From positions 91,454 through 155,453 of the forward strand of contig JACPUC010000030.1 of assembly GCA_016192455.1 (NCBI GenBank): a stretch of DNA of 64,000 nucleotides, read 5' to 3'. Source of the stretch: Candidatus Tectimicrobiota bacterium. GTDB lineage: Bacteria; JACPUC01. The notes under the pieces are model-generated. The model made no database searches and was not told the DNA's origin. It saw nothing but the letters and a program-made list of their open reading frames with translations. The position numbers and the translations under genes were made by a program. This document shows, piece after piece, positions 1 to 64,000 of this stretch. Position 1 is the first letter of the stretch. Every line of letters starts with the position of its first letter.

Positions 1-552
1 CTGCAGCAGCTTCCGCCCGCGGTAGAGACGCGACATCACCGTCCCCATGGGGCAGCCGACAATGTCGGCGATCTCGCGGTAGGAGAACCCCTCCATGTCC
101 GAGAGGACGACCACGCTGCGGAACTCGCTGGGAAGCTGCTCGATCGCCCGCCGCACCTCATCGTGCACGGAATTCGCCAGGGCGATATCCTCCGGGTTGC
201 CGAGCATCTTCTGCGAGAAGTCGGCGCGCTGCTGCGGGTCGATGGTATTCTCCACCGTGGCGAAATCGACCTGCCCCGGTTCGCGCGACTGTTTAAAGTA
301 GTGATCCTTGTAAACGTTGATGAGGATTTTGAACATCCAGGCCTTGCAGTTCGTCCCCGGCTGAAACTGGTGGAAGAAGCGGAACGCCTTCAGGTAGGTC
401 TCCTGCACGAGGTCCTCGGCATCCTGCTTGTCGCGCGTCATGCGCAGGGCGGTGTTGTAGAGAGTCGGCATGAACTCCAGGGTGAGCGCCTCGAACGCCT
501 GCCGGTCTGCGCGTGGCGCCTCTGGGTTCTGTTTCTTCGTCGCGGCCGTCAT
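1..552 (-). CDS. ECF-family RNA polymerase sigma factor (C-terminus cut by window edge)
   Basis: Directs RNA polymerase to a stress or envelope regulon. The reading frame opens with ATG at 552 and is still open at base 1, so 184 residues are visible and only the extreme C-terminus is missing. Sigma region 2 is clear around residues 41-60 (DAEDLVQETYLKAF) and region 4 around residues 140-182 (GFSYREIADIVGCPMGTVMS, the helix-turn-helix). The long linker with DP and a preserved region-2 core resemble the SigR/SigH-like ECF groups. A cognate anti-sigma gene would lie to the left, outside the window. It is divergent from the acyl-CoA ligase. It differs in sequence from the second ECF sigma factor at 58059. 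Confidence 0.9.
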   Translation of the reverse strand, partial: MTAATKKQNPEAPRADRQAFEALTLEFMPTLYNTALRMTRDKQDAEDLVQETYLKAFRFFHQFQPGTNCKAWMFKILINVYKDHYFKQSREPGQVDFATVENTIDPQQRADFSQKMLGNPEDIALANSVHDEVRRAIEQLPSEFRSVVVLSDMEGFSYREIADIVGCPMGTVMSRLYRGRKLLQ

Positions 553-988
553 GCCTCGGGTTCCTCGCGCCTCTGCTTTCCGCCAGCCTCGCCCAGTGTC
601 ATCTGGAACGGCAGCAGGCGGTCTTCTATTCCGCCGCCTCCAGGGGCATCGCCGCTCTCGCCGCGGCGCGTCGGCATCGTGGCGCTATCATACCACGCCG
701 GCGGGTCCGTCGGCAGGCAATTCTCCCCCCGGCGACCGGCCGCGGCCCGCCAGCGATCACCTCGGGCCTCGGGCGCCCATCGCCCACGCATCTTTTGCCG
801 GCGCTTCCTTCCGCGGGATGTTGCCAAGGCTTGCCGGAGGGATGACTCCTCCCGCATGGTTTGCGCCAGCGGGGAAATTGTATACACTTCTGCCCTGTGG
901 AACGCTGGCGGGCGCAGTCGCCGGGCGTGTCGCTGCGCCGCCGTGCCCAAGTCTCTCTTCTCCCCTTCCTCGATGAGGCGTGCCGCGC
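553..988. other. Divergent intergenic region
   Basis: About 436 bases separate the divergent sigma factor and acyl-CoA ligase genes. The frames that are open across it look like GC-rich shadows with no recognisable protein. A TATACA-like hexamer near 890 could belong to a promoter for the ligase, but no convincing -35 box is at the right distance. I see nothing else in it. Confidence 0.4.
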
Positions 989-2590
989 ATGTCGATCTCC
1001 TTCCACCCCTATCCCATGGACATCCCGGAGCGCCTGAACATGGCCGATTGGGCCATCGACCGCTGGGTACGCCAGGGTCACGGCGACCGGGTGGCCTTCG
1101 TAGCCCCGCACCCTGCCGGCGGGGGCGACGCCATCCTGGAGCTCACCTACGCTGCCATGCAGGAGCGCATGAACCGCGCCGGCAATGCCATGCGCGCCCT
1201 CGGGGTGGGGCGAGGCGAGCGGGTCCTGGTGCGCAGCCAGAACACGCCGGAGATCCTCGCCATCGTGCTGGGGTGTTTGAAGATCGGCGCCGTGCCGATG
1301 GCCGTCTCCTCGCTCTTCCGCTCCGAGGAGCTCGCCTACATCTTGCGCAACAGCGAGGCCGCCGTCGCCGTCTCCTCCCAGGAGCTGGCGGGGCCCCTGC
1401 GGGCCATCAGGCAGCGTGTTCCCACCTTGAAAACCCTCGCCACCCTCGGCGGCAGCGAAGCCGGCGAGACCGCCCTCGAGCCGCTGCTCGCCGCCTCGTC
1501 CGCCGAGCTCGCCTGCGCCGACACCCGCCGCGACGAGGCCGCCTTCGTCTTCTACACCTCCGGCACCTCGGGGAACCCAAAGGGCATCTGCCAGGCGCAT
1601 CGCTACGTCATCGGCGCCCTCGATCCCCTGGCCCGCTTCCTGGTCCAGTTTCAGCCCCACGAGCGCATGTACAACCCGCATGAGATCAGCTTCAGCTACG
1701 CCTTCGGGTGGACCTTCTTCATGCCGCTGCTGGTGGGCGCCTCTAGCATCCTGCACCTGGGGCGCATCGAGCCGCGCTCGCTCCTGCAGAATATCCAGCG
1801 CTTCCGGCCGCAGATTCTCGCCTCGGTGCCGACGCTCTACAACGCCATGATGGCGCTCGACGACCGCCAGGCCTACGACATGCGCTCCCTGCGCCTCATC
1901 ATCTCCGCCGGCGCGCCCCTGCACCAGGAGCTGCACGCGGAGATGCGCGCCTACTTCGGCTGCGAGGTGCGCGAGGCCATCGGCCAGTCGGAGAGCCAGA
2001 CCTTCATCGGCCAGTGGGGCGACCGGCCCAGGAAGCCGGGGTCGCTCGGCTACCCCCTGCCGAGCTATCACATCCGCATCCTCGACGAGGAGGGGAAGGA
2101 CTGTCCCCCCGGCGCCATCGGCTCCATCGCCATCCGCGACGACCACCCGTCGCTCTTCATCGCCTATCAGGGCCTGCCGCAGTTCTGGCAGGCGAACCAC
2201 CGCGACGGTTGGTACCACACGGGCGACATGGGGCATCTCGACGGAGAGGGCTGCATCTGGTTCGACGCGCGCGGCGATGACCTCATCAAGAGCCGCGGCT
2301 ACCTCGTCTCACCGGACGAGATCGAGCGGGTCCTGGCAGGCCATCCCGCGGTGGCGGAGGTGGGCGTGATCGGCGTGCCGGATGCGTACTACGGCCGGCG
2401 CCTGCGGGCCTACGTGGCGCTGCGGCCCGGCGCCGCGGCAGGCGAGGAGGAGCTGAAGCAGCACGTGCGCGAGCGCCTCGCCCCCTTCAAGACGCCGCAG
2501 GAGGTGGTTTTTCTACCGGCCATGCCGCGCACCGCCACGGGCAAACTGCAGCGCGTTACCCTGCGCCGGCTGATGGAGACGCAGGGGTGA
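989..2590 (+). CDS. AMP-forming acyl-CoA synthetase (benzoate/aryl-CoA ligase-like)
   Basis: Activates a carboxylic acid with ATP and CoA to an acyl-CoA. The 533-residue protein has the ANL superfamily signatures: the P-loop-like YTSGTSGNPKG at about residues 189-199, the WYHTGD motif near 410, the hinge region RGDDLIKSRGYLVSPDEIE, and the C-terminal GKLQR lysine that catalyses adenylation. Overall form resembles benzoate- and 2-aminobenzoate-CoA ligases. I prefer ATG 989 over an in-frame GTG at 980 because the gagg at 975-978 is at proper spacing only for 989. The CoA-transferase-like pair lies downstream, separated by a short opposite-strand gene, so a role in an aromatic or ring-cleavage acyl-CoA pathway is plausible but inferred. 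Confidence 0.9.
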   Translation: MSISFHPYPMDIPERLNMADWAIDRWVRQGHGDRVAFVAPHPAGGGDAILELTYAAMQERMNRAGNAMRALGVGRGERVLVRSQNTPEILAIVLGCLKIGAVPMAVSSLFRSEELAYILRNSEAAVAVSSQELAGPLRAIRQRVPTLKTLATLGGSEAGETALEPLLAASSAELACADTRRDEAAFVFYTSGTSGNPKGICQAHRYVIGALDPLARFLVQFQPHERMYNPHEISFSYAFGWTFFMPLLVGASSILHLGRIEPRSLLQNIQRFRPQILASVPTLYNAMMALDDRQAYDMRSLRLIISAGAPLHQELHAEMRAYFGCEVREAIGQSESQTFIGQWGDRPRKPGSLGYPLPSYHIRILDEEGKDCPPGAIGSIAIRDDHPSLFIAYQGLPQFWQANHRDGWYHTGDMGHLDGEGCIWFDARGDDLIKSRGYLVSPDEIERVLAGHPAVAEVGVIGVPDAYYGRRLRAYVALRPGAAAGEEELKQHVRERLAPFKTPQEVVFLPAMPRTATGKLQRVTLRRLMETQG

Positions 2591-2679
2591 ACGTTGCCTC
2601 CGCAACGGCCAGGCAGAGACCGGTGCGCGGCGATGCGATCAGGAAGAGCGGCAAGGGGGTGGCGCGGGCCGTCGCGGCG

Positions 2680-3012
2680 CTAGTTTCGGCTGACGCTCTC
2701 GTACAGCTTCTGGAAATCGGTCTTCACGTCATCGAGCCAGGTGACGCCGATCCACCTGAAGCGTGGCACGAGGTACTTGCTCGCCTGCGAGGAGAGATCG
2801 AAGAGGAAGTGCTGGTAGACCTGCTCGGCGCTCTGGGCCTGTGTGCGGTACTCCTGCGCCAGCCGCTTCATGACGATCTGGGCGTAGTTGAACATGGCGA
2901 AGCGTTCGTTCTCCTCCTTCTTGTCATACGGGTTCTCGGCATTCATGACCGGAAGGAACACCCGTTCATTGAGGAACTGCAGAAGCTTGTCACGCGCCAT
3001 CGAGTCTGCCAT
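2680..3012 (-). CDS. Hypothetical protein, 110 residues
   Basis: I do not recognise a named family. It is an acidic/basic mixed soluble protein with no signal peptide or membrane segment, containing NERVFLPVMNAENPYDKKEE early and an aromatic C-terminal half (YLVPRFRWIGVTWLDDVKTD). Codon usage and composition look like a real gene: amino-acid usage is balanced, unlike the Arg/Pro/Ala-rich shadow frames here. The start is set by AGGTAGGAAGGG just upstream of ATG 3012 rather than the in-frame ATG at 3039. It lies on the strand opposite its neighbours, between the acyl-CoA ligase and the CoA-transferase subunits. Confidence 0.75.
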   Translation of the reverse strand: MADSMARDKLLQFLNERVFLPVMNAENPYDKKEENERFAMFNYAQIVMKRLAQEYRTQAQSAEQVYQHFLFDLSSQASKYLVPRFRWIGVTWLDDVKTDFQKLYESVSRN

Positions 3013-3383
3013 GCCCTTCCTACCTCTCTGCAATGCCATCGTCTGGGCGCACTCCGCGAGGGTACCCGGCGTGCGCGTGCGCTGCCCCCCTTCCGCGAGC
3101 CATGGTAGATTCTCATCTTAGCAGACCTCTCCCCGCCTGCCAAGACGTGCGGGGAAGGCGGCCGCGCGACAAGGAGTCCTGGGGGAAACCGCGCTTTGAC
3201 TCGAGCGGCGGGGCGGAGGGCTGAAATCCCCTTGCAAACTCACGGAGCTGGCCCGATGCTACGAGGGGAAGAGGCGGTTGGAGGTTATGAGCGCGGACGG
3301 TCCGCGCCACGTGCGCCTGGCTCGCCGGGGACGAGGAGCGGCGGGCAGGGTCGTGGCGCGCTTCTAGCAACGAGGAGACGAGG
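3013..3383. other. Intergenic region upstream of the CoA-transferase genes
   Basis: About 370 bases with no credible gene. A GAGGAGACGAG ribosome binding site at 3372-3382 serves the GTG start at 3384. I see no convincing promoter hexamers. Confidence 0.4.
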
Positions 3384-4262
3384 GTGGGGTATCCGCAGCT
3401 CTGCACGTTGCGCGAGGCGGTGACGGAGGTGCCGCAGGGGGCCTTCATCGTCATGGCGGGGACGAACGACATGGCGCCGATGGCGCTGGTGCGCGAGCTC
3501 GTGCGCCAACGCAAGCGGGGCCTGCGCGTCATCACGGCGCCCACCGGCGGCTTGAACGTTGATCTCCTCATCGGGGCGGGGTGCCTTGCGAGCCTCGAAC
3601 TCTCGGCCGTCTCCCTGGGCGAGTTCGGCGCGGCGCCGCACTTCCGTCGCGCCGCCGAGACGCGGAGCCTCGACCTCAGGGATACGACCTGACCCGCCGT
3701 GCTCGCGGCGCTCCAGGCTGGAGCGCAGGCCCTCCCCTTCGTGCCGGTGCGCGGTCTCCTGGAGAGCGACCTCCTGCGCACGCGCCCCGACTACAAGGTC
3801 GTTGCGAACCCCTTTGACGAGAGCGAACAGATCGTCCTCGTGCCGGCGCTGCGGCCGGAGTTCGCGCTGCTCCACGGCTTCCAGGCCGATGCCCATGGCA
3901 ATGTGCTGCTGCCGGGCGGCCTGGACGGCGTGCTCGCGGCGCAGGCGGCCGAGCGCGTCATCGTGACGGTGGAGGAGCTGGTGGATCACGATCTGTTCGA
4001 GCACCCGCGTCCCGGCGTGGTGCTGCCGGCGCTCTATGTGGAGAGCGTCGTCCTGGCGCCCTCCGGCGCGCGCCCCACGGGCTGTCCGGGATACTACGAG
4101 GTGGATGGCGCGGCGATCCAGGACTACCTGAGAGCGGCGGCTGACCCCACCGCCTTCGCGGCCTACCTGGCGCGCTCCGTGCTCCGCCCCGAAGGCGAGG
4201 AGGGCGGCCGCGAGGACTTCGAGACCGCAGGAGCCGCCGGGGGGAAGCGCGTGGGCAGCTAG
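3384..4262 (+). CDS. CoA-transferase-family alpha subunit (GctA/IpdA-like), predicted selenoprotein with Sec103
   Basis: The frame from GTG 3384 to the stop at 4262 encodes 292 residues interrupted only by one TGA at 3690-3692 (codon 103). Both halves match one continuous class I CoA-transferase alpha subunit: MAGTNDMAPMALVRELVRQ (nucleotide-fold start) before the TGA, and LPFVPVRGLLESD plus FDESEQIVLVPALRPEFALLH after it. No frame shift is needed, and the TGA sits in DTT-U-PAVLAALQAG. A perfect 7-bp hairpin with loop AGGCT follows at 3708-3726, its loop 22 nt after the TGA, as in bacterial SECIS elements. In the IpdA ring-cleaving hydrolases a catalytic Glu lies at about this position (alignment from memory). 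Alternatives are a nonsense mutation or sequencing error. The beta subunit follows at 4549. Confidence 0.8.
3708..3726 (+). promoter_or_regulatory. Candidate bacterial SECIS hairpin in the CoA-transferase alpha gene
   Basis: GCGCTCC (3708-3714) pairs perfectly with GGAGCGC (3720-3726) around a five-base loop AGGCT. The loop starts 22 nt after the TGA at 3690-3692 and has G at position 2. These values fit the published bacterial SECIS model (loop 3-14 nt, G in the first two positions, 16-37 nt spacing). The loop resembles that of E. coli fdhF. Confidence 0.7.
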
Positions 4263-4548
4263 GGCCGTGGCCCGGCGTTTCGGTGCGGCATGGCGGGGCG
4301 TGATTCGGCGGCAGGCATGGTGCGAGGCAACCGTCTCCCACCGCCTGCCGGTGGGTTGCATCCGCTTCGTCGTCGCTCCCCTCAGCGCGGTCGCCTTGAC
4401 CAGTGGCAGAGGCGTAGGCTGGGAGGGCGGGGGATCAAGGCCCCTCAGCCAACGTGAGCCTTCGTGACGCGGCACGGATGCCGCGCGCGCGCCGGAGCCC
4501 AGCAGGCGACGACTCCCTCAGAGGTGCGACGCGGCGGGAGGAGCGTGA
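4263..4548. other. Spacer between CoA-transferase subunits
   Basis: A 286-base spacer, unusually long for a two-subunit enzyme. No ORF with a recognisable product is present. A GGGAGGAG ribosome binding site precedes ATG 4549. Confidence 0.4.
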
Positions 4549-5307
4549 ATGGAGGCGGAAGCGTCCTGGACACAAGCGGAGATGCTGGCCTGCATCATCG
4601 CGCGCGAGCTGCGCGACGGCGAGACCGTCGGCGTGGGAGCCGCCTCTCCCGTGCCCGCCGCGGCAGCCCTGCTGGCCCGGGCCAGCCACGCGCCGACGCT
4701 CTGCCCGCTCATCATCGGCAGCCCCGCCCACTTCCCCTTCCGGGGCGGCAGCAAGGAGTTCTTCGATTTCGCCCAGCGCGGCGGCCTGGACGTCTTCTTC
4801 CTCAGCGGCGCCCAGATCGACCTGCGCGCGAACATCAACCTCCACTGCATCGGGCCGTACGAGGCGCCCAGCGTGCGGCTGCCGGGAGCGCGCGGCTCCG
4901 CCATGCTCTACTACATGGCGCGCCGCACCATCCTCTTCCGCACCGAGCACACGCCGCGGGTGTTCGTGCCGCGCGTTGATTTCATCACCAGCCCCGGCGC
5001 CAGCTCGGCCGGCGTGTTTCGGCGCGGGGGGCCGGACAAGGTCATCACCCCGCTGCTCACCTTCCGCTTCAATCAGCAGGCGGGGGAGCTGGAGCTGGCC
5101 GGCCTGCACCCCGGCGTGAGCCTCGACGCGGCGCGCGCGCAGACCGGATTCCCGCTGCGCTGGCAAGGCGGCGAGGCGCCGCGCGTGGCGCCGCCGACGG
5201 CGGAGGAGCTGGCGGTCCTGCGCGAGCGCGTGCGCGACGAGCTCGCGCCCATCTATCCGCGCTTCGCGGCAGGCCAGATCAAGGCGCCGCACGCGGCGCA
5301 GCCCTGA
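4549..5307 (+). CDS. CoA-transferase-family beta subunit (GctB/IpdB-like)
   Basis: Partner of the alpha subunit at 3384. The 252-residue protein shows the class I CoA-transferase beta fold: CIIARELRDGETVGVGAASP at the start, a central NLHCIGPYEAPSVRLPGARG, and KVITPLLTFRFN followed by the LELAGLHPGVSLD segment typical of GctB/IpdB. I do not see the classical catalytic Glu-x-Gly (EN/SxxG) of true CoA-transferases in the expected place, which would fit a hydrolase of the IpdAB type rather than a CoA transfer reaction; this is inference. RBS GGGAGGAG lies directly upstream. It contains no in-frame TGA. Confidence 0.85.
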   Translation: MEAEASWTQAEMLACIIARELRDGETVGVGAASPVPAAAALLARASHAPTLCPLIIGSPAHFPFRGGSKEFFDFAQRGGLDVFFLSGAQIDLRANINLHCIGPYEAPSVRLPGARGSAMLYYMARRTILFRTEHTPRVFVPRVDFITSPGASSAGVFRRGGPDKVITPLLTFRFNQQAGELELAGLHPGVSLDAARAQTGFPLRWQGGEAPRVAPPTAEELAVLRERVRDELAPIYPRFAAGQIKAPHAAQP

Positions 5308-5480
5308 GTGGCAAGGCCCTCCCCGCCCCTCCAGCCTCGACGGCTGCGGCGGCGCAGCAGCACGTAGTCCCGCCCGCCGATCTCCCTCCATCCTATCTCC
5401 ACGTCTATGGCAAGCCTTCGGCGCCGGTCGTTGGGCGGCGTTCCCCTAGGGTATCGCGAAGCAGGGCGAGGCTATTTTTC

Positions 5481-5509
5481 TTGCAAAACGCCAACGCCGA
5501 CACTATCAT
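5481..5509 (+). promoter_or_regulatory. Sigma-70-type promoter
   Basis: TTGCAA at 5481-5486, a 17-base spacer, then TATCAT at 5504-5509. It would give a leader of about 200 nt ahead of the secreted protein at 5718. The leader holds a 7-bp hairpin (AGCTCCG at 5638-5644 with CGGAGCT at 5654-5660). Confidence 0.55.
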
Positions 5510-5717
5510 TGGGTCCTCTCTGTCAAGGACCTGCGCAGGTGGCTGGGGGCGCAGGGGCAGCGGCTGTGCCGCTCGCGACGAGGCGGAGCGGCGTGGCGGG
5601 CGATGAGGCCGTAGTCCCGCGGAGGCGCCGTGGCATGAGCTCCGGGTAAGCGACGGAGCTGTTCAACAAGCGACAAGGGTGCTGGCGAGTGCCCATCGCA
5701 GGGGAGGCGTAAAGAGG

Positions 5718-7076
5718 ATGAAGAGGTATCGTGGTGCGAATGCAGCGCGTCGGGCCGTTGTGGCGGGGGTTGCCATAGCGGTGCTTCTCCTCAGTGGCTC
5801 CCTGGTCCTGGCGCAGCGTCCCTTTGGTCCGCCTTCGGGGGATCAAGCCGGAGTGCGACCCGAGGTGCCGTCGCCGCCGCCGCCGCCGCCGCCGCCGGGT
5901 GAGCCCAGCAAGCCACCCGTGCCGAGCAGTCTGGCGGATCTGTTGGTGGGATTGCGGCCGAGCGGCGGCGGCGCGCCGCAGGCCGGAACAGGTCCTGATA
6001 TCAATGCCACCTTCTCCGGCCAGGTGCCGGGGTTCATTCCTCTGAACATCGAAGTCAATATCACGGAATCCGAGGGGGCGATCAGCGGCTCGGTGAACGT
6101 GCTCCAGGGTCAAACGCTCTTGACCGAGTTCGGCATGAGCGGGGAGTATGATCGCCAGATGCGCAAGGTGACGTTGAGCATCCAGCTCGATCCGCCGCTG
6201 TCGCTGAGCGGCGAAGTCTCTCCCGATGGGAACATGATCGAGACCGACCTGGGGATCGTGCTCTTTCGCGGCGGTGGACGTGGGAGCCCCGTGGAGGGGC
6301 TGTTCATCGGCTCCCTGGGCGTCTTCCAGGTGCCCCTCCTGGGCGAGATCGATATCAGCCTGAGCGTGGAACTCTTTGAAGCGGAACCTGGGAGTGTGGA
6401 TGGGTTCTTCGACACCCGCGTGGGCGGCGAGTTCCTCGGTTTCGGCGAGGTGCGGGGGAGCGCGGCGCCCGCCGATCAGAGCGGCGCCCGCCATCTCACG
6501 CTCACGTTCTTCTTCCAAGACCGCACCGAGGTGACCGTGGAGGCGGTGCTGCCCTTCGATCAGCGCGTCCTCGAGGTGCCGCAGTTCCAGTTGCTGCTCC
6601 ACCGGGGCCGCTTCCTGGATGGCACGGTGGAGGAGATCGGCGAGGACCAGTTCACCATCTTCAACGAGTTCAGCGAGGAGCGGTTTGTGGTGCGCGTCAG
6701 CCGCAACACCCGCTTCCTCCTCGGCCCCTCTATTCTTGCTACGCACGCTGAGGACGTGGAGGGCGAAGCCCTGGAGGAGGACGCGCTGGATTTCGTCGAC
6801 GAGGGCGTTCTGCGCGGCAAGGCCGGCTTGCAGGCCCTGCGGCAGGGTGAGTTCGCCTTCGTCTTGGCCATCGAAGGGCTGCCCGATGAACCATTGCTGG
6901 CGCTGGAGGTGGAGCAGGGGGGCTTCTTCGATGAGGGCGAACTCGACTTTGAGGAGAACGACGACTCGCTGAGTGATGGGTTCGCCGATGGTGGGTCGCT
7001 CGACTGCGCGCCGGACGATACCGCGTGCCTGGCCGGCCTTGCCGGTGTCGACTCACTATTTGGCAATGGCTCCTGA
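5718..7076 (+). CDS. Secreted proline-rich protein with DUF5666-like segment
   Basis: Function unknown; exported. An N-terminal signal peptide (about residues 1-33, hydrophobic VVAGVAIAVLLLSGSLVLAQ) is followed by a low-complexity proline tract of eight Pro, then beta-rich sequence. A stretch near residue 310 (DGTVEEIGEDQFTIFNEFSE) resembles the DUF5666 repeat that binds or stabilises metals in some secreted proteins. The C-terminal 60 residues are very acidic (DEGELDFEENDD) and end with a CAPDDTACLAG cysteine pair. ATG 5718 is chosen because GGGGAGG and AGAGG precede it; an in-frame start at 5679 would put 13 residues ahead of the signal. It stands alone between a promoter and a strong hairpin terminator. 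Confidence 0.8.
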   Translation: MKRYRGANAARRAVVAGVAIAVLLLSGSLVLAQRPFGPPSGDQAGVRPEVPSPPPPPPPPGEPSKPPVPSSLADLLVGLRPSGGGAPQAGTGPDINATFSGQVPGFIPLNIEVNITESEGAISGSVNVLQGQTLLTEFGMSGEYDRQMRKVTLSIQLDPPLSLSGEVSPDGNMIETDLGIVLFRGGGRGSPVEGLFIGSLGVFQVPLLGEIDISLSVELFEAEPGSVDGFFDTRVGGEFLGFGEVRGSAAPADQSGARHLTLTFFFQDRTEVTVEAVLPFDQRVLEVPQFQLLLHRGRFLDGTVEEIGEDQFTIFNEFSEERFVVRVSRNTRFLLGPSILATHAEDVEGEALEEDALDFVDEGVLRGKAGLQALRQGEFAFVLAIEGLPDEPLLALEVEQGGFFDEGELDFEENDDSLSDGFADGGSLDCAPDDTACLAGLAGVDSLFGNGS

Positions 7077-7121
7077 TTGCGCTTCGTGGCCGCGCCGCAC
7101 GTTCCCGCCCGCAGTAACGAA

Positions 7122-7150
7122 AATGGGGCGCCCGTGGGGGGCGCCCCATT
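7122..7150. terminator. Strong convergent hairpin terminator
   Basis: A perfect 12-bp stem, AATGGGGCGCCC (7122-7133) with GGGCGCCCCATT (7139-7150), with a 5-base loop. It lies between the plus-strand secreted protein and minus-strand thiC. The flanking A and T residues suit use in both directions, although the T-run is short. Confidence 0.75.
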
Positions 7151-7206
7151 GTTGTTGACGCGCCGGCCGCCGGTCGCCGGTCGCCGTGCCGGGGACTCCC
7201 CCCATC

Positions 7207-8746
<1,540 letters not shown>

Positions 8747-8770
8747 GATCGTTCGCTGGTTGGTAGGTGA

Positions 8771-8799
8771 AGTGTAGGCCGCGCGCGCCGCAAAATCAA
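8771..8799 (-). promoter_or_regulatory. thiC promoter
   Basis: On the minus strand TTGATT (8794-8799), a 17-base spacer and TACACT (8771-8776). Transcription would start near 8764, just ahead of the TPP riboswitch. Confidence 0.55.
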
Positions 8800-9171
8800 G
8801 CACGGAGTGCGGCATGCGGGGCCTCGCCGCGATACCCGGCCAGCGGCGCATGCTGAGCGGTCGCACGGCGCCGCCGACGCGCCTCGAGTCTTCGGCGGCA
8901 CGAGACCAGCGAGCGCCGAGGCCCACTGCTTTCTCCCGGCCATCCCCCCAACACTCGCCCCCCAGCCCCGCGCCGATCTCCCATGGCGGGGTGTCCGCCG
9001 TTGCGTTATCTTTAGCAAAACTCGCCGCCAGGACAGGCGGCGAGGTTCCTGGCGCTCCAACCCGACGACCGCAACGGCGAGTCTCTCAAGGCCGGCGCGG
9101 CGGTGGAGGGCTGGCGGTGGCGCGCTGTCCGCGCGCGGCGGAGCCTGCCGCCGGCGGGGAGGGAACGGGGC
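8800..9171. other. Divergent intergenic region
   Basis: About 370 bases between the thiC promoter and the plus-strand cupin gene. Nothing recognisable beyond the ribosome binding site GGGGAGGG near 9157. Confidence 0.35.
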
Positions 9172-10230
9172 ATGAAGACCATGGAAGCGGCCATGGCGAA
9201 GACGCCGCAGGCGTACTTCCAGGAGGTGGCGCGCTACAAGACGGAGCCGCTCTGGATGCGCCTGGCGGAGGTCCTCACGAACGAGCCGCCGGTGCGCGCC
9301 CTCCCCTGCCTCTGGCGGTATGCCGACATTCGCCCGCTGCTCCTCCGCGCCGGCGAGCTCCTGACCGCGGCGGAGGCCGAGCGCCGCGTGCTCATGCTCA
9401 TGAACCCCGGCCTCGAGGGAGAGGTGGCCGCCACGCAGACGCTCTACGCGGGGCTGCAGCTCATCCTTCCCAGCGAGATCGCGCCGACCCATCGCCACTC
9501 CCCGGCGGCCTTCCGCTTCATCGTCGAGGGGGAGGGGGCTTACACCTCCGTGAACGGCGAGCGCCTCATCATGCACCCGGGCGATCTCATCCTGACGCCG
9601 GCCTGGGCCTGGCACGACCACGGCAACGAGACGGACGCCCCCACCGTTTGGCTTGATGGCCTCGACGTGCCCTTGGTGAAGGGGCTGGGCGCTGTCTTTG
9701 CGCAGCCGTATGCCGCCGGCACTCACCCCGTGGCGCGACCCGACAACGCCTCCTTGGGGCTTTACGGCGCCGGCGGCATGCTGCCCCTGGGCGCGGCGCA
9801 CGACGGCCCCCACTCGCCCCTGCCGATCTACCCCTGGAAGCAGGCCAGGACCGCCCTCGAGCAGGCCGGCGCGCCGACCACGCCGCACGACGGCGTCATC
9901 TTCGAGTACGTCAACCCGCTGACCGGCGGCCCGATCTTCCCCACCATGTCGGCCTACGTGCAGATGCTGCGTCCGGGCGAGCAGACGCGCCGCCACCGCC
10001 ACATGTCGAGCCACGTCATGCACGTCGTCAGCGGCAGCGGCGTCAGCATCATCGGCGATGCGCGCCTGGAGTGGCGCGCCAAGGACACCTTCGCCCAACC
10101 CGGCTGGATGTGGCACGAGCACCGGAACCTCTCGGCGAGCGAGCTGGCGTTCCTCTTCTCCTTCTCGGATCGGCCGGTGCTCGAGCGCTGCGGCCTCTAC
10201 CGTGAAGAGGATCGCGGACCGCAGGGATAG
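9172..10230 (+). CDS. Bicupin dioxygenase, gentisate 1,2-dioxygenase-like
   Basis: Probably an Fe(II) ring-cleavage dioxygenase for gentisate or a salicylate-type substrate. The 352-residue protein has two cupin domains. The N-terminal one holds the metal motif PTHRHSPAAFRFIVEGEGAY with the second histidine in WAWHDHGNET; the C-terminal one has TRRHRHMSSHVMHVV and WMWHEHRN. It is related to the minus-strand protein at 19553 but clearly not identical. ATG 9172 follows GGGGAGGGAACGGGGC. The MBL hydrolase gene begins 129 bases downstream on the same strand, so the two may be cotranscribed. Exact substrate is unknown. Confidence 0.85.
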   Translation: MKTMEAAMAKTPQAYFQEVARYKTEPLWMRLAEVLTNEPPVRALPCLWRYADIRPLLLRAGELLTAAEAERRVLMLMNPGLEGEVAATQTLYAGLQLILPSEIAPTHRHSPAAFRFIVEGEGAYTSVNGERLIMHPGDLILTPAWAWHDHGNETDAPTVWLDGLDVPLVKGLGAVFAQPYAAGTHPVARPDNASLGLYGAGGMLPLGAAHDGPHSPLPIYPWKQARTALEQAGAPTTPHDGVIFEYVNPLTGGPIFPTMSAYVQMLRPGEQTRRHRHMSSHVMHVVSGSGVSIIGDARLEWRAKDTFAQPGWMWHEHRNLSASELAFLFSFSDRPVLERCGLYREEDRGPQG

Positions 10231-10359
10231 GCCGCGGGCGGCCGGGGGGCTGCGCCGCCTCACGGCGCTGGGGAGGCCGGGTTGCACGCAGTTCCTGGGC
10301 GAGGGGCTGGCGCGCTTCGCGGCGCGAAGATCCCGAGTATTCTCGGAAAGGATAGGTGC

Positions 10360-11202
10360 ATGGAGCTCTCCCCGGGGGTCTATCACATCGAGGTGCCGTC
10401 CCGCACGCTGCCGCCGGCCAAAGCGACGAACTCGTACCTCATCGGCGCCGTCGAGCTGACGCTCATCGACGTGCCGCGCACCTGGGATACGGCGCACAAC
10501 CCCATCGCCCGGGAGCTCGAGCGGCGAGGCAGCCCGCCGTTGCGGCGCGTCCTCTTCACGCACTCCCACATGGACCATTACGAGGGCGTGGATGACATCC
10601 CGGCCCTGGCGGGCGCCGCGCTCATGGCCCATCCGGTCGAGGGAAGGGTGATCAGCGCCAACCTGAAGACGCAGCGCGTCGAGCACGATCTCCAGGATGG
10701 AGATCGGCTGCGCGCCGACGGCATCACGATCCGCGCCCTCTTCACCCCTGGCCACGCCCCCGGCCACCTTTGCTACTACCTCGAGGAGCCGCGCTTCCTC
10801 ATCTCTGGCGACGTCATCCTGGGCTTCGGCACCTCCGTCATCAGCCCCCCCCAGGGCGACATGAGCGAGTACCTCGCCACCCTCGAGCGCCTCAAGCAGC
10901 TCGACTTGGCGATGATCCTGCCGGCCCACGGACCGATGATCCGCGACCCCTACGCCAAGATCCAGGAGTACATCGAGCACCGCCTCAGGCGCGAGGCGAA
11001 GGTGCTCGACGCGGTCCGCCAGGGGCACGCCACGCCGGAGCGCATCGCCCGGGCGATTTACGGCGAGGAGGATTTCCGCGTGCACGGCTACGACCTGCTG
11101 CCGCGCGCGGCCCGCATGGTCCTTGCCCACCTCCTGAAGCTGGAGCGGGAGGGCCGCATCCACCGCACCGCCGGGGCGCGCGTCGATGCCTTCGCGGCGT
11201 GA
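10360..11202 (+). CDS. MBL-fold metallo-hydrolase (LACTB2-like)
   Basis: Zinc hydrolase of unknown substrate, 280 residues. The metal motif THSHMDH is at residues 67-73 (H68, H70, D72, H73), followed by TPGHAPGH and LISGDVILG, and a C-terminal winged-helix-like region (ERIARAIYGEE) that is characteristic of the LACTB2 and RNase-like MBL subgroup. An AAAGGATAGGTGC ribosome binding region supports ATG 10360 rather than the upstream in-frame start at 10282. It follows the cupin dioxygenase on the same strand and could act on a thioester or lactone product of that pathway (inference). Confidence 0.85.
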   Translation: MELSPGVYHIEVPSRTLPPAKATNSYLIGAVELTLIDVPRTWDTAHNPIARELERRGSPPLRRVLFTHSHMDHYEGVDDIPALAGAALMAHPVEGRVISANLKTQRVEHDLQDGDRLRADGITIRALFTPGHAPGHLCYYLEEPRFLISGDVILGFGTSVISPPQGDMSEYLATLERLKQLDLAMILPAHGPMIRDPYAKIQEYIEHRLRREAKVLDAVRQGHATPERIARAIYGEEDFRVHGYDLLPRAARMVLAHLLKLEREGRIHRTAGARVDAFAA

Positions 11203-11316
11203 GGGAGGGCGACCATGCCGCGGAGGCGCGTCCGGCGCCCACATTTTCAGATTTTCTGCTTGCGCGGCGCCTGGGGATGTGCTAAAGGAGGGTCACGCAA
11301 GAAAGGAGGTGGTCCG

Positions 11317-11358
11317 ATGGCATTACCGTGTAGGACCTGCGAGGTGACTGAGCGGTAG
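11317..11358 (+). CDS. 13-residue leader-type peptide MALPCRTCEVTER
   Basis: ATG 11317 is preceded by AAAGGAGGTGGTCC, which matches the expected 16S anti-Shine-Dalgarno over nearly its whole length, far beyond a normal RBS. The stop TAG at 11356-11358 overlaps the first base of hairpin A, so a terminating ribosome would cover the 5' arm and leave hairpin B free to form. GGTCC before the start can also pair with GGACC at 11333-11337. Two cysteines in CRTC are notable. Existence of translation is inferred. Confidence 0.5.
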   Translation: MALPCRTCEVTER

Positions 11359-11433
11359 CGCTTTGCGCCGCGACTCGGCGAGATTGCAAAGCGCCAGCGC
11401 AACAGCGCTATTGCAATCCAATCAGTTTCACCG

Positions 11434-11501
11434 ACCCTGAAAGCGCCGCGGTAAGGTCCCCGCGGCCGGCTCCGCCGTAAAAGCTTTCAGGGTTCTTTTT
11501 T
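11434..11501 (+). terminator. Branched intrinsic terminator
   Basis: Outer stem ACCCTGAAAGC (11434-11444) with GCTTTCAGGGT (11483-11493), followed by TCTTTTTT. Two hairpins sit inside it: GCCGCGG/CCGCGGC (11445-11451 with 11460-11466) and CGGC/GCCG (11467-11477). The cruciform shape is unusual for a plain terminator. Confidence 0.75.
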
Positions 11502-11671
11502 GCCTGCAGGCTGCGCCGCCAGCGGCGCGACTTTTCCCCGCCTGCTTGCCCACCTTGCTGCACCGTCCTTGCGTGCCAGAAGTGTCCGCCTGCCGAAGCG
11601 AGGCTCGCTGCTCCATGCCCAGCACACCTGCGCCCGGCGCGAGCCGCTGGGAGGATTGGGGGCTGCCCTCC

Positions 11672-12772
11672 TCACGCCAGGCGCGCCGGGTCGAAGGCCG
11701 CGGCGTCCTCGCGCGGCTGACCAAGGAGGAGGTCCGCCGCCAGCCGGCCGACGGCGTAGCTCGTGGTGACGCCGTGCCCGCCCAGCCCGGCAAGCCAGAA
11801 GAAGCCCGGCAGGCGCGGGTCCCAGCCGATGACGAAGCGCCCGTCAGGGGTGAGCGTGCGCAGCCCCGCCCAGATGCGCTGCACCTCGATGCGCGGCAGG
11901 CGGGGGAAATGGGCCGCCAGCTTCTCCCCCAGCAGGTCGAGGACCGCGTGGTTGGTCGGCGGCAGGCAGGCGGCCATCTCGTCCTCATCGCAGGCGCTCA
12001 GCAGCAAGCCGCCCGACTCCGGCCGGAAGTAGACCTCGTGGGCCACGTCCCAGATGAACGGCCAGGAGGGATCGACCTCCCGCATCGGCGGCGTGCATAC
12101 GAGGTGGCGCCGGCAGGGGCGCAGCGGCAGGGCGTCGGCGCCGGCGAGCCGGGCGAGGGGATTCGCCCAGGCCCCCGCGGCATTGACAAGCAGCTCGGCG
12201 CTGATCGGTCCCTGGGTGGTCGTCAGGGCGAAACCCCCGTTGCGCGCCGCGATCGCCTCCACCCGGCAGGAGGTGAGGAGGCTGGCGCCGGCGGCCTGGC
12301 TGGCGCGCACGTAGCCGCTCAGCAGGGCGTGGATGTCAACGACGCCGTCGCTGGGGCACCAGAGACCGGCCTCGCAGTCGCTGCCCTCGAGGAAGGGGTA
12401 GCGGGGGACGAGATCAGGGATCGGCAGGCAGGCTGCTTCCACGTCGTCGCCGCGGGAGGCCAACAGCCTCTCGGCCAGCGCCTGGTCGCAGAGGAGGAGC
12501 GACCCCGTGCGGTTCAGGATCGGCTGCCCCTCGTTGAGCGCCGGGGCGCCCTCGCGGAGGAACCGGGTGCCCTCCCGGGCGAGGCGGGCGAGATGCGGGT
12601 CCGCCACGAGCTGCCGGGCCATGGCCGCGTTGCGTCCCGAGGAGTGCGCGCCGGGGGTCGGCTCGCTCTCGAGGATCACTACGTCCCGCTCCCCCGCCAG
12701 CGTCAGATGGTAGGCGGCGGCAGCCCCGGCAAACCCCGCACCGATGATGGCCACGCGCGCGTGCTGTCTCAC
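11672..12772 (-). CDS. FAD-dependent oxidoreductase (DAO family)
   Basis: Flavin enzyme of the glycine/D-amino-acid oxidase family, oxidising an amine or amino-acid-like substrate. The 366-residue protein begins with the dinucleotide-binding motif VAIIGAGFAGAAAAYHL (GxGxxG), has the SSGRNAAM loop typical of DadA/sarcosine-oxidase-like proteins, and the C-terminal FAD motif GLGGHGVTTSYAVG. GTG 12772 is the best start, with GAGGAGAAGG upstream. It is convergent with the structured RNA at 11290-11501. Substrate is not predictable. Confidence 0.88.
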   Translation of the reverse strand: MRQHARVAIIGAGFAGAAAAYHLTLAGERDVVILESEPTPGAHSSGRNAAMARQLVADPHLARLAREGTRFLREGAPALNEGQPILNRTGSLLLCDQALAERLLASRGDDVEAACLPIPDLVPRYPFLEGSDCEAGLWCPSDGVVDIHALLSGYVRASQAAGASLLTSCRVEAIAARNGGFALTTTQGPISAELLVNAAGAWANPLARLAGADALPLRPCRRHLVCTPPMREVDPSWPFIWDVAHEVYFRPESGGLLLSACDEDEMAACLPPTNHAVLDLLGEKLAAHFPRLPRIEVQRIWAGLRTLTPDGRFVIGWDPRLPGFFWLAGLGGHGVTTSYAVGRLAADLLLGQPREDAAAFDPARLA

Positions 12773-13206
12773 TCGACCTTCTCCTCAGCCTGGGGGGAAC
12801 GCAGCCTGCCTGCCGCGCCGCGTCCGGGTTCTGGGATGCCGCCGGCCGTCGTGCCGCGGTCTCTGGGAGGGACCTGTTCCCGCTTCCATCCAGGGCCGAC
12901 GGGGCTTTCTCCAGCGGCATTCTTTCGATAGTATGCGCAGGTTGCGGTCTGCCTTCCATGGCATGCCGGACGCGGCCGGGCGGTCAACGTCCACCACGCC
13001 GGAGGCGTCGCGTGCCGGGAGGATGCCGGTTCGCTGGGGCGTGGGGGCGTCAACCGTAGGCTGGCCTTCGGGGAAGCGGGTGCCGGGGGGAAGGAAGCGC
13101 GGCGAAACGCCACGGCGCCGCGCCCCGACTGTCGTGTCGTCCTGCCGCCAAGGAACCTGGCGGAGACGGCGAAGGTGCGCCGTGGAACGCCGCTGGAGAG
13201 TCCGTC
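12773..13206. other. Divergent intergenic region
   Basis: About 430 bases between the FAD oxidoreductase and the PNPOx-like gene. Open frames here look like shadows. No promoter or structured element stood out. Confidence 0.35.
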
Positions 13207-13641
13207 ATGGCCGATGCGGGCCTGCGAGAGAAAATCTATGCGGTCACCGATGCCAACTACCTTGCGGTGGTGGCCACGGTGGATGAGCGCGGCGAGTCGC
13301 CGAAGCTGCGCATCATGGCGCCGGCGCGCGAGGGGGACGTCTTTTGGTTCAACAGCACCCACGCCGCGGGCGGCAAGCTGCGGCAGGTGGCGCGGCGTCC
13401 CGCTGCGGAGCTCTTCTTCACCCCCGACGGCTATCGCCGCTGCGTGCTGGCGGCGGGGGAGATGGTTCTCGTCACCGACGGCGACGAGAAGCGCCGCGTC
13501 TTCCCGCTCTTTCTGAAGGGCCAGCAGCGCCTCATCGGCAGCCCCGAGGCGCCGAACTTCAATCTCCTGAAATTCACGACGCGCCGCTACACCTACCTCG
13601 ATCACGATGCCTCGGAGTTCCACTCCCTGAACGTGGCATGA
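13207..13641 (+). CDS. Pyridoxamine 5'-phosphate oxidase-family flavin/F420 protein
   Basis: Small 144-residue split-barrel protein: LREKIYAVTDANYLAVVATV is the classic first strand of general-stress-protein-26-like PNPOx proteins, followed by GDVFWFNSTHAAGGKLRQV and the AELFFTPDGYRRCVLAAG strand. Such proteins bind FMN, heme or F420 and usually reduce small substrates. F420 use is conceivable because two LLM-class proteins are encoded in the window, but cofactor cannot be assigned. It stands alone, convergent with the nitrilase gene. Confidence 0.8.
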   Translation: MADAGLREKIYAVTDANYLAVVATVDERGESPKLRIMAPAREGDVFWFNSTHAAGGKLRQVARRPAAELFFTPDGYRRCVLAAGEMVLVTDGDEKRRVFPLFLKGQQRLIGSPEAPNFNLLKFTTRRYTYLDHDASEFHSLNVA

Positions 13642-13734
13642 TGGCGCGGCTGGAATGTCCACCGGCGCACCGGCCCGGCCCTGCGAAGCCGCGCCGGTGT
13701 GGGCCGCGCGGGGCCGGTGGCTCTATGCTCAACG

Positions 13735-14778
13735 TTACTCCCGTTTGTAGGGCCGCGTGTAGACGCCCTTGTCGTAGAGCTTTTCGAGGATGGAGCGGAA
13801 GAGGGCGCGGGTCTGGTCGATGCTCTCGATCGGCTGCTCGAGGAAGCCATCGAGGGGCCAGCCGATCGCCTCGGCGTACTCGCGCGCAAACAGCTCGGCG
13901 CGGATCGAGGCCGGGTAGAAGGGCCTCGAGCGCGCGGCGCGCAGGGCGTTCACGTCGACGAGGGCGCGGATGCTCGCTTCGCCCGGGCCGCCCGTCTTCG
14001 CCAGCACCTGCCCTTCGTGGTTGATGATCATGCTGCCGCCGTGGGAGCAGTCGACGCCGCGCTTGGCGCCCTCGAAGACGCCGATGTTGCAGGTGGCGAA
14101 GATCGCCTTGTTCTCGATGGCGCGGGTGATCTTGATGGGACCCCAGTCGGCGTAGTCGAGCGACTCCGAGGTGCAGTGGAAGATGATCTCGGCGCCGTTC
14201 AGCATGGTGCAGCGCGCGTTCTCGGGGTAGAGCAGCTCGCCGCAAGTGATCACCCCGACGCGCCCGTGCGGCGTCTCGAGGACGGGGAAGAGCGCCTGCC
14301 GGCCGTAACGCTCGACGAACTCGGAGTAGATGTCCGACGGCGTGGTGTAGGGGAGGAGCCAGGAGTTGTTGTTGATCTTCCAGTGCTTCAGCACCACCTC
14401 GCCGGTGGGGCTGATGATGAAGGAGGTGTTGAAAAAGCGCCCCGGCCAGTCGTCGTGCACCTCGGCCATGTTGGCGACGATGTAGACCCCCAGCTCCTTC
14501 GCCTTCTGGCCCATGAGGTCGGTAACGGGGCCGGGGATCGGCACGGCGATCTTCATCCAGTCCTTCACTGGCATCTCTTTCCAGGCGCCGTTGATGCCGT
14601 ACTCCGGCATGACGATGAAGCGCACGTCGCTGCGGCCGAAGGAGGCGACGTAGTCCATGAGATCGAAGGCGCGCTCCAGGTTGGCGTGGATGTGCTTGTC
14701 GCGCTCCCTGCGGTTCGTCGAGGCCTGGTGAGCCACGCTCTGCAGACAGGCGATGCCGAAGGGCTCAACGTAGTCCAT
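13735..14778 (-). CDS. Nitrilase/amidase-superfamily hydrolase
   Basis: Carbon-nitrogen hydrolase, 347 residues. The catalytic triad is visible: Glu59 in IVMPEYG, Lys134 in LKHWKIN, and Cys179 in GVITCGELLYPE. Long insertions and the C-terminal half resemble aliphatic amidase or formamidase relatives rather than nitrilases proper. AAAGGAAA precedes ATG 14778. It is the last gene of a four-gene minus-strand set ABC ATPase, permease, binding protein, hydrolase, with 61 bases to the binding protein, which suggests it processes the imported nitrogen compound. Confidence 0.88.
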   Translation of the reverse strand: MDYVEPFGIACLQSVAHQASTNRRERDKHIHANLERAFDLMDYVASFGRSDVRFIVMPEYGINGAWKEMPVKDWMKIAVPIPGPVTDLMGQKAKELGVYIVANMAEVHDDWPGRFFNTSFIISPTGEVVLKHWKINNNSWLLPYTTPSDIYSEFVERYGRQALFPVLETPHGRVGVITCGELLYPENARCTMLNGAEIIFHCTSESLDYADWGPIKITRAIENKAIFATCNIGVFEGAKRGVDCSHGGSMIINHEGQVLAKTGGPGEASIRALVDVNALRAARSRPFYPASIRAELFAREYAEAIGWPLDGFLEQPIESIDQTRALFRSILEKLYDKGVYTRPYKRE

Positions 14779-14839
14779 GGCGTTTCCTTTCGCTCCACCA
14801 TTGGCGAGGCGCGCCGCTCGGAACTTCCGGGTCCTGCTG

Positions 14840-15862
14840 CTACAGATAGTCGTTGGAGTAGAGCGACTGCAGCTCCTCGTCGGTCAACATGCGTTTGATC
14901 TTCTTTCCTTCCAGGAGAAATTTCGCGGCGTTGCGCATCCCCTCGGGCGAGAACTTCCCATCCGGCGAGGTGGCCGCGATGATGCGCTCCACGCTCAGGC
15001 GCAGGACCTTCTCGGGCGTCTTCGAGAAGCGCTTCTGGAACAGGGGGAAGAGCTCGTCCACCTGGTGCGATTTGATAAACTCGTTCGCCCGGCGCACCGC
15101 CCCGGCCACTTTCCGGGTGATGTCGGCATGGTCCTTGGCATAGGCGACGGTGGTGTGGAGCGAGCCGTAGTCGAACGGCCAGAGGGCCTTCAGGTCGCCG
15201 AGAGGGGCGCTGATGAGGGTCGCGCCGAACCCCTCGACCACCGGCACCATGGTGTTCGGCAGGGCATGCGCGAAGGCCTTGATGTCACCCCGGCGCAGGG
15301 CGGCGATATTGGCCTCGGGGGTGCCGAGCGGCACCTTCGTGACGTCGCGCTCAGGGTTGAGCCCCTGGCTTCCCAGGGCGTAGGAGACGAAGAGGTCGGG
15401 CACGCCCCCCCGGCTGGAGATGCCGACGCGCAGCCCTTTCAGCGCCGCCACCCGCGCCGCCAGCGGCGAGGCGGCGGTGATGCCGCGCTCCTTGGCCTCC
15501 TCGGTGCTCATGACGATCTCGATCGTCATGGTGTTCTGGAAGAGGGCGATGTTCAGCGGCTTCTCACCCTTCTCGAAGACCTGGATTGTCGAGGGGACCG
15601 AGTTGGCGCCGAACTGCGCGTTGCCCGCCAGCACCGCCGCCATGGCCAGGGGCGAGCCTTTCATGCGCACCTCTTTGACCTGCAGGCCGGCATCCTTGTA
15701 GTAACCGTTCAAGGTGGCGATCTCGAGGGGCGCCCATGAGAGGCTCACCGGCGAGGAGTAGGCGATGGTCACCTCCTCTCCCTGAGCCGGCGTTGTCAGG
15801 CTGGCGGCGAGTAGCGTGATGAGCAGAAGCATGAGCGGTCGCAGGACGTTCGTTGCGCGCAT
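14840..15862 (-). CDS. ABC transporter substrate-binding protein (SsuA/NMT1-like)
   Basis: Periplasmic binding protein of 340 residues that delivers a small organic solute to the adjacent permease. A signal peptide spans about residues 1-28 (LMLLLITLLAASLTTPAQG). The mature part starts with EVTIAYSSPVSLSWAPLEIA, the usual NMT1/SsuA strand, and has LKGLRVGISSRGGVPDLF. AGGGGG lies nine bases before ATG 15862; an in-frame ATG at 15871 is the alternative. Operon with the permease, ATPase and nitrilase-family hydrolase. Solute class (sulfonate, thiamine precursor, nitrile or amide) cannot be told. Confidence 0.9.
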   Translation of the reverse strand: MRATNVLRPLMLLLITLLAASLTTPAQGEEVTIAYSSPVSLSWAPLEIATLNGYYKDAGLQVKEVRMKGSPLAMAAVLAGNAQFGANSVPSTIQVFEKGEKPLNIALFQNTMTIEIVMSTEEAKERGITAASPLAARVAALKGLRVGISSRGGVPDLFVSYALGSQGLNPERDVTKVPLGTPEANIAALRRGDIKAFAHALPNTMVPVVEGFGATLISAPLGDLKALWPFDYGSLHTTVAYAKDHADITRKVAGAVRRANEFIKSHQVDELFPLFQKRFSKTPEKVLRLSVERIIAATSPDGKFSPEGMRNAAKFLLEGKKIKRMLTDEELQSLYSNDYL

Positions 15863-15912
15863 GGCCACCATCCCCCTGGGTATGTTCCCCTTGCGGGTCC
15901 CCGCCGTGGGTT

Positions 15913-16800
15913 CTAGAGAACCTCGCGATCCTCGACGCGGGTCGTGCCGCGCTCCTCTTGCGGCCGCCACTTCAAGAGACGGCGCTCGGAGGTTTTGAGG
16001 ATCTCGTTGATGAGCATGATGATGACGGCGATCAAGACAACGCCGGCGAAGACGCCGGAGGTGTCGTACTGCCCCGAGGCGTCCATGATGAGGTAGCCGA
16101 TCCCCTTGTCCGAGGCGATGAACTCACCCACGATGGCGGCGGTGAGGGCGTAGGGAAGCGCCACCTTCAGCCCGGCGATGACGTAGGGCACGCAGCTCGG
16201 CAGCACCACCGTGCGCTCCACCTGCCAGGGGGTGGCTCCCATGACGCGGGCCACCTTTGTCAGCTCCACGTCCACGCCGCGGATGCCGGCGTAAGTGTTG
16301 AAGAAGACGATGAAGAAGGCGAGGAGGCCGGCGAGGTAAATCTTCGACAGCAGGCCGATGCCGAACCACAAGATGAAGAGCGGCGCAAGAGTGATCTTGG
16401 GGATGCCGTAGATCGTCATGAGGAACGGATCGAGCGCCTCGGCCAGGTTCTCGAAGCGGCTGATGGCGAAGGCGAAGATGAGGCCCAACAGACCCCCCGC
16501 CACGTAGCCGGAAAGCGCCTCGAAGAGGGTGATGCGGATGTGCAGCAGGGCGTCGCCCGAGGTGATGAGCGCCCACAGGCTCTGCCAGGTCAGCAGGGGC
16601 GAGCTCACCCAGAAATGGCCCAGGCTGCGGCTGGCAAGAACCCAGAGGACCAGGAAGAAGGCGATGATGATGAACCGGTAGCTGTTCACCCGCACCCAGA
16701 TCAGGAGCCGTCTGCGGGTGCGCGTCGTAGACCCCTCCGGAGCAGTGAGGATGTCCACCTCCGCCGCGGGGTCTTCCCTGCTCCGCGCGCTTTTGACCAT
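15913..16800 (-). CDS. ABC transporter permease (SsuC/TauC-like)
   Basis: Inner-membrane permease of 295 residues with about six membrane segments. The ATPase-coupling EAA loop reads ELTKVARVMGATPWQVERTV, as expected for the SsuC/TauC/NrtB family. AGGGAGAAGCGG precedes ATG 16800. It sits 24 bases after the ATPase gene and 50 bases before the binding protein gene, within the same operon. Confidence 0.92.
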   Translation of the reverse strand: MVKSARSREDPAAEVDILTAPEGSTTRTRRRLLIWVRVNSYRFIIIAFFLVLWVLASRSLGHFWVSSPLLTWQSLWALITSGDALLHIRITLFEALSGYVAGGLLGLIFAFAISRFENLAEALDPFLMTIYGIPKITLAPLFILWFGIGLLSKIYLAGLLAFFIVFFNTYAGIRGVDVELTKVARVMGATPWQVERTVVLPSCVPYVIAGLKVALPYALTAAIVGEFIASDKGIGYLIMDASGQYDTSGVFAGVVLIAVIIMLINEILKTSERRLLKWRPQEERGTTRVEDREVL

Positions 16801-16824
16801 CCGCTTCTCCCTCACGCACACCCT

Positions 16825-17607
16825 TTAGCGCTTGAACTCCTTCAGGACGCGCAGGTAGAGCTCGGTGAACTGCTGATCTTCAAGGGGATACTCAAGATGG
16901 CGGGGTCGCGGCAGGGCAACCTCGTACTCGCACTGCACCGACGCCGGCCGATTGCCGAGGAGGATGGTGCGGTCGGCGAGCAGGATGGCCTCGATGAGAT
17001 CGTGGGTGATGAAGAGGATGGTCTTCTTCGTGCGTTGCCACAGGGAGAGGAGCTCGCGGTGCAGCTCCGTGCGGGTGTAGGCGTCGAGCGCCCCGAAGGG
17101 CTCGTCCATGAGGATGATGGGGGGATCATAGATGAGCGTGCGGATGAGGGAGACGCGTTTGCGCATGCCGCCGGAGAGCTCATGCGGGTAGTGCTGGGCG
17201 AACTCCGCCAGCCCCACCATCTCCAGCAGCTCCCCGACCCGTTCCTTCTGCTCCGGCAGCGGCACCCCGGCAAGCTCCAGGGGGTAGCGCACGTTGTCGA
17301 AGACGAGCCGCCAGGGGAAAAGGTTGTCGTTCTGGGTGATGTAGCCGATCCGCCGCTTGAAGCCTGGATGGAGGCGGCCGTTGTAGGTATGCCCCGCCAC
17401 GGTGATCGAGCCGGCCGACGGCGGCAGCAGGCCGACGAGGATGTTCAGCAGCGTCGACTTGCCGCACCCCGAAGGACCAATGATGGTGACAAACCCGCCC
17501 TCCGGCACCGTGAAGCTCAGATTCTGCAACACGTTCACGTGCCGGACCTCGCCGCCGCGCTCGACAACAAAGGACTTGCTGAGGTTTTCGACGCGCAGCA
17601 AGGACAT
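16825..17607 (-). CDS. ABC transporter ATP-binding protein (SsuB/TauB-like)
   Basis: Nucleotide-binding subunit of 260 residues. Walker A GPSGCGKST at about 44-52, Q-loop QNDNLFPW, signature LSGGMRKRVSLIR, Walker B ILMDEPFGALD and switch histidine FITHD are all intact. First gene of the importer operon. A minus-strand promoter is likely at 17658-17686. Confidence 0.95.
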   Translation of the reverse strand: MSLLRVENLSKSFVVERGGEVRHVNVLQNLSFTVPEGGFVTIIGPSGCGKSTLLNILVGLLPPSAGSITVAGHTYNGRLHPGFKRRIGYITQNDNLFPWRLVFDNVRYPLELAGVPLPEQKERVGELLEMVGLAEFAQHYPHELSGGMRKRVSLIRTLIYDPPIILMDEPFGALDAYTRTELHRELLSLWQRTKKTILFITHDLIEAILLADRTILLGNRPASVQCEYEVALPRPRHLEYPLEDQQFTELYLRVLKEFKR

Positions 17608-17657
17608 GGCAGGTGACCTGTGGCGCGGGCGGGGGTTGCGGCGTGGTGATGCTCCCC

Positions 17658-17686
17658 AACGTACACAAAAGCCGCGCCGGAGTCAA
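17658..17686 (-). promoter_or_regulatory. Possible promoter of the importer operon
   Basis: On the minus strand TTGACT (17681-17686), a 17-base spacer and TACGTT (17658-17663). The -35 box is good and the -10 box weak. It lies about 50 bases upstream of the ATPase gene. Confidence 0.4.
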
Positions 17687-17699
17687 CAGCCCCCCTCAC

Positions 17700-18249
17700 C
17701 CTCGCGGCGCCTGTAGGACAGTTGCACAGAGGCGTGTCGCCCTCCGCGCCTCGGCGGTGCAATCCTTTGAACCGCGGAGACGCGGAGGGCGCAGAGATGC
17801 GAGGACGGTCTTCCCGCCTGTCGACCGTAGGGCGGTTCGCGAACCGCCCCTACATCGGGATGCGGGGAACCACTGATGAACACTGATGGACACTGATAGG
17901 CGTAAATTCGTCTCCCTCCGTGGATCACCCTTCCTCCGCGCCCTCTGCGTCTCGGCGGTGCAATCCTTTGAACCGCAGAGACGCGGAGCGCGCAGAGGTG
18001 GAGGACACCGGCCGCGCGACCGTCAGCCTCACCGCGCCAGGCGTCTTGCCTGTCACCATGGGACGGGATAATGACAGACAGGATGCTCCGCCTACGGGGA
18101 ACAAGGCGCCGCCAGAACTCCTGCCTCGGGCGCTTCCGGTCTGTCAGCGCACCCTTGAGACACACCTCTCCGTGTGAATCCGTGTCCATCCGTGGTTCCG
18201 CGCGCATCCGGTCTGTCAGCGAAATTTTGAGCTACGCAAGCAGGGTGAT
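17700..18249. repeat. Repeat-rich intergenic region
   Basis: No gene. A 26-base segment is repeated exactly at 17750-17775 and 17951-17976, each copy embedded in a longer imperfect inverted unit (17741-17795 and 17934-17999) of the type CCGCGGAGACGCGGAGG. An 18-base perfect palindrome, GGCGGTTCGCGAACCGCC, lies at 17831-17848. CACTGATGAACACTGATGG-type sequence is at 17871-17898 with a related inverse-oriented copy at 18165-18197. CCGGTCTGTCAGCG occurs at 18136-18149 and 18208-18221. Similar filler repeats are common between genes in several uncultured bacterial groups. Confidence 0.8.
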
Positions 18250-18948
18250 TCAGAGGTAGGCCGGCAGGTCGGTGAGTGAGGGCATTGAAGGGCAGTCGGC
18301 GTCGGGATGGAGCCGGTGGGGGTCGAGGAGGAGCGGCTGCATGCCGGCGGCGCGGGCGCCGAGGACATCGGCGTAGTAGTTGTCGCCGACGTGCAGGGCG
18401 CGCTGCGGCGCCACGCCGGCCTGGGCCAACGCATGCTGGAAGATGCCGGCATCCGGCTTCGAGGAGCCGACGAGCATGGAGGCGTGGATGCCGTCGAAGT
18501 AAGGGCTGAGGCCGTGCTCATCGCAGTGGCGGCTCAGGGAGGCGTCCCAGTTGGAGATGATCCCCAGGTGGTAGCCGGTGCCGCGCAGCTCGCGCAGCAG
18601 CTCGTGGACCCCCGGCGGGCAGACCATCTTTTGCTCTTGGCGGAGGGCGCGCTGCTTTTCCTGCACCTGCTCGATGAGCTCCGGGGTGATCGGCGCGATC
18701 CCAACCGCCTCGAGGAAGGCGCGGAAGAACTCCTCCTCAAGCGCCTTCGGCGACACCCCCGCATCGCGCAGGCGGGCGTCGAAGCTGCTCATCGCCTGGC
18801 GGGCCCAGCGCATGCCAGCGGCGCGCTGCTGCGGGGAGACGCGCCAGCCGAGCTGCTCGAGGACGGTGTAGAAGACCTCCTCGTGCGACGGCCGGTGGTA
18901 GACGAGGGTCTCCCCCATATCGAAGAAGATGGCGTCATACTTCCGCAC
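18250..18948 (-). CDS. HAD-superfamily hydrolase (phosphatase-like)
   Basis: Soluble phosphatase or dehalogenase-type enzyme, 232 residues. Motif I is FFDMGETL (nucleophile Asp10; the usual second Asp is replaced by Gly, as in several subgroup I HADs), motif II lies in LGIISNWD, the lysine is in GSSKPDAGIF, and motif III is HVGDNYYADVLGARAAG. A helical cap lies between residues 20 and 105. GTG 18948 has GGAGGG close upstream. It is followed by the RidA-like gene in the same direction. Substrate unknown. Confidence 0.88.
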   Translation of the reverse strand: MRKYDAIFFDMGETLVYHRPSHEEVFYTVLEQLGWRVSPQQRAAGMRWARQAMSSFDARLRDAGVSPKALEEEFFRAFLEAVGIAPITPELIEQVQEKQRALRQEQKMVCPPGVHELLRELRGTGYHLGIISNWDASLSRHCDEHGLSPYFDGIHASMLVGSSKPDAGIFQHALAQAGVAPQRALHVGDNYYADVLGARAAGMQPLLLDPHRLHPDADCPSMPSLTDLPAYL

Positions 18949-19026
18949 GGGACCCTCCGCTCCGTTGCCGCCAGGGGCGCCGCAGGACCGCCTCCCCCGC
19001 CGCGCGCGGCGCCACCGGCGCGCCGT

Positions 19027-19431
19027 TCAGGCCACCAGGGCGATGCAGTCGATCTCCACCATCATCCCCTCGATCGCTAGTTTGCGCACCTCGACCATGG
19101 TGGAGACCGGCGGGTTGTGCACGTCGATGAACTCCGCCCGCACGTTGCGCACCGGCCACTGGTGGTTGGCGATGTCGAGGAGGTAGATGGTCATCTTCAC
19201 CACGTCCTTGAACGCCGCCCCGGCCAGCTCGAGGTGCCGCTTGAGGTTCCGAAAGGTGGCGCGCGCCTGGGCTTCGATGTCGCCGGCACCGATGACCTTC
19301 ATGTTCTCATCCAGCGGTCCCTGGCCGGCAATGAAGACGAACGAAGCGGGATTCTTTACTCTGATCGCATGGCTGTACCCGCGCGGGATGGACTTCATGG
19401 CGCCGGATGGATTGAAGAACTCACGTTCCAA
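19027..19431 (-). CDS. RidA/YjgF-family protein lacking the usual active-site arginine
   Basis: Trimeric chorismate-mutase-like fold protein of 134 residues. FVFIAGQGPLDENMKVIGAG and the C-terminal strand MMVEIDCIAL are typical. In imine deaminase RidA the sequence ARSxVEV carries the substrate-binding Arg; here the position reads VSTMVEV, so the arginine is missing and enamine/imine deamination is doubtful. The start is TTG 19431, placed nine bases after AAGGAG; no ATG lies closer. It is between HAD and the cupin dioxygenase on the same strand. Confidence 0.85.
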   Translation of the reverse strand: MEREFFNPSGAMKSIPRGYSHAIRVKNPASFVFIAGQGPLDENMKVIGAGDIEAQARATFRNLKRHLELAGAAFKDVVKMTIYLLDIANHQWPVRNVRAEFIDVHNPPVSTMVEVRKLAIEGMMVEIDCIALVA

Positions 19432-19552
19432 GGCTCAGCTCCTTCCTCGCTGGTGATGACCTCCGTGGCCGAGATTGATCCAGAATCGCACTGCTCACCG
19501 GCTGGCCGGGAGGGGGGATTGCGCTTGCCAGCCACCGCTCGGCCCGCCCGTC

Positions 19553-20659
19553 TCAGGCGCCGGAGAGCAGCATCGGCGTGAACGTCTTCTCCACGCGCTG
19601 CTGGTGGCCGTTCTCCGCGTAGGCTTCCTCGCGGGAGAGGTTGAAGGTGTCGTAGATCGGCTTGTCGCTTATCACGAAGAAGCGGCTCTCCTCTGCCGCG
19701 GTGTTGACATGTTCATGCCAGTACCACGGTGGGATCATGAAGAGGTCGCCCGGCGCCCAGTTGAAACGCTCGCCGTTCAGGACGCTGTAGCCGGCGCCGT
19801 CGAGGACGAAGCAGATGGCGCTGCTGGTGTGCCGGTGGGCGCGGGTGTGCTCGCCGGGCCGCAGGAGCTGCGCGTAGCAGGCCATGGTCGGCAGCACCGG
19901 CCCCTGCCGGAAGGGATTGACGTACTCCAGGAGGATGCCGTCAAAAGGGCTGCCCTCTGATCCCTGCAAGTACTGCAGCGCGCGCGCGGTCTCCGTCCAG
20001 CGGTAGGTCGCCAGCGGCACGGGTTCCGCGTAGGTCTCCCAGGTGGGGCGCGCGAAGCCCATCCAGTTGGCCGTATACCCCAGCGGCTTGGTGAAGGGAT
20101 GGCGGGCCTCCGGATAGGCATTGAAGAAGCTCACCTGCATGAGCTGGTTGAACGGGTAGTCGAGGGCGTCCACCCAGATGATGGGCTCGGTGGTCTCGTT
20201 GCCGTGGTCGTGCCAGGTCCAGCTTGGGGTGAGGATGAGGTCGCGCTCCTCCATGTAGAGCGGCTCCCCCTGCACGGCGGTGTAGGAGCCTCTTCCCTTG
20301 ACGATGAAACGGATGGCATTGGCCAGGTGGCGGTGCGCCGGCGCCACTTCGCCCGGTTTCACCAACTGCACGGCGGCGCCGATGGTGTGGGTGGTGCCCA
20401 TGATGTGCCGCAGGGCGGGGTTGACCAGCTCGAACGAACGCCGCTCGGCGCCCCGCTCGAGGTCCACCAGCTCGCCGGCGCGCCGCAGGTAGTGCAGCAG
20501 CACCTCCCACTTCCACAGGTAGGGCGCATAGCTCACCTTCGGCTGGGGGGTGATCAGGCTCGTGTAGTAGGCCCAGGTCGGCGTGAGGTTCTGCTTCAGC
20601 AACTCGGCGTTGAGCCGTTCGAGCTCGACATCCCGGCTCGCCTCGGTGCGGCTTGCCAT
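19553..20659 (-). CDS. Bicupin dioxygenase, gentisate 1,2-dioxygenase-like
   Basis: Likely Fe(II) ring-cleaving dioxygenase, 368 residues. Domain one: APAHRHLANAIRFIVKGRGS with TWHDHGNET downstream; domain two: TRAHRHTSSAICFVLDGAG with WYWHEHVN. N-terminal TPTWAYYTSLITPQPKVSYA is typical of gentisate/salicylate dioxygenase-like proteins. GGGAGGAGAGCG precedes ATG 20659. It is the second such enzyme in the window (compare 9172); the neighbours are a RidA-like protein and an HAD hydrolase, which could act in the same catabolic route (inference). Confidence 0.87.
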   Translation of the reverse strand: MASRTEASRDVELERLNAELLKQNLTPTWAYYTSLITPQPKVSYAPYLWKWEVLLHYLRRAGELVDLERGAERRSFELVNPALRHIMGTTHTIGAAVQLVKPGEVAPAHRHLANAIRFIVKGRGSYTAVQGEPLYMEERDLILTPSWTWHDHGNETTEPIIWVDALDYPFNQLMQVSFFNAYPEARHPFTKPLGYTANWMGFARPTWETYAEPVPLATYRWTETARALQYLQGSEGSPFDGILLEYVNPFRQGPVLPTMACYAQLLRPGEHTRAHRHTSSAICFVLDGAGYSVLNGERFNWAPGDLFMIPPWYWHEHVNTAAEESRFFVISDKPIYDTFNLSREEAYAENGHQQRVEKTFTPMLLSGA

Positions 20660-20971
20660 GCTTCGCTCTCCTCCCACGCCTCCCTGCCACGGACGGCGGC
20701 GCGGGAACGCCGCCGCGGCGGGCGGCGCCCTCGGTGGGTCCAGGTCGCCTCCGGCCGGCGTGGCCGCCGGGAGGGTCACGGACCCTGGCAGGCCGGCATG
20801 CATCCCAGGAAGCCGCTGGATGTCCTGCCCTTGCAGCCGATACGTCGGCGGCAGCCGTTTTTCACAGTCGTTATAGAGTATCCCCAGGAGACGGCCAAGA
20901 TCAACGGCATTCCACGCTGAACCGAGTAACAGACGCGCGCGGCCGTTGCCGGCTCAGACCCCGACGGCGAA
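20660..20971. other. Divergent intergenic region
   Basis: About 310 bases between the minus-strand dioxygenase and the plus-strand promoter at 20972. Nothing else recognisable. Confidence 0.35.
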
Positions 20972-21001
20972 TTGACACCCTGAAGCTCTCTCATCTACAA
21001 T
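20972..21001 (+). promoter_or_regulatory. Strong sigma-70-type promoter
   Basis: Consensus TTGACA at 20972-20977, an 18-base spacer and TACAAT at 20996-21001. It should drive the CoxG-like gene and probably the two PilT-type genes. Confidence 0.7.
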
Positions 21002-21113
21002 CCTTGCGTGGGTTCGAGCTCCGGCCTGGGGCGGCGCCTCGGAAGTCTCGCTGCGTGTGCGGCGAGCGGCAGATTTGCGCATACTACCTGGAGACAGTGA
21101 CGGGAACGCAACC

Positions 21114-21560
21114 ATGGAGTTTCACGAGACCTTTACGATCAAGGCCCCAATTCAACAGGTGTGGGATTTCCTCTGGAACCCGCGGCAGATGTTGGAGTGC
21201 GTGCCGGGCTGCGAAGACGTGGAGCAGGTGGATGAGAACAACTTCCGCGTCCTGCTGAAGGTGAAGGTCGGCTTCCTGTCGGCCAACTTCAAGGCGAAGC
21301 TGAGCGTCACGGAGAAGAAGCCGCCGCACTTCTTCACCTCGGTTGGCACCGGCGAGGACTCGCGGCTCGGCAGCTTGGTGAAGCAGAGCAATACGGTGAC
21401 CCTCACCGAGCTCTCTCCGGGCGCGACCGAGGTGGACCTGAAGTCGGAAGTGAGCATGTTCGGCAAGCTGGGCACCCTCGGCTACAGCGTCATTAAAGGC
21501 AAGGCGGCGAAGCTCACCGAGGAGTTTGCTGCGAACGTGCGGCAGCGGTTGGAGAAGTAG
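21114..21560 (+). CDS. CoxG-like SRPBCC-domain protein
   Basis: Hydrophobic-ligand-binding START-type fold, 148 residues. MEFHETFTIKAPIQQVWDFL and LECVPGCEDVEQVDENNFRV are the family signature of CO-dehydrogenase subunit G relatives. Despite the family name no CO dehydrogenase genes are near. Members often recruit or orient membrane-bound enzymes. ATG 21114 is the family-typical start (the upstream extension to 21057 is not conserved in type). The pilT gene follows after 41 bases, so it is probably cotranscribed. Confidence 0.88.
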   Translation: MEFHETFTIKAPIQQVWDFLWNPRQMLECVPGCEDVEQVDENNFRVLLKVKVGFLSANFKAKLSVTEKKPPHFFTSVGTGEDSRLGSLVKQSNTVTLTELSPGATEVDLKSEVSMFGKLGTLGYSVIKGKAAKLTEEFAANVRQRLEK

Positions 21561-21601
21561 CCGGACGAGACCTCGGCCGGCGGGCTACAGGGAGCGTGGG
21601 C

Positions 21602-22666
21602 ATGGATATCTCGGAACTCCTGATGTTTGCCGTCAAGCAGGGCGCTTCGGACGTTCATCTGAGCTCCGGAGAGCCGCCCATCGTGCGCGTCTCGGGCGAC
21701 ATGAAGCGGGTGAAGGTGCCGGTGCTGACGAAGGAAGAAGTCCACGGCATGATCTACGACGTCATGAACGATAACCAGCGCAAGGTCTTTGAAGAGATCT
21801 ACGAGCTGGACTTCTCCATCGATCTCGGCACGGTGGCCCGCTTCCGCGTCAACGCCTTCCGGCAGCGGCGCGGCGAGGCGGCGGTGTTCCGGCAGATTCC
21901 CACCGAAATCCTCAGCATGGAGCAGCTTGGCCTGCCGCCGATCTGCCGCGAGCTCTGCGACCGCGAGCGCGGCCTCATCCTCTGCACCGGCCCCACCGGC
22001 AGCGGCAAGTCCACCACGCTGGCGGCCATGGTCGATTTCATCAACCGCGAGAAAGCCGGGCACATCCTCACCGTGGAGGACCCCATCGAGTTCGTGCACC
22101 AGTCGAAGAACTGCCTCATCAGCCAGCGCGAGCTGGGGCCGCACACGCACTCCTTCGCCAATGCCCTGAAGAGCGCCCTGCGCGAGGACCCCGATTACAT
22201 CCTGGTGGGCGAGATGCGCGACCTCGAGACCATTTCGCTGGCCCTCACCGCGGCGGAGACCGGCCACCTCGTCTTCGGCACCCTGCACACCAGCAGCGCC
22301 CCGAAGACCGTGGACCGCATCATCGACGTCTTCCCCTCGGCGCAGCAGGCGCAGGTGCGCGCCATGTTTGCCGAGTCGATCGTGGCGGTGATCTCCCAGG
22401 CCCTGCTGCGCCGCAAGGAGAAGGGCCGCGTCGGTGCCCAGGAGATCATGATCGGCGTGCCGGCGGTGCGCAACCTCATCCGCGAGGGGAAGATTCACCA
22501 GATTCCCTCGGCCATTCAGACCGGCCAGAAGTTCGGCATGCAGACGCTCGAACAGGCGGTGCTGACGCTCTACGAGAAGGGGATCGTCAGCCGGGAGGAG
22601 GCCTTGCTCAAGTGCCCCGGCCTCTTCCGCGAAGAGCAGGTGGAGCAGCGCAAGGCGGTGGCGTAG
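21602..22666 (+). CDS. pilT: Type IV pilus retraction ATPase PilT
   Basis: Hexameric motor ATPase that depolymerises pili, cytoplasmic face of the inner membrane. The 354-residue protein has MDISELLMFAVKQGASDVHL (PilT N-domain), Walker A CTGPTGSGKSTT, the Asp box HILTVEDPIEF, Walker B ILVGEMRD and the His box TGHLVFGTLHT. The C-terminal AIRNLIRE-like motif of PilT appears as AVRNLIREGKI, which supports PilT rather than PilB. ATG 21602 is preferred to GTG 21596. A second paralogue follows immediately. Confidence 0.95.
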   Translation: MDISELLMFAVKQGASDVHLSSGEPPIVRVSGDMKRVKVPVLTKEEVHGMIYDVMNDNQRKVFEEIYELDFSIDLGTVARFRVNAFRQRRGEAAVFRQIPTEILSMEQLGLPPICRELCDRERGLILCTGPTGSGKSTTLAAMVDFINREKAGHILTVEDPIEFVHQSKNCLISQRELGPHTHSFANALKSALREDPDYILVGEMRDLETISLALTAAETGHLVFGTLHTSSAPKTVDRIIDVFPSAQQAQVRAMFAESIVAVISQALLRRKEKGRVGAQEIMIGVPAVRNLIREGKIHQIPSAIQTGQKFGMQTLEQAVLTLYEKGIVSREEALLKCPGLFREEQVEQRKAVA

Positions 22667-22758
22667 CGAACCGGCGCGGGCGGGCGTGAGGCTGGCGGCG
22701 CCGGCCGCCGCGGCCGCGAGGGCCGGCACGAACCCTTTGCACGCAGGGGGACCCTGCA

Positions 22759-23868
22759 ATGACCATCAAGGACCTGTTGAAGATCATGGTGGAGCGCGAC
22801 GCCTCGGACGTCTACTTGACGGCGGAGGCGCCCCCGATGTACCGCATCGACGGCGTCAACCGACCCGCCGGCAAAACGCCGCTCACCGCCCAGATGACCG
22901 ACGCCCTGGCCGCCTCTGCGATGACTGAAAAGCAGCGAGCCGAGTTCGACGAGACCATGGAGATGAACCTCGCCCTCTACTACCCCGAGCTGGGGCGCTT
23001 CCGCGTCAACATCTTCCGGCAGCGCGGCTGCACCGGCATGGTCATCCGGCAGATCAAGGTCGATATCGTGACGATGGACCAGCTCAAGCTGCCGCCGATT
23101 ATCAAAGACGTCATTATGACAAAGCGCGGCCTCATCGTCGTCGTCGGCGCCACCGGCTCGGGGAAATCGACCTCGCTGGCCGCCATGATCGACTACCGCA
23201 ACACCCACGAGGCGGGGCACATCATCACCATCGAGGACCCGGTGGAATTCGTCCACCCGCATAAGAAATCCGTCGTCACGCAGCGCGAGGTCGGCATGGA
23301 CACGCACTCCTTCCACGCCGCCCTGAAGAACACCCTGCGCCAGGCGCCCGACGTCATCCTCATCGGCGAAATCCGCGACACCGAGACCATGGAGGCCGCC
23401 ATCACCTTCGCCGAGACCGGCCACCTCTGCCTGGGAACGCTGCACTCGAACAACGCCAACCAGGCGATGGAGCGCATCCTCAACTTCTTCCCCCAGGAGC
23501 GCCACGAGCAGATTCTCTTGCAGCTCGCCCTCAACCTGCGCTCCATCATCTCGCAGCGCCTGGTGCGCACGGTGGACGGCAAGCGCGCCGCCGCCGTGGA
23601 GATTCTCCTCAACACGCCGCGCATGGCCGACCTGATCATGAAGGGAGAGATCGAGAGCCTGAAGGACACCATGGAGCACAGCATTCAGGACGGCATGCAG
23701 ACCTTCGACCAGGCGCTCTTCAAGCTCTACCAGGAGGGCCGCATCTCCTACGAGGACGCCCTGGCCAATGCCGACAGCGCCAACAACCTGCGTCTGAAGA
23801 TCAAGATGGCGAAGCTCGACGAAGGCGCCGAAGAGGAGGTGGAGGAGAAGAGCTCGTTGAAGATTTGA
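22759..23868 (+). CDS. PilT/PilU-family type IV pilus ATPase
   Basis: Second retraction-type ATPase, 369 residues, colinear with pilT. MTIKDLLKIMVERDASDVYL, Walker A VVGATGSGKSTS, HIITIEDPVEFVH, ILIGEIRD and HLCLGTLHSNN are intact. The C-terminus carries a charged tail (EGAEEEVEEKS) as in PilU proteins, where PilU assists PilT-dependent retraction. No pilus structural or assembly genes occur in the window. Confidence 0.93.
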   Translation: MTIKDLLKIMVERDASDVYLTAEAPPMYRIDGVNRPAGKTPLTAQMTDALAASAMTEKQRAEFDETMEMNLALYYPELGRFRVNIFRQRGCTGMVIRQIKVDIVTMDQLKLPPIIKDVIMTKRGLIVVVGATGSGKSTSLAAMIDYRNTHEAGHIITIEDPVEFVHPHKKSVVTQREVGMDTHSFHAALKNTLRQAPDVILIGEIRDTETMEAAITFAETGHLCLGTLHSNNANQAMERILNFFPQERHEQILLQLALNLRSIISQRLVRTVDGKRAAAVEILLNTPRMADLIMKGEIESLKDTMEHSIQDGMQTFDQALFKLYQEGRISYEDALANADSANNLRLKIKMAKLDEGAEEEVEEKSSLKI

Positions 23869-23927
23869 GGGTTTCGCGGCAAGCCTCGGAAGGTTCTGCG
23901 GACGGGCCACGTCAGGGATTACTCTAG

Positions 23928-24824
23928 ATGTTGAGAACCCTCGGCAAGTGGGCTGTTGGATTGTTCGTAGGGATATTAGGGATTCCATTAAATTGGGGGA
24001 TTGAGTTCTTTTCCAAATTGCGATCCAGGGAAGGGTACGTGCTTTTTTTCACAATTATCGGTGCATACGTGGCGCTCTATGCGATATTCGTAAGCCAGCA
24101 CGAACGGCAATTGAATCGTGCGCTGTTTGAACGCCAAGCATTCCTTTCGATGGTCTCCTCTAACAATCGGGAGATGATTATCACAGCGATGAAAAATTTT
24201 GGACCTATCCAATCAATAGAGGTCCGGCAAGAACCATCTCTTTTCAAGCCATGGACTTGGCTACCGTGGAATTACCTCAAGCCCAATGAAAGCCCCCTCT
24301 ATCTCTGGGCCCAAACTTTCTTGAACCAATGTGAACCAGGAACCTGCGGATACACTAAACCTCGTTCAGGTGATAGTTATAGGATTGACCTGCGCCTGGC
24401 AAATCTGGAAGGAGCCAACCTGGGCATGAATTGGGTTCTGCGGGCCAATTTGAATGGAGCCGACTTACTATGGGCGAAGCTAAGTAAAGCCAATTTGCAA
24501 AGAGCCATGTTGCGCGGCGCGCTCATGGGGTCAGTCGACCTGCAGGGTGCGAATTTACGGTGGGCTGATCTACGCGAAGCTTGCATGGGTTTGGCAACAT
24601 TGGTGGATACTGACCTGTTCGAAGCAGACCTGCGTAAATCTTCTTTGCGCTCAGCAGATCTGAAAAGGGCTAATGTAACGAAGGCCGATCTACGTGGTGC
24701 CGACCTTTGTTGGGCAAGGAACCTGGCAAATGATCAGATAAAAAGCGCGAAAACAAACGGCGAAACCTTATTGCCTGGTAATCCACAATGTGTGATAGAG
24801 AGGCGTTGCCCACACGCCCCCTAA
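23928..24824 (+). CDS. Membrane-anchored pentapeptide-repeat protein on a low-GC island
   Basis: 298 residues. Two hydrophobic segments in the first 60 residues (WAVGLFVGILGIPLNW and VLFFTIIGAYVALYAIFV) anchor it; residues about 150-265 consist of A(D/N)LxxA pentapeptide repeats (LEGANLGMN, LNGADLLWAKL, LRWADLREA, LKRANVTKADLRGADL) forming a right-handed quadrilateral beta-helix. Function unknown; some such proteins mimic DNA or scaffold complexes. Base composition is far more AT-rich than either neighbour, and codon choice differs, which points to recent horizontal acquisition. No transposase or repeats flank it. Confidence 0.85.
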   Translation: MLRTLGKWAVGLFVGILGIPLNWGIEFFSKLRSREGYVLFFTIIGAYVALYAIFVSQHERQLNRALFERQAFLSMVSSNNREMIITAMKNFGPIQSIEVRQEPSLFKPWTWLPWNYLKPNESPLYLWAQTFLNQCEPGTCGYTKPRSGDSYRIDLRLANLEGANLGMNWVLRANLNGADLLWAKLSKANLQRAMLRGALMGSVDLQGANLRWADLREACMGLATLVDTDLFEADLRKSSLRSADLKRANVTKADLRGADLCWARNLANDQIKSAKTNGETLLPGNPQCVIERRCPHAP

Positions 24825-25024
24825 AACTTTTGAACCATCTGAGTTTCAGGTTCTCTCTGCAGGATGCTGGTGCAAGTGGTGGGTTCCACTTAAAAACGAA
24901 GAGCCAGCACAATAACTGGGAATTATACCAGTCCTCTCACCACTAAGAATCTCCTTCGACCTGAAGTGTGGAGCATCGAGAATCCCCTGCTGTGCCTGCA
25001 AAGTACGTCGCTCCCCCACTCTCC
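24825..25024. other. Low-GC spacer
   Basis: Two hundred bases that share the low GC of the pentapeptide gene and end at the stop of the TlpA-like selenoprotein gene. No gene or terminator is evident. The GC shift marks the right border of the acquired segment. Confidence 0.4.
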
Positions 25025-25612
25025 CTACTTCACCTCCGCGAGCAATTTCCTGAACAGCTTCAGCGACTCCTCGCCGTCCCACTGGCGGGGGCCGATGCCC
25101 ATGCCGACGAGGTCGCCGCGGTGGTCGATGATGAAGGTGGTGGGGGTGCCCCGCACCATGTAGAGAATCTGCGCCGCCCCCTCCGGGTCGAGGAGGATTG
25201 GGAAGGGGATGGCGTGCTTCTTTACGAAGGGGGCCACCGCCGACTTCCCCTCGCGGTCGATGGCAACGCCCACCAGCACGAACTTGTCGTTCTTCAGGAG
25301 CTCCGACAGCTTGATGAGAGAGGCACGCTCTCGCGCGCAGTAGGGTCACCAGGTGGCCCAGAAGTTGAGGAGCATCACCTTGCCCTTGAAGTCGCTCAGC
25401 TTCACCGTCTTGTCGTCGAGGTTCGGCAGCGCCACGTCCGGCGCCTGGATGCCGGGCGGCGCCGGGTGCAGACCGAGCGCGCCCAGCTCCTCCTTGTAGG
25501 GGTTCTCCGGAGTCGGCGGGGTCTCGGCGACCGCGCGCCGGCCAAGCAGGGCGAACGCGAGCAGCACGGCACACGCTACCAGAATGACGTTACGCCGCTG
25601 CACTGATGCCAT
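25025..25612 (-). CDS. TlpA-like thioredoxin-fold protein, predicted selenoprotein with Sec89
   Basis: Periplasmic thiol/selenol oxidoreductase, 195 residues. N-terminal membrane anchor or signal at about 8-29; AhpC/TSA-redoxin core with APDVALPNLDDKTVKLSDFKG, then NFWATW-U-PYC, where TGA at 25346-25348 replaces the first active-site cysteine (Sec89, Cys92). After the TGA the fold continues with LVGVAIDREGK, the cis-Pro region GTPTTFIIDHRG and a normal end. Conventional calling splits it into two fragments (25346-25699 and 25025-25279). RBS AAGGAG precedes ATG 25612. A SECIS-like hairpin follows the TGA at 25316-25332. Last gene of the MerT-like operon. Confidence 0.88.
25316..25332 (-). promoter_or_regulatory. 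Candidate SECIS hairpin, TlpA-like gene
   Basis: GAGAG pairs with CTCTC around loop CGTGCCT. The loop begins 18 nt after the TGA at 25346-25348 and has G in position 2. The stem is only 5 bp, the shortest of the set. Confidence 0.5.
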
Positions 25613-25863
25613 GAGATGCTCCTTCAACCCCGTTTCGTTCCAACCCGCCCATACAGGCCCTCGACATCGACTTGCGGCGTGGCGACGCGCGCCGCGCAAG
25701 CTTGATTCCTACCGGGCAACGCGGTCAGGCGCTGAGGTATTCCCCCACCGCCGGGGCCCCGCCGCGGCAGGGGCCCGCCTCCACCTGGATGCCGCAGCGC
25801 GGCGGGCGCGTCTGCCTTCAGGATGAGCCGGCGGGGTCCGGGGCGGCGCGGTCGCCACGCGGC

Positions 25864-26457
25864 TCAATGCAGGGATTTCGGCCCCACGCGGATCACCGTC
25901 ATCATGAGGTCGTCCTCGCCGATGCTCTTGATGGTGTGCCGCCAGTTCGTGGGGACGGTGAACCAGGAACCGGCCGGAACGGCTTTCACGACCTCCCCCT
26001 TGGCATCCATCAAAAGCCCCAGGCCCTGCTCGATGTAGCAAATCTCCGTGGTGCTCATGATCCCCACATTTCCCCCGTTGGGGATGCGCGCCTTGCGGAC
26101 GGAGAACCAGACGTCATTGCCGAAGTCGACCTTGGCGATGAGCTTCGCAAAGAACTTCTCTCCCATGCCGGTCGGCTGAAAGGGGAGGGCTTCATCGGGA
26201 AGCACGACCTGCTTCTCGAAGCTGCTGATGAGGAGGTCGGGGTCGGGCACCTTGCCCATCTCCATCGTAGGCATTGGTGGTGTGCGCATCGGTTGCCCGG
26301 CGTCGGGTTGCATGCTCTGCATCGGCTGCTGCATCGGCATGGACGAGGGCGCGCCCGGTTGTCTGCGCGGCATGCTCGGCATTCCCTGCGCCAAGACGCC
26401 CGCGGAGCCGAGCCACACCACGAGCATTCCCACCACACTCGCGAGAACCCCCCTCAT
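25864..26457 (-). CDS. Secreted Met-rich cupin-domain protein
   Basis: 197 residues with a signal peptide (about 1-24, ending AGVLAQG). Residues 26-67 hold ten methionines among Pro/Gln (MPSMPRR, MPMQQPMQSMQ, PPMPTMEMG), a composition seen in periplasmic Cu(I)/Ag(I)-binding segments. The rest is a cupin: WFSVRKARIPNGGNVG, TTEICYIEQGLGLLMD, PAGSWFTVPTNWRHTIKS. The histidine set is sparse, so it may bind rather than catalyse. GGAGGGGAG precedes ATG 26457. It lies between the MerP-like and TlpA-like genes in the Sec-rich operon, which points to a metal-related role (inference). Confidence 0.82.
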   Translation of the reverse strand: MRGVLASVVGMLVVWLGSAGVLAQGMPSMPRRQPGAPSSMPMQQPMQSMQPDAGQPMRTPPMPTMEMGKVPDPDLLISSFEKQVVLPDEALPFQPTGMGEKFFAKLIAKVDFGNDVWFSVRKARIPNGGNVGIMSTTEICYIEQGLGLLMDAKGEVVKAVPAGSWFTVPTNWRHTIKSIGEDDLMMTVIRVGPKSLH

Positions 26458-26508
26458 GGTCTCCCCTCCTACTGGAGCCACGGGCCGCCGCCGGCCGCGT
26501 CGCCTCGG

Positions 26509-26829
26509 TTACTCTCCGGCGGGTTTCTCCGCGGCCCCTCCGGGATCGCTGGACAGAACGCCGGCCCGGAACCCCACGGACCTGAGGGCGGCGATCATCT
26601 GCGCCGCGCCGACGCGGGCTGGGTCGAATGCCACCTCGGCCTTCGCCTCGCGCAAGCTCACCTGCGCCTTCTCAACTCCGTCGAGCCTCTCCAAGGCTCG
26701 TTGAGCGATGATCACTCACGTCCCTCACGTCAGCCCCTCGACGCGCAGGCTCAGGTTCTCCGCCAGCGCGGCGGCGCTGCCGAGACCGAGGATGCTGGCC
26801 GCCAAGAGCAGCGTGACCCAGGTGCGCAT
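26509..26829 (-). CDS. MerP-like periplasmic heavy-metal-binding protein, predicted selenoprotein with U35-G-T-U38
   Basis: 106-residue secreted HMA-domain protein. Signal peptide about 1-23 (VTLLLAASILGLGSAAALA), then the beta-1 strand NLSLRVEGLT. The metal loop of the family, GMTCxxC, reads LT-U-GT-U: TGA at 26725-26727 and 26716-26718 replace both metal-ligating cysteines. The fold then continues perfectly (ALERLDGVEKAQVSLREAKA, EVAFDPARVGAAQMIAALRSVGF). Without recoding only residues after the second TGA are called (26509-26715). A 6-7 bp hairpin at 26682-26700 can act as SECIS for both codons. RBS GGGAGGAG; two bases separate it from the zinc-ribbon gene. Confidence 0.88.
26682..26700 (-). 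promoter_or_regulatory. Candidate SECIS hairpin, MerP-like gene
   Basis: CGAGCC pairs with GGCTCG, extended by a T-A pair, around loop TGGAG. The loop starts 22 nt after the second TGA and 31 nt after the first, both inside the accepted 16-37 nt range, with G in position 2. Confidence 0.65.
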
Positions 26830-26831
26830 GC

Positions 26832-27116
26832 TCACTCCTCCCTCTCCAGGGCGAAGACGCCGTAGGCATGCAGCAGGCGAAACGTCTCGCCGCAGTGCTC
26901 GAGGCGGTCGCCCGCGGCGGCCTCATCCGGCAGGGTGAGCATGGTCCCGCACGCCGGACAGCTCGCGCGCTTGACGATCATGAGGCCGTACCGACCGTGT
27001 CGCTCCGAAACTCGGAACAGGAGCCCGGCTCAGTTGGCGCACTCGAAGCCCTCGCCCGGGCGCGCCCGCGGCCCAAGCTCGACCTCTTGCCCTCAGCCAG
27101 GACAGAGCGCCTTCAT
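26832..27116 (-). CDS. Double zinc-ribbon (LysW-like) protein, predicted selenoprotein with Sec8 and Sec29
   Basis: 94 residues; missed entirely by ordinary ORF finding. From ATG 27116 (RBS GGGAGGCGGC) the frame reads MKALCPG-U-GQEVELGP, GEGFECAN-U-AGLLFRVSE, then a second ribbon-like half VKRASCPACGTMLTLPDEAA and LEHCGETFRLL, ending at TGA 26832-26834. The first half matches a LysW-type ribbon (CPxCG...GExxECxxC) in which the second and fourth ligands are TGA (27093-27095 and 27030-27032). The second half keeps ordinary cysteines, an internal control showing the frame is coding. Each TGA has its own downstream hairpin. Probably a small metal carrier; function inferred from neighbours. Confidence 0.8.
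27002..27018 (-). promoter_or_regulatory. Candidate SECIS hairpin for Sec29 of the zinc-ribbon protein
   Basis: GTTCCGA pairs with TCGGAGC (7 bp with one G-T pair) around loop GTT. The loop begins 18 nt after the TGA at 27030-27032, G first. Confidence 0.6.
27058..27074 (-). promoter_or_regulatory. Candidate SECIS hairpin for Sec8 of the zinc-ribbon protein
   Basis: GGGC pairs with GCCC, then after one bulged C an inner GC/GC pair closes the loop GGGC. The loop begins 25 nt after the TGA at 27093-27095, G first. A bulged upper stem is also seen in known bacterial SECIS. Confidence 0.5.
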
Positions 27117-27147
27117 GCCGCCTCCCGATCAGGTGGGTACGTTGAAG

Positions 27148-27381
27148 CTACAGGTGCAGGAGCTGCTTCAGCCGCCCCAGGTCGAAGCCCACGACCACCT
27201 CGTCGTCCACTGTGATCACCGGCACGGCAAGCCGACCCGTCTTCGCCTTCAGCTCGGCGATGGCGCCTTGGTCCGCTTCGACGTTCCGCTCCACGAAGGC
27301 GATCTGGTTCTGTGAAAGGAACTCTTTCACCTGTTTGCAGGGCCTTCACGTAGGGCTGGTAAAGACCATGACGTTGGGCAT
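27148..27381 (-). CDS. Glutaredoxin-like protein, predicted selenoprotein with Sec12
   Basis: 77-residue cytoplasmic glutaredoxin/NrdH-type protein: MPNVMVFTSPT-U-RPCKQVKEFL, LAVPVITVDDEVVVGFDLGRL (cis-Pro TVP-like segment and Gly-Phe-Asp end). TGA at 27346-27348 occupies the nucleophilic first cysteine of CxxC (Sec12, Cys15). Standard calling starts at an internal GTG (27330) and loses the active site. RBS AGGGAGGGAG precedes ATG 27381. It lies 41 bases after the MerT-like gene and 31 bases before the zinc-ribbon gene. SECIS-like hairpin at 27312-27330. Confidence 0.9.
27312..27330 (-). promoter_or_regulatory. Candidate SECIS hairpin, glutaredoxin gene
   Basis: GTGAAAG pairs perfectly with CTTTCAC around loop AGTTC. 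The loop starts 22 nt after the TGA, G in position 2, the same spacing as in the CoA-transferase gene. Confidence 0.7.
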
Positions 27382-27422
27382 CGTTCTCCCTCCCTATGAA
27401 TTACGGCTGGCGAGGCAGATCC

Positions 27423-27806
27423 TCAGTTCATCGCGCCTTGCAGCAGCGCGGCGGTTGCGTCCGGGAAGAGATCGAGCGCCAGCGCCGCCAGCAGCGCCAG
27501 GGTGGCGCCCAGCAGCATAACGAGGTTGAGGCGCGCCCCGATGAAGCGGCATGCCACCGCGCGGCAGCGTCGGCGCTCCCTGAAGTATAACGCATACGAG
27601 CCAAGAACTCCGAACACGCCGGCTGGCAGGAAGATGGAACGGTACTGCATCGTCGTGCCCATGAACGCCCCTGTCCCAAGCCCCGTGAGCACGACGAGAA
27701 GCGGCAGGACGCAGCAGAGCGAGGCGACGAAGGCCGCCCCTAGGCTCACCGCGCCCACTCCGAAAGCGCGCAGGCACTCTCGACCGGCATGCAGGGATAC
27801 TCTCAT
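27423..27806 (-). CDS. MerT-like membrane transport protein
   Basis: 127 residues with three hydrophobic segments. The first contains the vicinal pair Cys31-Cys32 in FVASLCCVLPLLVVLTGLG, the hallmark of MerT, which takes Hg(II) from MerP across the membrane. A second cysteine pair, Cys81 and Cys86 (RCRAVAC), lies in the cytoplasmic loop, as in MerT. All cysteines here are ordinary TGC/TGT codons. First gene of the operon with glutaredoxin, zinc ribbon, MerP-like, cupin and TlpA-like proteins. No merR or merA is present, so the metal may not be mercury. Confidence 0.82.
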   Translation of the reverse strand: MRVSLHAGRECLRAFGVGAVSLGAAFVASLCCVLPLLVVLTGLGTGAFMGTTMQYRSIFLPAGVFGVLGSYALYFRERRRCRAVACRFIGARLNLVMLLGATLALLAALALDLFPDATAALLQGAMN

Positions 27807-27986
27807 GAAACGTCCCCTGAACCGGCTTCACAAGCGCAAGACTGGACGTCCCGCGTCGCCAGCCGCGTCCACGCCGCGCAGGGTCGCTGCTTGGGGATGA
27901 CGCCGCGACCGGCGCTGGACCCTGCTGTCAAAGAAAACGATGCGCCGACGGGGTTTTATTCGCCCAGCGGCGAAATTTTTCCGCTC

Positions 27987-29297
27987 CTACACCTTGTTCA
28001 TCTTCAGCTCATCGAGGGGGTACCAGGTATCCCGCCAGGTGATGCCATGGTTGCGCAGGGTGACGATGGCCGACCTCCAGAGGATGTAGAGGAAGACGAG
28101 GGCGGCGAGTGGAAAACCCAGGCCGTACCAAGGGCGCATGCCGTAGAACCTGGCGTTGTCCCAACAGAGCAGGACAAGGCTGAGGAGGATGAGCCCGTTG
28201 AGGAGCCGGGTAAGGCCGTCGGTGGCGGCGAGGGCCGCGAACGGCCACACATCAACCAGCAGCAGGGCGAGGGTGGAGGCGATGACGACGGAGAGGCGGT
28301 AGTCGATGCCGGCGAAGGCGTTCTTCATCAAGCCGTCGATCATCTCGCGCAGCGAGGTGTACCACTCCACCGCCAGCATCCCCTGGCCGAGGAGCACCTC
28401 CTGCCGGAAGCCGGACTTCTTCACCAGCTTGCCCAGCTTCACGTCATCATCGGGGCGCATGGCAATGGCCCGGTGCGTGCCGATGGCATCGTAGACGCCG
28501 CGCCGCAGCAGGTTGAAGGCGCCGATGCCAAGGTGACAGCGGCTCGCCGCGTCCCGCGCCTTCCACGGTTTCGTGTAGCTGATGAAGAAGACGCCGAAGG
28601 CGGCGGCAAGCCAGTTCAGCAGCACGCCGGGCATGGTGAGGCGCGGGAAGACGGTGAGGTGATCGAGGCGCTCCCGCAGCAGGAAACGGGTGGCGCGGCG
28701 GAGCACGGTCGGTTCCATGACGACATCGGCATCGGTGAAGAGAAGCAGCTCGCCGCGGGAGTGCAGCGCCCCCTGGTGCAAGGCGTGGTTCTTCCCCAGC
28801 CACCCCGGCGGCAGCTCGCTGACATGGAGAACCCGCAGACGTTCCTGCCGCCGAGCCAGCTCATCCAGAATGGCGCCGGTGCGGTCGGTGGAACGATCGT
28901 CGACCGCCAGCACCTCGTAGGCATCGTACTCCTGCGCCAGCACCGACAGCAGCGCCTGCCTGAGGTTACGCGCCTCGTTCCGCGCGGCGATGATCACCGA
29001 CACCGTGGGGGCCGCGCCCGCCACGGCGGCCGAGGTTTTGGCGGCGCGCGGCGACGCCGTGCTACGAGGCGAAACGTGACGGGATGCCTCCACCGAGGCG
29101 CCGGCCGCTGCCGGGAATGGCGAGAGAGGGTGCGCCTCAACCTTCCCTGCTTCGCCAGGGGCGCCGGGGGGGAGATCACGCAGGAACTGCAAGGTGCGGT
29201 TGCCGCGCGCCATCCGCAGCGCGATGCCGAGGCCGAGGACGAGGGTCGCGAGGGCGAGGGAGAAGAGGATGGGATGACCCAGGGAGAGTGCCGGCAT
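27987..29297 (-). CDS. Membrane glycosyltransferase family 2 (hopene-associated HpnB-like)
   Basis: Inner-membrane glycosyltransferase, about 436 residues. An N-terminal membrane segment (HPILFSLALATLVLGLG) is followed by the GT-A domain: VSVIIAARNEARNLRQAL, VDDRSTDRT, LLFTDADVVM (DxD) and RPDDDVKLG, then three or more C-terminal membrane helices (YGLGFPLAALVFLYILW). The layout resembles HpnB-type and crtQ-like enzymes that glycosylate lipids; substrate unknown. The start at 29297 is chosen because it opens on the membrane helix; no strong RBS is visible. The in-frame 29426 start adds an unlikely Pro-rich stretch. A Pro/Ala-rich linker precedes the GT domain. Confidence 0.85.
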   Translation of the reverse strand: MPALSLGHPILFSLALATLVLGLGIALRMARGNRTLQFLRDLPPGAPGEAGKVEAHPLSPFPAAAGASVEASRHVSPRSTASPRAAKTSAAVAGAAPTVSVIIAARNEARNLRQALLSVLAQEYDAYEVLAVDDRSTDRTGAILDELARRQERLRVLHVSELPPGWLGKNHALHQGALHSRGELLLFTDADVVMEPTVLRRATRFLLRERLDHLTVFPRLTMPGVLLNWLAAAFGVFFISYTKPWKARDAASRCHLGIGAFNLLRRGVYDAIGTHRAIAMRPDDDVKLGKLVKKSGFRQEVLLGQGMLAVEWYTSLREMIDGLMKNAFAGIDYRLSVVIASTLALLLVDVWPFAALAATDGLTRLLNGLILLSLVLLCWDNARFYGMRPWYGLGFPLAALVFLYILWRSAIVTLRNHGITWRDTWYPLDELKMNKV

Positions 29298-29555
29298 GGA
29301 TGGTTGGGGAGCGCCTTGCCGCTTCGCTGGGGTTGGGGGACCGCGCGCCGTCCCGCCGCGGCTCTTCCCCTGGGGTGCGGCCGGATACCACCCGGCAAGC
29401 AGCGCGGGTAACCTGAAGGACACCACGACAGGCGCGGCCTAGCTCTCAGGAGATAGGGGAGACCGAGGGCCAGCGTCACGTTGCCGCTGCCGCCGCGCCT
29501 CCCTCCGCCTCTCCGCCGCCGCCATCCACCCACCCAGCCCGGCAAGCCGCAAGGC

Positions 29556-30695
29556 TCAGGCTGGCTTCACCATCTCCTTGTCGTCGGCGCCGAGCTTCTC
29601 AAAGACCTTTTGCTTCACTTGGGCGTCGAAGATTTCCCATTTCTTGTACGTGAAGTCCCCTTCAAGGGTGCCGGAGAGGAAGCCGAGGGGCACGGTGAAG
29701 CCGCCGGCATCGTGCCGTCCGCCGCCGAAGTAGCGGCCGGCGGCGTCGCGCCCGAAGCTCTCCTTCAGGAAATGGTCAGGGTCCAGGGTGATCTTCGAGG
29801 TGCGCAGGGAGCCAACGAGCATCTCGGTCTTGTCGGCATCGATGACGATGCCGTAGACGATGGCGGTGTGGACGTTCTCTTCGGTAAGGAGGAAGTCGGC
29901 CGCCTGCGGGATGGCATCGCGGTCTTCGGCCCGCAGGTAGCCGATGCCGGCCACGCTGACGTTGTTCTGCACGACGCGGTTCTCGAGCGCCTTCTGGATG
30001 ACGCTCATCACCTTCTTCGAGCGCGCCTGGTTCATAATGTCGCTGAGCAGCCCTTGATCGGTGAAAGAGCTCAGGTACGCGGCGGCGTAAAAATCCTCCT
30101 CGCCCGCTCGCAGCAGGTTCGAGGTTTCGGTGATGATCCCGTGCATGAGCGCCGTGGCGCAGCGCACATGGGTCTTGTTCGTGCGCTCGAAGCTGACGAG
30201 CCCGGCCTGCAGGTAGCCGGTGTAGATCGTTGCGGTGGCGCCCACCTTCTGGATGTCGCAGAACTCCGGGCTGACCGCGTACTGCTTCTCGTGGTGGTCG
30301 ACGACGATCAGGTCCTTCACGCCGGCCTCGTGCAGGCGCTCGGTAAGCGAGGTGGTGGTGCCCTGGTTGTCGATGAAGACCGCGCCGTCGAAACGCTTGA
30401 AGTCGAAGCCGGATTGGTAGCGGGTGAGGTCGATCTCCAGCAGCTTCGTCAGGGCGATGTTCTGTTGGTGGCTGATGATGCCGTCGTAGACGATCTCGCA
30501 CTCGATGCCGAAGCCGCGGGAGATGAGCAGATGGGCGAATCCCGAGGAGATCGCGTCGGGGTCGGGGAAGTTCTGGATGGCGATGATGTGGTGCTCACCC
30601 CGGTGGAGCTGCAAAAAGCTCGCAAGCTTCTCCGCCATCGACCGGGGGACGGCGTTGGAGGCGACGAGGCTCGCCACACTCTGTTGCTGTTCCAT
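29556..30695 (-). CDS. DHH-family phosphoesterase (NrnA/RecJ-like)
   Basis: Manganese-dependent nanoRNase, pAp or cyclic dinucleotide phosphodiesterase, 379 residues. Motifs: NFPDPDAISSGFAHLL (DxD, residues 42-50), VFIDNQGTTTS, LIVVDHHEK (DHH) and, near the C-terminus, the DHHA1 motif RYFGGGRHDAGGFTVP. Intact. AGGAG precedes ATG 30695, and a minus-strand promoter with consensus TTGACA lies at 30913-30940. Exact substrate (nanoRNA, pAp, c-di-AMP) cannot be told from sequence. Confidence 0.9.
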   Translation of the reverse strand: MEQQQSVASLVASNAVPRSMAEKLASFLQLHRGEHHIIAIQNFPDPDAISSGFAHLLISRGFGIECEIVYDGIISHQQNIALTKLLEIDLTRYQSGFDFKRFDGAVFIDNQGTTTSLTERLHEAGVKDLIVVDHHEKQYAVSPEFCDIQKVGATATIYTGYLQAGLVSFERTNKTHVRCATALMHGIITETSNLLRAGEEDFYAAAYLSSFTDQGLLSDIMNQARSKKVMSVIQKALENRVVQNNVSVAGIGYLRAEDRDAIPQAADFLLTEENVHTAIVYGIVIDADKTEMLVGSLRTSKITLDPDHFLKESFGRDAAGRYFGGGRHDAGGFTVPLGFLSGTLEGDFTYKKWEIFDAQVKQKVFEKLGADDKEMVKPA

Positions 30696-30912
30696 AAACG
30701 TAGAAACTCCTGAGCTCGCCGGTGGCAAGCCTCACGACGACGCGCCGACGGCGCCGACCCTCGGGTCTCCGGGCCGCACCTGGCGCCGGCCGTCAGCGAA
30801 GCTTCCTCACCGGAGCAGCGGCTGATCCCAAGCGACGATAGACGAGGAATCCATCAGGGGAAATGACTATCGCTTCGCGCTACGGGCTGGTTAACTGCAT
30901 GACCGTGGTACT

Positions 30913-30940
30913 CATGTATCACGATTGAGCAAAATGTCAA
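30913..30940 (-). promoter_or_regulatory. Promoter of the DHH phosphoesterase gene
   Basis: On the minus strand TTGACA (30935-30940), a 16-base spacer and TACATG (30913-30918) preceded by an extended TGA. Transcription would start near 30906, leaving a leader of about 210 nt. Confidence 0.55.
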
Positions 30941-31516
30941 CGGTTGAATTTCGCTGCTTCAACCTCGCGGGACGCGCCTGGGCGCGCCAGGGGGAAATGG
31001 GGGCCACGAGGGAGCGGAGGGCCTCCTCCCGAGGCACTGCGGCGGGCGCGGGACGCGCTGGAGGAACAAGGGTGGCGCCATGATCGGCCTGTGCCTCCAG
31101 CCTCATTTGACGAACCTTCGTAGCTGTGCTACCGAACATCAGGGGCAGCCGAGAACGCCCGCGGCTTCATGCGGCCTGGCGAGGTGGCGGAGCTGCTCAC
31201 CGGCTCGGCGCAGGTTCCCCCGCCCTCGCTCCGCCATCCCCCAGGCTGGCTCCTGGGGCGTGCTTCCGGGGGCTTGCTCTTAGGGCTCGCTGGAAGGGGC
31301 TTGCTGGGGATGCCTCGATCCCGAGGCATTCAAGCGCGATTCGGTTTTTCACCACAAGACAAGAGTAAGAATGGAAGGACTACATTTCAAGTCCCGCCGG
31401 CGAGTCTCGGCGCCGAACCGCTCCTGGCGCTGGGCCGCGACGGCCTCAGCGCGACGGCCTTGGCTTTTGAGGGCGACTGCGGGCAGGCGCGCGCCCTGAA
31501 CAGTGAAGGAGGCAGT
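30941..31516. other. Divergent intergenic region
   Basis: About 575 bases without a credible gene. It contains an 8-bp hairpin ATGCCTCG-ATCC-CGAGGCAT near 31310-31329 followed by mixed T-rich sequence, and GAAGGAGG as RBS of the epimerase. No tRNA or riboswitch recognised. Confidence 0.35.
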
Positions 31517-32500
31517 GTGGCAGGGGTGCTCATTACCGGCGGAACGGGATTGATCGGCGCGCAGGTGGCGCGCCTCCTTGTGGAGCGCGGCGAATCGCCG
31601 CTGCTCTTCGAGCTGTCGCCGCGCCAGGAGGCTGTCTCCGCATTGCAGGCGGAGTCCGCTGGAGCTGCGGCGCGGGGTCGCATCCATCTGCTTCAGGGGG
31701 ACGTGCTGCATCTGGACCAGGTGCGGGCGGCCGTGCGGCAGCACGACATCAGGTGCGTCATCCACACCGCCGCCCTGCGGGGCCTCACCGCGGGGGTGCA
31801 AGCGAATCCCTACGAGGGGGCGCGCTTGAACTTCGAAGGGGCCTTGAACATCCTGGAGGCGGCTCGCCTCGAGGGGGTTCGGCGGGTTGTCTTCTCCAGC
31901 TCCTCGACGGTCTACTTCGGCACTCTTGATCCCCTGCCCGCGACGCTCCGCGAGGAGATGCCCCTGCGGCCGCCGCCGTCGATTTACGCCGCCACGAAGC
32001 TCGCCGCCGAGCACCTGGGGCGGAACTACGCCCGCTGGTTCGGCGTCGAGTTCACGGCGGTGCGCTATGCCAGGGTGATCGGCCCCCAGGCGAACCCCGT
32101 CACCCCTCACGGGGTGGCCCTCAAGACCATGGCGGAGGCGGCGGTGCGCGGCGAGCCCGCCAAGGTTGAGGCGTTCCTGTTCAGCGAGGAGCTCCTCTCG
32201 TATCGGGACGCGGCTCGCGGCACCGTGCTGGCGGCGCTGAAGAAGGGCGACCCGGCGCCGGCGTACAACATCGGCAGCGGCCAGCCCCACACGATGGCGG
32301 AGGTGCTGGAGGCCCTGCGCCGCTGCGTGCCCGAGGCGCGCATCAGCACGCGCCCCCTGTCGCCGAGCTTTCCCTACCGCTTCCCCATCCCCCCGCAGGA
32401 CGGCGAGCTGGCGCAGCGGGACCTCGGCTACACCGCCGCCTGCGACCTCGAGCAGATCATGGCGGAGTACTGCGACTATGCTCGCGCTCGGCGCGGCTGA
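31517..32500 (+). CDS. NAD(P)-dependent epimerase/dehydratase (extended SDR)
   Basis: 327-residue extended short-chain dehydrogenase. Rossmann motif VLITGGTGLIGAQVA at the start, VIHTAALRG, the serine region VVFSSSSTVYFG, and the catalytic YAATK (SIYAATKLAAEHL). C-terminal part YNIGSGQPHTMAEVLEAL is typical of nucleotide-sugar epimerases and related dehydratases. GTG 31517 is chosen because GAAGGAGG lies directly upstream; the frame is open to 31169 without recognisable sequence. Substrate unknown. Confidence 0.88.
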   Translation: MAGVLITGGTGLIGAQVARLLVERGESPLLFELSPRQEAVSALQAESAGAAARGRIHLLQGDVLHLDQVRAAVRQHDIRCVIHTAALRGLTAGVQANPYEGARLNFEGALNILEAARLEGVRRVVFSSSSTVYFGTLDPLPATLREEMPLRPPPSIYAATKLAAEHLGRNYARWFGVEFTAVRYARVIGPQANPVTPHGVALKTMAEAAVRGEPAKVEAFLFSEELLSYRDAARGTVLAALKKGDPAPAYNIGSGQPHTMAEVLEALRRCVPEARISTRPLSPSFPYRFPIPPQDGELAQRDLGYTAACDLEQIMAEYCDYARARRG

Positions 32501-32628
32501 GGGAGCCGCCCGGGGGAGGAAGAGCGCCACGGCGCAGGGACGAGCCGGTGTGGAGGGGGCGCGCAAAGCGCAGAAAGGGGCAGCGCCGCCGCGCCGCCCC
32601 TTGCAGGAGGGTCCAGGTCTCCCGAACG

Positions 32629-33639
32629 CTACTTCTTCCCCGCCGCTTTCAGGAAGCTCAGGTCGAAGAGCTGGTCCTCGGGCACCATTTTCTGCACGTT
32701 CCCGGTCTTGACAAGCCACTCCTGCATCGCCATGACGCTCTTTATGTTCGGCATGGAATCGTACGTAAAGCCGGCATGGATGGACTTCTTGATGAGGTCC
32801 GGCTCAAGCTTCGTCCATTTGTTCATCACCGTGGCCACTTCATCGCTCTGCTTGCCTTTGTCGATGTAGAACTTCACCCCCTTCTGGTAGGCGTTCATCC
32901 ATTTCTGGGCATCGTCGCGGCGCTCGCGGATGAACTTACCGGTGTAGATGAAGAACGCCGAGGTAAAATCGAGGGTGCCGGGGGTCTGATCGCCGGTGAC
33001 CAGGATTTTGCCGACGCCCATCTCCTCGGCGCGCGTCCCCCATGGGTCCACGAAGATGCCCGCGTCGACGGCCTTGGTCTGCATCCCCTGCACCATCTTC
33101 GGGATGTCCATGTATTTGACCTTGTTGTGATCGTAGGGAACACCGTTCGAGGTGAGGATGTGGTAGAGGAGGTACTCGCCGGAGGTGAAGGGGGCGTTGT
33201 TGTAGATCGTCCGGCCGGCAAGGTCCTTCACGCTGCGGACCTCGCCGGAGTCGTAGAGGTCCTTGCGGACGGCCAACAAGAGGTAGCCGTTGCCCTTCGA
33301 CAGCTTCCCCTTGTCGGCGACGATCTTCATATCCAGGCCCGTGGCGAAGGCGTTGAAGAAGCCCGCGCTCACCGCGCCGCCGAGGACATCGAGCTGCCCG
33401 GTGGCGGCGGGCGCCATCATCTTCTGGGCGGAGATGAAGCGCTCGGCCTTGACCGTCAGTCCTGCCTCCGTGAAGTAGCCGTTGTCAATGGCGATAAAGA
33501 ACGGGGCGTAGGAGAGGAACGGTTGGTAGCCGGCATTCACCTCCGCCGCCGAGGCCGGGCCGAGGGGCAGGGCGAGCAGGCTGGCGAGCAGAGCGAGGGG
33601 GAACGTCAGGGATACAACGCGTCGCATGCGTGGCAGCAT
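32629..33639 (-). CDS. ABC transporter substrate-binding protein (SsuA/TauA-like)
   Basis: Periplasmic binding protein of 336 residues. Signal peptide about 1-27 (LTFPLALLASLLALPLGPASA), then AEVNAGYQPFLSYAPFFIAIDNGYF, typical of the NMT1/SsuA fold, and VKDLAGRTIYNN. GAGGAGG precedes ATG 33639. No permease or ATPase is adjacent; the nearest are the orphan permeases at 46-48 kb. A second binding protein of a different subfamily lies just upstream in the same direction. Confidence 0.9.
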   Translation of the reverse strand: MLPRMRRVVSLTFPLALLASLLALPLGPASAAEVNAGYQPFLSYAPFFIAIDNGYFTEAGLTVKAERFISAQKMMAPAATGQLDVLGGAVSAGFFNAFATGLDMKIVADKGKLSKGNGYLLLAVRKDLYDSGEVRSVKDLAGRTIYNNAPFTSGEYLLYHILTSNGVPYDHNKVKYMDIPKMVQGMQTKAVDAGIFVDPWGTRAEEMGVGKILVTGDQTPGTLDFTSAFFIYTGKFIRERRDDAQKWMNAYQKGVKFYIDKGKQSDEVATVMNKWTKLEPDLIKKSIHAGFTYDSMPNIKSVMAMQEWLVKTGNVQKMVPEDQLFDLSFLKAAGKK

Positions 33640-33941
33640 CTTGATACCTCCTCAGGAACAGCGCGTGCGTTCAGTGGCCGCTCCTCTCATCTCGTCGCCG
33701 CGCCGTTCGGGGCAGCGCTCCGCGATGAGAAGGCCGCAGGACCACATCTCCTCATGCCGACTTGGTGAGCGGAGAGGCTCCGCCGCCGAGCATCACTTGT
33801 GCAGAGCTGGGTGTGCTCTCTCCCATATACCAGCCGCGCCGCAAGAGTTCAAAGGGAAAGCGGCCCAGCCGCCCGGCCCGCGGCTGTGGCGTGGTGACCC
33901 TCCACCCCGCCGCGCCGGTCGTCGTCCTGCCCCGGCGCGTC

Positions 33942-34922
33942 TTAAAACTTCGCAAAGAGCTCCTTGTCCGGCGCCTTCTTCACGATGCCGAGCTCCACCG
34001 CTTTCCGCACCTGCCACCTGCCGGCCTCGATCGCCTTGTCATCCCACGGCGTCTTGTAGATGCGGATCATTCGCTGCTTCAGGACGGCGATGACTTTGGG
34101 ATCGCTGATCTCCAGGGTTTTCCTGCCGATCTCCAGCGCTTCATCGGGATGCGCCAGAATCCAGGCGCGCGCCTGCCCCACGGCGCGGGCCAGCCCTTGC
34201 GCCGCCTTCGGGTGCGCATCGAGCCACGCCTTGCGCGCCGCTAACGTCGAGAAGAGGAGCGGCACGCCCTTCGTCGTCTCGTTCCAGAGGTCTTCAAACC
34301 ACACCACTTCCTCGGCCTCGCCTTTCGCGATCAGCATGCTGGTGAAGGGCTCGTAATGGATCGACGCGTCAACCTCCTTGCGGCTGATGAAGGCCATCAA
34401 GGCGATGGGGTTGCCGATGATGAGCTTGTAATCCTTCTCGGGATCACAGCCGCGCACCGCGCAGAGAATCCTGAACGTGTTGTACGTTGAGGAGCTGCGC
34501 TGGACGAAGCCGAGGCGCTTCCCCTTCAGGTCCTCAAAGCGGTTGAGTTTCGCCCCCGCGGGTCTGAGGAAGCTGACATGCGCGTCCATGACAATCTCAA
34601 AGTTGACGAGATGGTTCCCCTCGGCGAGTTGCTCGGCGGCGATGATGGGGCTGAAGTAGGAGACGTCCACACTCCCGAGGATGAGACCCTGGATCGCTTT
34701 GGGTCCGGCGAAGTACTTGTACTCGATGTCGAGCCCATACGGCTTGTGAAGTCCCTTCGCTTGGATGATATCCGACACGAGGCGGGTGCCGCCTCCGGTC
34801 GAGGAGCCGTAGATCACCTTCTCCTGAGGCTGCGCCGGCGCCTGCGTCAGCGGACTGAGCAGCAAGGCCAGGACGACGAGCAACCCCAAGGCGCAGCTCC
34901 CCCTGCGTCGCTCCTTCCACAT
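33942..34922 (-). CDS. ABC transporter substrate-binding protein (PhnD/NMT1-like)
   Basis: 326 residues; signal peptide about 1-31 (LGLLVVLALLLSPLTQAPAQ). The mature domain has VIYGSSTGGGTRLVSDIIQA, FEDLKGKRLGFVQRSSSTYN and FISRKEVDASIHYEP, an arrangement seen in NMT1/aliphatic sulfonate and phosphonate binding proteins. AAGGAG precedes ATG 34922. It is only distantly similar to the neighbouring binding protein, so it is not a simple recent duplication. Solute unknown. Confidence 0.88.
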   Translation of the reverse strand: MWKERRRGSCALGLLVVLALLLSPLTQAPAQPQEKVIYGSSTGGGTRLVSDIIQAKGLHKPYGLDIEYKYFAGPKAIQGLILGSVDVSYFSPIIAAEQLAEGNHLVNFEIVMDAHVSFLRPAGAKLNRFEDLKGKRLGFVQRSSSTYNTFRILCAVRGCDPEKDYKLIIGNPIALMAFISRKEVDASIHYEPFTSMLIAKGEAEEVVWFEDLWNETTKGVPLLFSTLAARKAWLDAHPKAAQGLARAVGQARAWILAHPDEALEIGRKTLEISDPKVIAVLKQRMIRIYKTPWDDKAIEAGRWQVRKAVELGIVKKAPDKELFAKF

Positions 34923-35467
34923 GGCTGCACTCCTTACTTTTCTGCGAGGAAAGCTCAACCCACCCCCTCCACCTCACTCCGGGGCAGGGGTTCGACGCTC
35001 GTCAGGGAAGGCCCGCAATCTGGCGGCGCGGCAACGGCTCCCAAACCTTCCACGTCCCACTTCAGCGCCGGTCATCGCGGCCCGGCATGCCTCTCTGCGT
35101 GCTTCAGGTGACAGGGAAAGACATATCAAGCTTCACCGACTGCGTCAAGGAAAGAAGCGCGGCGCGAGCGGCGAGGGGGTGCCGCGCAGGTGGCGGTGGT
35201 CCGTCGAGGATTTGACATCTATCAAGGACAGTGCCCCGGGCAGAAGGCCACAATGAAAACGAGGGAGAAACTGTGGCAGGAACCGTCCGGAACGCCGCCG
35301 GCGTGGCGCGGCCGGCCGTCTGCCGCCGCCCCAGGCGCGGGGATCAAGCGGGGGATCACGCCGCGCGTGCTTGAGGGCGGCAGGGGGGATGGGGGGATGG
35401 CGCGGCTCCAGTGAGCAACGTCAGCAACCGACGCGAGGTGAGAAAAGGCGCCCGAGGGGGGAAAGCA
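34923..35467. other. Divergent intergenic region
   Basis: About 545 bases. A minus-strand promoter candidate is TTGACG, 17 bases, TATGTC within 35121-35152, for the binding-protein gene. GAGGGGGGAAAGC before 35468 is the RBS of the molybdoenzyme gene. No structured RNA recognised. Confidence 0.35.
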
Positions 35468-38110
35468 ATGGCTTCAACGGCAGACAGCGCGGCACGCGAA
35501 GGCGTTCTCGACTCCAGCCACGACGACGTCTGGATTCCGACCGCCTGCAGCATGTGCTATGGCACCTGCTCGATCCTTGCCCACCGCGTCAATGGCGTGG
35601 TGACGAAGATTGAGGGCAACCCGGCGAGCGAGATCGGCAAGGGACGCCTCTGCGCCAAGGGCATCAGCGGCATCATGACGCTTTACGACCCGAACCGGGT
35701 GAACGTCCCCCTGCGGCGCACCAACCCGAAGAAGGGCGTCGGCGTCGACCCCGGCTGGCAGGAGATCACCTGGGACGAGGCCCTCGACGAGATCGCCGCG
35801 CGCCTGCGCAAGGTGCGCGCCGAGGACCCCCGCAAGCTCTTCGTGCAACGCACCACCACGAACATGACCATCGGGCCGACGACGCACGCCTTTTGCCACG
35901 CCTTCGGGACCCCGAACTCCTGGTCGGCCGGCGGCGGGCTGCACTGCGGCAACGGCGCCCATCTCATCAGCGGCATCATGCACGCCTCGTGGTCCATCGT
36001 GCCGGATTTCGAGCACTGCCAGTACGCCGTTTACTTCGGCGCCTCGAAGGGGCACGCCGCTGGGCACGCCTCCTGCTCGAACATGGGGCTGGCGGCGGAC
36101 GCGCGGGTGCGCGGCATGAAGATGGTGGTGGTGGACCCGATGTGCAACTTCGCCGCCGCCAAGGCGAACGAGTGGGTGCCGATCCGCGTCGGCACGGACG
36201 CGGCCTTGGCCCTGGCGATGGCGCACGTCCTCGTCAACGAGCTCGGCATCTGGGACGCGCCCTATCTGGCCTCGAAGACGAACGCGCCCTACCTGATCGG
36301 GCCGGATAAACTCTACGTGCGCGACAAAGAGACGAACGAGCCTCTGGTGTGGGATGCCGGCGCCGGAAAAGCGCGCCCCTACAACGCCGAGGGCCTCGGT
36401 CAGCTCGCCCTGGAGGGGAGCTATGCAGTGAATGGCGTGCGCTGCCGGCCGGCCTTTGCCTGCCTGAAGGAGCACCTGGCGCGGCACACGCCGGAGTGGG
36501 CGGCGCCGATGACGACGATCCCGGCGGCGACGATCCGTCGCCTGGGGCAGGAGTTCGGGCGCGAGGCGCGGGTGGGGAGCACCATCGTCATCGACGGGGT
36601 GCGGCTGCCGTACCGGCCGGTGGCGGCGATCGCCTTCCGCGGCTCCGAGGGGCACCGCAACGCCGTTTACAACTTCCTGGCGGTGGACCTGTTGAACCAC
36701 CTCGTCGGGGCGGCGGACGTGGTCGGCGGCTGCCTGGGGTTCAACCCGGTCTGCCACGGCCATCCGGAGACGAAGCGGCCCGCCTACGTCCCCTACGCCG
36801 GCCCCGACGGCCTCATGGTCACTGGCACCTGGATGGTCCCCCACCTGCCGTACCCCTTCGAGTACCCCCGCATGCCGAAGTCGATGGGTTTCAACGAGCT
36901 CTTCCCGCTTGGGATGCACTCGCTGCTCATGGCTTCCGGCGATCAGGAGGACCTCTGGCGGCGCTTCGATCTCCCCTACCGCCCCGAGGTGATGATCAAC
37001 ATCGGCTGCAACTCGGTGATGAGCGTCGGCAACTCGGAGACCGTCATCAACACCATCCTGCGCATCCCGTTCGTCGTCTCCATCGACCTCTTCAAGACCG
37101 AGCTTTCCGAGCTGGCCGACATCGTCTTGCCCGATACGAGCTACTTGGAGGCCGTCGACTCGAAGCCCAACTACCCCTTCATCTTCAACCTGCCGGGGGG
37201 CATGGGGGACTGGACCTGGGCGATCCGCCAGCCGATCGTGGAGCCGCTTGCCGAGCGCCGGCAGATGAATGACGTGCTGCTCGAGATCGCCGATCGCCTG
37301 GAGATGCGCGAGGAGATGAACATGGCGCTCAACGCCATGTTGAAGCTGCAGCCCCCCTTCCACCTGAAAGGCCAGCAGCGCTACACCTTCGCCGAGGTCT
37401 GCGACCATCACCTGAAGTCGAATTTCGGCCCCGAGCATGACCTGGCGTGGTTCAAGGAGCACGGCGTCCTCTCCTGGCCGAAGAAGCCGCAGGAGGTCTA
37501 CTGGCGCCCCTTCGTTGAGGTGCGGGTGCCGATCTACTGGGAGTACCTGAAGCGCGTCGGCGATCAGGCGCGGGCGCTGGCCGAGCCGCGCGGCCTGCAC
37601 CTGCCGGAGGAGTACTACGATCCCCTGCCGACGTGGCTGCCGTGCACCAGCCACACCTGCAGCGATGCCCAGTTCGACCTCTACGCCTTCTACTACCGCG
37701 ACACCATCCACACGAACAGCTTCACCATGGAGAACCCCTGGCTGGACGAGGCGGCGCAGCTCGATCCGAACTCGTACTACATTGCCATGAACGCTGAAAC
37801 CGGCGCCAGGAAGGGGCTGCGGGACGGCGAAGAGGTGTGGCTGGAGACGGTGAAGGGGCGGCGGGTGCGCGGGCGCCTGCACCTCACCCAGGCGGTGCAT
37901 CCGGAATGCCTCGGCATCGGGGCCTGCGCCGGGCATTGGAGCGACGGGCAGCCGATCGCCAAGGGCAAAGGCGTCTTCTTCAACGAGCTGCTCGAAGTCG
38001 ATATGAACCACGCCAGCCCCGTCAACTTCAACCTCGACCTCTGCGCCAAGGTGAAGATGACCAGGGTGGAGGAGAACGGCTCAGCGTCCCAGGGGAGTGT
38101 GGCGCCCTAG
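35468..38110 (+). CDS. Molybdopterin-containing oxidoreductase, DMSO reductase superfamily
   Basis: 880-residue catalytic subunit with bis-MGD molybdenum or tungsten and a 4Fe-4S cluster. The cluster motif is C27-x2-C30-x3-C34...C62 (ACSMCYGTCSI, GRLCAKGISG). The likely metal-binding cysteine is in GGLHCGNGAH. VVVDPMCNFAAAKANEWVPI and the C-terminal MGD-binding domain (YYIAMNAETGARKGLRDGEE) are intact. No twin-arginine signal is seen, so it is probably cytoplasmic; no electron-transfer or membrane subunit follows, unlike formate or thiosulfate dehydrogenases, and acetylene-hydratase-type chemistry is possible. Substrate unknown. Start ATG 35468 is favoured by GAGGGGGGAAAGC. Confidence 0.9.
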   Translation: MASTADSAAREGVLDSSHDDVWIPTACSMCYGTCSILAHRVNGVVTKIEGNPASEIGKGRLCAKGISGIMTLYDPNRVNVPLRRTNPKKGVGVDPGWQEITWDEALDEIAARLRKVRAEDPRKLFVQRTTTNMTIGPTTHAFCHAFGTPNSWSAGGGLHCGNGAHLISGIMHASWSIVPDFEHCQYAVYFGASKGHAAGHASCSNMGLAADARVRGMKMVVVDPMCNFAAAKANEWVPIRVGTDAALALAMAHVLVNELGIWDAPYLASKTNAPYLIGPDKLYVRDKETNEPLVWDAGAGKARPYNAEGLGQLALEGSYAVNGVRCRPAFACLKEHLARHTPEWAAPMTTIPAATIRRLGQEFGREARVGSTIVIDGVRLPYRPVAAIAFRGSEGHRNAVYNFLAVDLLNHLVGAADVVGGCLGFNPVCHGHPETKRPAYVPYAGPDGLMVTGTWMVPHLPYPFEYPRMPKSMGFNELFPLGMHSLLMASGDQEDLWRRFDLPYRPEVMINIGCNSVMSVGNSETVINTILRIPFVVSIDLFKTELSELADIVLPDTSYLEAVDSKPNYPFIFNLPGGMGDWTWAIRQPIVEPLAERRQMNDVLLEIADRLEMREEMNMALNAMLKLQPPFHLKGQQRYTFAEVCDHHLKSNFGPEHDLAWFKEHGVLSWPKKPQEVYWRPFVEVRVPIYWEYLKRVGDQARALAEPRGLHLPEEYYDPLPTWLPCTSHTCSDAQFDLYAFYYRDTIHTNSFTMENPWLDEAAQLDPNSYYIAMNAETGARKGLRDGEEVWLETVKGRRVRGRLHLTQAVHPECLGIGACAGHWSDGQPIAKGKGVFFNELLEVDMNHASPVNFNLDLCAKVKMTRVEENGSASQGSVAP

Positions 38111-38154
38111 CCTGGCCCGGCGGGGCGCCCGCGTGCCGCGTGGCAAGGCCGCCA

Positions 38155-38469
38155 TCACGCGGTCGGCTTCTCGCTGAGCTGGATGACCTCGTGCATCTCG
38201 AAGACATTGGGGCCGGCGTACATCTCCTTCGGGGGGCGCGGGCCGGCGTGCGCCTGCTTGAAGGAATCGCTCTTCGTCCAGGCCTCAAAAGCCTCCTGCG
38301 ACTCCCAGTGCGTCAGCACCACGTAGTAGTCACCCCGCAGCGGCCTCAGCAGCTCGTTACGGATAAAACCCGGGAACCGCTCAACTTTCCCAAGGCGGTT
38401 CGCAAAGCGCTGCTCGAAGTCAGCCTCGTACCCCGAGGCGACCTGAATGCGGTTCGCCACGACAATCAT
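38155..38469 (-). CDS. Antibiotic biosynthesis monooxygenase-domain protein (heme-oxygenase IsdG-like)
   Basis: 104-residue ferredoxin-like ABM fold: MIVVANRIQVASGYEADFEQ, VERFPGFIRNEL, YYVVLTHWESQEAFEAWTKS. The sequence resembles IsdG/HmoB-type heme-degrading enzymes, with the typical FxxxFxxR and NELLRP segments, but heme ligation cannot be confirmed. AGGAGACTGCAGCG precedes ATG 38469. It is followed upstream, on the same strand, by a sulfite-oxidase-like protein. Confidence 0.85.
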   Translation of the reverse strand: MIVVANRIQVASGYEADFEQRFANRLGKVERFPGFIRNELLRPLRGDYYVVLTHWESQEAFEAWTKSDSFKQAHAGPRPPKEMYAGPNVFEMHEVIQLSEKPTA

Positions 38470-38552
38470 CGCTGCAGTCTCCTGATCTTTGTACACGGAT
38501 GTGGGTGGAAGAGCTGGCGGAGCCCGCGCCTGCGGCGCTTCTCGGAGCCGGC

Positions 38553-39050
38553 CTAGAGCGCGCAGTCCGCACCGGCTGGGGTGGTGTCCCGCCCCTTGCC
38601 CTGCGACAGCTCGAGGCGTGTGACATGCTTCACGTTGGCGCAGGCGTTCGAGCCGGGGATCACCAACCGCAGCGGCCCGCCGAAGCGCTGCTGCAAGGGC
38701 CGGCCTTCCAGGGCGTAGATAAGGATGCCCTTCGCGAGCACCTCCAGCAGTTCCACGCTGGCCGAGAAGCCTCCATCGTTGGAATGGAAGGTAACGTGGC
38801 TCGTCTGTTCCGGAATGCCGGCCGCTTCCAGGATGCCCCGCACGAACACGCCGGCGCCGCCGAAATGCGGCACGTAGCGGCTGACGTCCGGCGCCTGGTG
38901 GTGCGGCGCCAGCGCTTGCAGATCGCCGAAGCAGAAGGAGCGGACGTTGCCGCCGGCTCCCGGCCCGCAGTTGATCACCTCGAGGAGCACCGCCGGCGCG
39001 CGGTCCCAATTGTCGCCCGAACGGCTCTCCTGATCTCCCGGCTGATCCAT
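38553..39050 (-). CDS. Small sulfite-oxidase-like molybdopterin-binding-domain protein
   Basis: 165 residues with the oxidoreductase molybdopterin-binding fold only: GVFVRGILEAAGIP, TFHSNDGGFSASVELLEVL, ILIYALEGRPLQQRFGGPLR, LVIPG and the C-terminal VKHVTRLEL. It is shorter than SUOX/YedY and has no signal or heme domain. A cysteine in NVRSFCFG could ligate Mo, but its place is not the classical one. Read with the neighbouring large molybdoenzyme, it suggests a local Mo-enzyme cluster. Confidence 0.8.
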   Translation of the reverse strand: MDQPGDQESRSGDNWDRAPAVLLEVINCGPGAGGNVRSFCFGDLQALAPHHQAPDVSRYVPHFGGAGVFVRGILEAAGIPEQTSHVTFHSNDGGFSASVELLEVLAKGILIYALEGRPLQQRFGGPLRLVIPGSNACANVKHVTRLELSQGKGRDTTPAGADCAL

Positions 39051-39389
39051 ACGGCCCCCTCATGCGGGGGAGCACCCCGCTCGCGCAGGCAGGTAGGGCA
39101 CGGGGCAGGCGCTCCCGCGGCATGACCCCGACGCGGGCTGGTCTTCTGCCCCGTCGACCAGCCCGGTCAGCGCGGTTCATGGAGTATAGGGAGGAGCTTC
39201 CAGCCCGGTCAAGATCGAGCCGACGGCATAGCTGGCCGCATCGCCCCCCTGTCGAGCGTGTCTTGCGGCTTCGACGGTGCGTGGCCTGCCGCGGCCACCA
39301 AGGAGCTGGTTGCGACCGAGGCTTCTCCAGGTGTTCGGTTTCATGGCCGGTCGCGCCCCTCTCCTGCGGGGCGCTCGTTCACCCTCTCC
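39051..39389. other. Intergenic region
   Basis: About 340 bases between divergent genes up to the aroF promoter. Nothing recognisable. Confidence 0.35.
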
Positions 39390-39418
39390 TTGACCCATGG
39401 TGAAGGCGCTCCTATATT
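39390..39418 (+). promoter_or_regulatory. Strong promoter of the DAHP synthase gene
   Basis: TTGACC (39390-39395), a 17-base spacer and TATATT (39413-39418). The transcript would have a leader of about 225 nt. I looked for a T-box or trp/phe-type attenuator in it and saw neither. Confidence 0.65.
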
Positions 39419-39650
39419 CCACCCAGCTTCCCGCGCTCGGCCCTCGGCTCCCGCCGGTTGACCCTGCTGCCGCTGGGGCAAGGTCGGCGGGGCAAGGCTG
39501 CTGGGGCGGCCGCTTCGCGGCAGATGCAATGCTGGCGGGGAGAAAGTTTCACGCCGGTGCTCCACGAGCATCGCAGGGGTCTCTGGCTCGGATGCTGGCG
39601 TCGCGTCACGGTTCGGGCTTGGTGACCCGAGCGGAGAGGATTGCGCAACC

Positions 39651-40667
39651 ATGATCATCGTCATGTCACCGCGGGCGACGGCGGCGCAGCTTCAGCACGT
39701 CATCGAACGCATCGAAGCCCTGGGCTACCATGCCCACGTCATTCACGGCTCGGAACGCAACGTCGTGGGGGCCGTCGGCGACGAGCGCGGCAAGTTTCAG
39801 CTCCAGTCGCTCGAATCGCTGCCGGGGGTTGATTCGGTTGTCCCCATCCTGAAGCCCTACAAGCTGGCCAGCAAAGAGGTGAAAGCGGAGAAGAGCATCA
39901 TCACGGTGGGCCATGTCAAGATCGGCGGCCCGCGGCTTGTGGTGATGGCCGGCCCCTGCTCGGTGGAGAGCCGCGAGCAGGTCATGGAGACCGCCGAGGT
40001 GGTGAAGCGGGCCGGCGCCCAAATCCTGCGCGGCGGCGCCTACAAGCCGCGCACCTCGCCGTACTCCTTCCAGGGGATGGAGGAGGAGGGGCTGAAGCTG
40101 TTGGCCGAGGCCCGCGAGGCGACGGGGCTGCCGATCATTACCGAGGTGATGAACCCGCGCGAGATCGAGATCATCGAGCGCTATACCGATATCATCCAGA
40201 TCGGCGCCCGCAACGTGCAGAACTTTTCTCTCCTGAAGGAGGTGGGACAGTGCCGCAAACCGATCTTCCTGAAGCGCGGCATGAGCACCACCATCAGCGA
40301 GTTTCTCCTCTCCGCCGAGTACATCCTGTCGCAGGGCAACCGCGACGTCATCCTCTGCGAGCGCGGCATCCGCACCTTCGAGACGGCCACCCGCAACACC
40401 CTCGACCTCAGCGCCATTCCGGTGCTGCAAGGCGAAACGCACCTGCCGGTTGTCGTTGATCCCAGCCACGCCACCGGCCACTGGCGCCTCGTGCCGCCCA
40501 TGGCCAAGGCCGCCGTGGCGGCCGGCGCCGACGGCCTGATGATCGAGGTGCACCCCCATCCCGAAGAGGCCCTCTCCGACGGCCCCCAGGCCCTGAAGCC
40601 GGAACGCTTCATCCACCTGATGGAAGAGCTGCGGCGCTTCGCCGAGGTTGCCGGACGCACGCTGTAG
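39651..40667 (+). CDS. aroF: 3-deoxy-7-phosphoheptulonate synthase, type I-beta with N-terminal regulatory domain
   Basis: First enzyme of the shikimate pathway, 338 residues. Residues 1-65 form the ferredoxin-like regulatory domain found in Thermotoga-type DAHP synthases ([21 protein letters not shown]), where Tyr or Phe feed back. The barrel has [67 protein letters not shown] and [19 protein letters not shown] precedes ATG 39651. Single-gene unit behind its own promoter. Confidence 0.95.
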
Positions 40668-40939
40668 TGTCGCCCGCATCCCCGCCAGGCTGGTCCCCTT
40701 GGGCTGTCCCCGCGGGACCGCTCGCGGAGATTGACACCAGGGGCGCACCAACGCTCATCCGCTGCCCTCCATGAGACGGTGTGAGAGGTGGCCCTACCGG
40801 ATGGTGGAAGCCCTGCGCCGTCCTGACGCGGTCTCGGTGAGCGGCTTCTCCCATCGCACCACGCCGGCTCGCGGGTCGGAGGGGTCGAGGGCTGGGCGCG
40901 CCTCGCCCGTATGGCGGGAGGGATGAGAAGGTCAAGATG
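40668..40939. other. Intergenic region
   Basis: About 270 bases between aroF and the thioesterase promoter; no gene or clear terminator. Confidence 0.35.
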
Positions 40940-40969
40940 TTGACTACAAGGTCTCAACGTAGGTACACT
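40940..40969 (+). promoter_or_regulatory. Promoter of the thioesterase gene
   Basis: TTGACT (40940-40945), an 18-base spacer and TACACT (40964-40969), about 200 bases upstream of the thioesterase start. Confidence 0.55.
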
Positions 40970-41169
40970 TATCTTTCTTGCAGAGAGGGGCAAGAGGGAC
41001 GAAGCGTCGCCACGGGCGCGGCGCGCTCCTTCCTGAAGGGCGATCGGGCTTGCCCCGCCGCGGCTGGCGAGTCGGTCGGCGCCTTCTCGCAGCTCCGAGA
41101 AGGGTGCGGCGCTCAATCCTGGTCGTGAGCCGGGCCCCAAAGTAAGTTGTGCCGTCACTGGAGGAAAGC

Positions 41170-41616
41170 ATGAAGAGGTTCATCTTCGAGCAGCGCGTGC
41201 GGTGGGAGGATTGCGATCCCGGCGGGTTGATCTTCTATGGCAACTACTTCCGCTACTTCGAGGCCGCGGAGGAGGAGCTGCTGCGCTCCACCGGCACCTC
41301 CGAATGGGAGATGAAGCAGAAGTACAACATCGCTCTCGGCAAGACCGACGTGGGCATCCAGTTCTTCGCCCCGGCCCTTTACGATGACCTGATCGAGGTT
41401 CAGACGTGGATCCCGGAATACGACGATAAGCGCTACCTCATGCGCTTCGAGGTCTACAAGCAGGGCACCGAGACGCTCCTCTGCAAAGCCCATGCGAAGG
41501 TAATCTGCATGCAGAAGGGCGGCGAGCGCCTGCGCGCCCGCGAGCATCCGCCCGAGTTGCTCGAGATCCTGGAGACCTACGCTGAAGAGGGCGCCCGGAA
41601 GGAGAAGATCCGCTGA
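41170..41616 (+). CDS. Acyl-CoA thioesterase, 4HBT (hot-dog) family
   Basis: 148 residues. The 4-hydroxybenzoyl-CoA thioesterase signature is clear: RVRWEDCDPGGLIFYGNYFRYFE, with the catalytic Asp in the WEDCDPGG segment, then IALGKTDVGIQFFAPALYDD and the strand RYLMRFEVYKQG. GGAGGAAAGC precedes ATG 41170; a GTG at 41149 is the alternative. The family cleaves aryl- or acyl-CoA esters. It may serve the aromatic CoA metabolism suggested by other genes in the window. Confidence 0.9.
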   Translation: MKRFIFEQRVRWEDCDPGGLIFYGNYFRYFEAAEEELLRSTGTSEWEMKQKYNIALGKTDVGIQFFAPALYDDLIEVQTWIPEYDDKRYLMRFEVYKQGTETLLCKAHAKVICMQKGGERLRAREHPPELLEILETYAEEGARKEKIR

Positions 41617-41869
41617 GGAGGGGGCTCGCCTGGCGCAGGCGCGGGGCGCGCCCGGCGTTACCATGCAGGGACGAACACAACACAGCCCGGCGCGGGGCGC
41701 TTGCGCGGGACAAGGAGTGATGCCCGGCAGCAAGCCCCGGGGATCGCCTTCCAGCGCCCCCAGGCGGTGTCTTCGGCGGTGAATGGTTTGTCCGCAGCGC
41801 GTTTTCCGCCGTAGTCGGAGCTGTTGTCAGGCCGCACCGGAGCGGCAGAAGAAAAAGCGTCGGCTCCGC

Positions 41870-41899
41870 TTGACAGGTGCGGGGCTTTATTCCTATTAT
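41870..41899 (+). promoter_or_regulatory. Near-consensus promoter of the peptide-hairpin RNA
   Basis: TTGACA (41870-41875), an 18-base spacer and TATTAT (41894-41899). It is among the best sigma-70-type promoters in the window and drives no normal-sized gene before the terminator at 42403-42428. Confidence 0.7.
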
Positions 41900-41956
41900 T
41901 CTTGTAGGTTACGTTCTTCGTAGTCGGCCGAGTTCTTCAGCATGGAGGGCTCAAGC

Positions 41957-42022
41957 ATGGTGTGGAGGATGACCGCCTTGGAGCGTTGCGCCGTTCTGGG
42001 GGTCTTCAAATTTCCACGCTGA
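41957..42022 (+). CDS. 21-residue peptide, copy 1 of tandem module
   Basis: Begins MVWRMTALERC and ends LGVFKFPR. GGAGGG seven bases ahead of ATG 41957 is a good RBS. An internal ATG at 41969 could give a 17-residue version. The stop TGA is one base before a 10-bp hairpin. Its C-terminal half aligns with copy 2 (A-x-L, hydrophobic, G-x-F-K-aromatic-P-x). Confidence 0.5.
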   Translation: MVWRMTALERCAVLGVFKFPR

Positions 42023-42230
42023 TCCCTGGCTGGGGGAGGTCTTGCCAGCCAGGGGTTGCGGCAGTGAGCGGTTCGCAGTCAGGGCATGCTCCCGTGGGAG
42101 AGCATGGGGCGTCAAGCGGAGATGACGCCGATCCCTGCTGAGGCTTCCGAGGCGTCGCCCAGATCGTTGCATCGGGAGCGTGGACTGGGCGGCGGGAAGA
42201 TTCGGGTTCCTCTCTCTCGAGGAGGCGCCT

Positions 42231-42296
42231 ATGAGGCTGATCCATATCAAGGCCACCCTGCGAGCGCTGACGGGGAACTTCAAGTATCCGTACTAA
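42231..42296 (+). CDS. 21-residue peptide, copy 2 of tandem module
   Basis: Begins MRLIHIKATLRA and ends LTGNFKYPY. GAGGAGG six bases ahead of ATG 42231 is a strong RBS. The stop TAA is one base before an 8-bp hairpin CCCTGGCC/GGCCAGGG. Same length and same C-terminal motif as copy 1. Could be a precursor of a modified peptide or a regulatory leader peptide. Confidence 0.55.
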   Translation: MRLIHIKATLRALTGNFKYPY

Positions 42297-42402
42297 TCCC
42301 TGGCCGCAAGGTTGCGCGCGGGCCAGGGTCACCCAAGCCAGCGAGATCAGAGCACCCGAAGCCGCGAGCTTCGGATAAGGATGGATCCCGAAAAGGGGTC
42401 AC

Positions 42403-42428
42403 GGCGCCGCGCAAGCGGCGCCTTTTTT
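42403..42428 (+). terminator. Intrinsic terminator of the peptide-hairpin RNA
   Basis: GGCGCCGC (42403-42410), loop GCAA, GCGGCGCC (42415-42422), then TTTTTT. A textbook rho-independent terminator. Confidence 0.9.
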
Positions 42429-42455
42429 GCTTTGCGGCGGCCCCCATACTATAAA
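42427..42455 (+). promoter_or_regulatory. rnr promoter
   Basis: TTGCTT (42427-42432), a 17-base spacer and TATAAA (42450-42455). It overlaps the end of the terminator T-run, so rnr is transcribed separately from the upstream RNA. Confidence 0.5.
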
Positions 42456-42534
42456 AGGTACGCTGCGCTTTGCCTCCTCCTTGCGCTACACTCCCACAGG
42501 TCACCCTTACCTCGCTGGTCAAAGCTTCCGATCC

Positions 42535-44826
42535 ATGATGGTTTCAGAAGACGAGATCCTCGATTTCCTGCGCCGCATGGCGCCGCGCGCCGTGCCGGCG
42601 AAGGAGCTTTACCGCGCCTTGGGCGTGCAGCCTGACGAACGGCGGAGCCTCAAACGCCTGCTGCGCGAGCTCGCCGCCAACGGCCAGGTCGCCCGCCTGA
42701 AGGGGGCGCGCTTTGCCCTCGCGAACAGCTTGCGGGGCGGCAGGCTGCGGGGCGTCTTCCGCAGCCACCCCAAGGGCTTCGGGTTCGTCACCCCGCACGA
42801 CCGCGGCATGGAGGACCTCTACATCGCCGCCGCGGCCACCGGCGGCGCGCTGCATGGCGACGAGGTGGAGGTGCGGCTGCACGCGGCGGGGTTGGGGTCG
42901 CGGCGCGCCGGCGAGGTGACCCGGGTGGTCCAGCGCGGCCAGCGCGAGATCATCGGGCAGCTCCTCAAGGTGCAGCGCCATGCTCTGCTCGTGCCGGTCG
43001 ACCGGCGCCTGACGGTCGATATCGTCATCCCCTGGAAGGAGCGCAACGGCGCCGAGCACGGCCAGATGGTGCTGGCGGAGGTGACCGAGTACCCGACGGC
43101 GCGCCGCCCCATGCGCGCCCGCGTGCTGAAGCTGCTCGGCGATCCGGACGACCACGAGGTCCTCGCCCAGATCATCCTGCACGAGCACGGCGTCACGCAG
43201 GAGTTTCCCCGCGCCGTCGTGGAGGCCGCGGCCGCCTGCCCCGAGCGCATCCCCGCCTCCGAGCCGGCCCGCCGCCGCGACCTGCGCCCCTGGCCGTGCG
43301 TCACCATCGACGGTGAGACCGCCCGCGACTTCGATGACGCCGTCTCCGTCCGCCGCCTGGAAGGGGGCGGCTTCGAGCTCGGCGTGCACATCGCCGACGT
43401 GAGCTGGTACGTCGAGGAAGGCTCCCCGCTGGACCTCGAGGCCTACGACCGCGGCACCAGCATCTACCTCCCGGAGCGCGCCATCCCGATGCTCCCCGAG
43501 CGCCTCTCCACCCATCTCTGCAGCCTGCGCCCCGACGCCGACCGCCTCACCCTCAGCGCCATCATGCGCTTTGACGCCGACGGCGCGCCGCAGGAGGCAG
43601 AGCTCTGCGAGTCGGTCATTCGCAGCCGGGCGCGCTTGACCTACACGGCCATCCAGCAGCTCTTCGCGCGTTTGGATGCGGAGCGGGCCGCCGACGGAGG
43701 CGCGGCCAAATCCAAGGTTGCCGCGCGAAGCGCCCGCGCCGCCTCCGCCGACGAGCCGCCCGCGGAGCTGCACGACGACCTCCTGACCATGCGCGAACTC
43801 GCCCACTTGCTGCGGGCACGGCGCATGCGCGCCGGCAGCCTCGACTTCGACCTGCCGGAGCCGGACTTCATTCTCGATGAGAGCGGCAGCATCGTGCACA
43901 TCGAGGAGCTGGCGGCGGACGAGGCGCACCACCTCATCGAGGAGTTCATGCTGGCGGCCAACCGCACGGTGGCCCGGCAGCTCCGCGCCCGCAAGATCCC
44001 CCTGCCGTACCGCATCCACGAGCCGCCGCCGCCCAACAAGGTCGCCCTGCTGGGCGACGTCATGACGCGCTTCGGACACCGCTTCGAGGTGGATCCCCAG
44101 GCGCCGAACCAGAAGGAGCTGCAGGCCCTCCTCGATGCCGTGCGCGACACGCCGGAGGCGCGCATCCTGCACACGCTGGTGCTGCGCACCATGAAGCAGG
44201 CGCGCTACGACACCTTCAACGTCGGCCACTTCGGGCTTGCCTTCGACCTCTACACCCACTTCACCTCGCCGATCCGCCGCTACCCCGATCTGCTCGTGCA
44301 CCGCCACCTGCGCCGCTTCTTCTTCCAGGGCGAGCCGGTGCCGGAGGAGAGCCTCTGGCACGAGCGCCTGGCGGCGGCCGCGCGCACCGCCTCCGAGCGC
44401 GAGCGCCGCGCCGACCGCGTCGAAAACGCCGTCAACGACCTGAAAACCGCCGCCTATATGGCCAACCACCTGGGCGAGGAGTACGAAGGGTTCATTACCG
44501 ACTTGGTGAGCTTTGGCTTCTTCGTCGAGCTCACCACGCTCTTCGTGCACGGCCTCGTGCACCTCGCCACCCTGCGCGACGACCACTACCTCCTCGACGA
44601 GGAGACGTTCTCCTTGGTCGGAGTGCGCACGGGGCGCGTCTTCCACCTCGGAGACCGGGTGCGCATCAGGGTGCGCCAGGCGGACCTGCTGCGACGCCGC
44701 ATTGACTTCGAGCTCCTGGCGGTGCTCGAGCAGCGCCGCTGGACGAGCCACCCCGGCCGCCAGCGGCACGCGGCCCGGCAGAGTTGGCGAGGCGAACGGC
44801 GAGGCGGCGGCAGCCGGCGCCCGTGA
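42535..44826 (+). CDS. rnr: Ribonuclease R
   Basis: Processive 3'-5' exoribonuclease for structured RNA, 763 residues. Order: N-terminal winged-helix (EDEILDFLRRMAPRAVPAKE), cold-shock domains (GVFRSHPKGFGFVTPHD; VDIVIPWKERNGAEHGQMV), the RNB catalytic domain with DGETARDFDDAVSV (Asp ligands of Mg), YLPERAIPMLPERLS, HFTSPIRRYPDLLVHR, and a C-terminal S1 domain (EGFITDLVSFGFFVEL) with a basic tail. Start at ATG 42535 (or 42538) gives the family N-terminus; the RBS is weak. Its promoter at 42427-42455 follows directly on the terminator of the peptide-hairpin RNA. Confidence 0.93.
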   Translation: MMVSEDEILDFLRRMAPRAVPAKELYRALGVQPDERRSLKRLLRELAANGQVARLKGARFALANSLRGGRLRGVFRSHPKGFGFVTPHDRGMEDLYIAAAATGGALHGDEVEVRLHAAGLGSRRAGEVTRVVQRGQREIIGQLLKVQRHALLVPVDRRLTVDIVIPWKERNGAEHGQMVLAEVTEYPTARRPMRARVLKLLGDPDDHEVLAQIILHEHGVTQEFPRAVVEAAAACPERIPASEPARRRDLRPWPCVTIDGETARDFDDAVSVRRLEGGGFELGVHIADVSWYVEEGSPLDLEAYDRGTSIYLPERAIPMLPERLSTHLCSLRPDADRLTLSAIMRFDADGAPQEAELCESVIRSRARLTYTAIQQLFARLDAERAADGGAAKSKVAARSARAASADEPPAELHDDLLTMRELAHLLRARRMRAGSLDFDLPEPDFILDESGSIVHIEELAADEAHHLIEEFMLAANRTVARQLRARKIPLPYRIHEPPPPNKVALLGDVMTRFGHRFEVDPQAPNQKELQALLDAVRDTPEARILHTLVLRTMKQARYDTFNVGHFGLAFDLYTHFTSPIRRYPDLLVHRHLRRFFFQGEPVPEESLWHERLAAAARTASERERRADRVENAVNDLKTAAYMANHLGEEYEGFITDLVSFGFFVELTTLFVHGLVHLATLRDDHYLLDEETFSLVGVRTGRVFHLGDRVRIRVRQADLLRRRIDFELLAVLEQRRWTSHPGRQRHAARQSWRGERRGGGSRRP

Positions 44827-45069
44827 GCAGCGATGCGCGGAGGTGGGCAAGTTCTCCCTTCTTGCCGCGTCCAGACTACGTGAGGGGGTGGAGCCGCTGG
44901 CAGGTGCTCCCAGCCACTGCGCGCCAGGGAGCAGTGCGACGCGCCTCGCCGGACCCGCTCCCTACTTCAGCGAGGAGAAAAATTTCTCCCGCGCGGTGCG
45001 GCAACGTCATAAACTGGGAAGGAGGAACCGAGATTTTACGGCGCCGGTAGCTTTTCAGAGAGGCTCTGC

Positions 45070-46074
45070 ATGGTCACACCAGTGGGGGGTGGGGAGATGT
45101 GGAGACAGGCAGGAGGGAGGCTCGTTGCGACTCGTGTCGTCAGGGGGTGGCCCGGCTTCCCGAGCGTCGCTGCGACGGCTCGCCGGGGCTTCGGGGTGGC
45201 GCTGAGCGTGGGCCTGGCGCTGCTCCTTTTCAGCACCGCCGCCGCGGCCCGCTGCCGGCAGCAGAGCCTGGTGCGCGGCCCCTCGCTCTACCAGCTCGAT
45301 CCGGCGGGGCCATGGCGCCGCGCGGTCGCGGCCAGCCCGCCGGAAGATCGCTTCGCCGGCGTGCCGCGCCGCGCTTCCTGGTCCAGCGCCTCCTCCTTGC
45401 CTTCGTTCCTGGCAGCCGAGAGCCCCCGGGTGGCGCTCACGTGGTACGGCCATAGCTTCTTCCGCCTGCTCACCGAAGGGGGCACGAGCATCGCCATGGA
45501 CCCGTTCCACGGCGACCTCGGGCTGCCTCTGCCGGAGGTTGACGCCCATGCCGTCACCGTGGGGCGCGAGCATCGCAACCACAACAACGTCGCCTTGCCG
45601 CGCGGCGAGCCGCTCATCCTGCGCGGCGTGGACCTCGAGGCGGGCGGCTGGTGGCGGGTTGACCAGCAGGTGCGCGAGGTGCGCATCTCCGGGGTGCCGA
45701 TCTACCAGCGCGCCTACTGGGGGGAGATGGTGAACGGCAGCGCCTTCCTCTTCGAGGTCGGCGACCTTTGCATCGCCCACCTGGGCGACATCGGCAGCGA
45801 GTTGAGTCCCGCCCAGCTCGAGAACTTCGGCTCCATTGACGTGGCCCTGGTTCCCATCGGCGGCCGCTACAGCGCCGATCCCGCCACGGCGCGACGCATC
45901 CTCGAGCAGCTTCGGCCGAAGATCGCCGTCCCCATGCACTACTGGGACAGCGAGTACAACCTCGGCGAGTTCGTGAAGGGCTTTCCGCGCGTCTACGAGC
46001 TGGGGAGCAACCATCTCACCGTGCTCAAGAGCTCCCTCCCCTCCGAGACGACCATCCTCATCATGCGCCATTGA
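45070..46074 (+). CDS. Exported MBL-fold hydrolase (UlaG/NAPE-PLD-like)
   Basis: 334 residues. Hydrophobic N-terminal segment at about 40-60 (FGVALSVGLALLLFSTAAAA) suggests export. The catalytic part resembles UlaG-type metal-dependent hydrolases: LTWYGHSFFRLLTEGGTSIAMDP, then AHAVTVGREHRNHNN where HxxHxDH is expected (the motif reads EHRNHNN, so the zinc site is degenerate), CIAHLGDIGSEL and VPMHYWDSEYN. AGAGAGG precedes ATG 45070; ATG 45097 is an alternative. Loss of the standard Asp-His pair makes catalytic activity uncertain. Confidence 0.82.
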   Translation: MVTPVGGGEMWRQAGGRLVATRVVRGWPGFPSVAATARRGFGVALSVGLALLLFSTAAAARCRQQSLVRGPSLYQLDPAGPWRRAVAASPPEDRFAGVPRRASWSSASSLPSFLAAESPRVALTWYGHSFFRLLTEGGTSIAMDPFHGDLGLPLPEVDAHAVTVGREHRNHNNVALPRGEPLILRGVDLEAGGWWRVDQQVREVRISGVPIYQRAYWGEMVNGSAFLFEVGDLCIAHLGDIGSELSPAQLENFGSIDVALVPIGGRYSADPATARRILEQLRPKIAVPMHYWDSEYNLGEFVKGFPRVYELGSNHLTVLKSSLPSETTILIMRH

Positions 46075-46094
46075 CTTCGGAGCCGGCGCGGGCG

Positions 46095-46901
46095 CTAGAC
46101 CTGCGCCCCCATGCTGTAATACCAGTGGCAGAGGCGACGGCCGGCCAGCCCCACCAGGCGGTCGAAGGTGTACCCGAAGACGGCGATGGTGAGGATGCCG
46201 ACGAAGACTTCGTCGGTGCGCAGCATGCGCTGCCGGAAGAGGATGAGAAAACCGAGGCCGCTGCTGGAGGCGACCATCTCGGCGACGAAGAGGAGCGCCC
46301 AGGTGAGCGCCATGGAGATGCGCAGGCCGGCGAATATCTGCGGCAGAACGTGCGGCAGCACGACGCGGCGCAGCACCTCCCCCTTCGTGGCGCCCATGCT
46401 GAGCGCCGCCCAGACCATCTGCTTGCTCACCCCCTGCACCCCGGCGGAGGTGTTGATGATGAGGGGGAAGACGGTGGCCAGGAAGATGACGGCAACCTTC
46501 GATTCCTCGCCGATGCCGAACCAGACCATGAGGAGGGGGACGAAGCCGACCTTTGGAATGGGGTAGATGATCGACACGATGGGGTCAAAGAAGCCGCCGA
46601 CCTGCCGGAACCAGCCCATGCAGAGGCCCAGCGGAATGCCGATGAGGACGGCGCTGCTGAAGCCCAGCATCGCCCGCTGCATACTGGCGGTGACATGCCA
46701 GACGAGGTTGCCATACAGGCTCAGCTCGTACCACTTTCCGAGGACCTGCGTGAACGGTGGCATGAAGACATCGGAGACGAACCCCGAGCGTCCGATGATC
46801 TCCCAAAGGAGGAACACGGCAAGCAGGGAGTAGTAGCGGCGGAGAAGCCTCAGGAGCAGGGGAGATTCCCGAGCCGTTGCAGCCGCCGCAGCCTCAGCCA
46901 C
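46095..46901 (-). CDS. ABC transporter permease (SsuC/TauC-like), orphan
   Basis: 268 residues, about six membrane segments. The coupling loop reads KQMVWAALSMGATKGEVLRRV. The C-terminus ends RRLCHWYYSMGAQV, closely matching the end of the neighbouring permease (RRLCHWYFAMG), so the two are paralogues. The start is GTG 46901 after AGGAGGACGCC. No ATPase or binding protein is adjacent. Confidence 0.88.
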   Translation of the reverse strand: MAEAAAAATARESPLLLRLLRRYYSLLAVFLLWEIIGRSGFVSDVFMPPFTQVLGKWYELSLYGNLVWHVTASMQRAMLGFSSAVLIGIPLGLCMGWFRQVGGFFDPIVSIIYPIPKVGFVPLLMVWFGIGEESKVAVIFLATVFPLIINTSAGVQGVSKQMVWAALSMGATKGEVLRRVVLPHVLPQIFAGLRISMALTWALLFVAEMVASSSGLGFLILFRQRMLRTDEVFVGILTIAVFGYTFDRLVGLAGRRLCHWYYSMGAQV

Positions 46902-47096
46902 CTCCGGCGTCCTCCTCAGTCTGAACCTCGCACCTGATACACGCCCCTCCCCGCGAGCTGCACAGCAGCTCGCGCAGGGGTGCGCCTGCCCGCGCGTCGC
47001 ACGCAGTCAGGCGAAGGGGCGTGGCTCCCTCGCTCCACAAGGTCTCGCTGACCGGGAGCCAAGCTGACACCCCCCGATGGACGTGCGACTCCCCCC

Positions 47097-47945
47097 TTAA
47101 CGGTCACCCTTCTCGAATCCCATGGCGAAGTACCAGTGGCAGAGCCGGCGGCTGAGGAGGCGCAGCAGCCGATCGCAGCCGAACCCAAAACCGCCGATGC
47201 AGATGAGGCCAACGAGCACCACATCGGTGCGCAGCTCGTTCTCGCCCATCAGCGTGAGGAAGCCGAGGCCGCGATCTGAGGCGAGCATCTCCGCCGAGAA
47301 GAGGAGGATCCATGACACGCCCATCGCCAGGCGCAAGCCGGTGAAGATGTGCGGCAGCGTGCTGGGGAAAATGATCCGGCGGAAGATCTCCTGGCGCGTC
47401 GCTCCCATGGAGAGAGCCGACCAGACCAGATGCTTGCTCGTTCCCTTCACCCCGGCGTAGGTGTTCACGAGCAGCGGGAAGATGGCCGCCACGATGATGA
47501 TCGCCAGCTTGGAAAGCTCGCCGATGCCCAACCACAAGATGAAGAGAGGGATGAGCGCCACCTTCGGGATGGGGTAGGCAAAGGAGATGAGGCGGTCGAG
47601 AATCTCCTCGCCGCGCTTTGTCAGCCCCCAGATGAGGCCAAGCGGGATGCCGACCACCATGACGATGATGAAGCTGGTAAGGGCGCGAAAGGCGCTCGTG
47701 GCGATATGGCCGAAAATCTCGCCGCTGCCGAGGAGGTCAGCGAAGGCATGCGCGACGCTCTGCACCGACGGCAGGGTGAGCTCATCCACGAGGCCAAAGC
47801 GTCCCAACGCCTCCCAGAGAAGAACCAGGACGGCCAGGGGATAGTAGCGGCCGACGTGCCGTAGAAGTCTCGCCAGGAACAAACCCCGCTGTTCAGCGCG
47901 CCCGGTGGCGATTCCGGCGCTCGGCTCGGCGCTCCCTGCCGCCAT
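47097..47945 (-). CDS. ABC transporter permease (SsuC/TauC-like), paralogue
   Basis: 282 residues, about six membrane segments (YYPLAVLVLLWEALGRF, FIIVMVVGIPLGLIWG, VALIPLFILWLGIGELSK). Coupling loop KHLVWSALSMGATRQEIFRRI. AAGGAG precedes ATG 47945. Together with the permease at 46095 it could form a heterodimeric channel, using an ATPase encoded elsewhere; the two binding proteins at 32.6-34.9 kb are candidates for partners but are 12 kb away. Confidence 0.88.
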   Translation of the reverse strand: MAAGSAEPSAGIATGRAEQRGLFLARLLRHVGRYYPLAVLVLLWEALGRFGLVDELTLPSVQSVAHAFADLLGSGEIFGHIATSAFRALTSFIIVMVVGIPLGLIWGLTKRGEEILDRLISFAYPIPKVALIPLFILWLGIGELSKLAIIIVAAIFPLLVNTYAGVKGTSKHLVWSALSMGATRQEIFRRIIFPSTLPHIFTGLRLAMGVSWILLFSAEMLASDRGLGFLTLMGENELRTDVVLVGLICIGGFGFGCDRLLRLLSRRLCHWYFAMGFEKGDR

Positions 47946-48337
47946 ATCCTGGCTCCTTTGCTTCGCCAACGAGTAACCCAACAGCATAGCTACCATAGCC
48001 CGGGACGTCGCGCAAGCCGAGGCGCGCTCCCGTGGCAGGCTGGTCTTCCCGTCGTTCGCTTGGGGTCCCGCCCCGGGCGCGCGGCGCTTTACCCGCGCCC
48101 CCAGCCGGCAACGAGAGCGTCAACCCAGGCGCTGAAGCGGAGAGCAGCCCGAGGCCGGCGGGGTGGACCCTCCTGGAACCATGCAGTATAGTGCGGCGTG
48201 TGCCGTTCCCCTCCCCGGCGCCGCGCCAGGCGCAGAGTTCGGGCGTCGTCCGTCATGGGGCGGCGCCAGGGAGTGGAGCCGCGGCGACCCGCGCCTTCCC
48301 CGACCGATGCGACGCGACGTTGCTTCCGGAGCACGAC
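47946..48337. other. Divergent intergenic region
   Basis: About 390 bases between the permease and the UbiD-family gene. Nothing recognisable beyond CCGGAGCACGAC, the RBS for 48338. Confidence 0.35.
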
Positions 48338-49939
48338 ATGGCCGCCTTCCCCCTCGCCTTCGCTGATCTGCGCGCCTGGATCGACTACCTGGAGCGCCAC
48401 GGCCAGCTCGCCCGTGTTGAGGCGCCGGTGCACTGGCACTCGGAGCTTGGGTTGGTGCTGCGGCGCGCCTGGGATGTCTACGGCGATGCGGCGCCAGCCC
48501 TCCTCTTCACGAACATCATCGACTACCCGCCGCCGGGGCCGCACCGGCTCTTCACCGGCGCCCTGCGGGGGCACCACCGCCTGGCCATGCTCATGGGGCT
48601 CGATCCGGCGGCCGCCGGGCCGGCCCAGCTCGTCGAGCACCTGCTCGAGCTCCTCCACGATCGCCGCCGCCACCTGCCTCCCAAGCAGGTGCACGATGGG
48701 CCGGTGCTGGAGAACGTGCTGACGGGGGACGCCATCGACCTCTTCCGCTTTCCCATCCCGCACTGGAACGAGCGCGACGGCGGGCGCTACCTCGGCACCC
48801 TGCACTGCGTCATCACGCGCGATCCCGACAGCGGCGCCTGCAACTACGGCACCTACCGCATGCAGGCGTTCACGGCGAACGAGGCGGCGATCAACATCTC
48901 TCCGTCGCAGCACATCGGCGGGCACTTCGCCAAGCACCTGCGCCGGCGGCGGCCCATGGAGGCGGCCGTGGTCATCGGCCAGGAGCCGGCGCTGACGCTG
49001 CTCGCCACCTGCCCCACCCACGACCCGGTGGCCGAGATCGAGGTCGCCGGTGCGCTGCGCGGCGCGCCCATCGAGGTGGTGCGCTGCCGCACCGTGGACC
49101 TCGAGGTGCCGGCGCATGCGGAGATCGTCGTGGAGGGCTACGTCGATTGGCAGGAGCGGCGCATGGAGGGACCGTTCGGGGAGTTCGCCGGCTACCACGG
49201 CATGCCCCCGAGCCCGAAGCCGGTCTTCAAGGTCAACGCCGTTCTGCACCGCGACGATCCAATCTTCCGCGGCACCCTGGAAGGCCACCCGGTGAATGAG
49301 GACCACGTGATGAGCTCGGTGCTCTTCTCGGCTTACTTCACCGAGCTGCTGCGGCGCCTCGGCGTCCCCGGGGTGCGCCGGGTGGCGATGCCGCTGGATG
49401 CCGCCGGCTACGGCCACTGCGTGGTCTCCATCCGCCCCAGCGCGGCCGGCCAGGCTGATATGATCGCCCACGCGCTGTGGGCCTCGCGTCTCAGCCCCTT
49501 CACGGTGAAGCACGTCATCGTCGTGGATGAGGACATCGACCCCTGGAACAGCGAGCAGGTGAATTGGTCGATCGCCTGGCGGGTGCGGGCGACCGAGGAT
49601 ATCAAAATCTGGCCGCGGCACCGCAGCCTGCGCACCGACCCGCGCATCCCGCCCGAGGAGAAGGATTTCTGCGACCGCATGCTCATCGACGCCACGCGGC
49701 CCGTCACCTGGAAACCCCGCAGCCTCTGGGGCTACGAAGGGGTGGAGAAGGGGCGCCCGCTGCGCTTCCCTCCCTCGACGAAACCGAGCACGGTGTTGGC
49801 GCGCCAGGTCAACGATGGGTGGCAGCGTTACGGCATCACCCCCGCGCCCTGCTACAATGGCAAGCCGGCGGGAATGATGCAGAGCTGGTGGGAGAGCGAC
49901 CTCATCCAGCAGCACATCGACGGCCGCATGGACCCCTAG
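48338..49939 (+). CDS. UbiD-family decarboxylase (prenylated-FMN dependent)
   Basis: 533-residue reversible decarboxylase of aromatic or alpha,beta-unsaturated acids. UbiD signatures: DLRAWIDYLERHGQLARVEA at the start, CNYGTYRMQAF and NISPSQHIGGHF (prFMN/Mn and K binding region), EGYVDWQERRMEGPFGEFAGYHG with the catalytic E-R-E set, and VSIRPSAAGQADMIAHALWA. ATG 48338 has GGAG upstream; the frame is open to 48032 without recognisable sequence. No ubiX-type prenyltransferase is in the window. The LLM oxidoreductase starts 58 bases after it in probable operon. Confidence 0.92.
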   Translation: MAAFPLAFADLRAWIDYLERHGQLARVEAPVHWHSELGLVLRRAWDVYGDAAPALLFTNIIDYPPPGPHRLFTGALRGHHRLAMLMGLDPAAAGPAQLVEHLLELLHDRRRHLPPKQVHDGPVLENVLTGDAIDLFRFPIPHWNERDGGRYLGTLHCVITRDPDSGACNYGTYRMQAFTANEAAINISPSQHIGGHFAKHLRRRRPMEAAVVIGQEPALTLLATCPTHDPVAEIEVAGALRGAPIEVVRCRTVDLEVPAHAEIVVEGYVDWQERRMEGPFGEFAGYHGMPPSPKPVFKVNAVLHRDDPIFRGTLEGHPVNEDHVMSSVLFSAYFTELLRRLGVPGVRRVAMPLDAAGYGHCVVSIRPSAAGQADMIAHALWASRLSPFTVKHVIVVDEDIDPWNSEQVNWSIAWRVRATEDIKIWPRHRSLRTDPRIPPEEKDFCDRMLIDATRPVTWKPRSLWGYEGVEKGRPLRFPPSTKPSTVLARQVNDGWQRYGITPAPCYNGKPAGMMQSWWESDLIQQHIDGRMDP

Positions 49940-49997
49940 CGCGGAGATGCCGCAGGGCGGCGGTCAGCAGACGGAGAACGGAGAGAAGGGCACGCAC

Positions 49998-50933
49998 ATG
50001 CAGTTCGGTTTCCACCTCCCTAATTTGGGGCCGGAGCTCAGCGCCGACACGGTCGTGCGCATGGCCTGGCGGGCGGAGGTCTTCGGCTTCGACTCGGTCT
50101 GGGTCGTCGAGCGCATCCTGTGGCCGCGGCAGCCGTCCGTTCCCTATCCAGGCTCGGACGACGGGAGCGTCCCGGAAAGCTTCCAGAAGGTCTTCGAGCC
50201 GCTCAGCCTCCTTGCCTGGCTGGCGCCGCAGATGCAGCGGGCGAGGCTCGGCACCAGCATCGTGGTGACGGGTGAGCGGCAGCCCGCGGTGCTGGCGAAG
50301 ACGGCGGCGACGGTGGACGTGCTGTCGAAGGGACGCCTCATCCTGGGGCTGGGGGTGGGGTGGAATGCCGAGGAGCTGCAGGCGGCCGGGGTTGACTACG
50401 AAAGCCGCGGGCGGCGGATGGACGAGGTGCTGAAGCTGCTCGCCCTCCTGTGGACCGGCGAGGTGGTGAGCTTCCGCGGCGAGTTCTACAGCGTCAACGA
50501 GGTGATGTGCGCTCCGGCTCCCGTGCAGAAACCTTACCCCGAGCTCTGGATGGGCGGCTTCGCCATGGCGGCGGCGCGCCGCGCCGGCACCTGGGGCCGC
50601 GCCTGGCACCCGTCGATGCGTCTGCCGGAGCCGGCGCTGCGCAAGGGCATCGAGGTGATGCGCCGGGCCGCCGAAGCCGCCGGCCGCGATCCCGGCGGCG
50701 TCATGCTGGCGCCGCGCGTGGCGCTGCATGTCGGCAAGGAGGAGGGCCCTCACCGCCAGCGCTTCAACGGCTCGCCGGCCCAGATCGTTGAAGATTGCCA
50801 GTACATGCGCCGCCTCGGCGTCACCTACGCCATGCTCGACTTCAACCTCCCTTACCAGTACCCCATCGGCGAGCAGCAGGAGATGCTGGAGATGCTCGGC
50901 CACGAGGTGCTGCCGCTGGCCAAGGAACTTTGA
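49998..50933 (+). CDS. LLM-class flavin/F420-dependent oxidoreductase
   Basis: Luciferase-like (beta-alpha)8 barrel, 311 residues: MQFGFHLPNLGPELSADTVV, LGTSIVVTGERQPAVLAKTA, LILGLGVGWNAEELQAAGVD, PYPELWMGGFAMAAARRAG. The TIGR-type F420-dependent subgroup (Rv-like) is the best fit; FMN is possible. GGAGAGAAGGGC precedes ATG 49998. Cotranscription with the UbiD-family gene suggests a shared catabolic route for an aromatic acid. Confidence 0.9.
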   Translation: MQFGFHLPNLGPELSADTVVRMAWRAEVFGFDSVWVVERILWPRQPSVPYPGSDDGSVPESFQKVFEPLSLLAWLAPQMQRARLGTSIVVTGERQPAVLAKTAATVDVLSKGRLILGLGVGWNAEELQAAGVDYESRGRRMDEVLKLLALLWTGEVVSFRGEFYSVNEVMCAPAPVQKPYPELWMGGFAMAAARRAGTWGRAWHPSMRLPEPALRKGIEVMRRAAEAAGRDPGGVMLAPRVALHVGKEEGPHRQRFNGSPAQIVEDCQYMRRLGVTYAMLDFNLPYQYPIGEQQEMLEMLGHEVLPLAKEL

Positions 50934-50959
50934 GGCGAGGCGGAGTCGGGCAATTTTGC

Positions 50960-50986
50960 TTGACATGCGTGCAAATAGAGTATAGT
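50960..50986 (+). promoter_or_regulatory. Promoter of the subtilisin-like protease gene
   Basis: Consensus TTGACA (50960-50965), a 15-base spacer and TATAGT (50981-50986). The short spacer is unusual. The leader to 51246 is about 250 nt. Confidence 0.55.
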
Positions 50987-51245
50987 GAAGTAAAGTATCT
51001 TTCTTTACCAGCGCTGGGCGGCAGCCAACGAGGGGGTCCAAACCGATCTAAAGGCGCTGAACCTCTCAGGAAGCCAGCTCCTCATCGGCCGCCGCGCGCT
51101 GCTCGGAGGAAGGTGCTGGTATTTGACGGACGTCGGCGACGCCACGTGTGAGAGCGCTCTTGAGCTACCGAGGTGAACCATGCGCAAGGTGAGCTGTATC
51201 GCTGGTTTTGGCCGCTTGCCGACGAGCAAGCGGGGGGAAAGGGTC

Positions 51246-53027
51246 ATGCGTAGGCTGACGCTAGTCTTGCTCATCCTGGCGCTGGGTATGCTGGCGGTTC
51301 TGACGCCTCTCAAGGCCCAGGCGCAAGGGCCGGAAAGGTTCAAGGTTTTCGTGGTGTTCGACCGCCAGCCGGGGCCGACGGATGAAGCCGAGGTGCGGAG
51401 CCTTGGCGGCCGGGTTAGGTATGCGTACCACCTGGTGCCGGCGATTGCGGCTACCGTCCCCGAGGCGGCCCTCCGTGGCCTGTTGGCCAACCCTCGCGTC
51501 GTTGCCATCGAAGAGGACGGCGAGGTGCGCGCCATTGATCATGCGACTACTGCCGGCGACGCCGAATTAGACAATACTTGGGGCGTCAAGCATATCGGCG
51601 CGGGCACGGTGCATGCTGGGGGCAACAAGGGCCTGGGGGTGAGAGTGGCCGTCATCGACAGCGGCATCGACTGCACGCACCCCGACCTGAATGCGAACTG
51701 CGCCGGCGGGTATGACTTTGTAAATAATGACGCGGACCCCAGCGACGATAACGGCCACGGCACGCACGTGGCCGGCACGGTTGCCGCCGAGGATGATGGC
51801 GCCGGCGTTGTGGGCGTGGCGCCGGCGGCCAGTCTGTATGCGCTGAAGGTTCTGAGCAGCAGCGGCAGCGGTTCGTGGAGCGACGTGATCGCGGCCCTGC
51901 AATGGGCCGTGGACAACGGCATCCAGGTAACCAACAACAGCTACGGGGCGAGTACGGATCCCGGCACGACCGTGCGGGCGGCGTTTGATAACTCCGCGGC
52001 GGCGGGCGTTCTGCATGTGGCCGCCGCGGGCAACAACGGCAATCGCCGTGGCACCGGCAACAATGTCGGTTGGCCTGCCCGCTATGCCTCCGTCATCGCG
52101 GTGGCGGCCACCGATGCAAACGATGCGCGCGCCTCCTTCTCCAGCACCGGTGAAACGGTGGAGCTTGCCGCCCCCGGCGTGGCGATCAACTCCACCTTGC
52201 TCGGCGGCGGCTACGGCACGGCAAGCGGCACCTCCATGGCCTCTCCGCATGTGGCGGGCACGGCGGCCCTGGTGATCGCCGCCGGCATCGCCGACGCCAA
52301 CGGTGACGGCAAGATCAACGACGAGGTGCGGCTGCGGCTGCAAGAGACTGCCGACGACCTGGGGGATCCGGGGCGCGACACGAAGTATGGCTTCGGCCTC
52401 GTGGACGCCGATGAGGCCGCGGCGATTGGTCCTCAGAACAATCCTCCCGTTGTCTCTATTACCAGCCCGGCCGACGGCGCGACGTTTGCCTCAGGCGCCA
52501 CGATTCTGTTCGAGGGGACGGCGAGCGACACCGAGGACGGTGACCTGACGGCAGTCCTGGCGTGGAGCTCCAGCATCGATGGTCCGCTCGGCACGGGCGG
52601 GAGCTTCTCGACGACGTTGAGCGACGGGAACCACACCATCACCGCCTCGGTCACCGACTCGGGCGGCAAGACCGGCAGCGCCTCGGTCGGCATCACGGTG
52701 GGGACTCCTCCCCCTGGGCCGACGACCGTCAGCGTCGCCTCCATCGCCTACACCACCGAGGGCGGCAAGAACAGCGATAAACACCTGAACATCACCCTCG
52801 CGCTGGTGGACGACCTTGGGAATCCGGTCGCCGGCGCCGCTGTGTCGATCACGTTATCGAATGGAACAAGTTCATGGTCCGGCACTGCCACCACAGGTTC
52901 CGCTGGGACGGTGACCTTCACACTCAAGAACGCGCCCTCAGGTTGCTACACGACGAGTGTCACCAATGTGGCGGCCGCAGGCCTGACGTGGGACGGCGTG
53001 ACACCGGCAAACGAATTCTGTAAGTAG
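51246..53027 (+). CDS. Secreted subtilisin-family (S8) serine protease with Ig-like C-terminus
   Basis: 593 residues. Signal peptide 1-27 ([14 protein letters not shown] to KAQAQ), an I9-type inhibitor propeptide (about 32-98, [19 protein letters not shown]), then the S8 catalytic domain with Asp138 (VAVIDSG), His171 ([10 protein letters not shown]), oxyanion Asn near 263 and Ser330 ([11 protein letters not shown]). After residue 410 come two Ig/fibronectin-like modules ([15 protein letters not shown] and a Big-type end with a final Cys pair). ATG 51246 gives a canonical signal; ATG 51180 also has an RBS and would add 22 residues. A strong terminator follows. Confidence 0.92.
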
Positions 53028-53060
53028 CAGGTGAGTTGGTTGACGTTGCTCGGAGGTATC

Positions 53061-53091
53061 GGGCGCATCGCAAGATGCGCCCAATCTTTTT
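53061..53091 (+). terminator. Intrinsic terminator after the protease gene
   Basis: GGGCGCATC (53061-53069), loop GCAA, GATGCGCCC (53074-53082), then AATCTTTTT. Confidence 0.85.
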
Positions 53092-53150
53092 GCGGCGAGA
53101 GGCATGAAGGGGAGGTAGTTTAACCACCAAGACACAAAGGGCGCCTGCTC

Positions 53151-53213
53151 TGCGAAATCTGCGTCATCTGCGGATTCTAGGTTTATCCGCAGATTGCGCA
53201 GATGACACGGATG
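53151..53213. repeat. 63-bp repeat, copy 1
   Basis: Starts CTGCGAAATCTGCGTCATC and ends GCGCAGATGACACGGAT. It contains an inverted pair (TCTGCGGAT ... ATCCGCAGA) able to form a hairpin. Copy 2 (53269-53331) differs at about two positions. Confidence 0.85.
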
Positions 53214-53268
53214 AGGGAAAGAGGAGGGGGTTATGGTGACAGAGGTCGCCTGGATGTGTCTTGTCGTT

Positions 53269-53331
53269 CTGCGAAATCTGCGTCATCCGCGGATTCTAGG
53301 TTTATCCGCAGATTGCGCAGATGGCACGGAT
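53269..53331. repeat. 63-bp repeat, copy 2, overlapping the end of the GxxExxY gene
   Basis: Nearly identical to copy 1. Its bases 53283-53331 supply the last codons and stop of the minus-strand GxxExxY gene. Confidence 0.85.
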
Positions 53332-53720
53332 TTGGAAAAGACGTAGCGACGGTATTCAAGAGACTGAGCGCCGAAATTGAACAGCAAGCCGACTTCATAG
53401 CCACTCGCCTTCAAGTAATTAATGACTTGCGCCTGTTCAGTCCCGCTGAGTTTTGCCAGTGCCTTGACCTCGACAATGACGGAATCGAAGCAAACGAAGT
53501 CAACTCTATAGGCGGTATTGAGGCGCCACCCTTTGTAGAATACCGGCAATTCAAATTCACGCTTGTACGGCACCCTTCTGACGGCCAGTTCCCGCTCCAG
53601 CGCTTCCTGATACACCGCTTCCAGAAATCCACACCCCAGTTGCCCATGCACCTCCATGGCGGCACCGATGATGGCATAGGACCTTGGGTCGCTTTTGTCT
53701 CTCTGCGCAATCTGCGTCAT
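53283..53720 (-). CDS. GxxExxY-family protein (PD-(D/E)XK-like fold)
   Basis: 145 residues of the GxxExxY family (PF13366): ten-residue motif GFLEAVYQEA with Gly31, Glu34 and Tyr37, then VPYKREFELPVFYKGWRLN, YRVDFVCFDSVIVEVKAL (the D...ExK nuclease-like core) and a GTEQAQVINYLKASG helix. Function is unknown; the fold suggests nucleic-acid processing. Both ends of the gene lie inside copies of the neighbouring repeat, an arrangement that suggests a mobile cassette. Composition is less GC-rich than neighbours. Confidence 0.85.
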   Translation of the reverse strand: MTQIAQRDKSDPRSYAIIGAAMEVHGQLGCGFLEAVYQEALERELAVRRVPYKREFELPVFYKGWRLNTAYRVDFVCFDSVIVEVKALAKLSGTEQAQVINYLKASGYEVGLLFNFGAQSLEYRRYVFSKSVPSAQSADKPRIRG

Positions 53721-53726
53721 CTGCGG
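53703..53726. repeat. Partial third repeat copy at the start of the GxxExxY gene
   Basis: CTGCGCAATCTGCGTCATC matches the first part of the 63-bp unit. Read on the minus strand it provides the ATG and first codons (MTQIAQR) of the GxxExxY gene. Confidence 0.75.
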
Positions 53727-53742
53727 AAGCTTCTCGGGCTGA

Positions 53743-54378
53743 TCAGCGCAGCAGGTTGGCGAAGCGTTCCCAGCGCACCAGGCGCAGCCAATCGGCGCCC
53801 CAGTTCCACGACCAGTAGATGATGAACGCCTTGCCGACGATGGCCTTGCGGTCGACCAGGCCCCAGTAGCGGCTGTCGTAGCTGTTGTCGCGGTTATCCC
53901 CCATCATGAAGTATTTGCCTGGCGGAATGGTCAGCGGCCCGAAGTTGTCGCGGCGGGAGAGGAGGCCCGGCTCAATGCTGCCGAGGTCCGCCTGCGAGTA
54001 AGGCTCGGCAAGGGGCGCGCCGTTGATGAACACCCGCTTGCGGGTCATCGAGATGCGATCGCCCGACAGGCCGACGACGCGCTTGATGAGGTCGGTCTTG
54101 CCGTCCTGGGGCGAGACGAACACCATGATGTCGCCGCGCTTCGGCTCGGTGAACCAGTAGTAGAACTTCGCCACCAGGACGTGGTCGCCCACCAGGAGGG
54201 TGGGGATCATCGACCCGGAGGGGATGTTGAAGGCCTGCACCACGAAGGTGCGGATGAGGAGCGCCAAAAGGATGGCGACGATGAGCGCCTCGGCGTACTC
54301 TCGGAACACCGATTTGCGCCGCGGCTGGGGATCTTGCTGCGGTTGGGATACGCTGCGCGGCTGCGGTGATTTCTTCAT
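53743..54378 (-). CDS. lepB: Signal peptidase I (copy 1)
   Basis: Inner-membrane peptidase that removes signal peptides, 211 residues. One N-terminal membrane helix (ALIVAILLALLIRTFVV). Catalytic Ser56 in NIPSGSM and Lys99 in TDLIKRVVGL; box E GDNRDNSYDSR is intact. It lies 232 bases after the second signal peptidase gene on the same strand. Confidence 0.94.
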   Translation of the reverse strand: MKKSPQPRSVSQPQQDPQPRRKSVFREYAEALIVAILLALLIRTFVVQAFNIPSGSMIPTLLVGDHVLVAKFYYWFTEPKRGDIMVFVSPQDGKTDLIKRVVGLSGDRISMTRKRVFINGAPLAEPYSQADLGSIEPGLLSRRDNFGPLTIPPGKYFMMGDNRDNSYDSRYWGLVDRKAIVGKAFIIYWSWNWGADWLRLVRWERFANLLR

Positions 54379-54610
54379 ACGCCGTCCATGACTCAGGCGG
54401 AAAATGGGAGCTGATTGCGGCGCGGCGGCGCGCGGTTCAGGGCGGCGCCCCGCGGTTCAGGCCGCCAAGCGGGGGGCGCGGGGGCTCCCCGCCTCCCTCC
54501 TGGAGGCCAAAGCTCCACCGCGGAGACACCTCGACCGATGACCCCTCGAACAAGCGCCCCGGATCATCCTGGATCATTGGGCGGTTGTCTCGGGCTCATG
54601 TCCGCCGTCG

Positions 54611-55252
54611 TTAGCGCAGCAGTTTTCCGAGCCGCCGCCAGCGCACTTTCGCCAGACCTCTTGCCTCCGCGTCCCATGACCAGTAGATGAGGAACGCTTT
54701 GCCGACCACTGCGTCGTTGCTGAGCGGCCCCCAGAAGCGGCTGTCGAGGCTGTCGTCGCGGTTGTCGCCCAACATGAAGTAGGTCCCCGCCGGCAGCGTC
54801 AACGGCCCGAAATTGTCCCGATTCGACAGGCGGCCGGGCTGCACCGTGTCACTCGAGAAGGAGACGTACTCTTCCCGCGCCGGCTGGCCATTGATAGAGA
54901 TCTGCTTGTTTTTGATCTCGATGGTCTCGCCGGGCAGCCCCACGATGCGCTTGATGAAGTCGCGCTGCGGATCGAGGGGGAACTCGAAGACAATAATGTC
55001 ACCCCGCCGCGGCTCGGTAAAGTAGTAGATGAATTTATTCACCAGGAGGTAGTCGCCGATGCGCAGGGTGGAGAGCATGGAGCCGGAGGGGATGGTGAAC
55101 GCCTCGACCACGAAGGTGCGAATGCCGAGCGCCAAGATGACGGCCACCACGATGGCTTCGGCATAGTGGCGGAAGGCCGACTTGGGCCGCTGCTGCGGTG
55201 GCGGCGGAGCTTGCGGGATGGCGTCAGTCACCAGTGCGGGCTCCTTCCTCAC
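54611..55252 (-). CDS. lepB: Signal peptidase I (copy 2)
   Basis: 213 residues, about half identical to copy 1. Membrane helix [19 protein letters not shown], catalytic Ser58 in TIPSGSM and Lys101 in [13 protein letters not shown], box [12 protein letters not shown]. The GTG start at 55252 overlaps the lepA stop by four bases (GTGA), indicating translational coupling; GTG 55231 after AAGGAG is an alternative start. The lepA-lepB order is widespread in bacteria. Confidence 0.94.
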
Positions 55253-57057
55253 TTCTCGGCGTCAATGCGCAGCAAGGCCATGAAGGCCTCCTGAGGGAGC
55301 TCCACCTGGCCGACCTGCTTCATGCGTTTCTTCCCCTCTTTCTGCTTCTCGAGCAACTTCCGCTTGCGCGTGATGTCGCCGCCGTAGCACTTGGCCGTCA
55401 CGTTCTTGCGCAGAGCCTTCACCGATTCCCGCGCAATGACGCGGCTGCCGATCGCCGCCTGGATGACCACTTCGAAGAGCTGCCGCGGCACGAGCTGGCG
55501 CATCTTCTCCACCAACTCCCGGCCGTAGTCATAGGCGCGGTCACGGTGCACGATGAGGGAGAGGGCGTCGACCACCTCGCCGTTCACCAGGATGTCCAGC
55601 TTCACTAGGTCGGCCTTGCGGTAGCCCAGGAGATCGTAATCGAAGCTGCCGTAGCCGCGCGTCTGCGACTTGAGCTTGTCGTAGAAGTCGAGCACGATGG
55701 AGCTGAGCGGGATTTCGAAGCTGAGCATGGCGCGGCTCTCATCGATGTACTCCATGCTCTTGTGCAGGCCGCGGCGCTCCGTGGCGAGCTTCATGATGGC
55801 GCCGATGCTGCTGGTGGGGGTGATGATCGAGGCCAGGATCACTGGCTCCTCGATGCGATCGATGAGACCGGCCGCCGGGAAGCGCGAGGGGTTCTGCACC
55901 TCGAGCGCCTCCCCGTTCGTCTTGTAGACGCGGTACACGACGGTGGGCACGGTCACCAGGAGCGTCAGGTCGAACTCGCGCTCCAGGCGTTCCTTGACGA
56001 TCTCCATGTGCAGCAGGCCAAGGAAGCCGCAGCGAAAGCCGAAGCCGAGGGAGTCCGAGATCTCCGGCTCATAGCGGATGGCGCTGTCGTTCAGGCAGAG
56101 CTTCTCGAGCGCGTCGCGGAGCTGCTCGAACTGGGAGCTCTGCACCGGGTAGAGGCCGCTGAAGACCATCGGCTTCTTGTCGCGGAAGCCCGTCAGCGGG
56201 GCGGCGGCCGGACGCTGCGCATCGGTGACGGTGTCGCCGATCTTCGTATCCTGGACGCGCTTGATGCCGGCCAGGAAGTAACCGACCTCGCCGGCCCAGA
56301 GCTCCTCGGTCTTCATGCGCCGCAGACGCAGCATGCCCACCTCGCTCACTTCGTGGACGCTGCCGTTGCTCATCAGCTCGATGAGCTGACCCTTGCAGAT
56401 GCGGCCGTTCATCACCCGCACGAGGACCACGGCGCCCTGGTAGGAATCAAACCAGGAATCGAAGATGAGCGCCTGCAGGGGAGCGCTGGGATCGCCCTTC
56501 GGCGCCGGGATGCGTTCCACAACGGCTTCCAGCACCGCGGCGATGCCGAGCTTCTCCTTGGCGCTGGTGAGGAGCACGTCCTTGGGGTTGATGTCCAGCA
56601 GTTCGCTGAGCTGGCGTTTCACCCCTTCGATGTCGGCATTGGGGAGGTCGATCTTGTTGATGACCGGGATGATCGTCAGGTTCTGCTCCAGCGCCAGGAA
56701 GGCGTTGGCGATGGTTTGCGCCTCGATGCCCTGCGCCGCATCCACGACCAGGAGCACCCCTTCGCAGGCCGCCAGGCTGCGCGAGACTTCGTAGCTGAAA
56801 TCGACGTGTCCGGGAGTATCGATGAGGTTGAGGCGATAGAGGGTGCCGTTGGGGTGGCGGTAATCAATGCGGATCGCCTGCGCCTTGATGGTGATGCCGC
56901 GCTCGCGCTCGATGTCCATCTGGTCGAGCACCTGGTCGGTCATCTCGCGCTGGCTGATGGTCCCCGTCACTTCAAGCAGACGATCGGCCAGGGTAGATTT
57001 TCCATGGTCGATGTGGGCGATAATGGAAAAGTTGCGCACATGCTCCAGCGTATACAT
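55249..57057 (-). CDS. lepA: Elongation factor 4 (LepA) GTPase
   Basis: Ribosomal back-translocase GTPase, 602 residues. G1 AHIDHGKST (residues 14-22), G2/G3 [13 protein letters not shown]4 NKIDLPNAD and the LepA-specific C-terminal domain ([20 protein letters not shown], then LRIDAEK). ATG 57057 gives the family start [16 protein letters not shown]; the RBS is weak, and an in-frame upstream start at 57096 is possible. Confidence 0.96.
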
Positions 57058-58058
57058 CGAGGGAATCCGTTTCAGACCTGACAGTGGTACGGGCAAGGCG
57101 CCAAGAGACTCACCTCACCCCTGGGGGCTCCACATCGCCTCCGCGGCCGCTCGCCGCGCTGAAGCGGCAGGGCTCCCTTCCCCGCGCGCCGCTCAGAAGC
57201 TTCGTGCCAAAAACCATGGCAAGGCAGGCAGGTCGACGATCGCCGGCGCGCCGCCACACCGCGCCACGGCCGCGGCTCTACCCTGCACGTTCAAGACAGC
57301 GCGGCGGCCGGGATGGTTCCCTCCCCTCCGCCGCGGCCCATGCGCGCGGCGCGCCGGGCGAACAACACCGCCGCCTCGCCGGGGAACGGACACTCCTCCG
57401 CACCACGAGGCTCTCACCGGCAGAGCCGCACCCGGCAGAACGGCTGTTTTCATGCGGAAAACCAGCAAGCCGGCGAAGTTGCGCTCGCGTGGGTACGCGC
57501 CTGGCGGCGAGAACAGAGGTCCCTTCGCAAGCTGGGCATGGCGCCCGAGGGCGGGTGCGCGGCGAGCGACAGACATCGGACATGCCGTGGCGCCTTCCGA
57601 GGTGAGCCCGCCGCGTCCTCCAGGCAATCTAGCAACATTTGAACTTTCAGCACGTTATGGTAATGTAACAGGACCAGGGAGAAATCGCAACGAGGAATTC
57701 GGTGTATCTCGCCCCGCTGCGGCGCGGCGCGGTCCTGACGCGCGTCGCGGCGGCGCGGAGCAGAGCGTCGGCGCCAGCAGGCGCGGCGTCGGTTCTCGCA
57801 GGGGGTCCCCGGCCAGGGCCGCGCTGTTGCTCCCCGTTGCAACCTCCCGCCGGCGTGCTTATCTTGACAGCGGAGGAGTAGTCGTCAGGTGTTGGTGAGC
57901 GTGGAGGGACGGCAGCCGCCCGCGAGTCGCTCTCCGAGAGGCGACCCGGAGGGGAACTTTCGTTCTCAGGGTGCTGTCTAAGCTGGCAGTCTTGATGATC
58001 CACGCGTCCCCTGCATGGTAGCTTGCCTTTCGTTCCCGGGATCAGGTAGGGCGGCGAT
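57058..58058. other. Long divergent intergenic region
   Basis: About 1 kb between lepA and the sigma factor gene. Several open frames exist but all read as Arg/Pro/Ala-rich shadows with no family. A less GC-rich patch at 57630-57680 contains TTGAAC followed after 16 bases by TAATGT, a weak plus-strand promoter candidate. A TTGACA at 57866-57871 lacks a -10 partner. I recognise no RNA gene. Confidence 0.35.
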
Positions 58059-58619
58059 TTGGATTCCGACCAGGTTCTTGTAGACCGCAGTCAGCTAGGG
58101 GATACGAAGGCCTTCGACGTGCTGGTGCTGAAGTATCAGCAGCAGGTCTTCTCGCTCATCTATCGTCTGACGAGTGATCGCCAGGCGGTGGAGGACTTGG
58201 CGCAGGACGTCTTTCATAACGCCTATCGCGCCATCAGGCACTTCCAGGGCAAGTCAAGCTTCTTCACCTGGCTCTACCGCATCACCGTGAATACGTGCAT
58301 CAACTTCACCAAGCAGCAACGCTTGCGCCGGGTGATCACCTCGGTGGAAGACAACCCCTACGGAGATGTGCCGTCGCCCAGCCACCAAGAGGTCGACAGC
58401 CCGGAGCGGGCGTTGGAGAACAAGCAGCTGGCCGGTCTCATTGAGAAGGCGCTGTCGAGCATCTCCGAGGATAAGCGGACCATCCTCATCCTGCGTGATA
58501 TCGAGGGGTTGAGCTACGAGGAGATTGCGGAGATCATGGACTGCCCGATTGGGACGGTGCGATCCCGGCTCTTCCGCGCGCGGGAGAAGATTCAGGTAAA
58601 ACTGCGCGCCTACCTCTAG
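58059..58619 (+). CDS. ECF sigma factor, RpoE-like
   Basis: Envelope-stress sigma factor, 186 residues. Region 2: QQQVFSLIYRLTSDRQAVED and LAQDVFHNAYRAI; region 4: LSYEEIAEIMDCPIGTVRSR. The start is TTG 58059, seven or so bases after AGGTAGGG; no ATG fits. Followed by a zf-HC2 anti-sigma gene, a RseB-like gene and a DegP-like gene, the standard order of sigma-E operons (rpoE-rseA-rseB-mucD), so its regulon should be extracytoplasmic protein folding. Confidence 0.93.
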   Translation: MDSDQVLVDRSQLGDTKAFDVLVLKYQQQVFSLIYRLTSDRQAVEDLAQDVFHNAYRAIRHFQGKSSFFTWLYRITVNTCINFTKQQRLRRVITSVEDNPYGDVPSPSHQEVDSPERALENKQLAGLIEKALSSISEDKRTILILRDIEGLSYEEIAEIMDCPIGTVRSRLFRAREKIQVKLRAYL

Positions 58620-58688
58620 GCGTGTCCGTAAGGGGCGGCAGGCGTCCCAGGTGCGAGGTGAGCTCTTTCCAAGCAGAGGGAATCGTTT

Positions 58689-59312
58689 ATGCGATGTCTC
58701 GCCACGCGTGAGCAACTGTCGGCATTCATCGACAACGAGCTCGACTCTCAGGAGGTGCGCGCCCTGAACGCGCACTTGGAAGGGTGCACGAGCTGCCGGC
58801 AGGAGCTCGAGCAGTTGCGCGCGGCGCAGATGCTGCTGCGGGAAGTGGCGTTTGCCGTGCCGGCGCCCAAGCCGTCGGTCCATTTTTCCGCGCGCGTCAT
58901 GCAGGCTATCGCCGAGGACGACCTGTCGCACGCGCCGCAGGCGCGCGGCCCCTTCCTGGCCGAGCCTGCGCTGGGGCGCTTCTGGGAGGCACTCCTCGAG
59001 CGCGCGCACGGCTGGCTGCGCCTGCCTCGCTACGCGCTCAGCATGGCGAGCCTGGCGCTGGCCATCGGCGTTTTGACCATGGTGGTCAGTGGTGGCGGGG
59101 TGAAGTTCGCGGCGAGCTGGTTTGGCCCGCAGCGCCCCACCCTCACCACCGTGTACAAGCTTCCCCAGATTGCCAGCCTCAAGATGCCGCGAGAGACCGA
59201 CCTCGAAGAAGCGCTGCGGGAGTTCGCCTACCACTCCTCCGGCGAGCCCACCCTGGAGGGCGGGGCATGGGTGGCCTTAGCGCAGGTTCGCTATGGGGCG
59301 GGGGCCAACTAG
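58689..59312 (+). CDS. Anti-sigma factor with zf-HC2-type N-terminus (RseA-like)
   Basis: Membrane-spanning inhibitor of the upstream sigma factor, 207 residues. The N-terminal anti-sigma domain has LSAFIDNELDSQEVRALNAHLEGC in pieces, with H29-x3-C33-x2-C36 (HLEGCTSCRQEL) as zinc ligands. A single membrane helix lies around residues 117-137 (LSMASLALAIGVLTMVVSG), and the C-terminal part is periplasmic. It should be cleaved by site-1/site-2 proteases on envelope stress. Confidence 0.9.
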   Translation: MRCLATREQLSAFIDNELDSQEVRALNAHLEGCTSCRQELEQLRAAQMLLREVAFAVPAPKPSVHFSARVMQAIAEDDLSHAPQARGPFLAEPALGRFWEALLERAHGWLRLPRYALSMASLALAIGVLTMVVSGGGVKFAASWFGPQRPTLTTVYKLPQIASLKMPRETDLEEALREFAYHSSGEPTLEGGAWVALAQVRYGAGAN

Positions 59313-59385
59313 ACGGAGCTGGCGGCGCCGTTTGAGGCAGCGGCAGGGGAAGTGCGAGGCATCTGCCGCACGGTCGGGTTGAACC

Positions 59386-60591
59386 ATGATGCACGACACC
59401 TTGGCAAGCTCGGCGCTCCCGGAGAGCGCCGCGCGGCGGCAAAGTGGGAGGCTGCTGGTGCAGAACGTTCCGCATTCTCCGCCATGGGGCCGGAGGTCGC
59501 TTGCCTCCTCGCTCAGCCGGAGGCTAGCCTGGCTGCGGCGGTTGGGGAGGCGATGGGGGCTCCCAGGGCTGTGCGGCGCGCTCCTCCTCGGCAGCGCCTG
59601 GCCGGCCAGCGCGTGGGCCATCGAGGCGAAAGCCTGGCACATGCTCGAGCGCATGGCGCAGGCCGAGCTAAGCCAGGTCTACGCCGGCGAGAAAGTGGTG
59701 GCGGACCTGACGCAGCCCGTGCCGAAATTCCTCCACTTCCGTGTTATTCGGTTGCTTCCCAACCTGGAGCGTCGAGAGTTCCTACACACCAACAACCAAC
59801 CGGCCGATGTCGTCGTCAATGACGGCAACTATCTCTGGCACTATCAACCGTTGCGCGGCCTCGTGGAGAAGCGCAAAGCACCCTCCCTGCAGCAACGTCG
59901 CACCTTGCAGCTCCGCACCCTCGATCTCATCAAGGAGAATTACGCAGTCAAGGTTCAGGCTCTCGAGCAGCCGCTGGATGGGCGCCGCGCTGATCTCCTG
60001 GAGTTCTCCAGCAAGTTGGAATCCGCCCGCCTGCTGCGGCGTGTGTGGATTGACCGTGAAACAGGCTTGGCGCTGCGGACGGAGGTGTACGGCCTCGACG
60101 CGCGGCTGACCCATCTCTCCTACTTCACCCGCATCAACTTCAGCCCCGCGGTGTACAGCGAAACCTTCGAGCTGCGGGTGCCGAACTCCACCCGCATGCG
60201 GACCGTGGAGGAGCTCTCCCTCTCCACGCTGAGAGAGATTTCGCAGGAATTCGAGCGCTCCCAGTCGGTGCGGGTGCACCGCCCCAGCTACCTGCCGCCG
60301 GGGTTTTCGATCATCCGTTCGCAAGTCCAGTCGGTGAACAGCGAGAAGAAAGTGCTGCTCAAGTTCTCGGACGGGCTCAACACCTTGCTCCTCTATCAGA
60401 CCGTGTTGCCGTCGGCGCCCCGGCCCTCGAATCAGCCGAGCCGCCCCATCGATATCGGGGGAGTGGCGGGTCACATCTTCGAGCTGGGCTACGTGCGCGC
60501 CCTGAAGTGGCACCGGGATGGCAACTATTACACCTTGGTAGGGAATCTTCCCGAAGAAGAACTCGTCCGTACCGCCGCCTCAATCCAATGA
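59386..60591 (+). CDS. MucB/RseB-like periplasmic sigma-E regulator
   Basis: Periplasmic sensor that protects the anti-sigma factor, 401 residues from the first ATG. A signal sequence lies near residues 55-78 (GLCGALLLGSAWPASAWA); the true start may be further in, but no better RBS is visible. The mature part has the LolA-like first domain (AWHMLERMAQAELSQVYAGE, LWIDRET-like RVWIDRETGLALRTEVY) and the C-terminal RseB domain (YLPPGFSIIRSQVQ, LKFSDGLNTLLLYQT). It lies between the anti-sigma and DegP-like genes. Confidence 0.87.
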   Translation: MMHDTLASSALPESAARRQSGRLLVQNVPHSPPWGRRSLASSLSRRLAWLRRLGRRWGLPGLCGALLLGSAWPASAWAIEAKAWHMLERMAQAELSQVYAGEKVVADLTQPVPKFLHFRVIRLLPNLERREFLHTNNQPADVVVNDGNYLWHYQPLRGLVEKRKAPSLQQRRTLQLRTLDLIKENYAVKVQALEQPLDGRRADLLEFSSKLESARLLRRVWIDRETGLALRTEVYGLDARLTHLSYFTRINFSPAVYSETFELRVPNSTRMRTVEELSLSTLREISQEFERSQSVRVHRPSYLPPGFSIIRSQVQSVNSEKKVLLKFSDGLNTLLLYQTVLPSAPRPSNQPSRPIDIGGVAGHIFELGYVRALKWHRDGNYYTLVGNLPEEELVRTAASIQ

Positions 60592-60910
60592 TCGTCAACG
60601 ACGCGGCTGCAGCCGACCCTTGGCCCCTGGGGGAGGGAGGCGGGATTCTCTGCGCGGCTGAGCCGCGCGGAGCGCTCCTGGCGTAAGCGCCGCAGCCGCG
60701 CGCCGCTCGTTGCCAAGCGCCGCCGGTCGGCGCCGGTGAAGAAGGTCGCTGATCCCTGCCCCGAAGAGCCTCCCCATGCCCGGGCGTTCGAGGCGCCTGA
60801 TCGGTTGGCCCAAGTGAGCGGCCGGGATAAGCGGGCGGCGCGCCTGGGCGGGCTGTCCCAGGGGCTGTACGAAGGGAGCCGGGACGCCTCCCCTGTTTCT
60901 CCTGTTCTCT

Positions 60911-62449
60911 ATGAGGGAGATCACGAACGTGGATCCCACTCTGAAGTCGATGCTTCATGCCCGCTGGCGTCGCAGCCGGCGTGCGCCCATCCGGACCTTC
61001 GTGGTGCTCCTGCTGGGGCTGTTCGCTCTCGCCCTCCCCCTGGTGAGTGGCGTGGGTGACAGCCAGGCCGGCGCTTCCAATGAGCCGCTCAGCAGGCGCT
61101 GGGTGGCGGACATCGTCAAGTCCCAGCGCCAGGCTGTCGTTGGGATCACCACGCAGCGCCGAGCCAGCCAGAGCCAGCGGCAGTTCCGCGGCCCCTTCCA
61201 TCGCAACCCGTCGCTGCGCGAATTCTTCGAGCGCTTCTTCGAGGAGATGCCTCGCTCGCCTCGCGACCAGCGCGGCCTCGGCTCGGGTTTCATCATCTCG
61301 CGGGACGGATTTGTCATCACCAACAACCATGTCATCGACGAGGCGGACGAGATTGTCTTGACGATGCACGATGACTCCGAGCAGACCGCTAAGGTCGTCG
61401 GCCGCGACCCGGCAACCGACCTTGCCCTCGTGAAGTTCGAGCCCAAGGCGGGCATGGAGCTCACCGTGGCGAAGCTCGGCAACTCCGACGACATGGAGAT
61501 CGGCGATTGGGTGGTGGCGATCGGCAGTCCCTTCGGGCTCTTCGGCACCGTGACCGTCGGTGTGGTGAGCGCCAAGGGGCGGAATATCGGCGGCGGCCGC
61601 TATGCCGACTTCATCCAGACCGACGCGCCGATCAACCCCGGCAACAGCGGGGGGCCGCTGCTCAACGTCAACGGGGAGGTCATCGGCATCAACACGATGA
61701 TCATCCCCGGGGGCCAGGGCAATCCCTTCGGCGGCATGCCTGGGAATATCGGCATCGGCTTCGCCGTCCCCATCAACCAGGCCAAGAGCATCCTCGAGGA
61801 CCTGCGCGAGAAGGGCAAGGTGACGCGCGGCTGGCTTGGGGTGTACATCCAGAAGGTGACGCCGGAGCTGGCGGGGGAGTTCAAGCTCGAGAAGCCGCGC
61901 GGCGCCCTGGTGGCGGATGTCATGCAAGGTGGACCCGCCGAGAAGGCCGGCATCAAGAAAGGCGATATCATCACCGACTTCAACGGCAAGAAGATTGAAG
62001 AGATGGAAGAGCTGCCGCGCTTCGTGGCGCAAACGAAACCGGGGACAAAGGTGGCCCTGAAGTACATCCGCGACAGCAAGCCCCAGGAGGCGAACCTCGA
62101 GGTTGGCAAGCTCGAGGAGGACGTGGTTGCCGGACGCGCCGCGCCGGCCTTGAGCGAGCGGCTGGGGATGAACGTGCAGGACATCACCAGCGACATCGCG
62201 GAGAGCCTGGGGCTGAAGGAGACCCAGGGAATCCTCGTTGCCGATGTGGAGAGCGGCGGGGCCGGAGAAAAAGCCGGCATGCGCCGTGGCGATGTGATCC
62301 TCGAAGTGAACCGCAAGAGCATCAAGAGCGTGCGCGACTTCGAGGCGGAGCTGAACGCGGCGAAGGGGAAGGAGAGCGTGCTCATGCTCGTGAAACGGGG
62401 CGATAGCACGCGCTTTGTGGCCGTGAAACAGGGCAAGGAGAAGGGCTAG
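60911..62449 (+). CDS. DegP/HtrA-type periplasmic serine protease (MucD-like)
   Basis: Envelope protein-quality protease-chaperone, 512 residues. Signal-anchor about 29-48 (TFVVLLLGLFALALPLVSG). Trypsin-like triad His140 (ITNNHVID), Asp170 (DPATDLALVKF) and Ser246 (INPGNSGGPLL). Two PDZ domains follow (RGWLGVYIQKVTPELA near 310 and GILVADVESGGAGEKAGM near 435). ATG 60911 is kept because it opens before the signal sequence; ATG 60950 is the alternative. It lies 320 bases after the RseB-like gene, and a strong hairpin ends the unit. Confidence 0.94.
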   Translation: MREITNVDPTLKSMLHARWRRSRRAPIRTFVVLLLGLFALALPLVSGVGDSQAGASNEPLSRRWVADIVKSQRQAVVGITTQRRASQSQRQFRGPFHRNPSLREFFERFFEEMPRSPRDQRGLGSGFIISRDGFVITNNHVIDEADEIVLTMHDDSEQTAKVVGRDPATDLALVKFEPKAGMELTVAKLGNSDDMEIGDWVVAIGSPFGLFGTVTVGVVSAKGRNIGGGRYADFIQTDAPINPGNSGGPLLNVNGEVIGINTMIIPGGQGNPFGGMPGNIGIGFAVPINQAKSILEDLREKGKVTRGWLGVYIQKVTPELAGEFKLEKPRGALVADVMQGGPAEKAGIKKGDIITDFNGKKIEEMEELPRFVAQTKPGTKVALKYIRDSKPQEANLEVGKLEEDVVAGRAAPALSERLGMNVQDITSDIAESLGLKETQGILVADVESGGAGEKAGMRRGDVILEVNRKSIKSVRDFEAELNAAKGKESVLMLVKRGDSTRFVAVKQGKEKG

Positions 62450-62579
62450 CCGGCGCCGCGCCCCCTGTTGCGTGGAAGTTCGGGGCAGCGGCGAGGAGGG
62501 TCGCCCGCGGAGAGCGCCCGGCGCAACGGGCGGCGCAAGCGGCTCGTCCACCCAGGTCCCCCCCCGCGGGCGAAATGAA

Positions 62580-62611
62580 GATGCCCCGCTGAGTCTCGTC
62601 AGCGGGGCATC
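62580..62611 (+). terminator. Strong hairpin terminator of the sigma-E operon
   Basis: A perfect 13-bp stem, GATGCCCCGCTGA (62580-62592) with TCAGCGGGGCATC (62599-62611) and a 6-base loop. It is followed by GTTGATT rather than a T-run, much like the terminator at 7122-7150. Confidence 0.75.
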
Positions 62612-62873
62612 GTTGATTCGGCGCGGGCGTGGCGGGCGGAGCGTGGAAAACCGCCACCCTGCGCCAGGCCCGTGGACATCCTCGCCGCCGACTCCGAAGG
62701 TCGGCGCGCAGGTCCGCGCGAAAGCTGTGCTTGGCATCTCTTAGCGCCACCTCGCCCGAGGCCGGCAGAGCGTGTGGCGGTCAACGTGCTTCTCGCCAGA
62801 CAGCCCGCCGCCATGGTATCCTGCTCCAGGATTCATGACCGACGCTGGCATTCTGGCTGCAAGGAGCCGACAA
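62612..62873. other. Intergenic region
   Basis: About 260 bases before the LLM gene; only the AAGGAG RBS at 62861-62866 is recognisable. Confidence 0.35.
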
Positions 62874-63863
62874 GTGTTCATGGATATTGAGTTCGATTCC
62901 GGAGCGGTGATTCCCCTTCCCGACGTGATGGAGCTGGCGCAGATCGCCGAAGCCAAGAACTTCGACACGGTGTGGGGCGGGGAGGCGAACAACAAGGACC
63001 CCATCATCATGCTGGCGGGGATTGCCGCGCGCACCACGAAGGTAAAGCTCGGCACGGCCATCTACCACATCTTCGGGCGCAGCCCGGTGAGCATGGCGAT
63101 CATGTCGGCCACCCTCGAGGAGCTGTCGCAGGGGCGCTTCCTGGTCGGCTTCGGGGTCTCGAATCAGAACATCGCGCGCTGGCATGGCGCCACCTTCGAG
63201 AAGCCGGTTCGGGCCATGCGCGAATACATCGAGCTCTTCCGCAAAGCGTACGCCGGCGAGAAGCTCTCCTACCACGGAGAGTTTTTCAGCTCCGAGAACT
63301 TCAAGCTCGCCTTCACGGCGCCGGGGCCATCCGTGCCGATCTACGTCGGCACCCTCGGTCCGCAGATGGCGCGCATGGCGGGGCGCCTCTGCGACGGCGT
63401 CATCATCAATATGGCCGTTCCCTCCGAGGTGCGGCGCATCGGTGACGTGGCCCGGGAAGGGGCGAGGGAGGCGGGCCGCGACCCCGCCAAGATCGAGGTC
63501 GTCTGCAAGCTGCGCTGCTCGCTGCATGAGGACCTCGAGGCCGCCAGGCGGCCGCTGCGGCAGATCGCCGCCTACTACTGCCTCCCCGACTTCTACCGCG
63601 ACATGATGGCGCGCGTCGGCTTTGCCGACACCGTTGACCGCATGCGCCAGGTGCATCGGGAGAAGGGCTTCCGCGCCGCCGTGGAGCTGATCTCCAACGA
63701 CATGCTCGACGAGCTGCCGACCGTGGCCGCCCAATCAATCGAGCCGATCCGCGAGCGGCTGGCGCGCTTCGAAGCGGCGGGCGCCAACCGCGTCATCATC
63801 TCCTATGTCCCCTGCTCGGATGACGTGACCGCCGAGACGCGCCGCTTCCTGGACATCTTCTAG
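62874..63863 (+). CDS. LLM-class flavin/F420-dependent oxidoreductase
   Basis: Luciferase-like monooxygenase-fold protein, about 329 residues: LAQIAEAKNFDTVWGGEANN, VKLGTAIYHIFGRSPVSMA, FLVGFGVSNQNIARWHG, VPIYVGTLGPQMARMAG. It resembles F420-dependent methylene-tetrahydromethanopterin-reductase-type LLM proteins. GTG 62874 lies seven bases after AAGGAG and is preferred; ATG 62880 and 62835 are in frame too. It is only distantly related to the LLM protein at 49998. Substrate unknown. Confidence 0.88.
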   Translation: MFMDIEFDSGAVIPLPDVMELAQIAEAKNFDTVWGGEANNKDPIIMLAGIAARTTKVKLGTAIYHIFGRSPVSMAIMSATLEELSQGRFLVGFGVSNQNIARWHGATFEKPVRAMREYIELFRKAYAGEKLSYHGEFFSSENFKLAFTAPGPSVPIYVGTLGPQMARMAGRLCDGVIINMAVPSEVRRIGDVAREGAREAGRDPAKIEVVCKLRCSLHEDLEAARRPLRQIAAYYCLPDFYRDMMARVGFADTVDRMRQVHREKGFRAAVELISNDMLDELPTVAAQSIEPIRERLARFEAAGANRVIISYVPCSDDVTAETRRFLDIF

Positions 63864-63866
63864 GAG

Positions 63867-63893
63867 CCTGTCGGGGTAATGGTTACCGGCAGG
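63867..63893 (+). terminator. Possible hairpin terminator
   Basis: CCTGTC pairs with GGCAGG and an inner GGTAA with TTACC, three bases after the LLM stop codon. No T-run follows. The remaining bases to 64000 hold nothing recognisable. Confidence 0.4.
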
Positions 63894-64000
63894 GGTGATA
63901 GGTCAGGGTGCGGGGGTCGTCGTCCTGGTGCGTCGGGTTCAGGAAGCTGGACGACGCCTGCCTGCCCGCAGGCGCCTGTCTGCGTCAACGGAGAGGGAGA

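Follow-up and report, generated by a model that had tools for sequence, protein, structure and literature searches.

The window (the whole 64,000-nucleotide stretch of DNA analysed here) contains a candidate operon of six genes on the minus strand at positions 25025-27806, in the order MerT, glutaredoxin (Grx), double zinc ribbon (ZnR), MerP, cupin and TlpA. Six in-frame TGA codons lie within four of these genes (one in Grx, two in ZnR, two in MerP and one in TlpA), with genes and sites as a sequence-only reading of this DNA had described them, and the prediction that all six are read as selenocysteine (Sec, U) is supported. We consider it moderately probable that the operon proteins catch a soft metal on the outer side of the inner membrane, import it and hold it on selenols, with Hg(II) the most likely metal; the cell would then likely use selenium in place of sulphur to grip mercury. 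Intergenic gaps are 2-51 nt throughout, except for 251 nt ahead of tlpA, so the tight spacing claimed earlier stops short of tlpA, which may be a separate unit. The genes, Sec codons and hairpins are:

27423..27806, minus strand: MerT-like membrane protein, 127 aa, without internal TGA, stop codon TGA
27148..27381, minus strand: Grx, active site T-U-R-P-C, over the PF00462 cut-off (64.2 bits)
27346..27348, minus strand: Grx Sec codon (TGA)
27312..27330, minus strand: Grx SECIS-like hairpin, 7-bp perfect stem, loop AGTTC
26832..27116, minus strand: ZnR, CPGU...CANU...CPAC...HC, stop codon TGA
27093..27095, minus strand: ZnR Sec codon 1, residue 8
27047..27085, minus strand: ZnR codon 1 candidate SECIS, imperfect, G+C-rich, -20.5 kcal/mol
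27030..27032, minus strand: ZnR Sec codon 2, residue 29
27001..27019, minus strand: ZnR codon 2 SECIS-like hairpin, 8-bp stem, loop GTT
26509..26829, minus strand: MerP-like HMA protein, metal motif U-G-T-U, over the NF041115 cut-off
26725..26727, minus strand: MerP Sec codon 1
26716..26718, minus strand: MerP Sec codon 2
26682..26700, minus strand: MerP SECIS-like hairpin, 8-bp stem, loop GGA
25864..26457, minus strand: Met-rich protein with C-terminal cupin barrel, secreted-looking by eye, stop codon TGA
25025..25612, minus strand: TlpA/ResA-like thiol-disulfide oxidoreductase, W-U-P-Y-C, over the PF00578 cut-off (96.5 bits)
25346..25348, minus strand: TlpA Sec codon
25318..25332, minus strand: TlpA SECIS-like hairpin, 5-bp stem, loop CGTGC

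All six TGA codons sit on Cys columns of their families, which bears out the claim that they occupy functional Cys positions. The chance that six TGA among 472 codons would all fall within 13 motif columns, as counted by hand, is about 1e-10. Relatives with Cys at the TGA positions were found for MerP (in loci L062 and L063) and TlpA (in L065). The Grx relatives that were fetched all have U at the active-site column, where we take the family residue to be Cys. A protein search with the single ZnR sequence gave no match, nor did a search of plasmids with the ZnR of L061, and a five-row profile search yielded 105 relatives. Of these 105, 91 have Cys at residue 8 and 102 have it at residue 29, the rest being gaps; the relatives are called ORFs, which cannot show U. 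Rows G020, G166, G332 and G057 (<24 bits) and G387 (partial, 28 residues) were left out of the ZnR set. Across 21 ZnR loci, a TGA lies inside the gene in 12, solely at residue 8 and/or 29: both in seven, residue 8 alone in three and residue 29 alone in two, with Cys at both in the other nine (L115 and L119 count as having a single internal TGA each, since their second TGA is the gene end). The homologues thus show Cys at the two columns where other genomes have TGA. The source genome, which is 88% complete, also has the Sec machinery that the sequence-only reading had named as selA, selB, selC and selD: SelA, SelB, SelD and tRNA-Sec (75.5 bits) each score above the family cut-off. A change of the genetic code was rejected, because TGA terminates the MerT, ZnR and cupin genes of the same operon.

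The earlier statement that a SECIS follows each TGA survives in part. A G-loop hairpin at legal spacing was found at all six operon sites vs 73% of 150 control codons, and since so many controls qualify in this G+C-rich DNA, the site-by-site evidence is weaker than had been stated. A strict perfect-stem test was passed by Grx (7 bp), the second codons of ZnR and MerP (8 bp each) and TlpA (5 bp); it was weak for the first codons of ZnR (5 bp, score 4) and MerP (4 bp, score 3.5). The first MerP codon precedes the second by 9 nt, and the MerP hairpin is probably common to both. Hairpins are therefore clear for Grx, ZnR codon 2 and MerP, short for TlpA and weak for ZnR codon 1. In the wider set, strict perfect hairpins accompany 28 of 47 predicted Sec codons vs 35 of 462 control codons (p 9e-11), and nine of the 47 had no hairpin in this test; as some of these sites and loci come from close relatives, p-values and counts overstate independence. 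All 11 Grx sequences examined keep the Grx hairpin, and compensatory changes are seen in it: 92% of cells are paired and eight cells are changed on both sides, which was matched by none of 500 shuffles. Two of the five covariation measures were not outstanding, as both-side-changed pairs were matched in 62 of 500 shuffles and further pair types in 494 of 500. Together, the Sec machinery, the hairpins, the Cys relatives and the recurrence of the TGA sites elsewhere uphold the selenoprotein prediction.

The MerT-like protein has a vicinal Cys pair in its first membrane helix (SLCCVLPLL) plus a second pair, C-x4-C. Its family scores are low (NF010314 26.5 bits, cut-off 150; PF02411 17 bits, cut-off 32.9). 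The MerP-like protein scores 108.5 bits against the UxxU_metal_bind family NF041115 (cut-off 95) and has an HMA domain over cut-off with UxxU in place of CxxC. It stays under the cut-off of TIGR02052 (50.1 bits, cut-off 92.55) and matches CopZ models no less strongly than the MerP model. A signal-like stretch at its N-terminus was seen by eye. Grx reaches 55 bits against the Uxx-star glutaredoxin-like family NF041212, under the cut-off of 66.

A Sec-type Grx adjoins ZnR in 21 of 21 ZnR loci (20 genomes). Residues 52-95 of ZnR resemble LysW, with profile E 3e-5 to 3vpb_E and a Foldseek match to the same chain (prob 1.00, E 8e-3), and PF21344 was matched in 36 of 42 ZnR members. The first half looked LysW-like by eye. 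Against NF041070, ZnR scores 48.2 bits, under the cut-off of 75. LysW/ArgW are amino-group carriers with a C-terminal EDWGE bearing a modified Glu. ZnR differs from them in having two ribbons, Sec and a C-terminus (ALEREE) without that motif. FmdB is a zinc ribbon as well, and ZnR gave no match to FmdB models in NCBIfam or Pfam. Selenoproteins of the FmdB family are described with Sec in CxxU in Global Ocean Sampling data (PMC2398784) and in UxxU in passages of a 2026 review (PMC13188914), but ZnR differs from these in its two LysW-like ribbons and its Grx partner.

Genomes of other families also have the core of the operon (MerT, UxxC Grx, double zinc ribbon, UxxU MerP); a search of the window's own order and phylum matched only its own genome. 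The order MerT-Grx-ZnR-MerP is the same in the window and L058 and permuted in L059, L060 and L061. A contig scan with MerP alone found two loci with HMA domains, neither with the cassette by BLAST. One or more mer-type genes lie near ZnR in 14 of the 21 loci, spanning five genome families (f1, f32, f73, f95, f138), and MerT, MerE, MerF or MerA in 13; in the remaining seven no mer-type gene was found within the 8.5-14.5 kb read. In these counts "MerR" means any MerR-family protein matched by BLAST. BLAST matches to MerA had to exceed an identity cut of 33%, and those of 24-29% were excluded, being taken for thioredoxin reductases (two, in L061 and L108, were read by eye). Since the mer queries were drawn from L059, L061, L065, L087 and L110, matches there are self-matches and the profile scores count instead. 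By profile, L059 has a MerF that passes the NCBIfam cut-off, L061 and L065 have a MerE that passes the Pfam but not the NCBIfam cut-off, and L087 has a MerA over cut-off. In nine distinct control stretches, seven of them from the window's own genome, MerR, MerT, MerP, MerE and MerF were absent (0/9); ten were run, two of which were identical DNA (L022a is window 1-14000). MerA is omitted from this figure because five controls (L088, L089, L090, L091, L094) were chosen via MerA-family matches, and three of these gave MerA.

The regulators point in the same direction. The L110 regulator, aligned with the solved Hg-MerR 4UA1/5CRL, shares their three Cys, and all three are kept in nine of ten MerR-like neighbours, although these relatives score under the TIGR02051 cut-off and in L059 the best model is a zinc regulator. 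MerA stands beside cassette relatives in three genomes: two share a genus, and in the third the gene is split. It is above cut-off in only two of eight genomes tested; the two belong to a single genus, and neither gave a ZnR match. In L065 and L087, also of one genus, a Cys-type TlpA, MerT, Grx(U), MerP(U), MerE and MerA are grouped together. The soft-metal system proposed earlier therefore stands for uptake and carriage and is narrowed to mercury, because cassette relatives adjoin three-Cys MerR-like regulators, MerE, MerF, MerT, MerP and, in the three genomes named, MerA. Its reduction step does not stand in the same way: the operon has no MerA, and the best scores in its 88%-complete genome are 374.5 bits for MerA (cut-off 454.45) and 39.4 bits for MerR (cut-off 150.85), which keeps reduction hypothetical and copper a candidate.

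Under the mercury reading, Hg(II) would be bound in the periplasm between the two selenols of MerP (UxxU) and moved across the membrane via the Cys pairs of MerT. On the cytosolic side, Grx (UxxC) and the ribbon (CxxU...CxxU) would take over Hg(II) and hand it to a flavoprotein reductase. This hand-over is, in classical systems, the job of the N-terminal domain of MerA. TlpA (UxxC) may maintain the selenols of the periplasm in reduced form, and the Met-rich cupin may act there as a metal buffer.

Among the alternatives, it is unlikely but worth weighing that copper, silver or another soft metal is handled and that MerT and MerP are merely the nearest named families. The equal match of MerP to CopZ models, the Met-rich cupin and the lack of MerA and MerR over cut-off in the genome all fit this, as do two other cupin contexts: L021 has a CsoR-type regulator next to a cupin homologue and a U-bearing HMA protein, and L020 has, beside a cupin, a heavy-metal ATPase that passes the Cu-subfamily cut-off. 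It accords poorly with the MerE, MerF, MerA and three-Cys MerR-like regulators next to the cassette in other genomes, and with a MerT that has two Cys pairs. We find it improbable that Grx-ZnR is a thiol/selenol redox pair, serving oxidative-stress defence or as a redox-switched zinc ribbon, with incidental neighbours. The pair alone is present at every ZnR locus, seven of which have no mer-type genes, and L061 and L108 have close by a gene that looks by eye like thioredoxin reductase, with similar hits of low identity in other genomes of that family; yet mer-type genes occur at the other 14 loci in five genome families. These same 14 loci make a selenium or tellurium uptake or storage system very improbable, although Sec-rich proteins and general soft-element chemistry would suit it. 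Lastly, it is scarcely credible that the TGA codons are real stops from gene decay or sequencing error: TGA does serve as a stop in this operon and the sites are known here from the assembly rather than reads, but all six lie on Cys columns, TGA recurs at these ZnR sites in other genomes, hairpins show covariation and the genome holds the full Sec machinery.

The mercury reading does not make this a canonical mer operon, a membership we rejected as neither MerA nor MerR is in the operon or over cut-off in the genome. The two share MerT-like and MerP-like proteins within one operon, and cassette relatives also lie with MerE, MerF, MerR-like regulators and, at some loci, MerA; here the MerP metal site has Sec, and Grx, the double zinc ribbon, TlpA and the cupin come as additions. 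A survey that tabulates 272 mer operons contains, in its main text, no words starting with "glutaredoxin" or "selen" (PMC3466566). The NF041115 family, to which our MerP-like protein belongs by score, appears as a two-Sec family in the 2026 review, in passages that give no operon partners (PMC13188914). Passages of that review also describe the SAO (Sec-assisted organometallic) and Tso operons of Haft and colleagues, which likewise have multiple Sec proteins per operon (PMC13188914). None of the six operon proteins is over cut-off for an SAO/Tso model, and TlpA matches the TsoB model weakly (20.8 bits). Sec forms of MerP, MerT, the UxxU metal-binding protein and Grx are already published, so the earlier remark that no such system is described does not extend to these parts. 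In the literature searched (the original SAO/Tso papers lie outside it), we did not find a description of a LysW-like ribbon that is a selenoprotein, of its constant partnership with Grx or of the combination as a whole.

More tentatively, and at less than even chance in our estimate, Grx (UxxC) and the double ribbon may form an undescribed selenol relay that seizes cytosolic Hg(II) and can work without MerA; ZnR would then be a new selenoprotein family whose mixed Cys/Sec zinc-ribbon site has become a mercury grip, within a branch of the mer systems that has been remade around selenium. Mercury owes its toxicity largely to taking selenols and thiols. A bacterial system that would use selenols deliberately for mercury makes selenol-mercury chemistry directly testable, and because Cys and Sec forms of the ribbon, differing at two fixed positions, both occur in nature, affinity, transfer and tolerance could be compared one atom apart. 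The LysW-like zinc ribbon would add to the known places of Sec use, and Grx adjoining ZnR may serve as a genomic marker for finding such systems.

Six in-frame TGA codons within four of six genes, as claimed by the sequence-only reading, were found on the minus strand in an operon with the following genes (5' to 3').

27806-27423, minus strand: MerT, first gene, terminated by TGA
27381-27148, minus strand: glutaredoxin (Grx), second gene
27116-26832, minus strand: double zinc ribbon (ZnR), third gene, terminated by TGA
26829-26509, minus strand: MerP, fourth gene
26457-25864, minus strand: Met-rich cupin, fifth gene, terminated by TGA
25612-25025, minus strand: TlpA-like protein, sixth gene

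The intergenic gaps are 2-51 nt, except for 251 nt ahead of tlpA. Pfam cut-offs were exceeded for Grx (PF00462), HMA (PF00403) and AhpC-TSA (PF00578), and MerP also passed the threshold for NF041115 (UxxU metal-binding (seleno)protein); MerT of the window stayed under its Pfam cut-off. Elsewhere the window contains a TPP riboswitch (8645-8756) and an Rfam match to Ms_IGR-5 (11295-11500), a family described as actinobacterial.

Since the MerT, ZnR and cupin genes terminate with TGA, this codon still acts as a stop in the operon. The selenocysteine (Sec) machinery, which had been left to be looked for, is present in the genome that carries the window (4.46 Mb, 31 contigs, 88% complete): it encodes SelA, SelB, a tRNA-Sec (75.5 bits) and SelD, the last with one TGA within the matched region. 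All six TGA codons fall on motif columns, which agrees with their proposed location at functional Cys positions; the chance that six TGA placed randomly over 472 codons all hit the 13 motif columns, as counted by ourselves, is about 1e-10.

A loose test for SECIS-like hairpins was of little use here because 73% of 150 control codons were positive. The strict test required a perfect stem of at least 4, a loop of 3-8 nt with G within the first two, and a loop start 16-30 nt downstream. Among 47 codons predicted to be Sec, drawn from 15 stretches, 28 scored at least 6, compared with 35 among 462 controls (p 9e-11; the sites include close relatives). A strict hairpin was missing at 9/47; one of the 47 (stretch L068, context DSGGUFYKT) may be no Sec site. 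The Grx hairpin was found in 11/11 sequences, with pairing kept in 92% of cells (equalled by 2/500 shuffles), both-side changes in 8 cells (matched by 0/500) and a covariation score equalled in 1/500. Pairs with a double change (62/500 shuffles as high) and further pair types (494/500) were unremarkable. All figures drop when the partner is slid, a comparison in which the consensus-chosen columns favour the unslid frame.

A single-sequence query with ZnR gave no match in the protein database, and a five-row profile gave 105 relatives, some of them labelled as coming from Tectimicrobiota, Acidobacteriota and Nitrospinota. At the positions of residues 8 and 29 in the window's ZnR, these relatives have Cys in 91/105 and 102/105, respectively, the rest being gaps, which supports the Cys column only, because called proteins cannot show Sec. 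At the DNA level, ZnR matches occurred in 12/386 diverse genomes and in 14/18 genomes within one phylum; removal of five weak or partial rows left 21 distinct loci in 20 genomes. A Sec-containing glutaredoxin adjoins ZnR at all 21. Internal TGA occurs in ZnR at 12 loci, exclusively at residue 8 and/or 29 (seven at both, three at 8 only, two at 29 only); the other nine have Cys at both. The structure model (mean pLDDT 91.7) consists of strands throughout, as two ribbons would, and its best solved-structure match is LysW (3vpb_E), which a profile also matched to residues 52-95 (E 3e-5). As listed in the consulted portions of PMC13188914, PMC2398784, PMC9312934, PMC3466566, PMC8261052 and PMC12013277 jointly, Sec forms are known for MerP, MerT, the UxxU metal-binding protein, Grx and FmdB; SAO and Tso operons are listed in the same group, PMC13188914 among it. 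The LysW-like ribbon and the Grx-ribbon pair were not found in those portions and may be described in the Haft SAO/Tso papers. As far as we could find, Sec in this zinc ribbon is new. Near Grx-ZnR, a gene in two stretches (L061:1484-2452, L108:556-1752) resembles thioredoxin reductase by eye, and similar low-identity matches recur in other genomes of the L061/L108 family; it may be an electron source or reflect simple synteny.

In the window, mercury is indicated by MerT and MerP alone; the picture is clearer in relatives. The order MerT-Grx-ZnR-MerP is common to the window and stretch L058, and L059, L060 and L061 have the same four genes in differing orders. L058 additionally carries MerR-like and MerE-like genes and a MerA-like gene spread over two reading frames with the C-terminal end SCCAG, L061 has MerE and MerR-like genes, and L059 has MerF, ArsR and a MerR-like gene. 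L065 and L087, stretches from two congeneric genomes that gave no ZnR match, contain Grx(U), MerT, MerP(U), MerE, a Cys-type TlpA and MerA over the cut-off. In the stretches read, at least one of MerR (any MerR-family protein found by BLAST), MerT, MerP, MerE, MerF and MerA was present at 14/21 ZnR loci, MerT, MerE, MerF or MerA at 13/21, and no mer-type gene at 7/21. Nine distinct control stretches had no MerR, MerT, MerP, MerE or MerF, a modest control since seven come from the window's own genome. The MerA-like gene of genome G363 (L084:1542-2940), which runs across two reading frames, is a broken gene or an assembly error. L059 (2748-2906) and L060 (6555-6722) encode a further small MerT-like protein in which neighbouring in-frame TGA codons (PNI-U-U-ILPL) occupy the MerT Cys-pair position, possibly as a vicinal Sec-Sec pair; the best stem there in the strict test was 4 bp. 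MerP-like domains in L061 (4981-5199, 5537-5749) carry U-P-F-T-U, with three residues between the U, not two.

Three Cys in the C-terminal half are kept in 9 of 10 aligned MerR-like neighbours. In the only regulator compared (L110) they line up with the Cys of two mercury regulators of solved structure, 4UA1 and 5CRL; these two scored higher (100 and 92 bits) than CadR (76) and CueR (74). Three neighbour proteins were all below the curated MerR cut-off, and the L059 protein scored best with a zinc-regulator model. Among eight genomes none had MerR over the cut-off (own-genome best 39.4 vs 150.85). MerA was not over the cut-off in the own genome at 88% completeness (best 374.5 vs 454.45) and was so in 2/8 genomes (G097, G365), both without a ZnR match; therefore, canonical reduction is not among the demonstrable parts. 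Membership of a canonical mer operon was rejected on these MerA and MerR results. The own genome also encodes an FAD-dependent disulfide oxidoreductase (L080:1627; G000:C22:15159-16484) with CVNSG-U-TPTK and an 8-bp hairpin downstream, in which U is possibly Sec replacing the second active-site Cys.

Copper is a less likely alternative as the metal handled by the operon. The cupin has 33 relatives in the protein database. In other contexts it adjoins a CsoR-type regulator and a Cu-subfamily ATPase, which would fit copper. Its model is a cupin barrel close to known metal cupins (TM1459 among them), with the Met-rich part at low confidence. In L021 (1560-3758), the genes around a cupin homologue encode a CsoR-type regulator, a membrane protein resembling DsbD/ArsG and a U-containing HMA protein.

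For mercury, we propose the following flow, inferred from the gene content. In the periplasm, Hg(II) would be captured by the two predicted selenols of MerP and moved inward by MerT; in the cytosol, Grx and ZnR would take it over and give it to a reductase or retain it. Outside, TlpA would re-reduce oxidised selenols, and the Met-rich cupin could serve as a metal buffer. The Synechocystis MerA-like enzyme, for which Hg(II) reduction needs glutaredoxin according to work of others cited in the consulted part of PMC8261052, provides a precedent for Grx in a cytosolic Hg(II) role. The operon of this Candidatus Tectimicrobiota bacterium looks made to function as the uptake half of a mer operon does.
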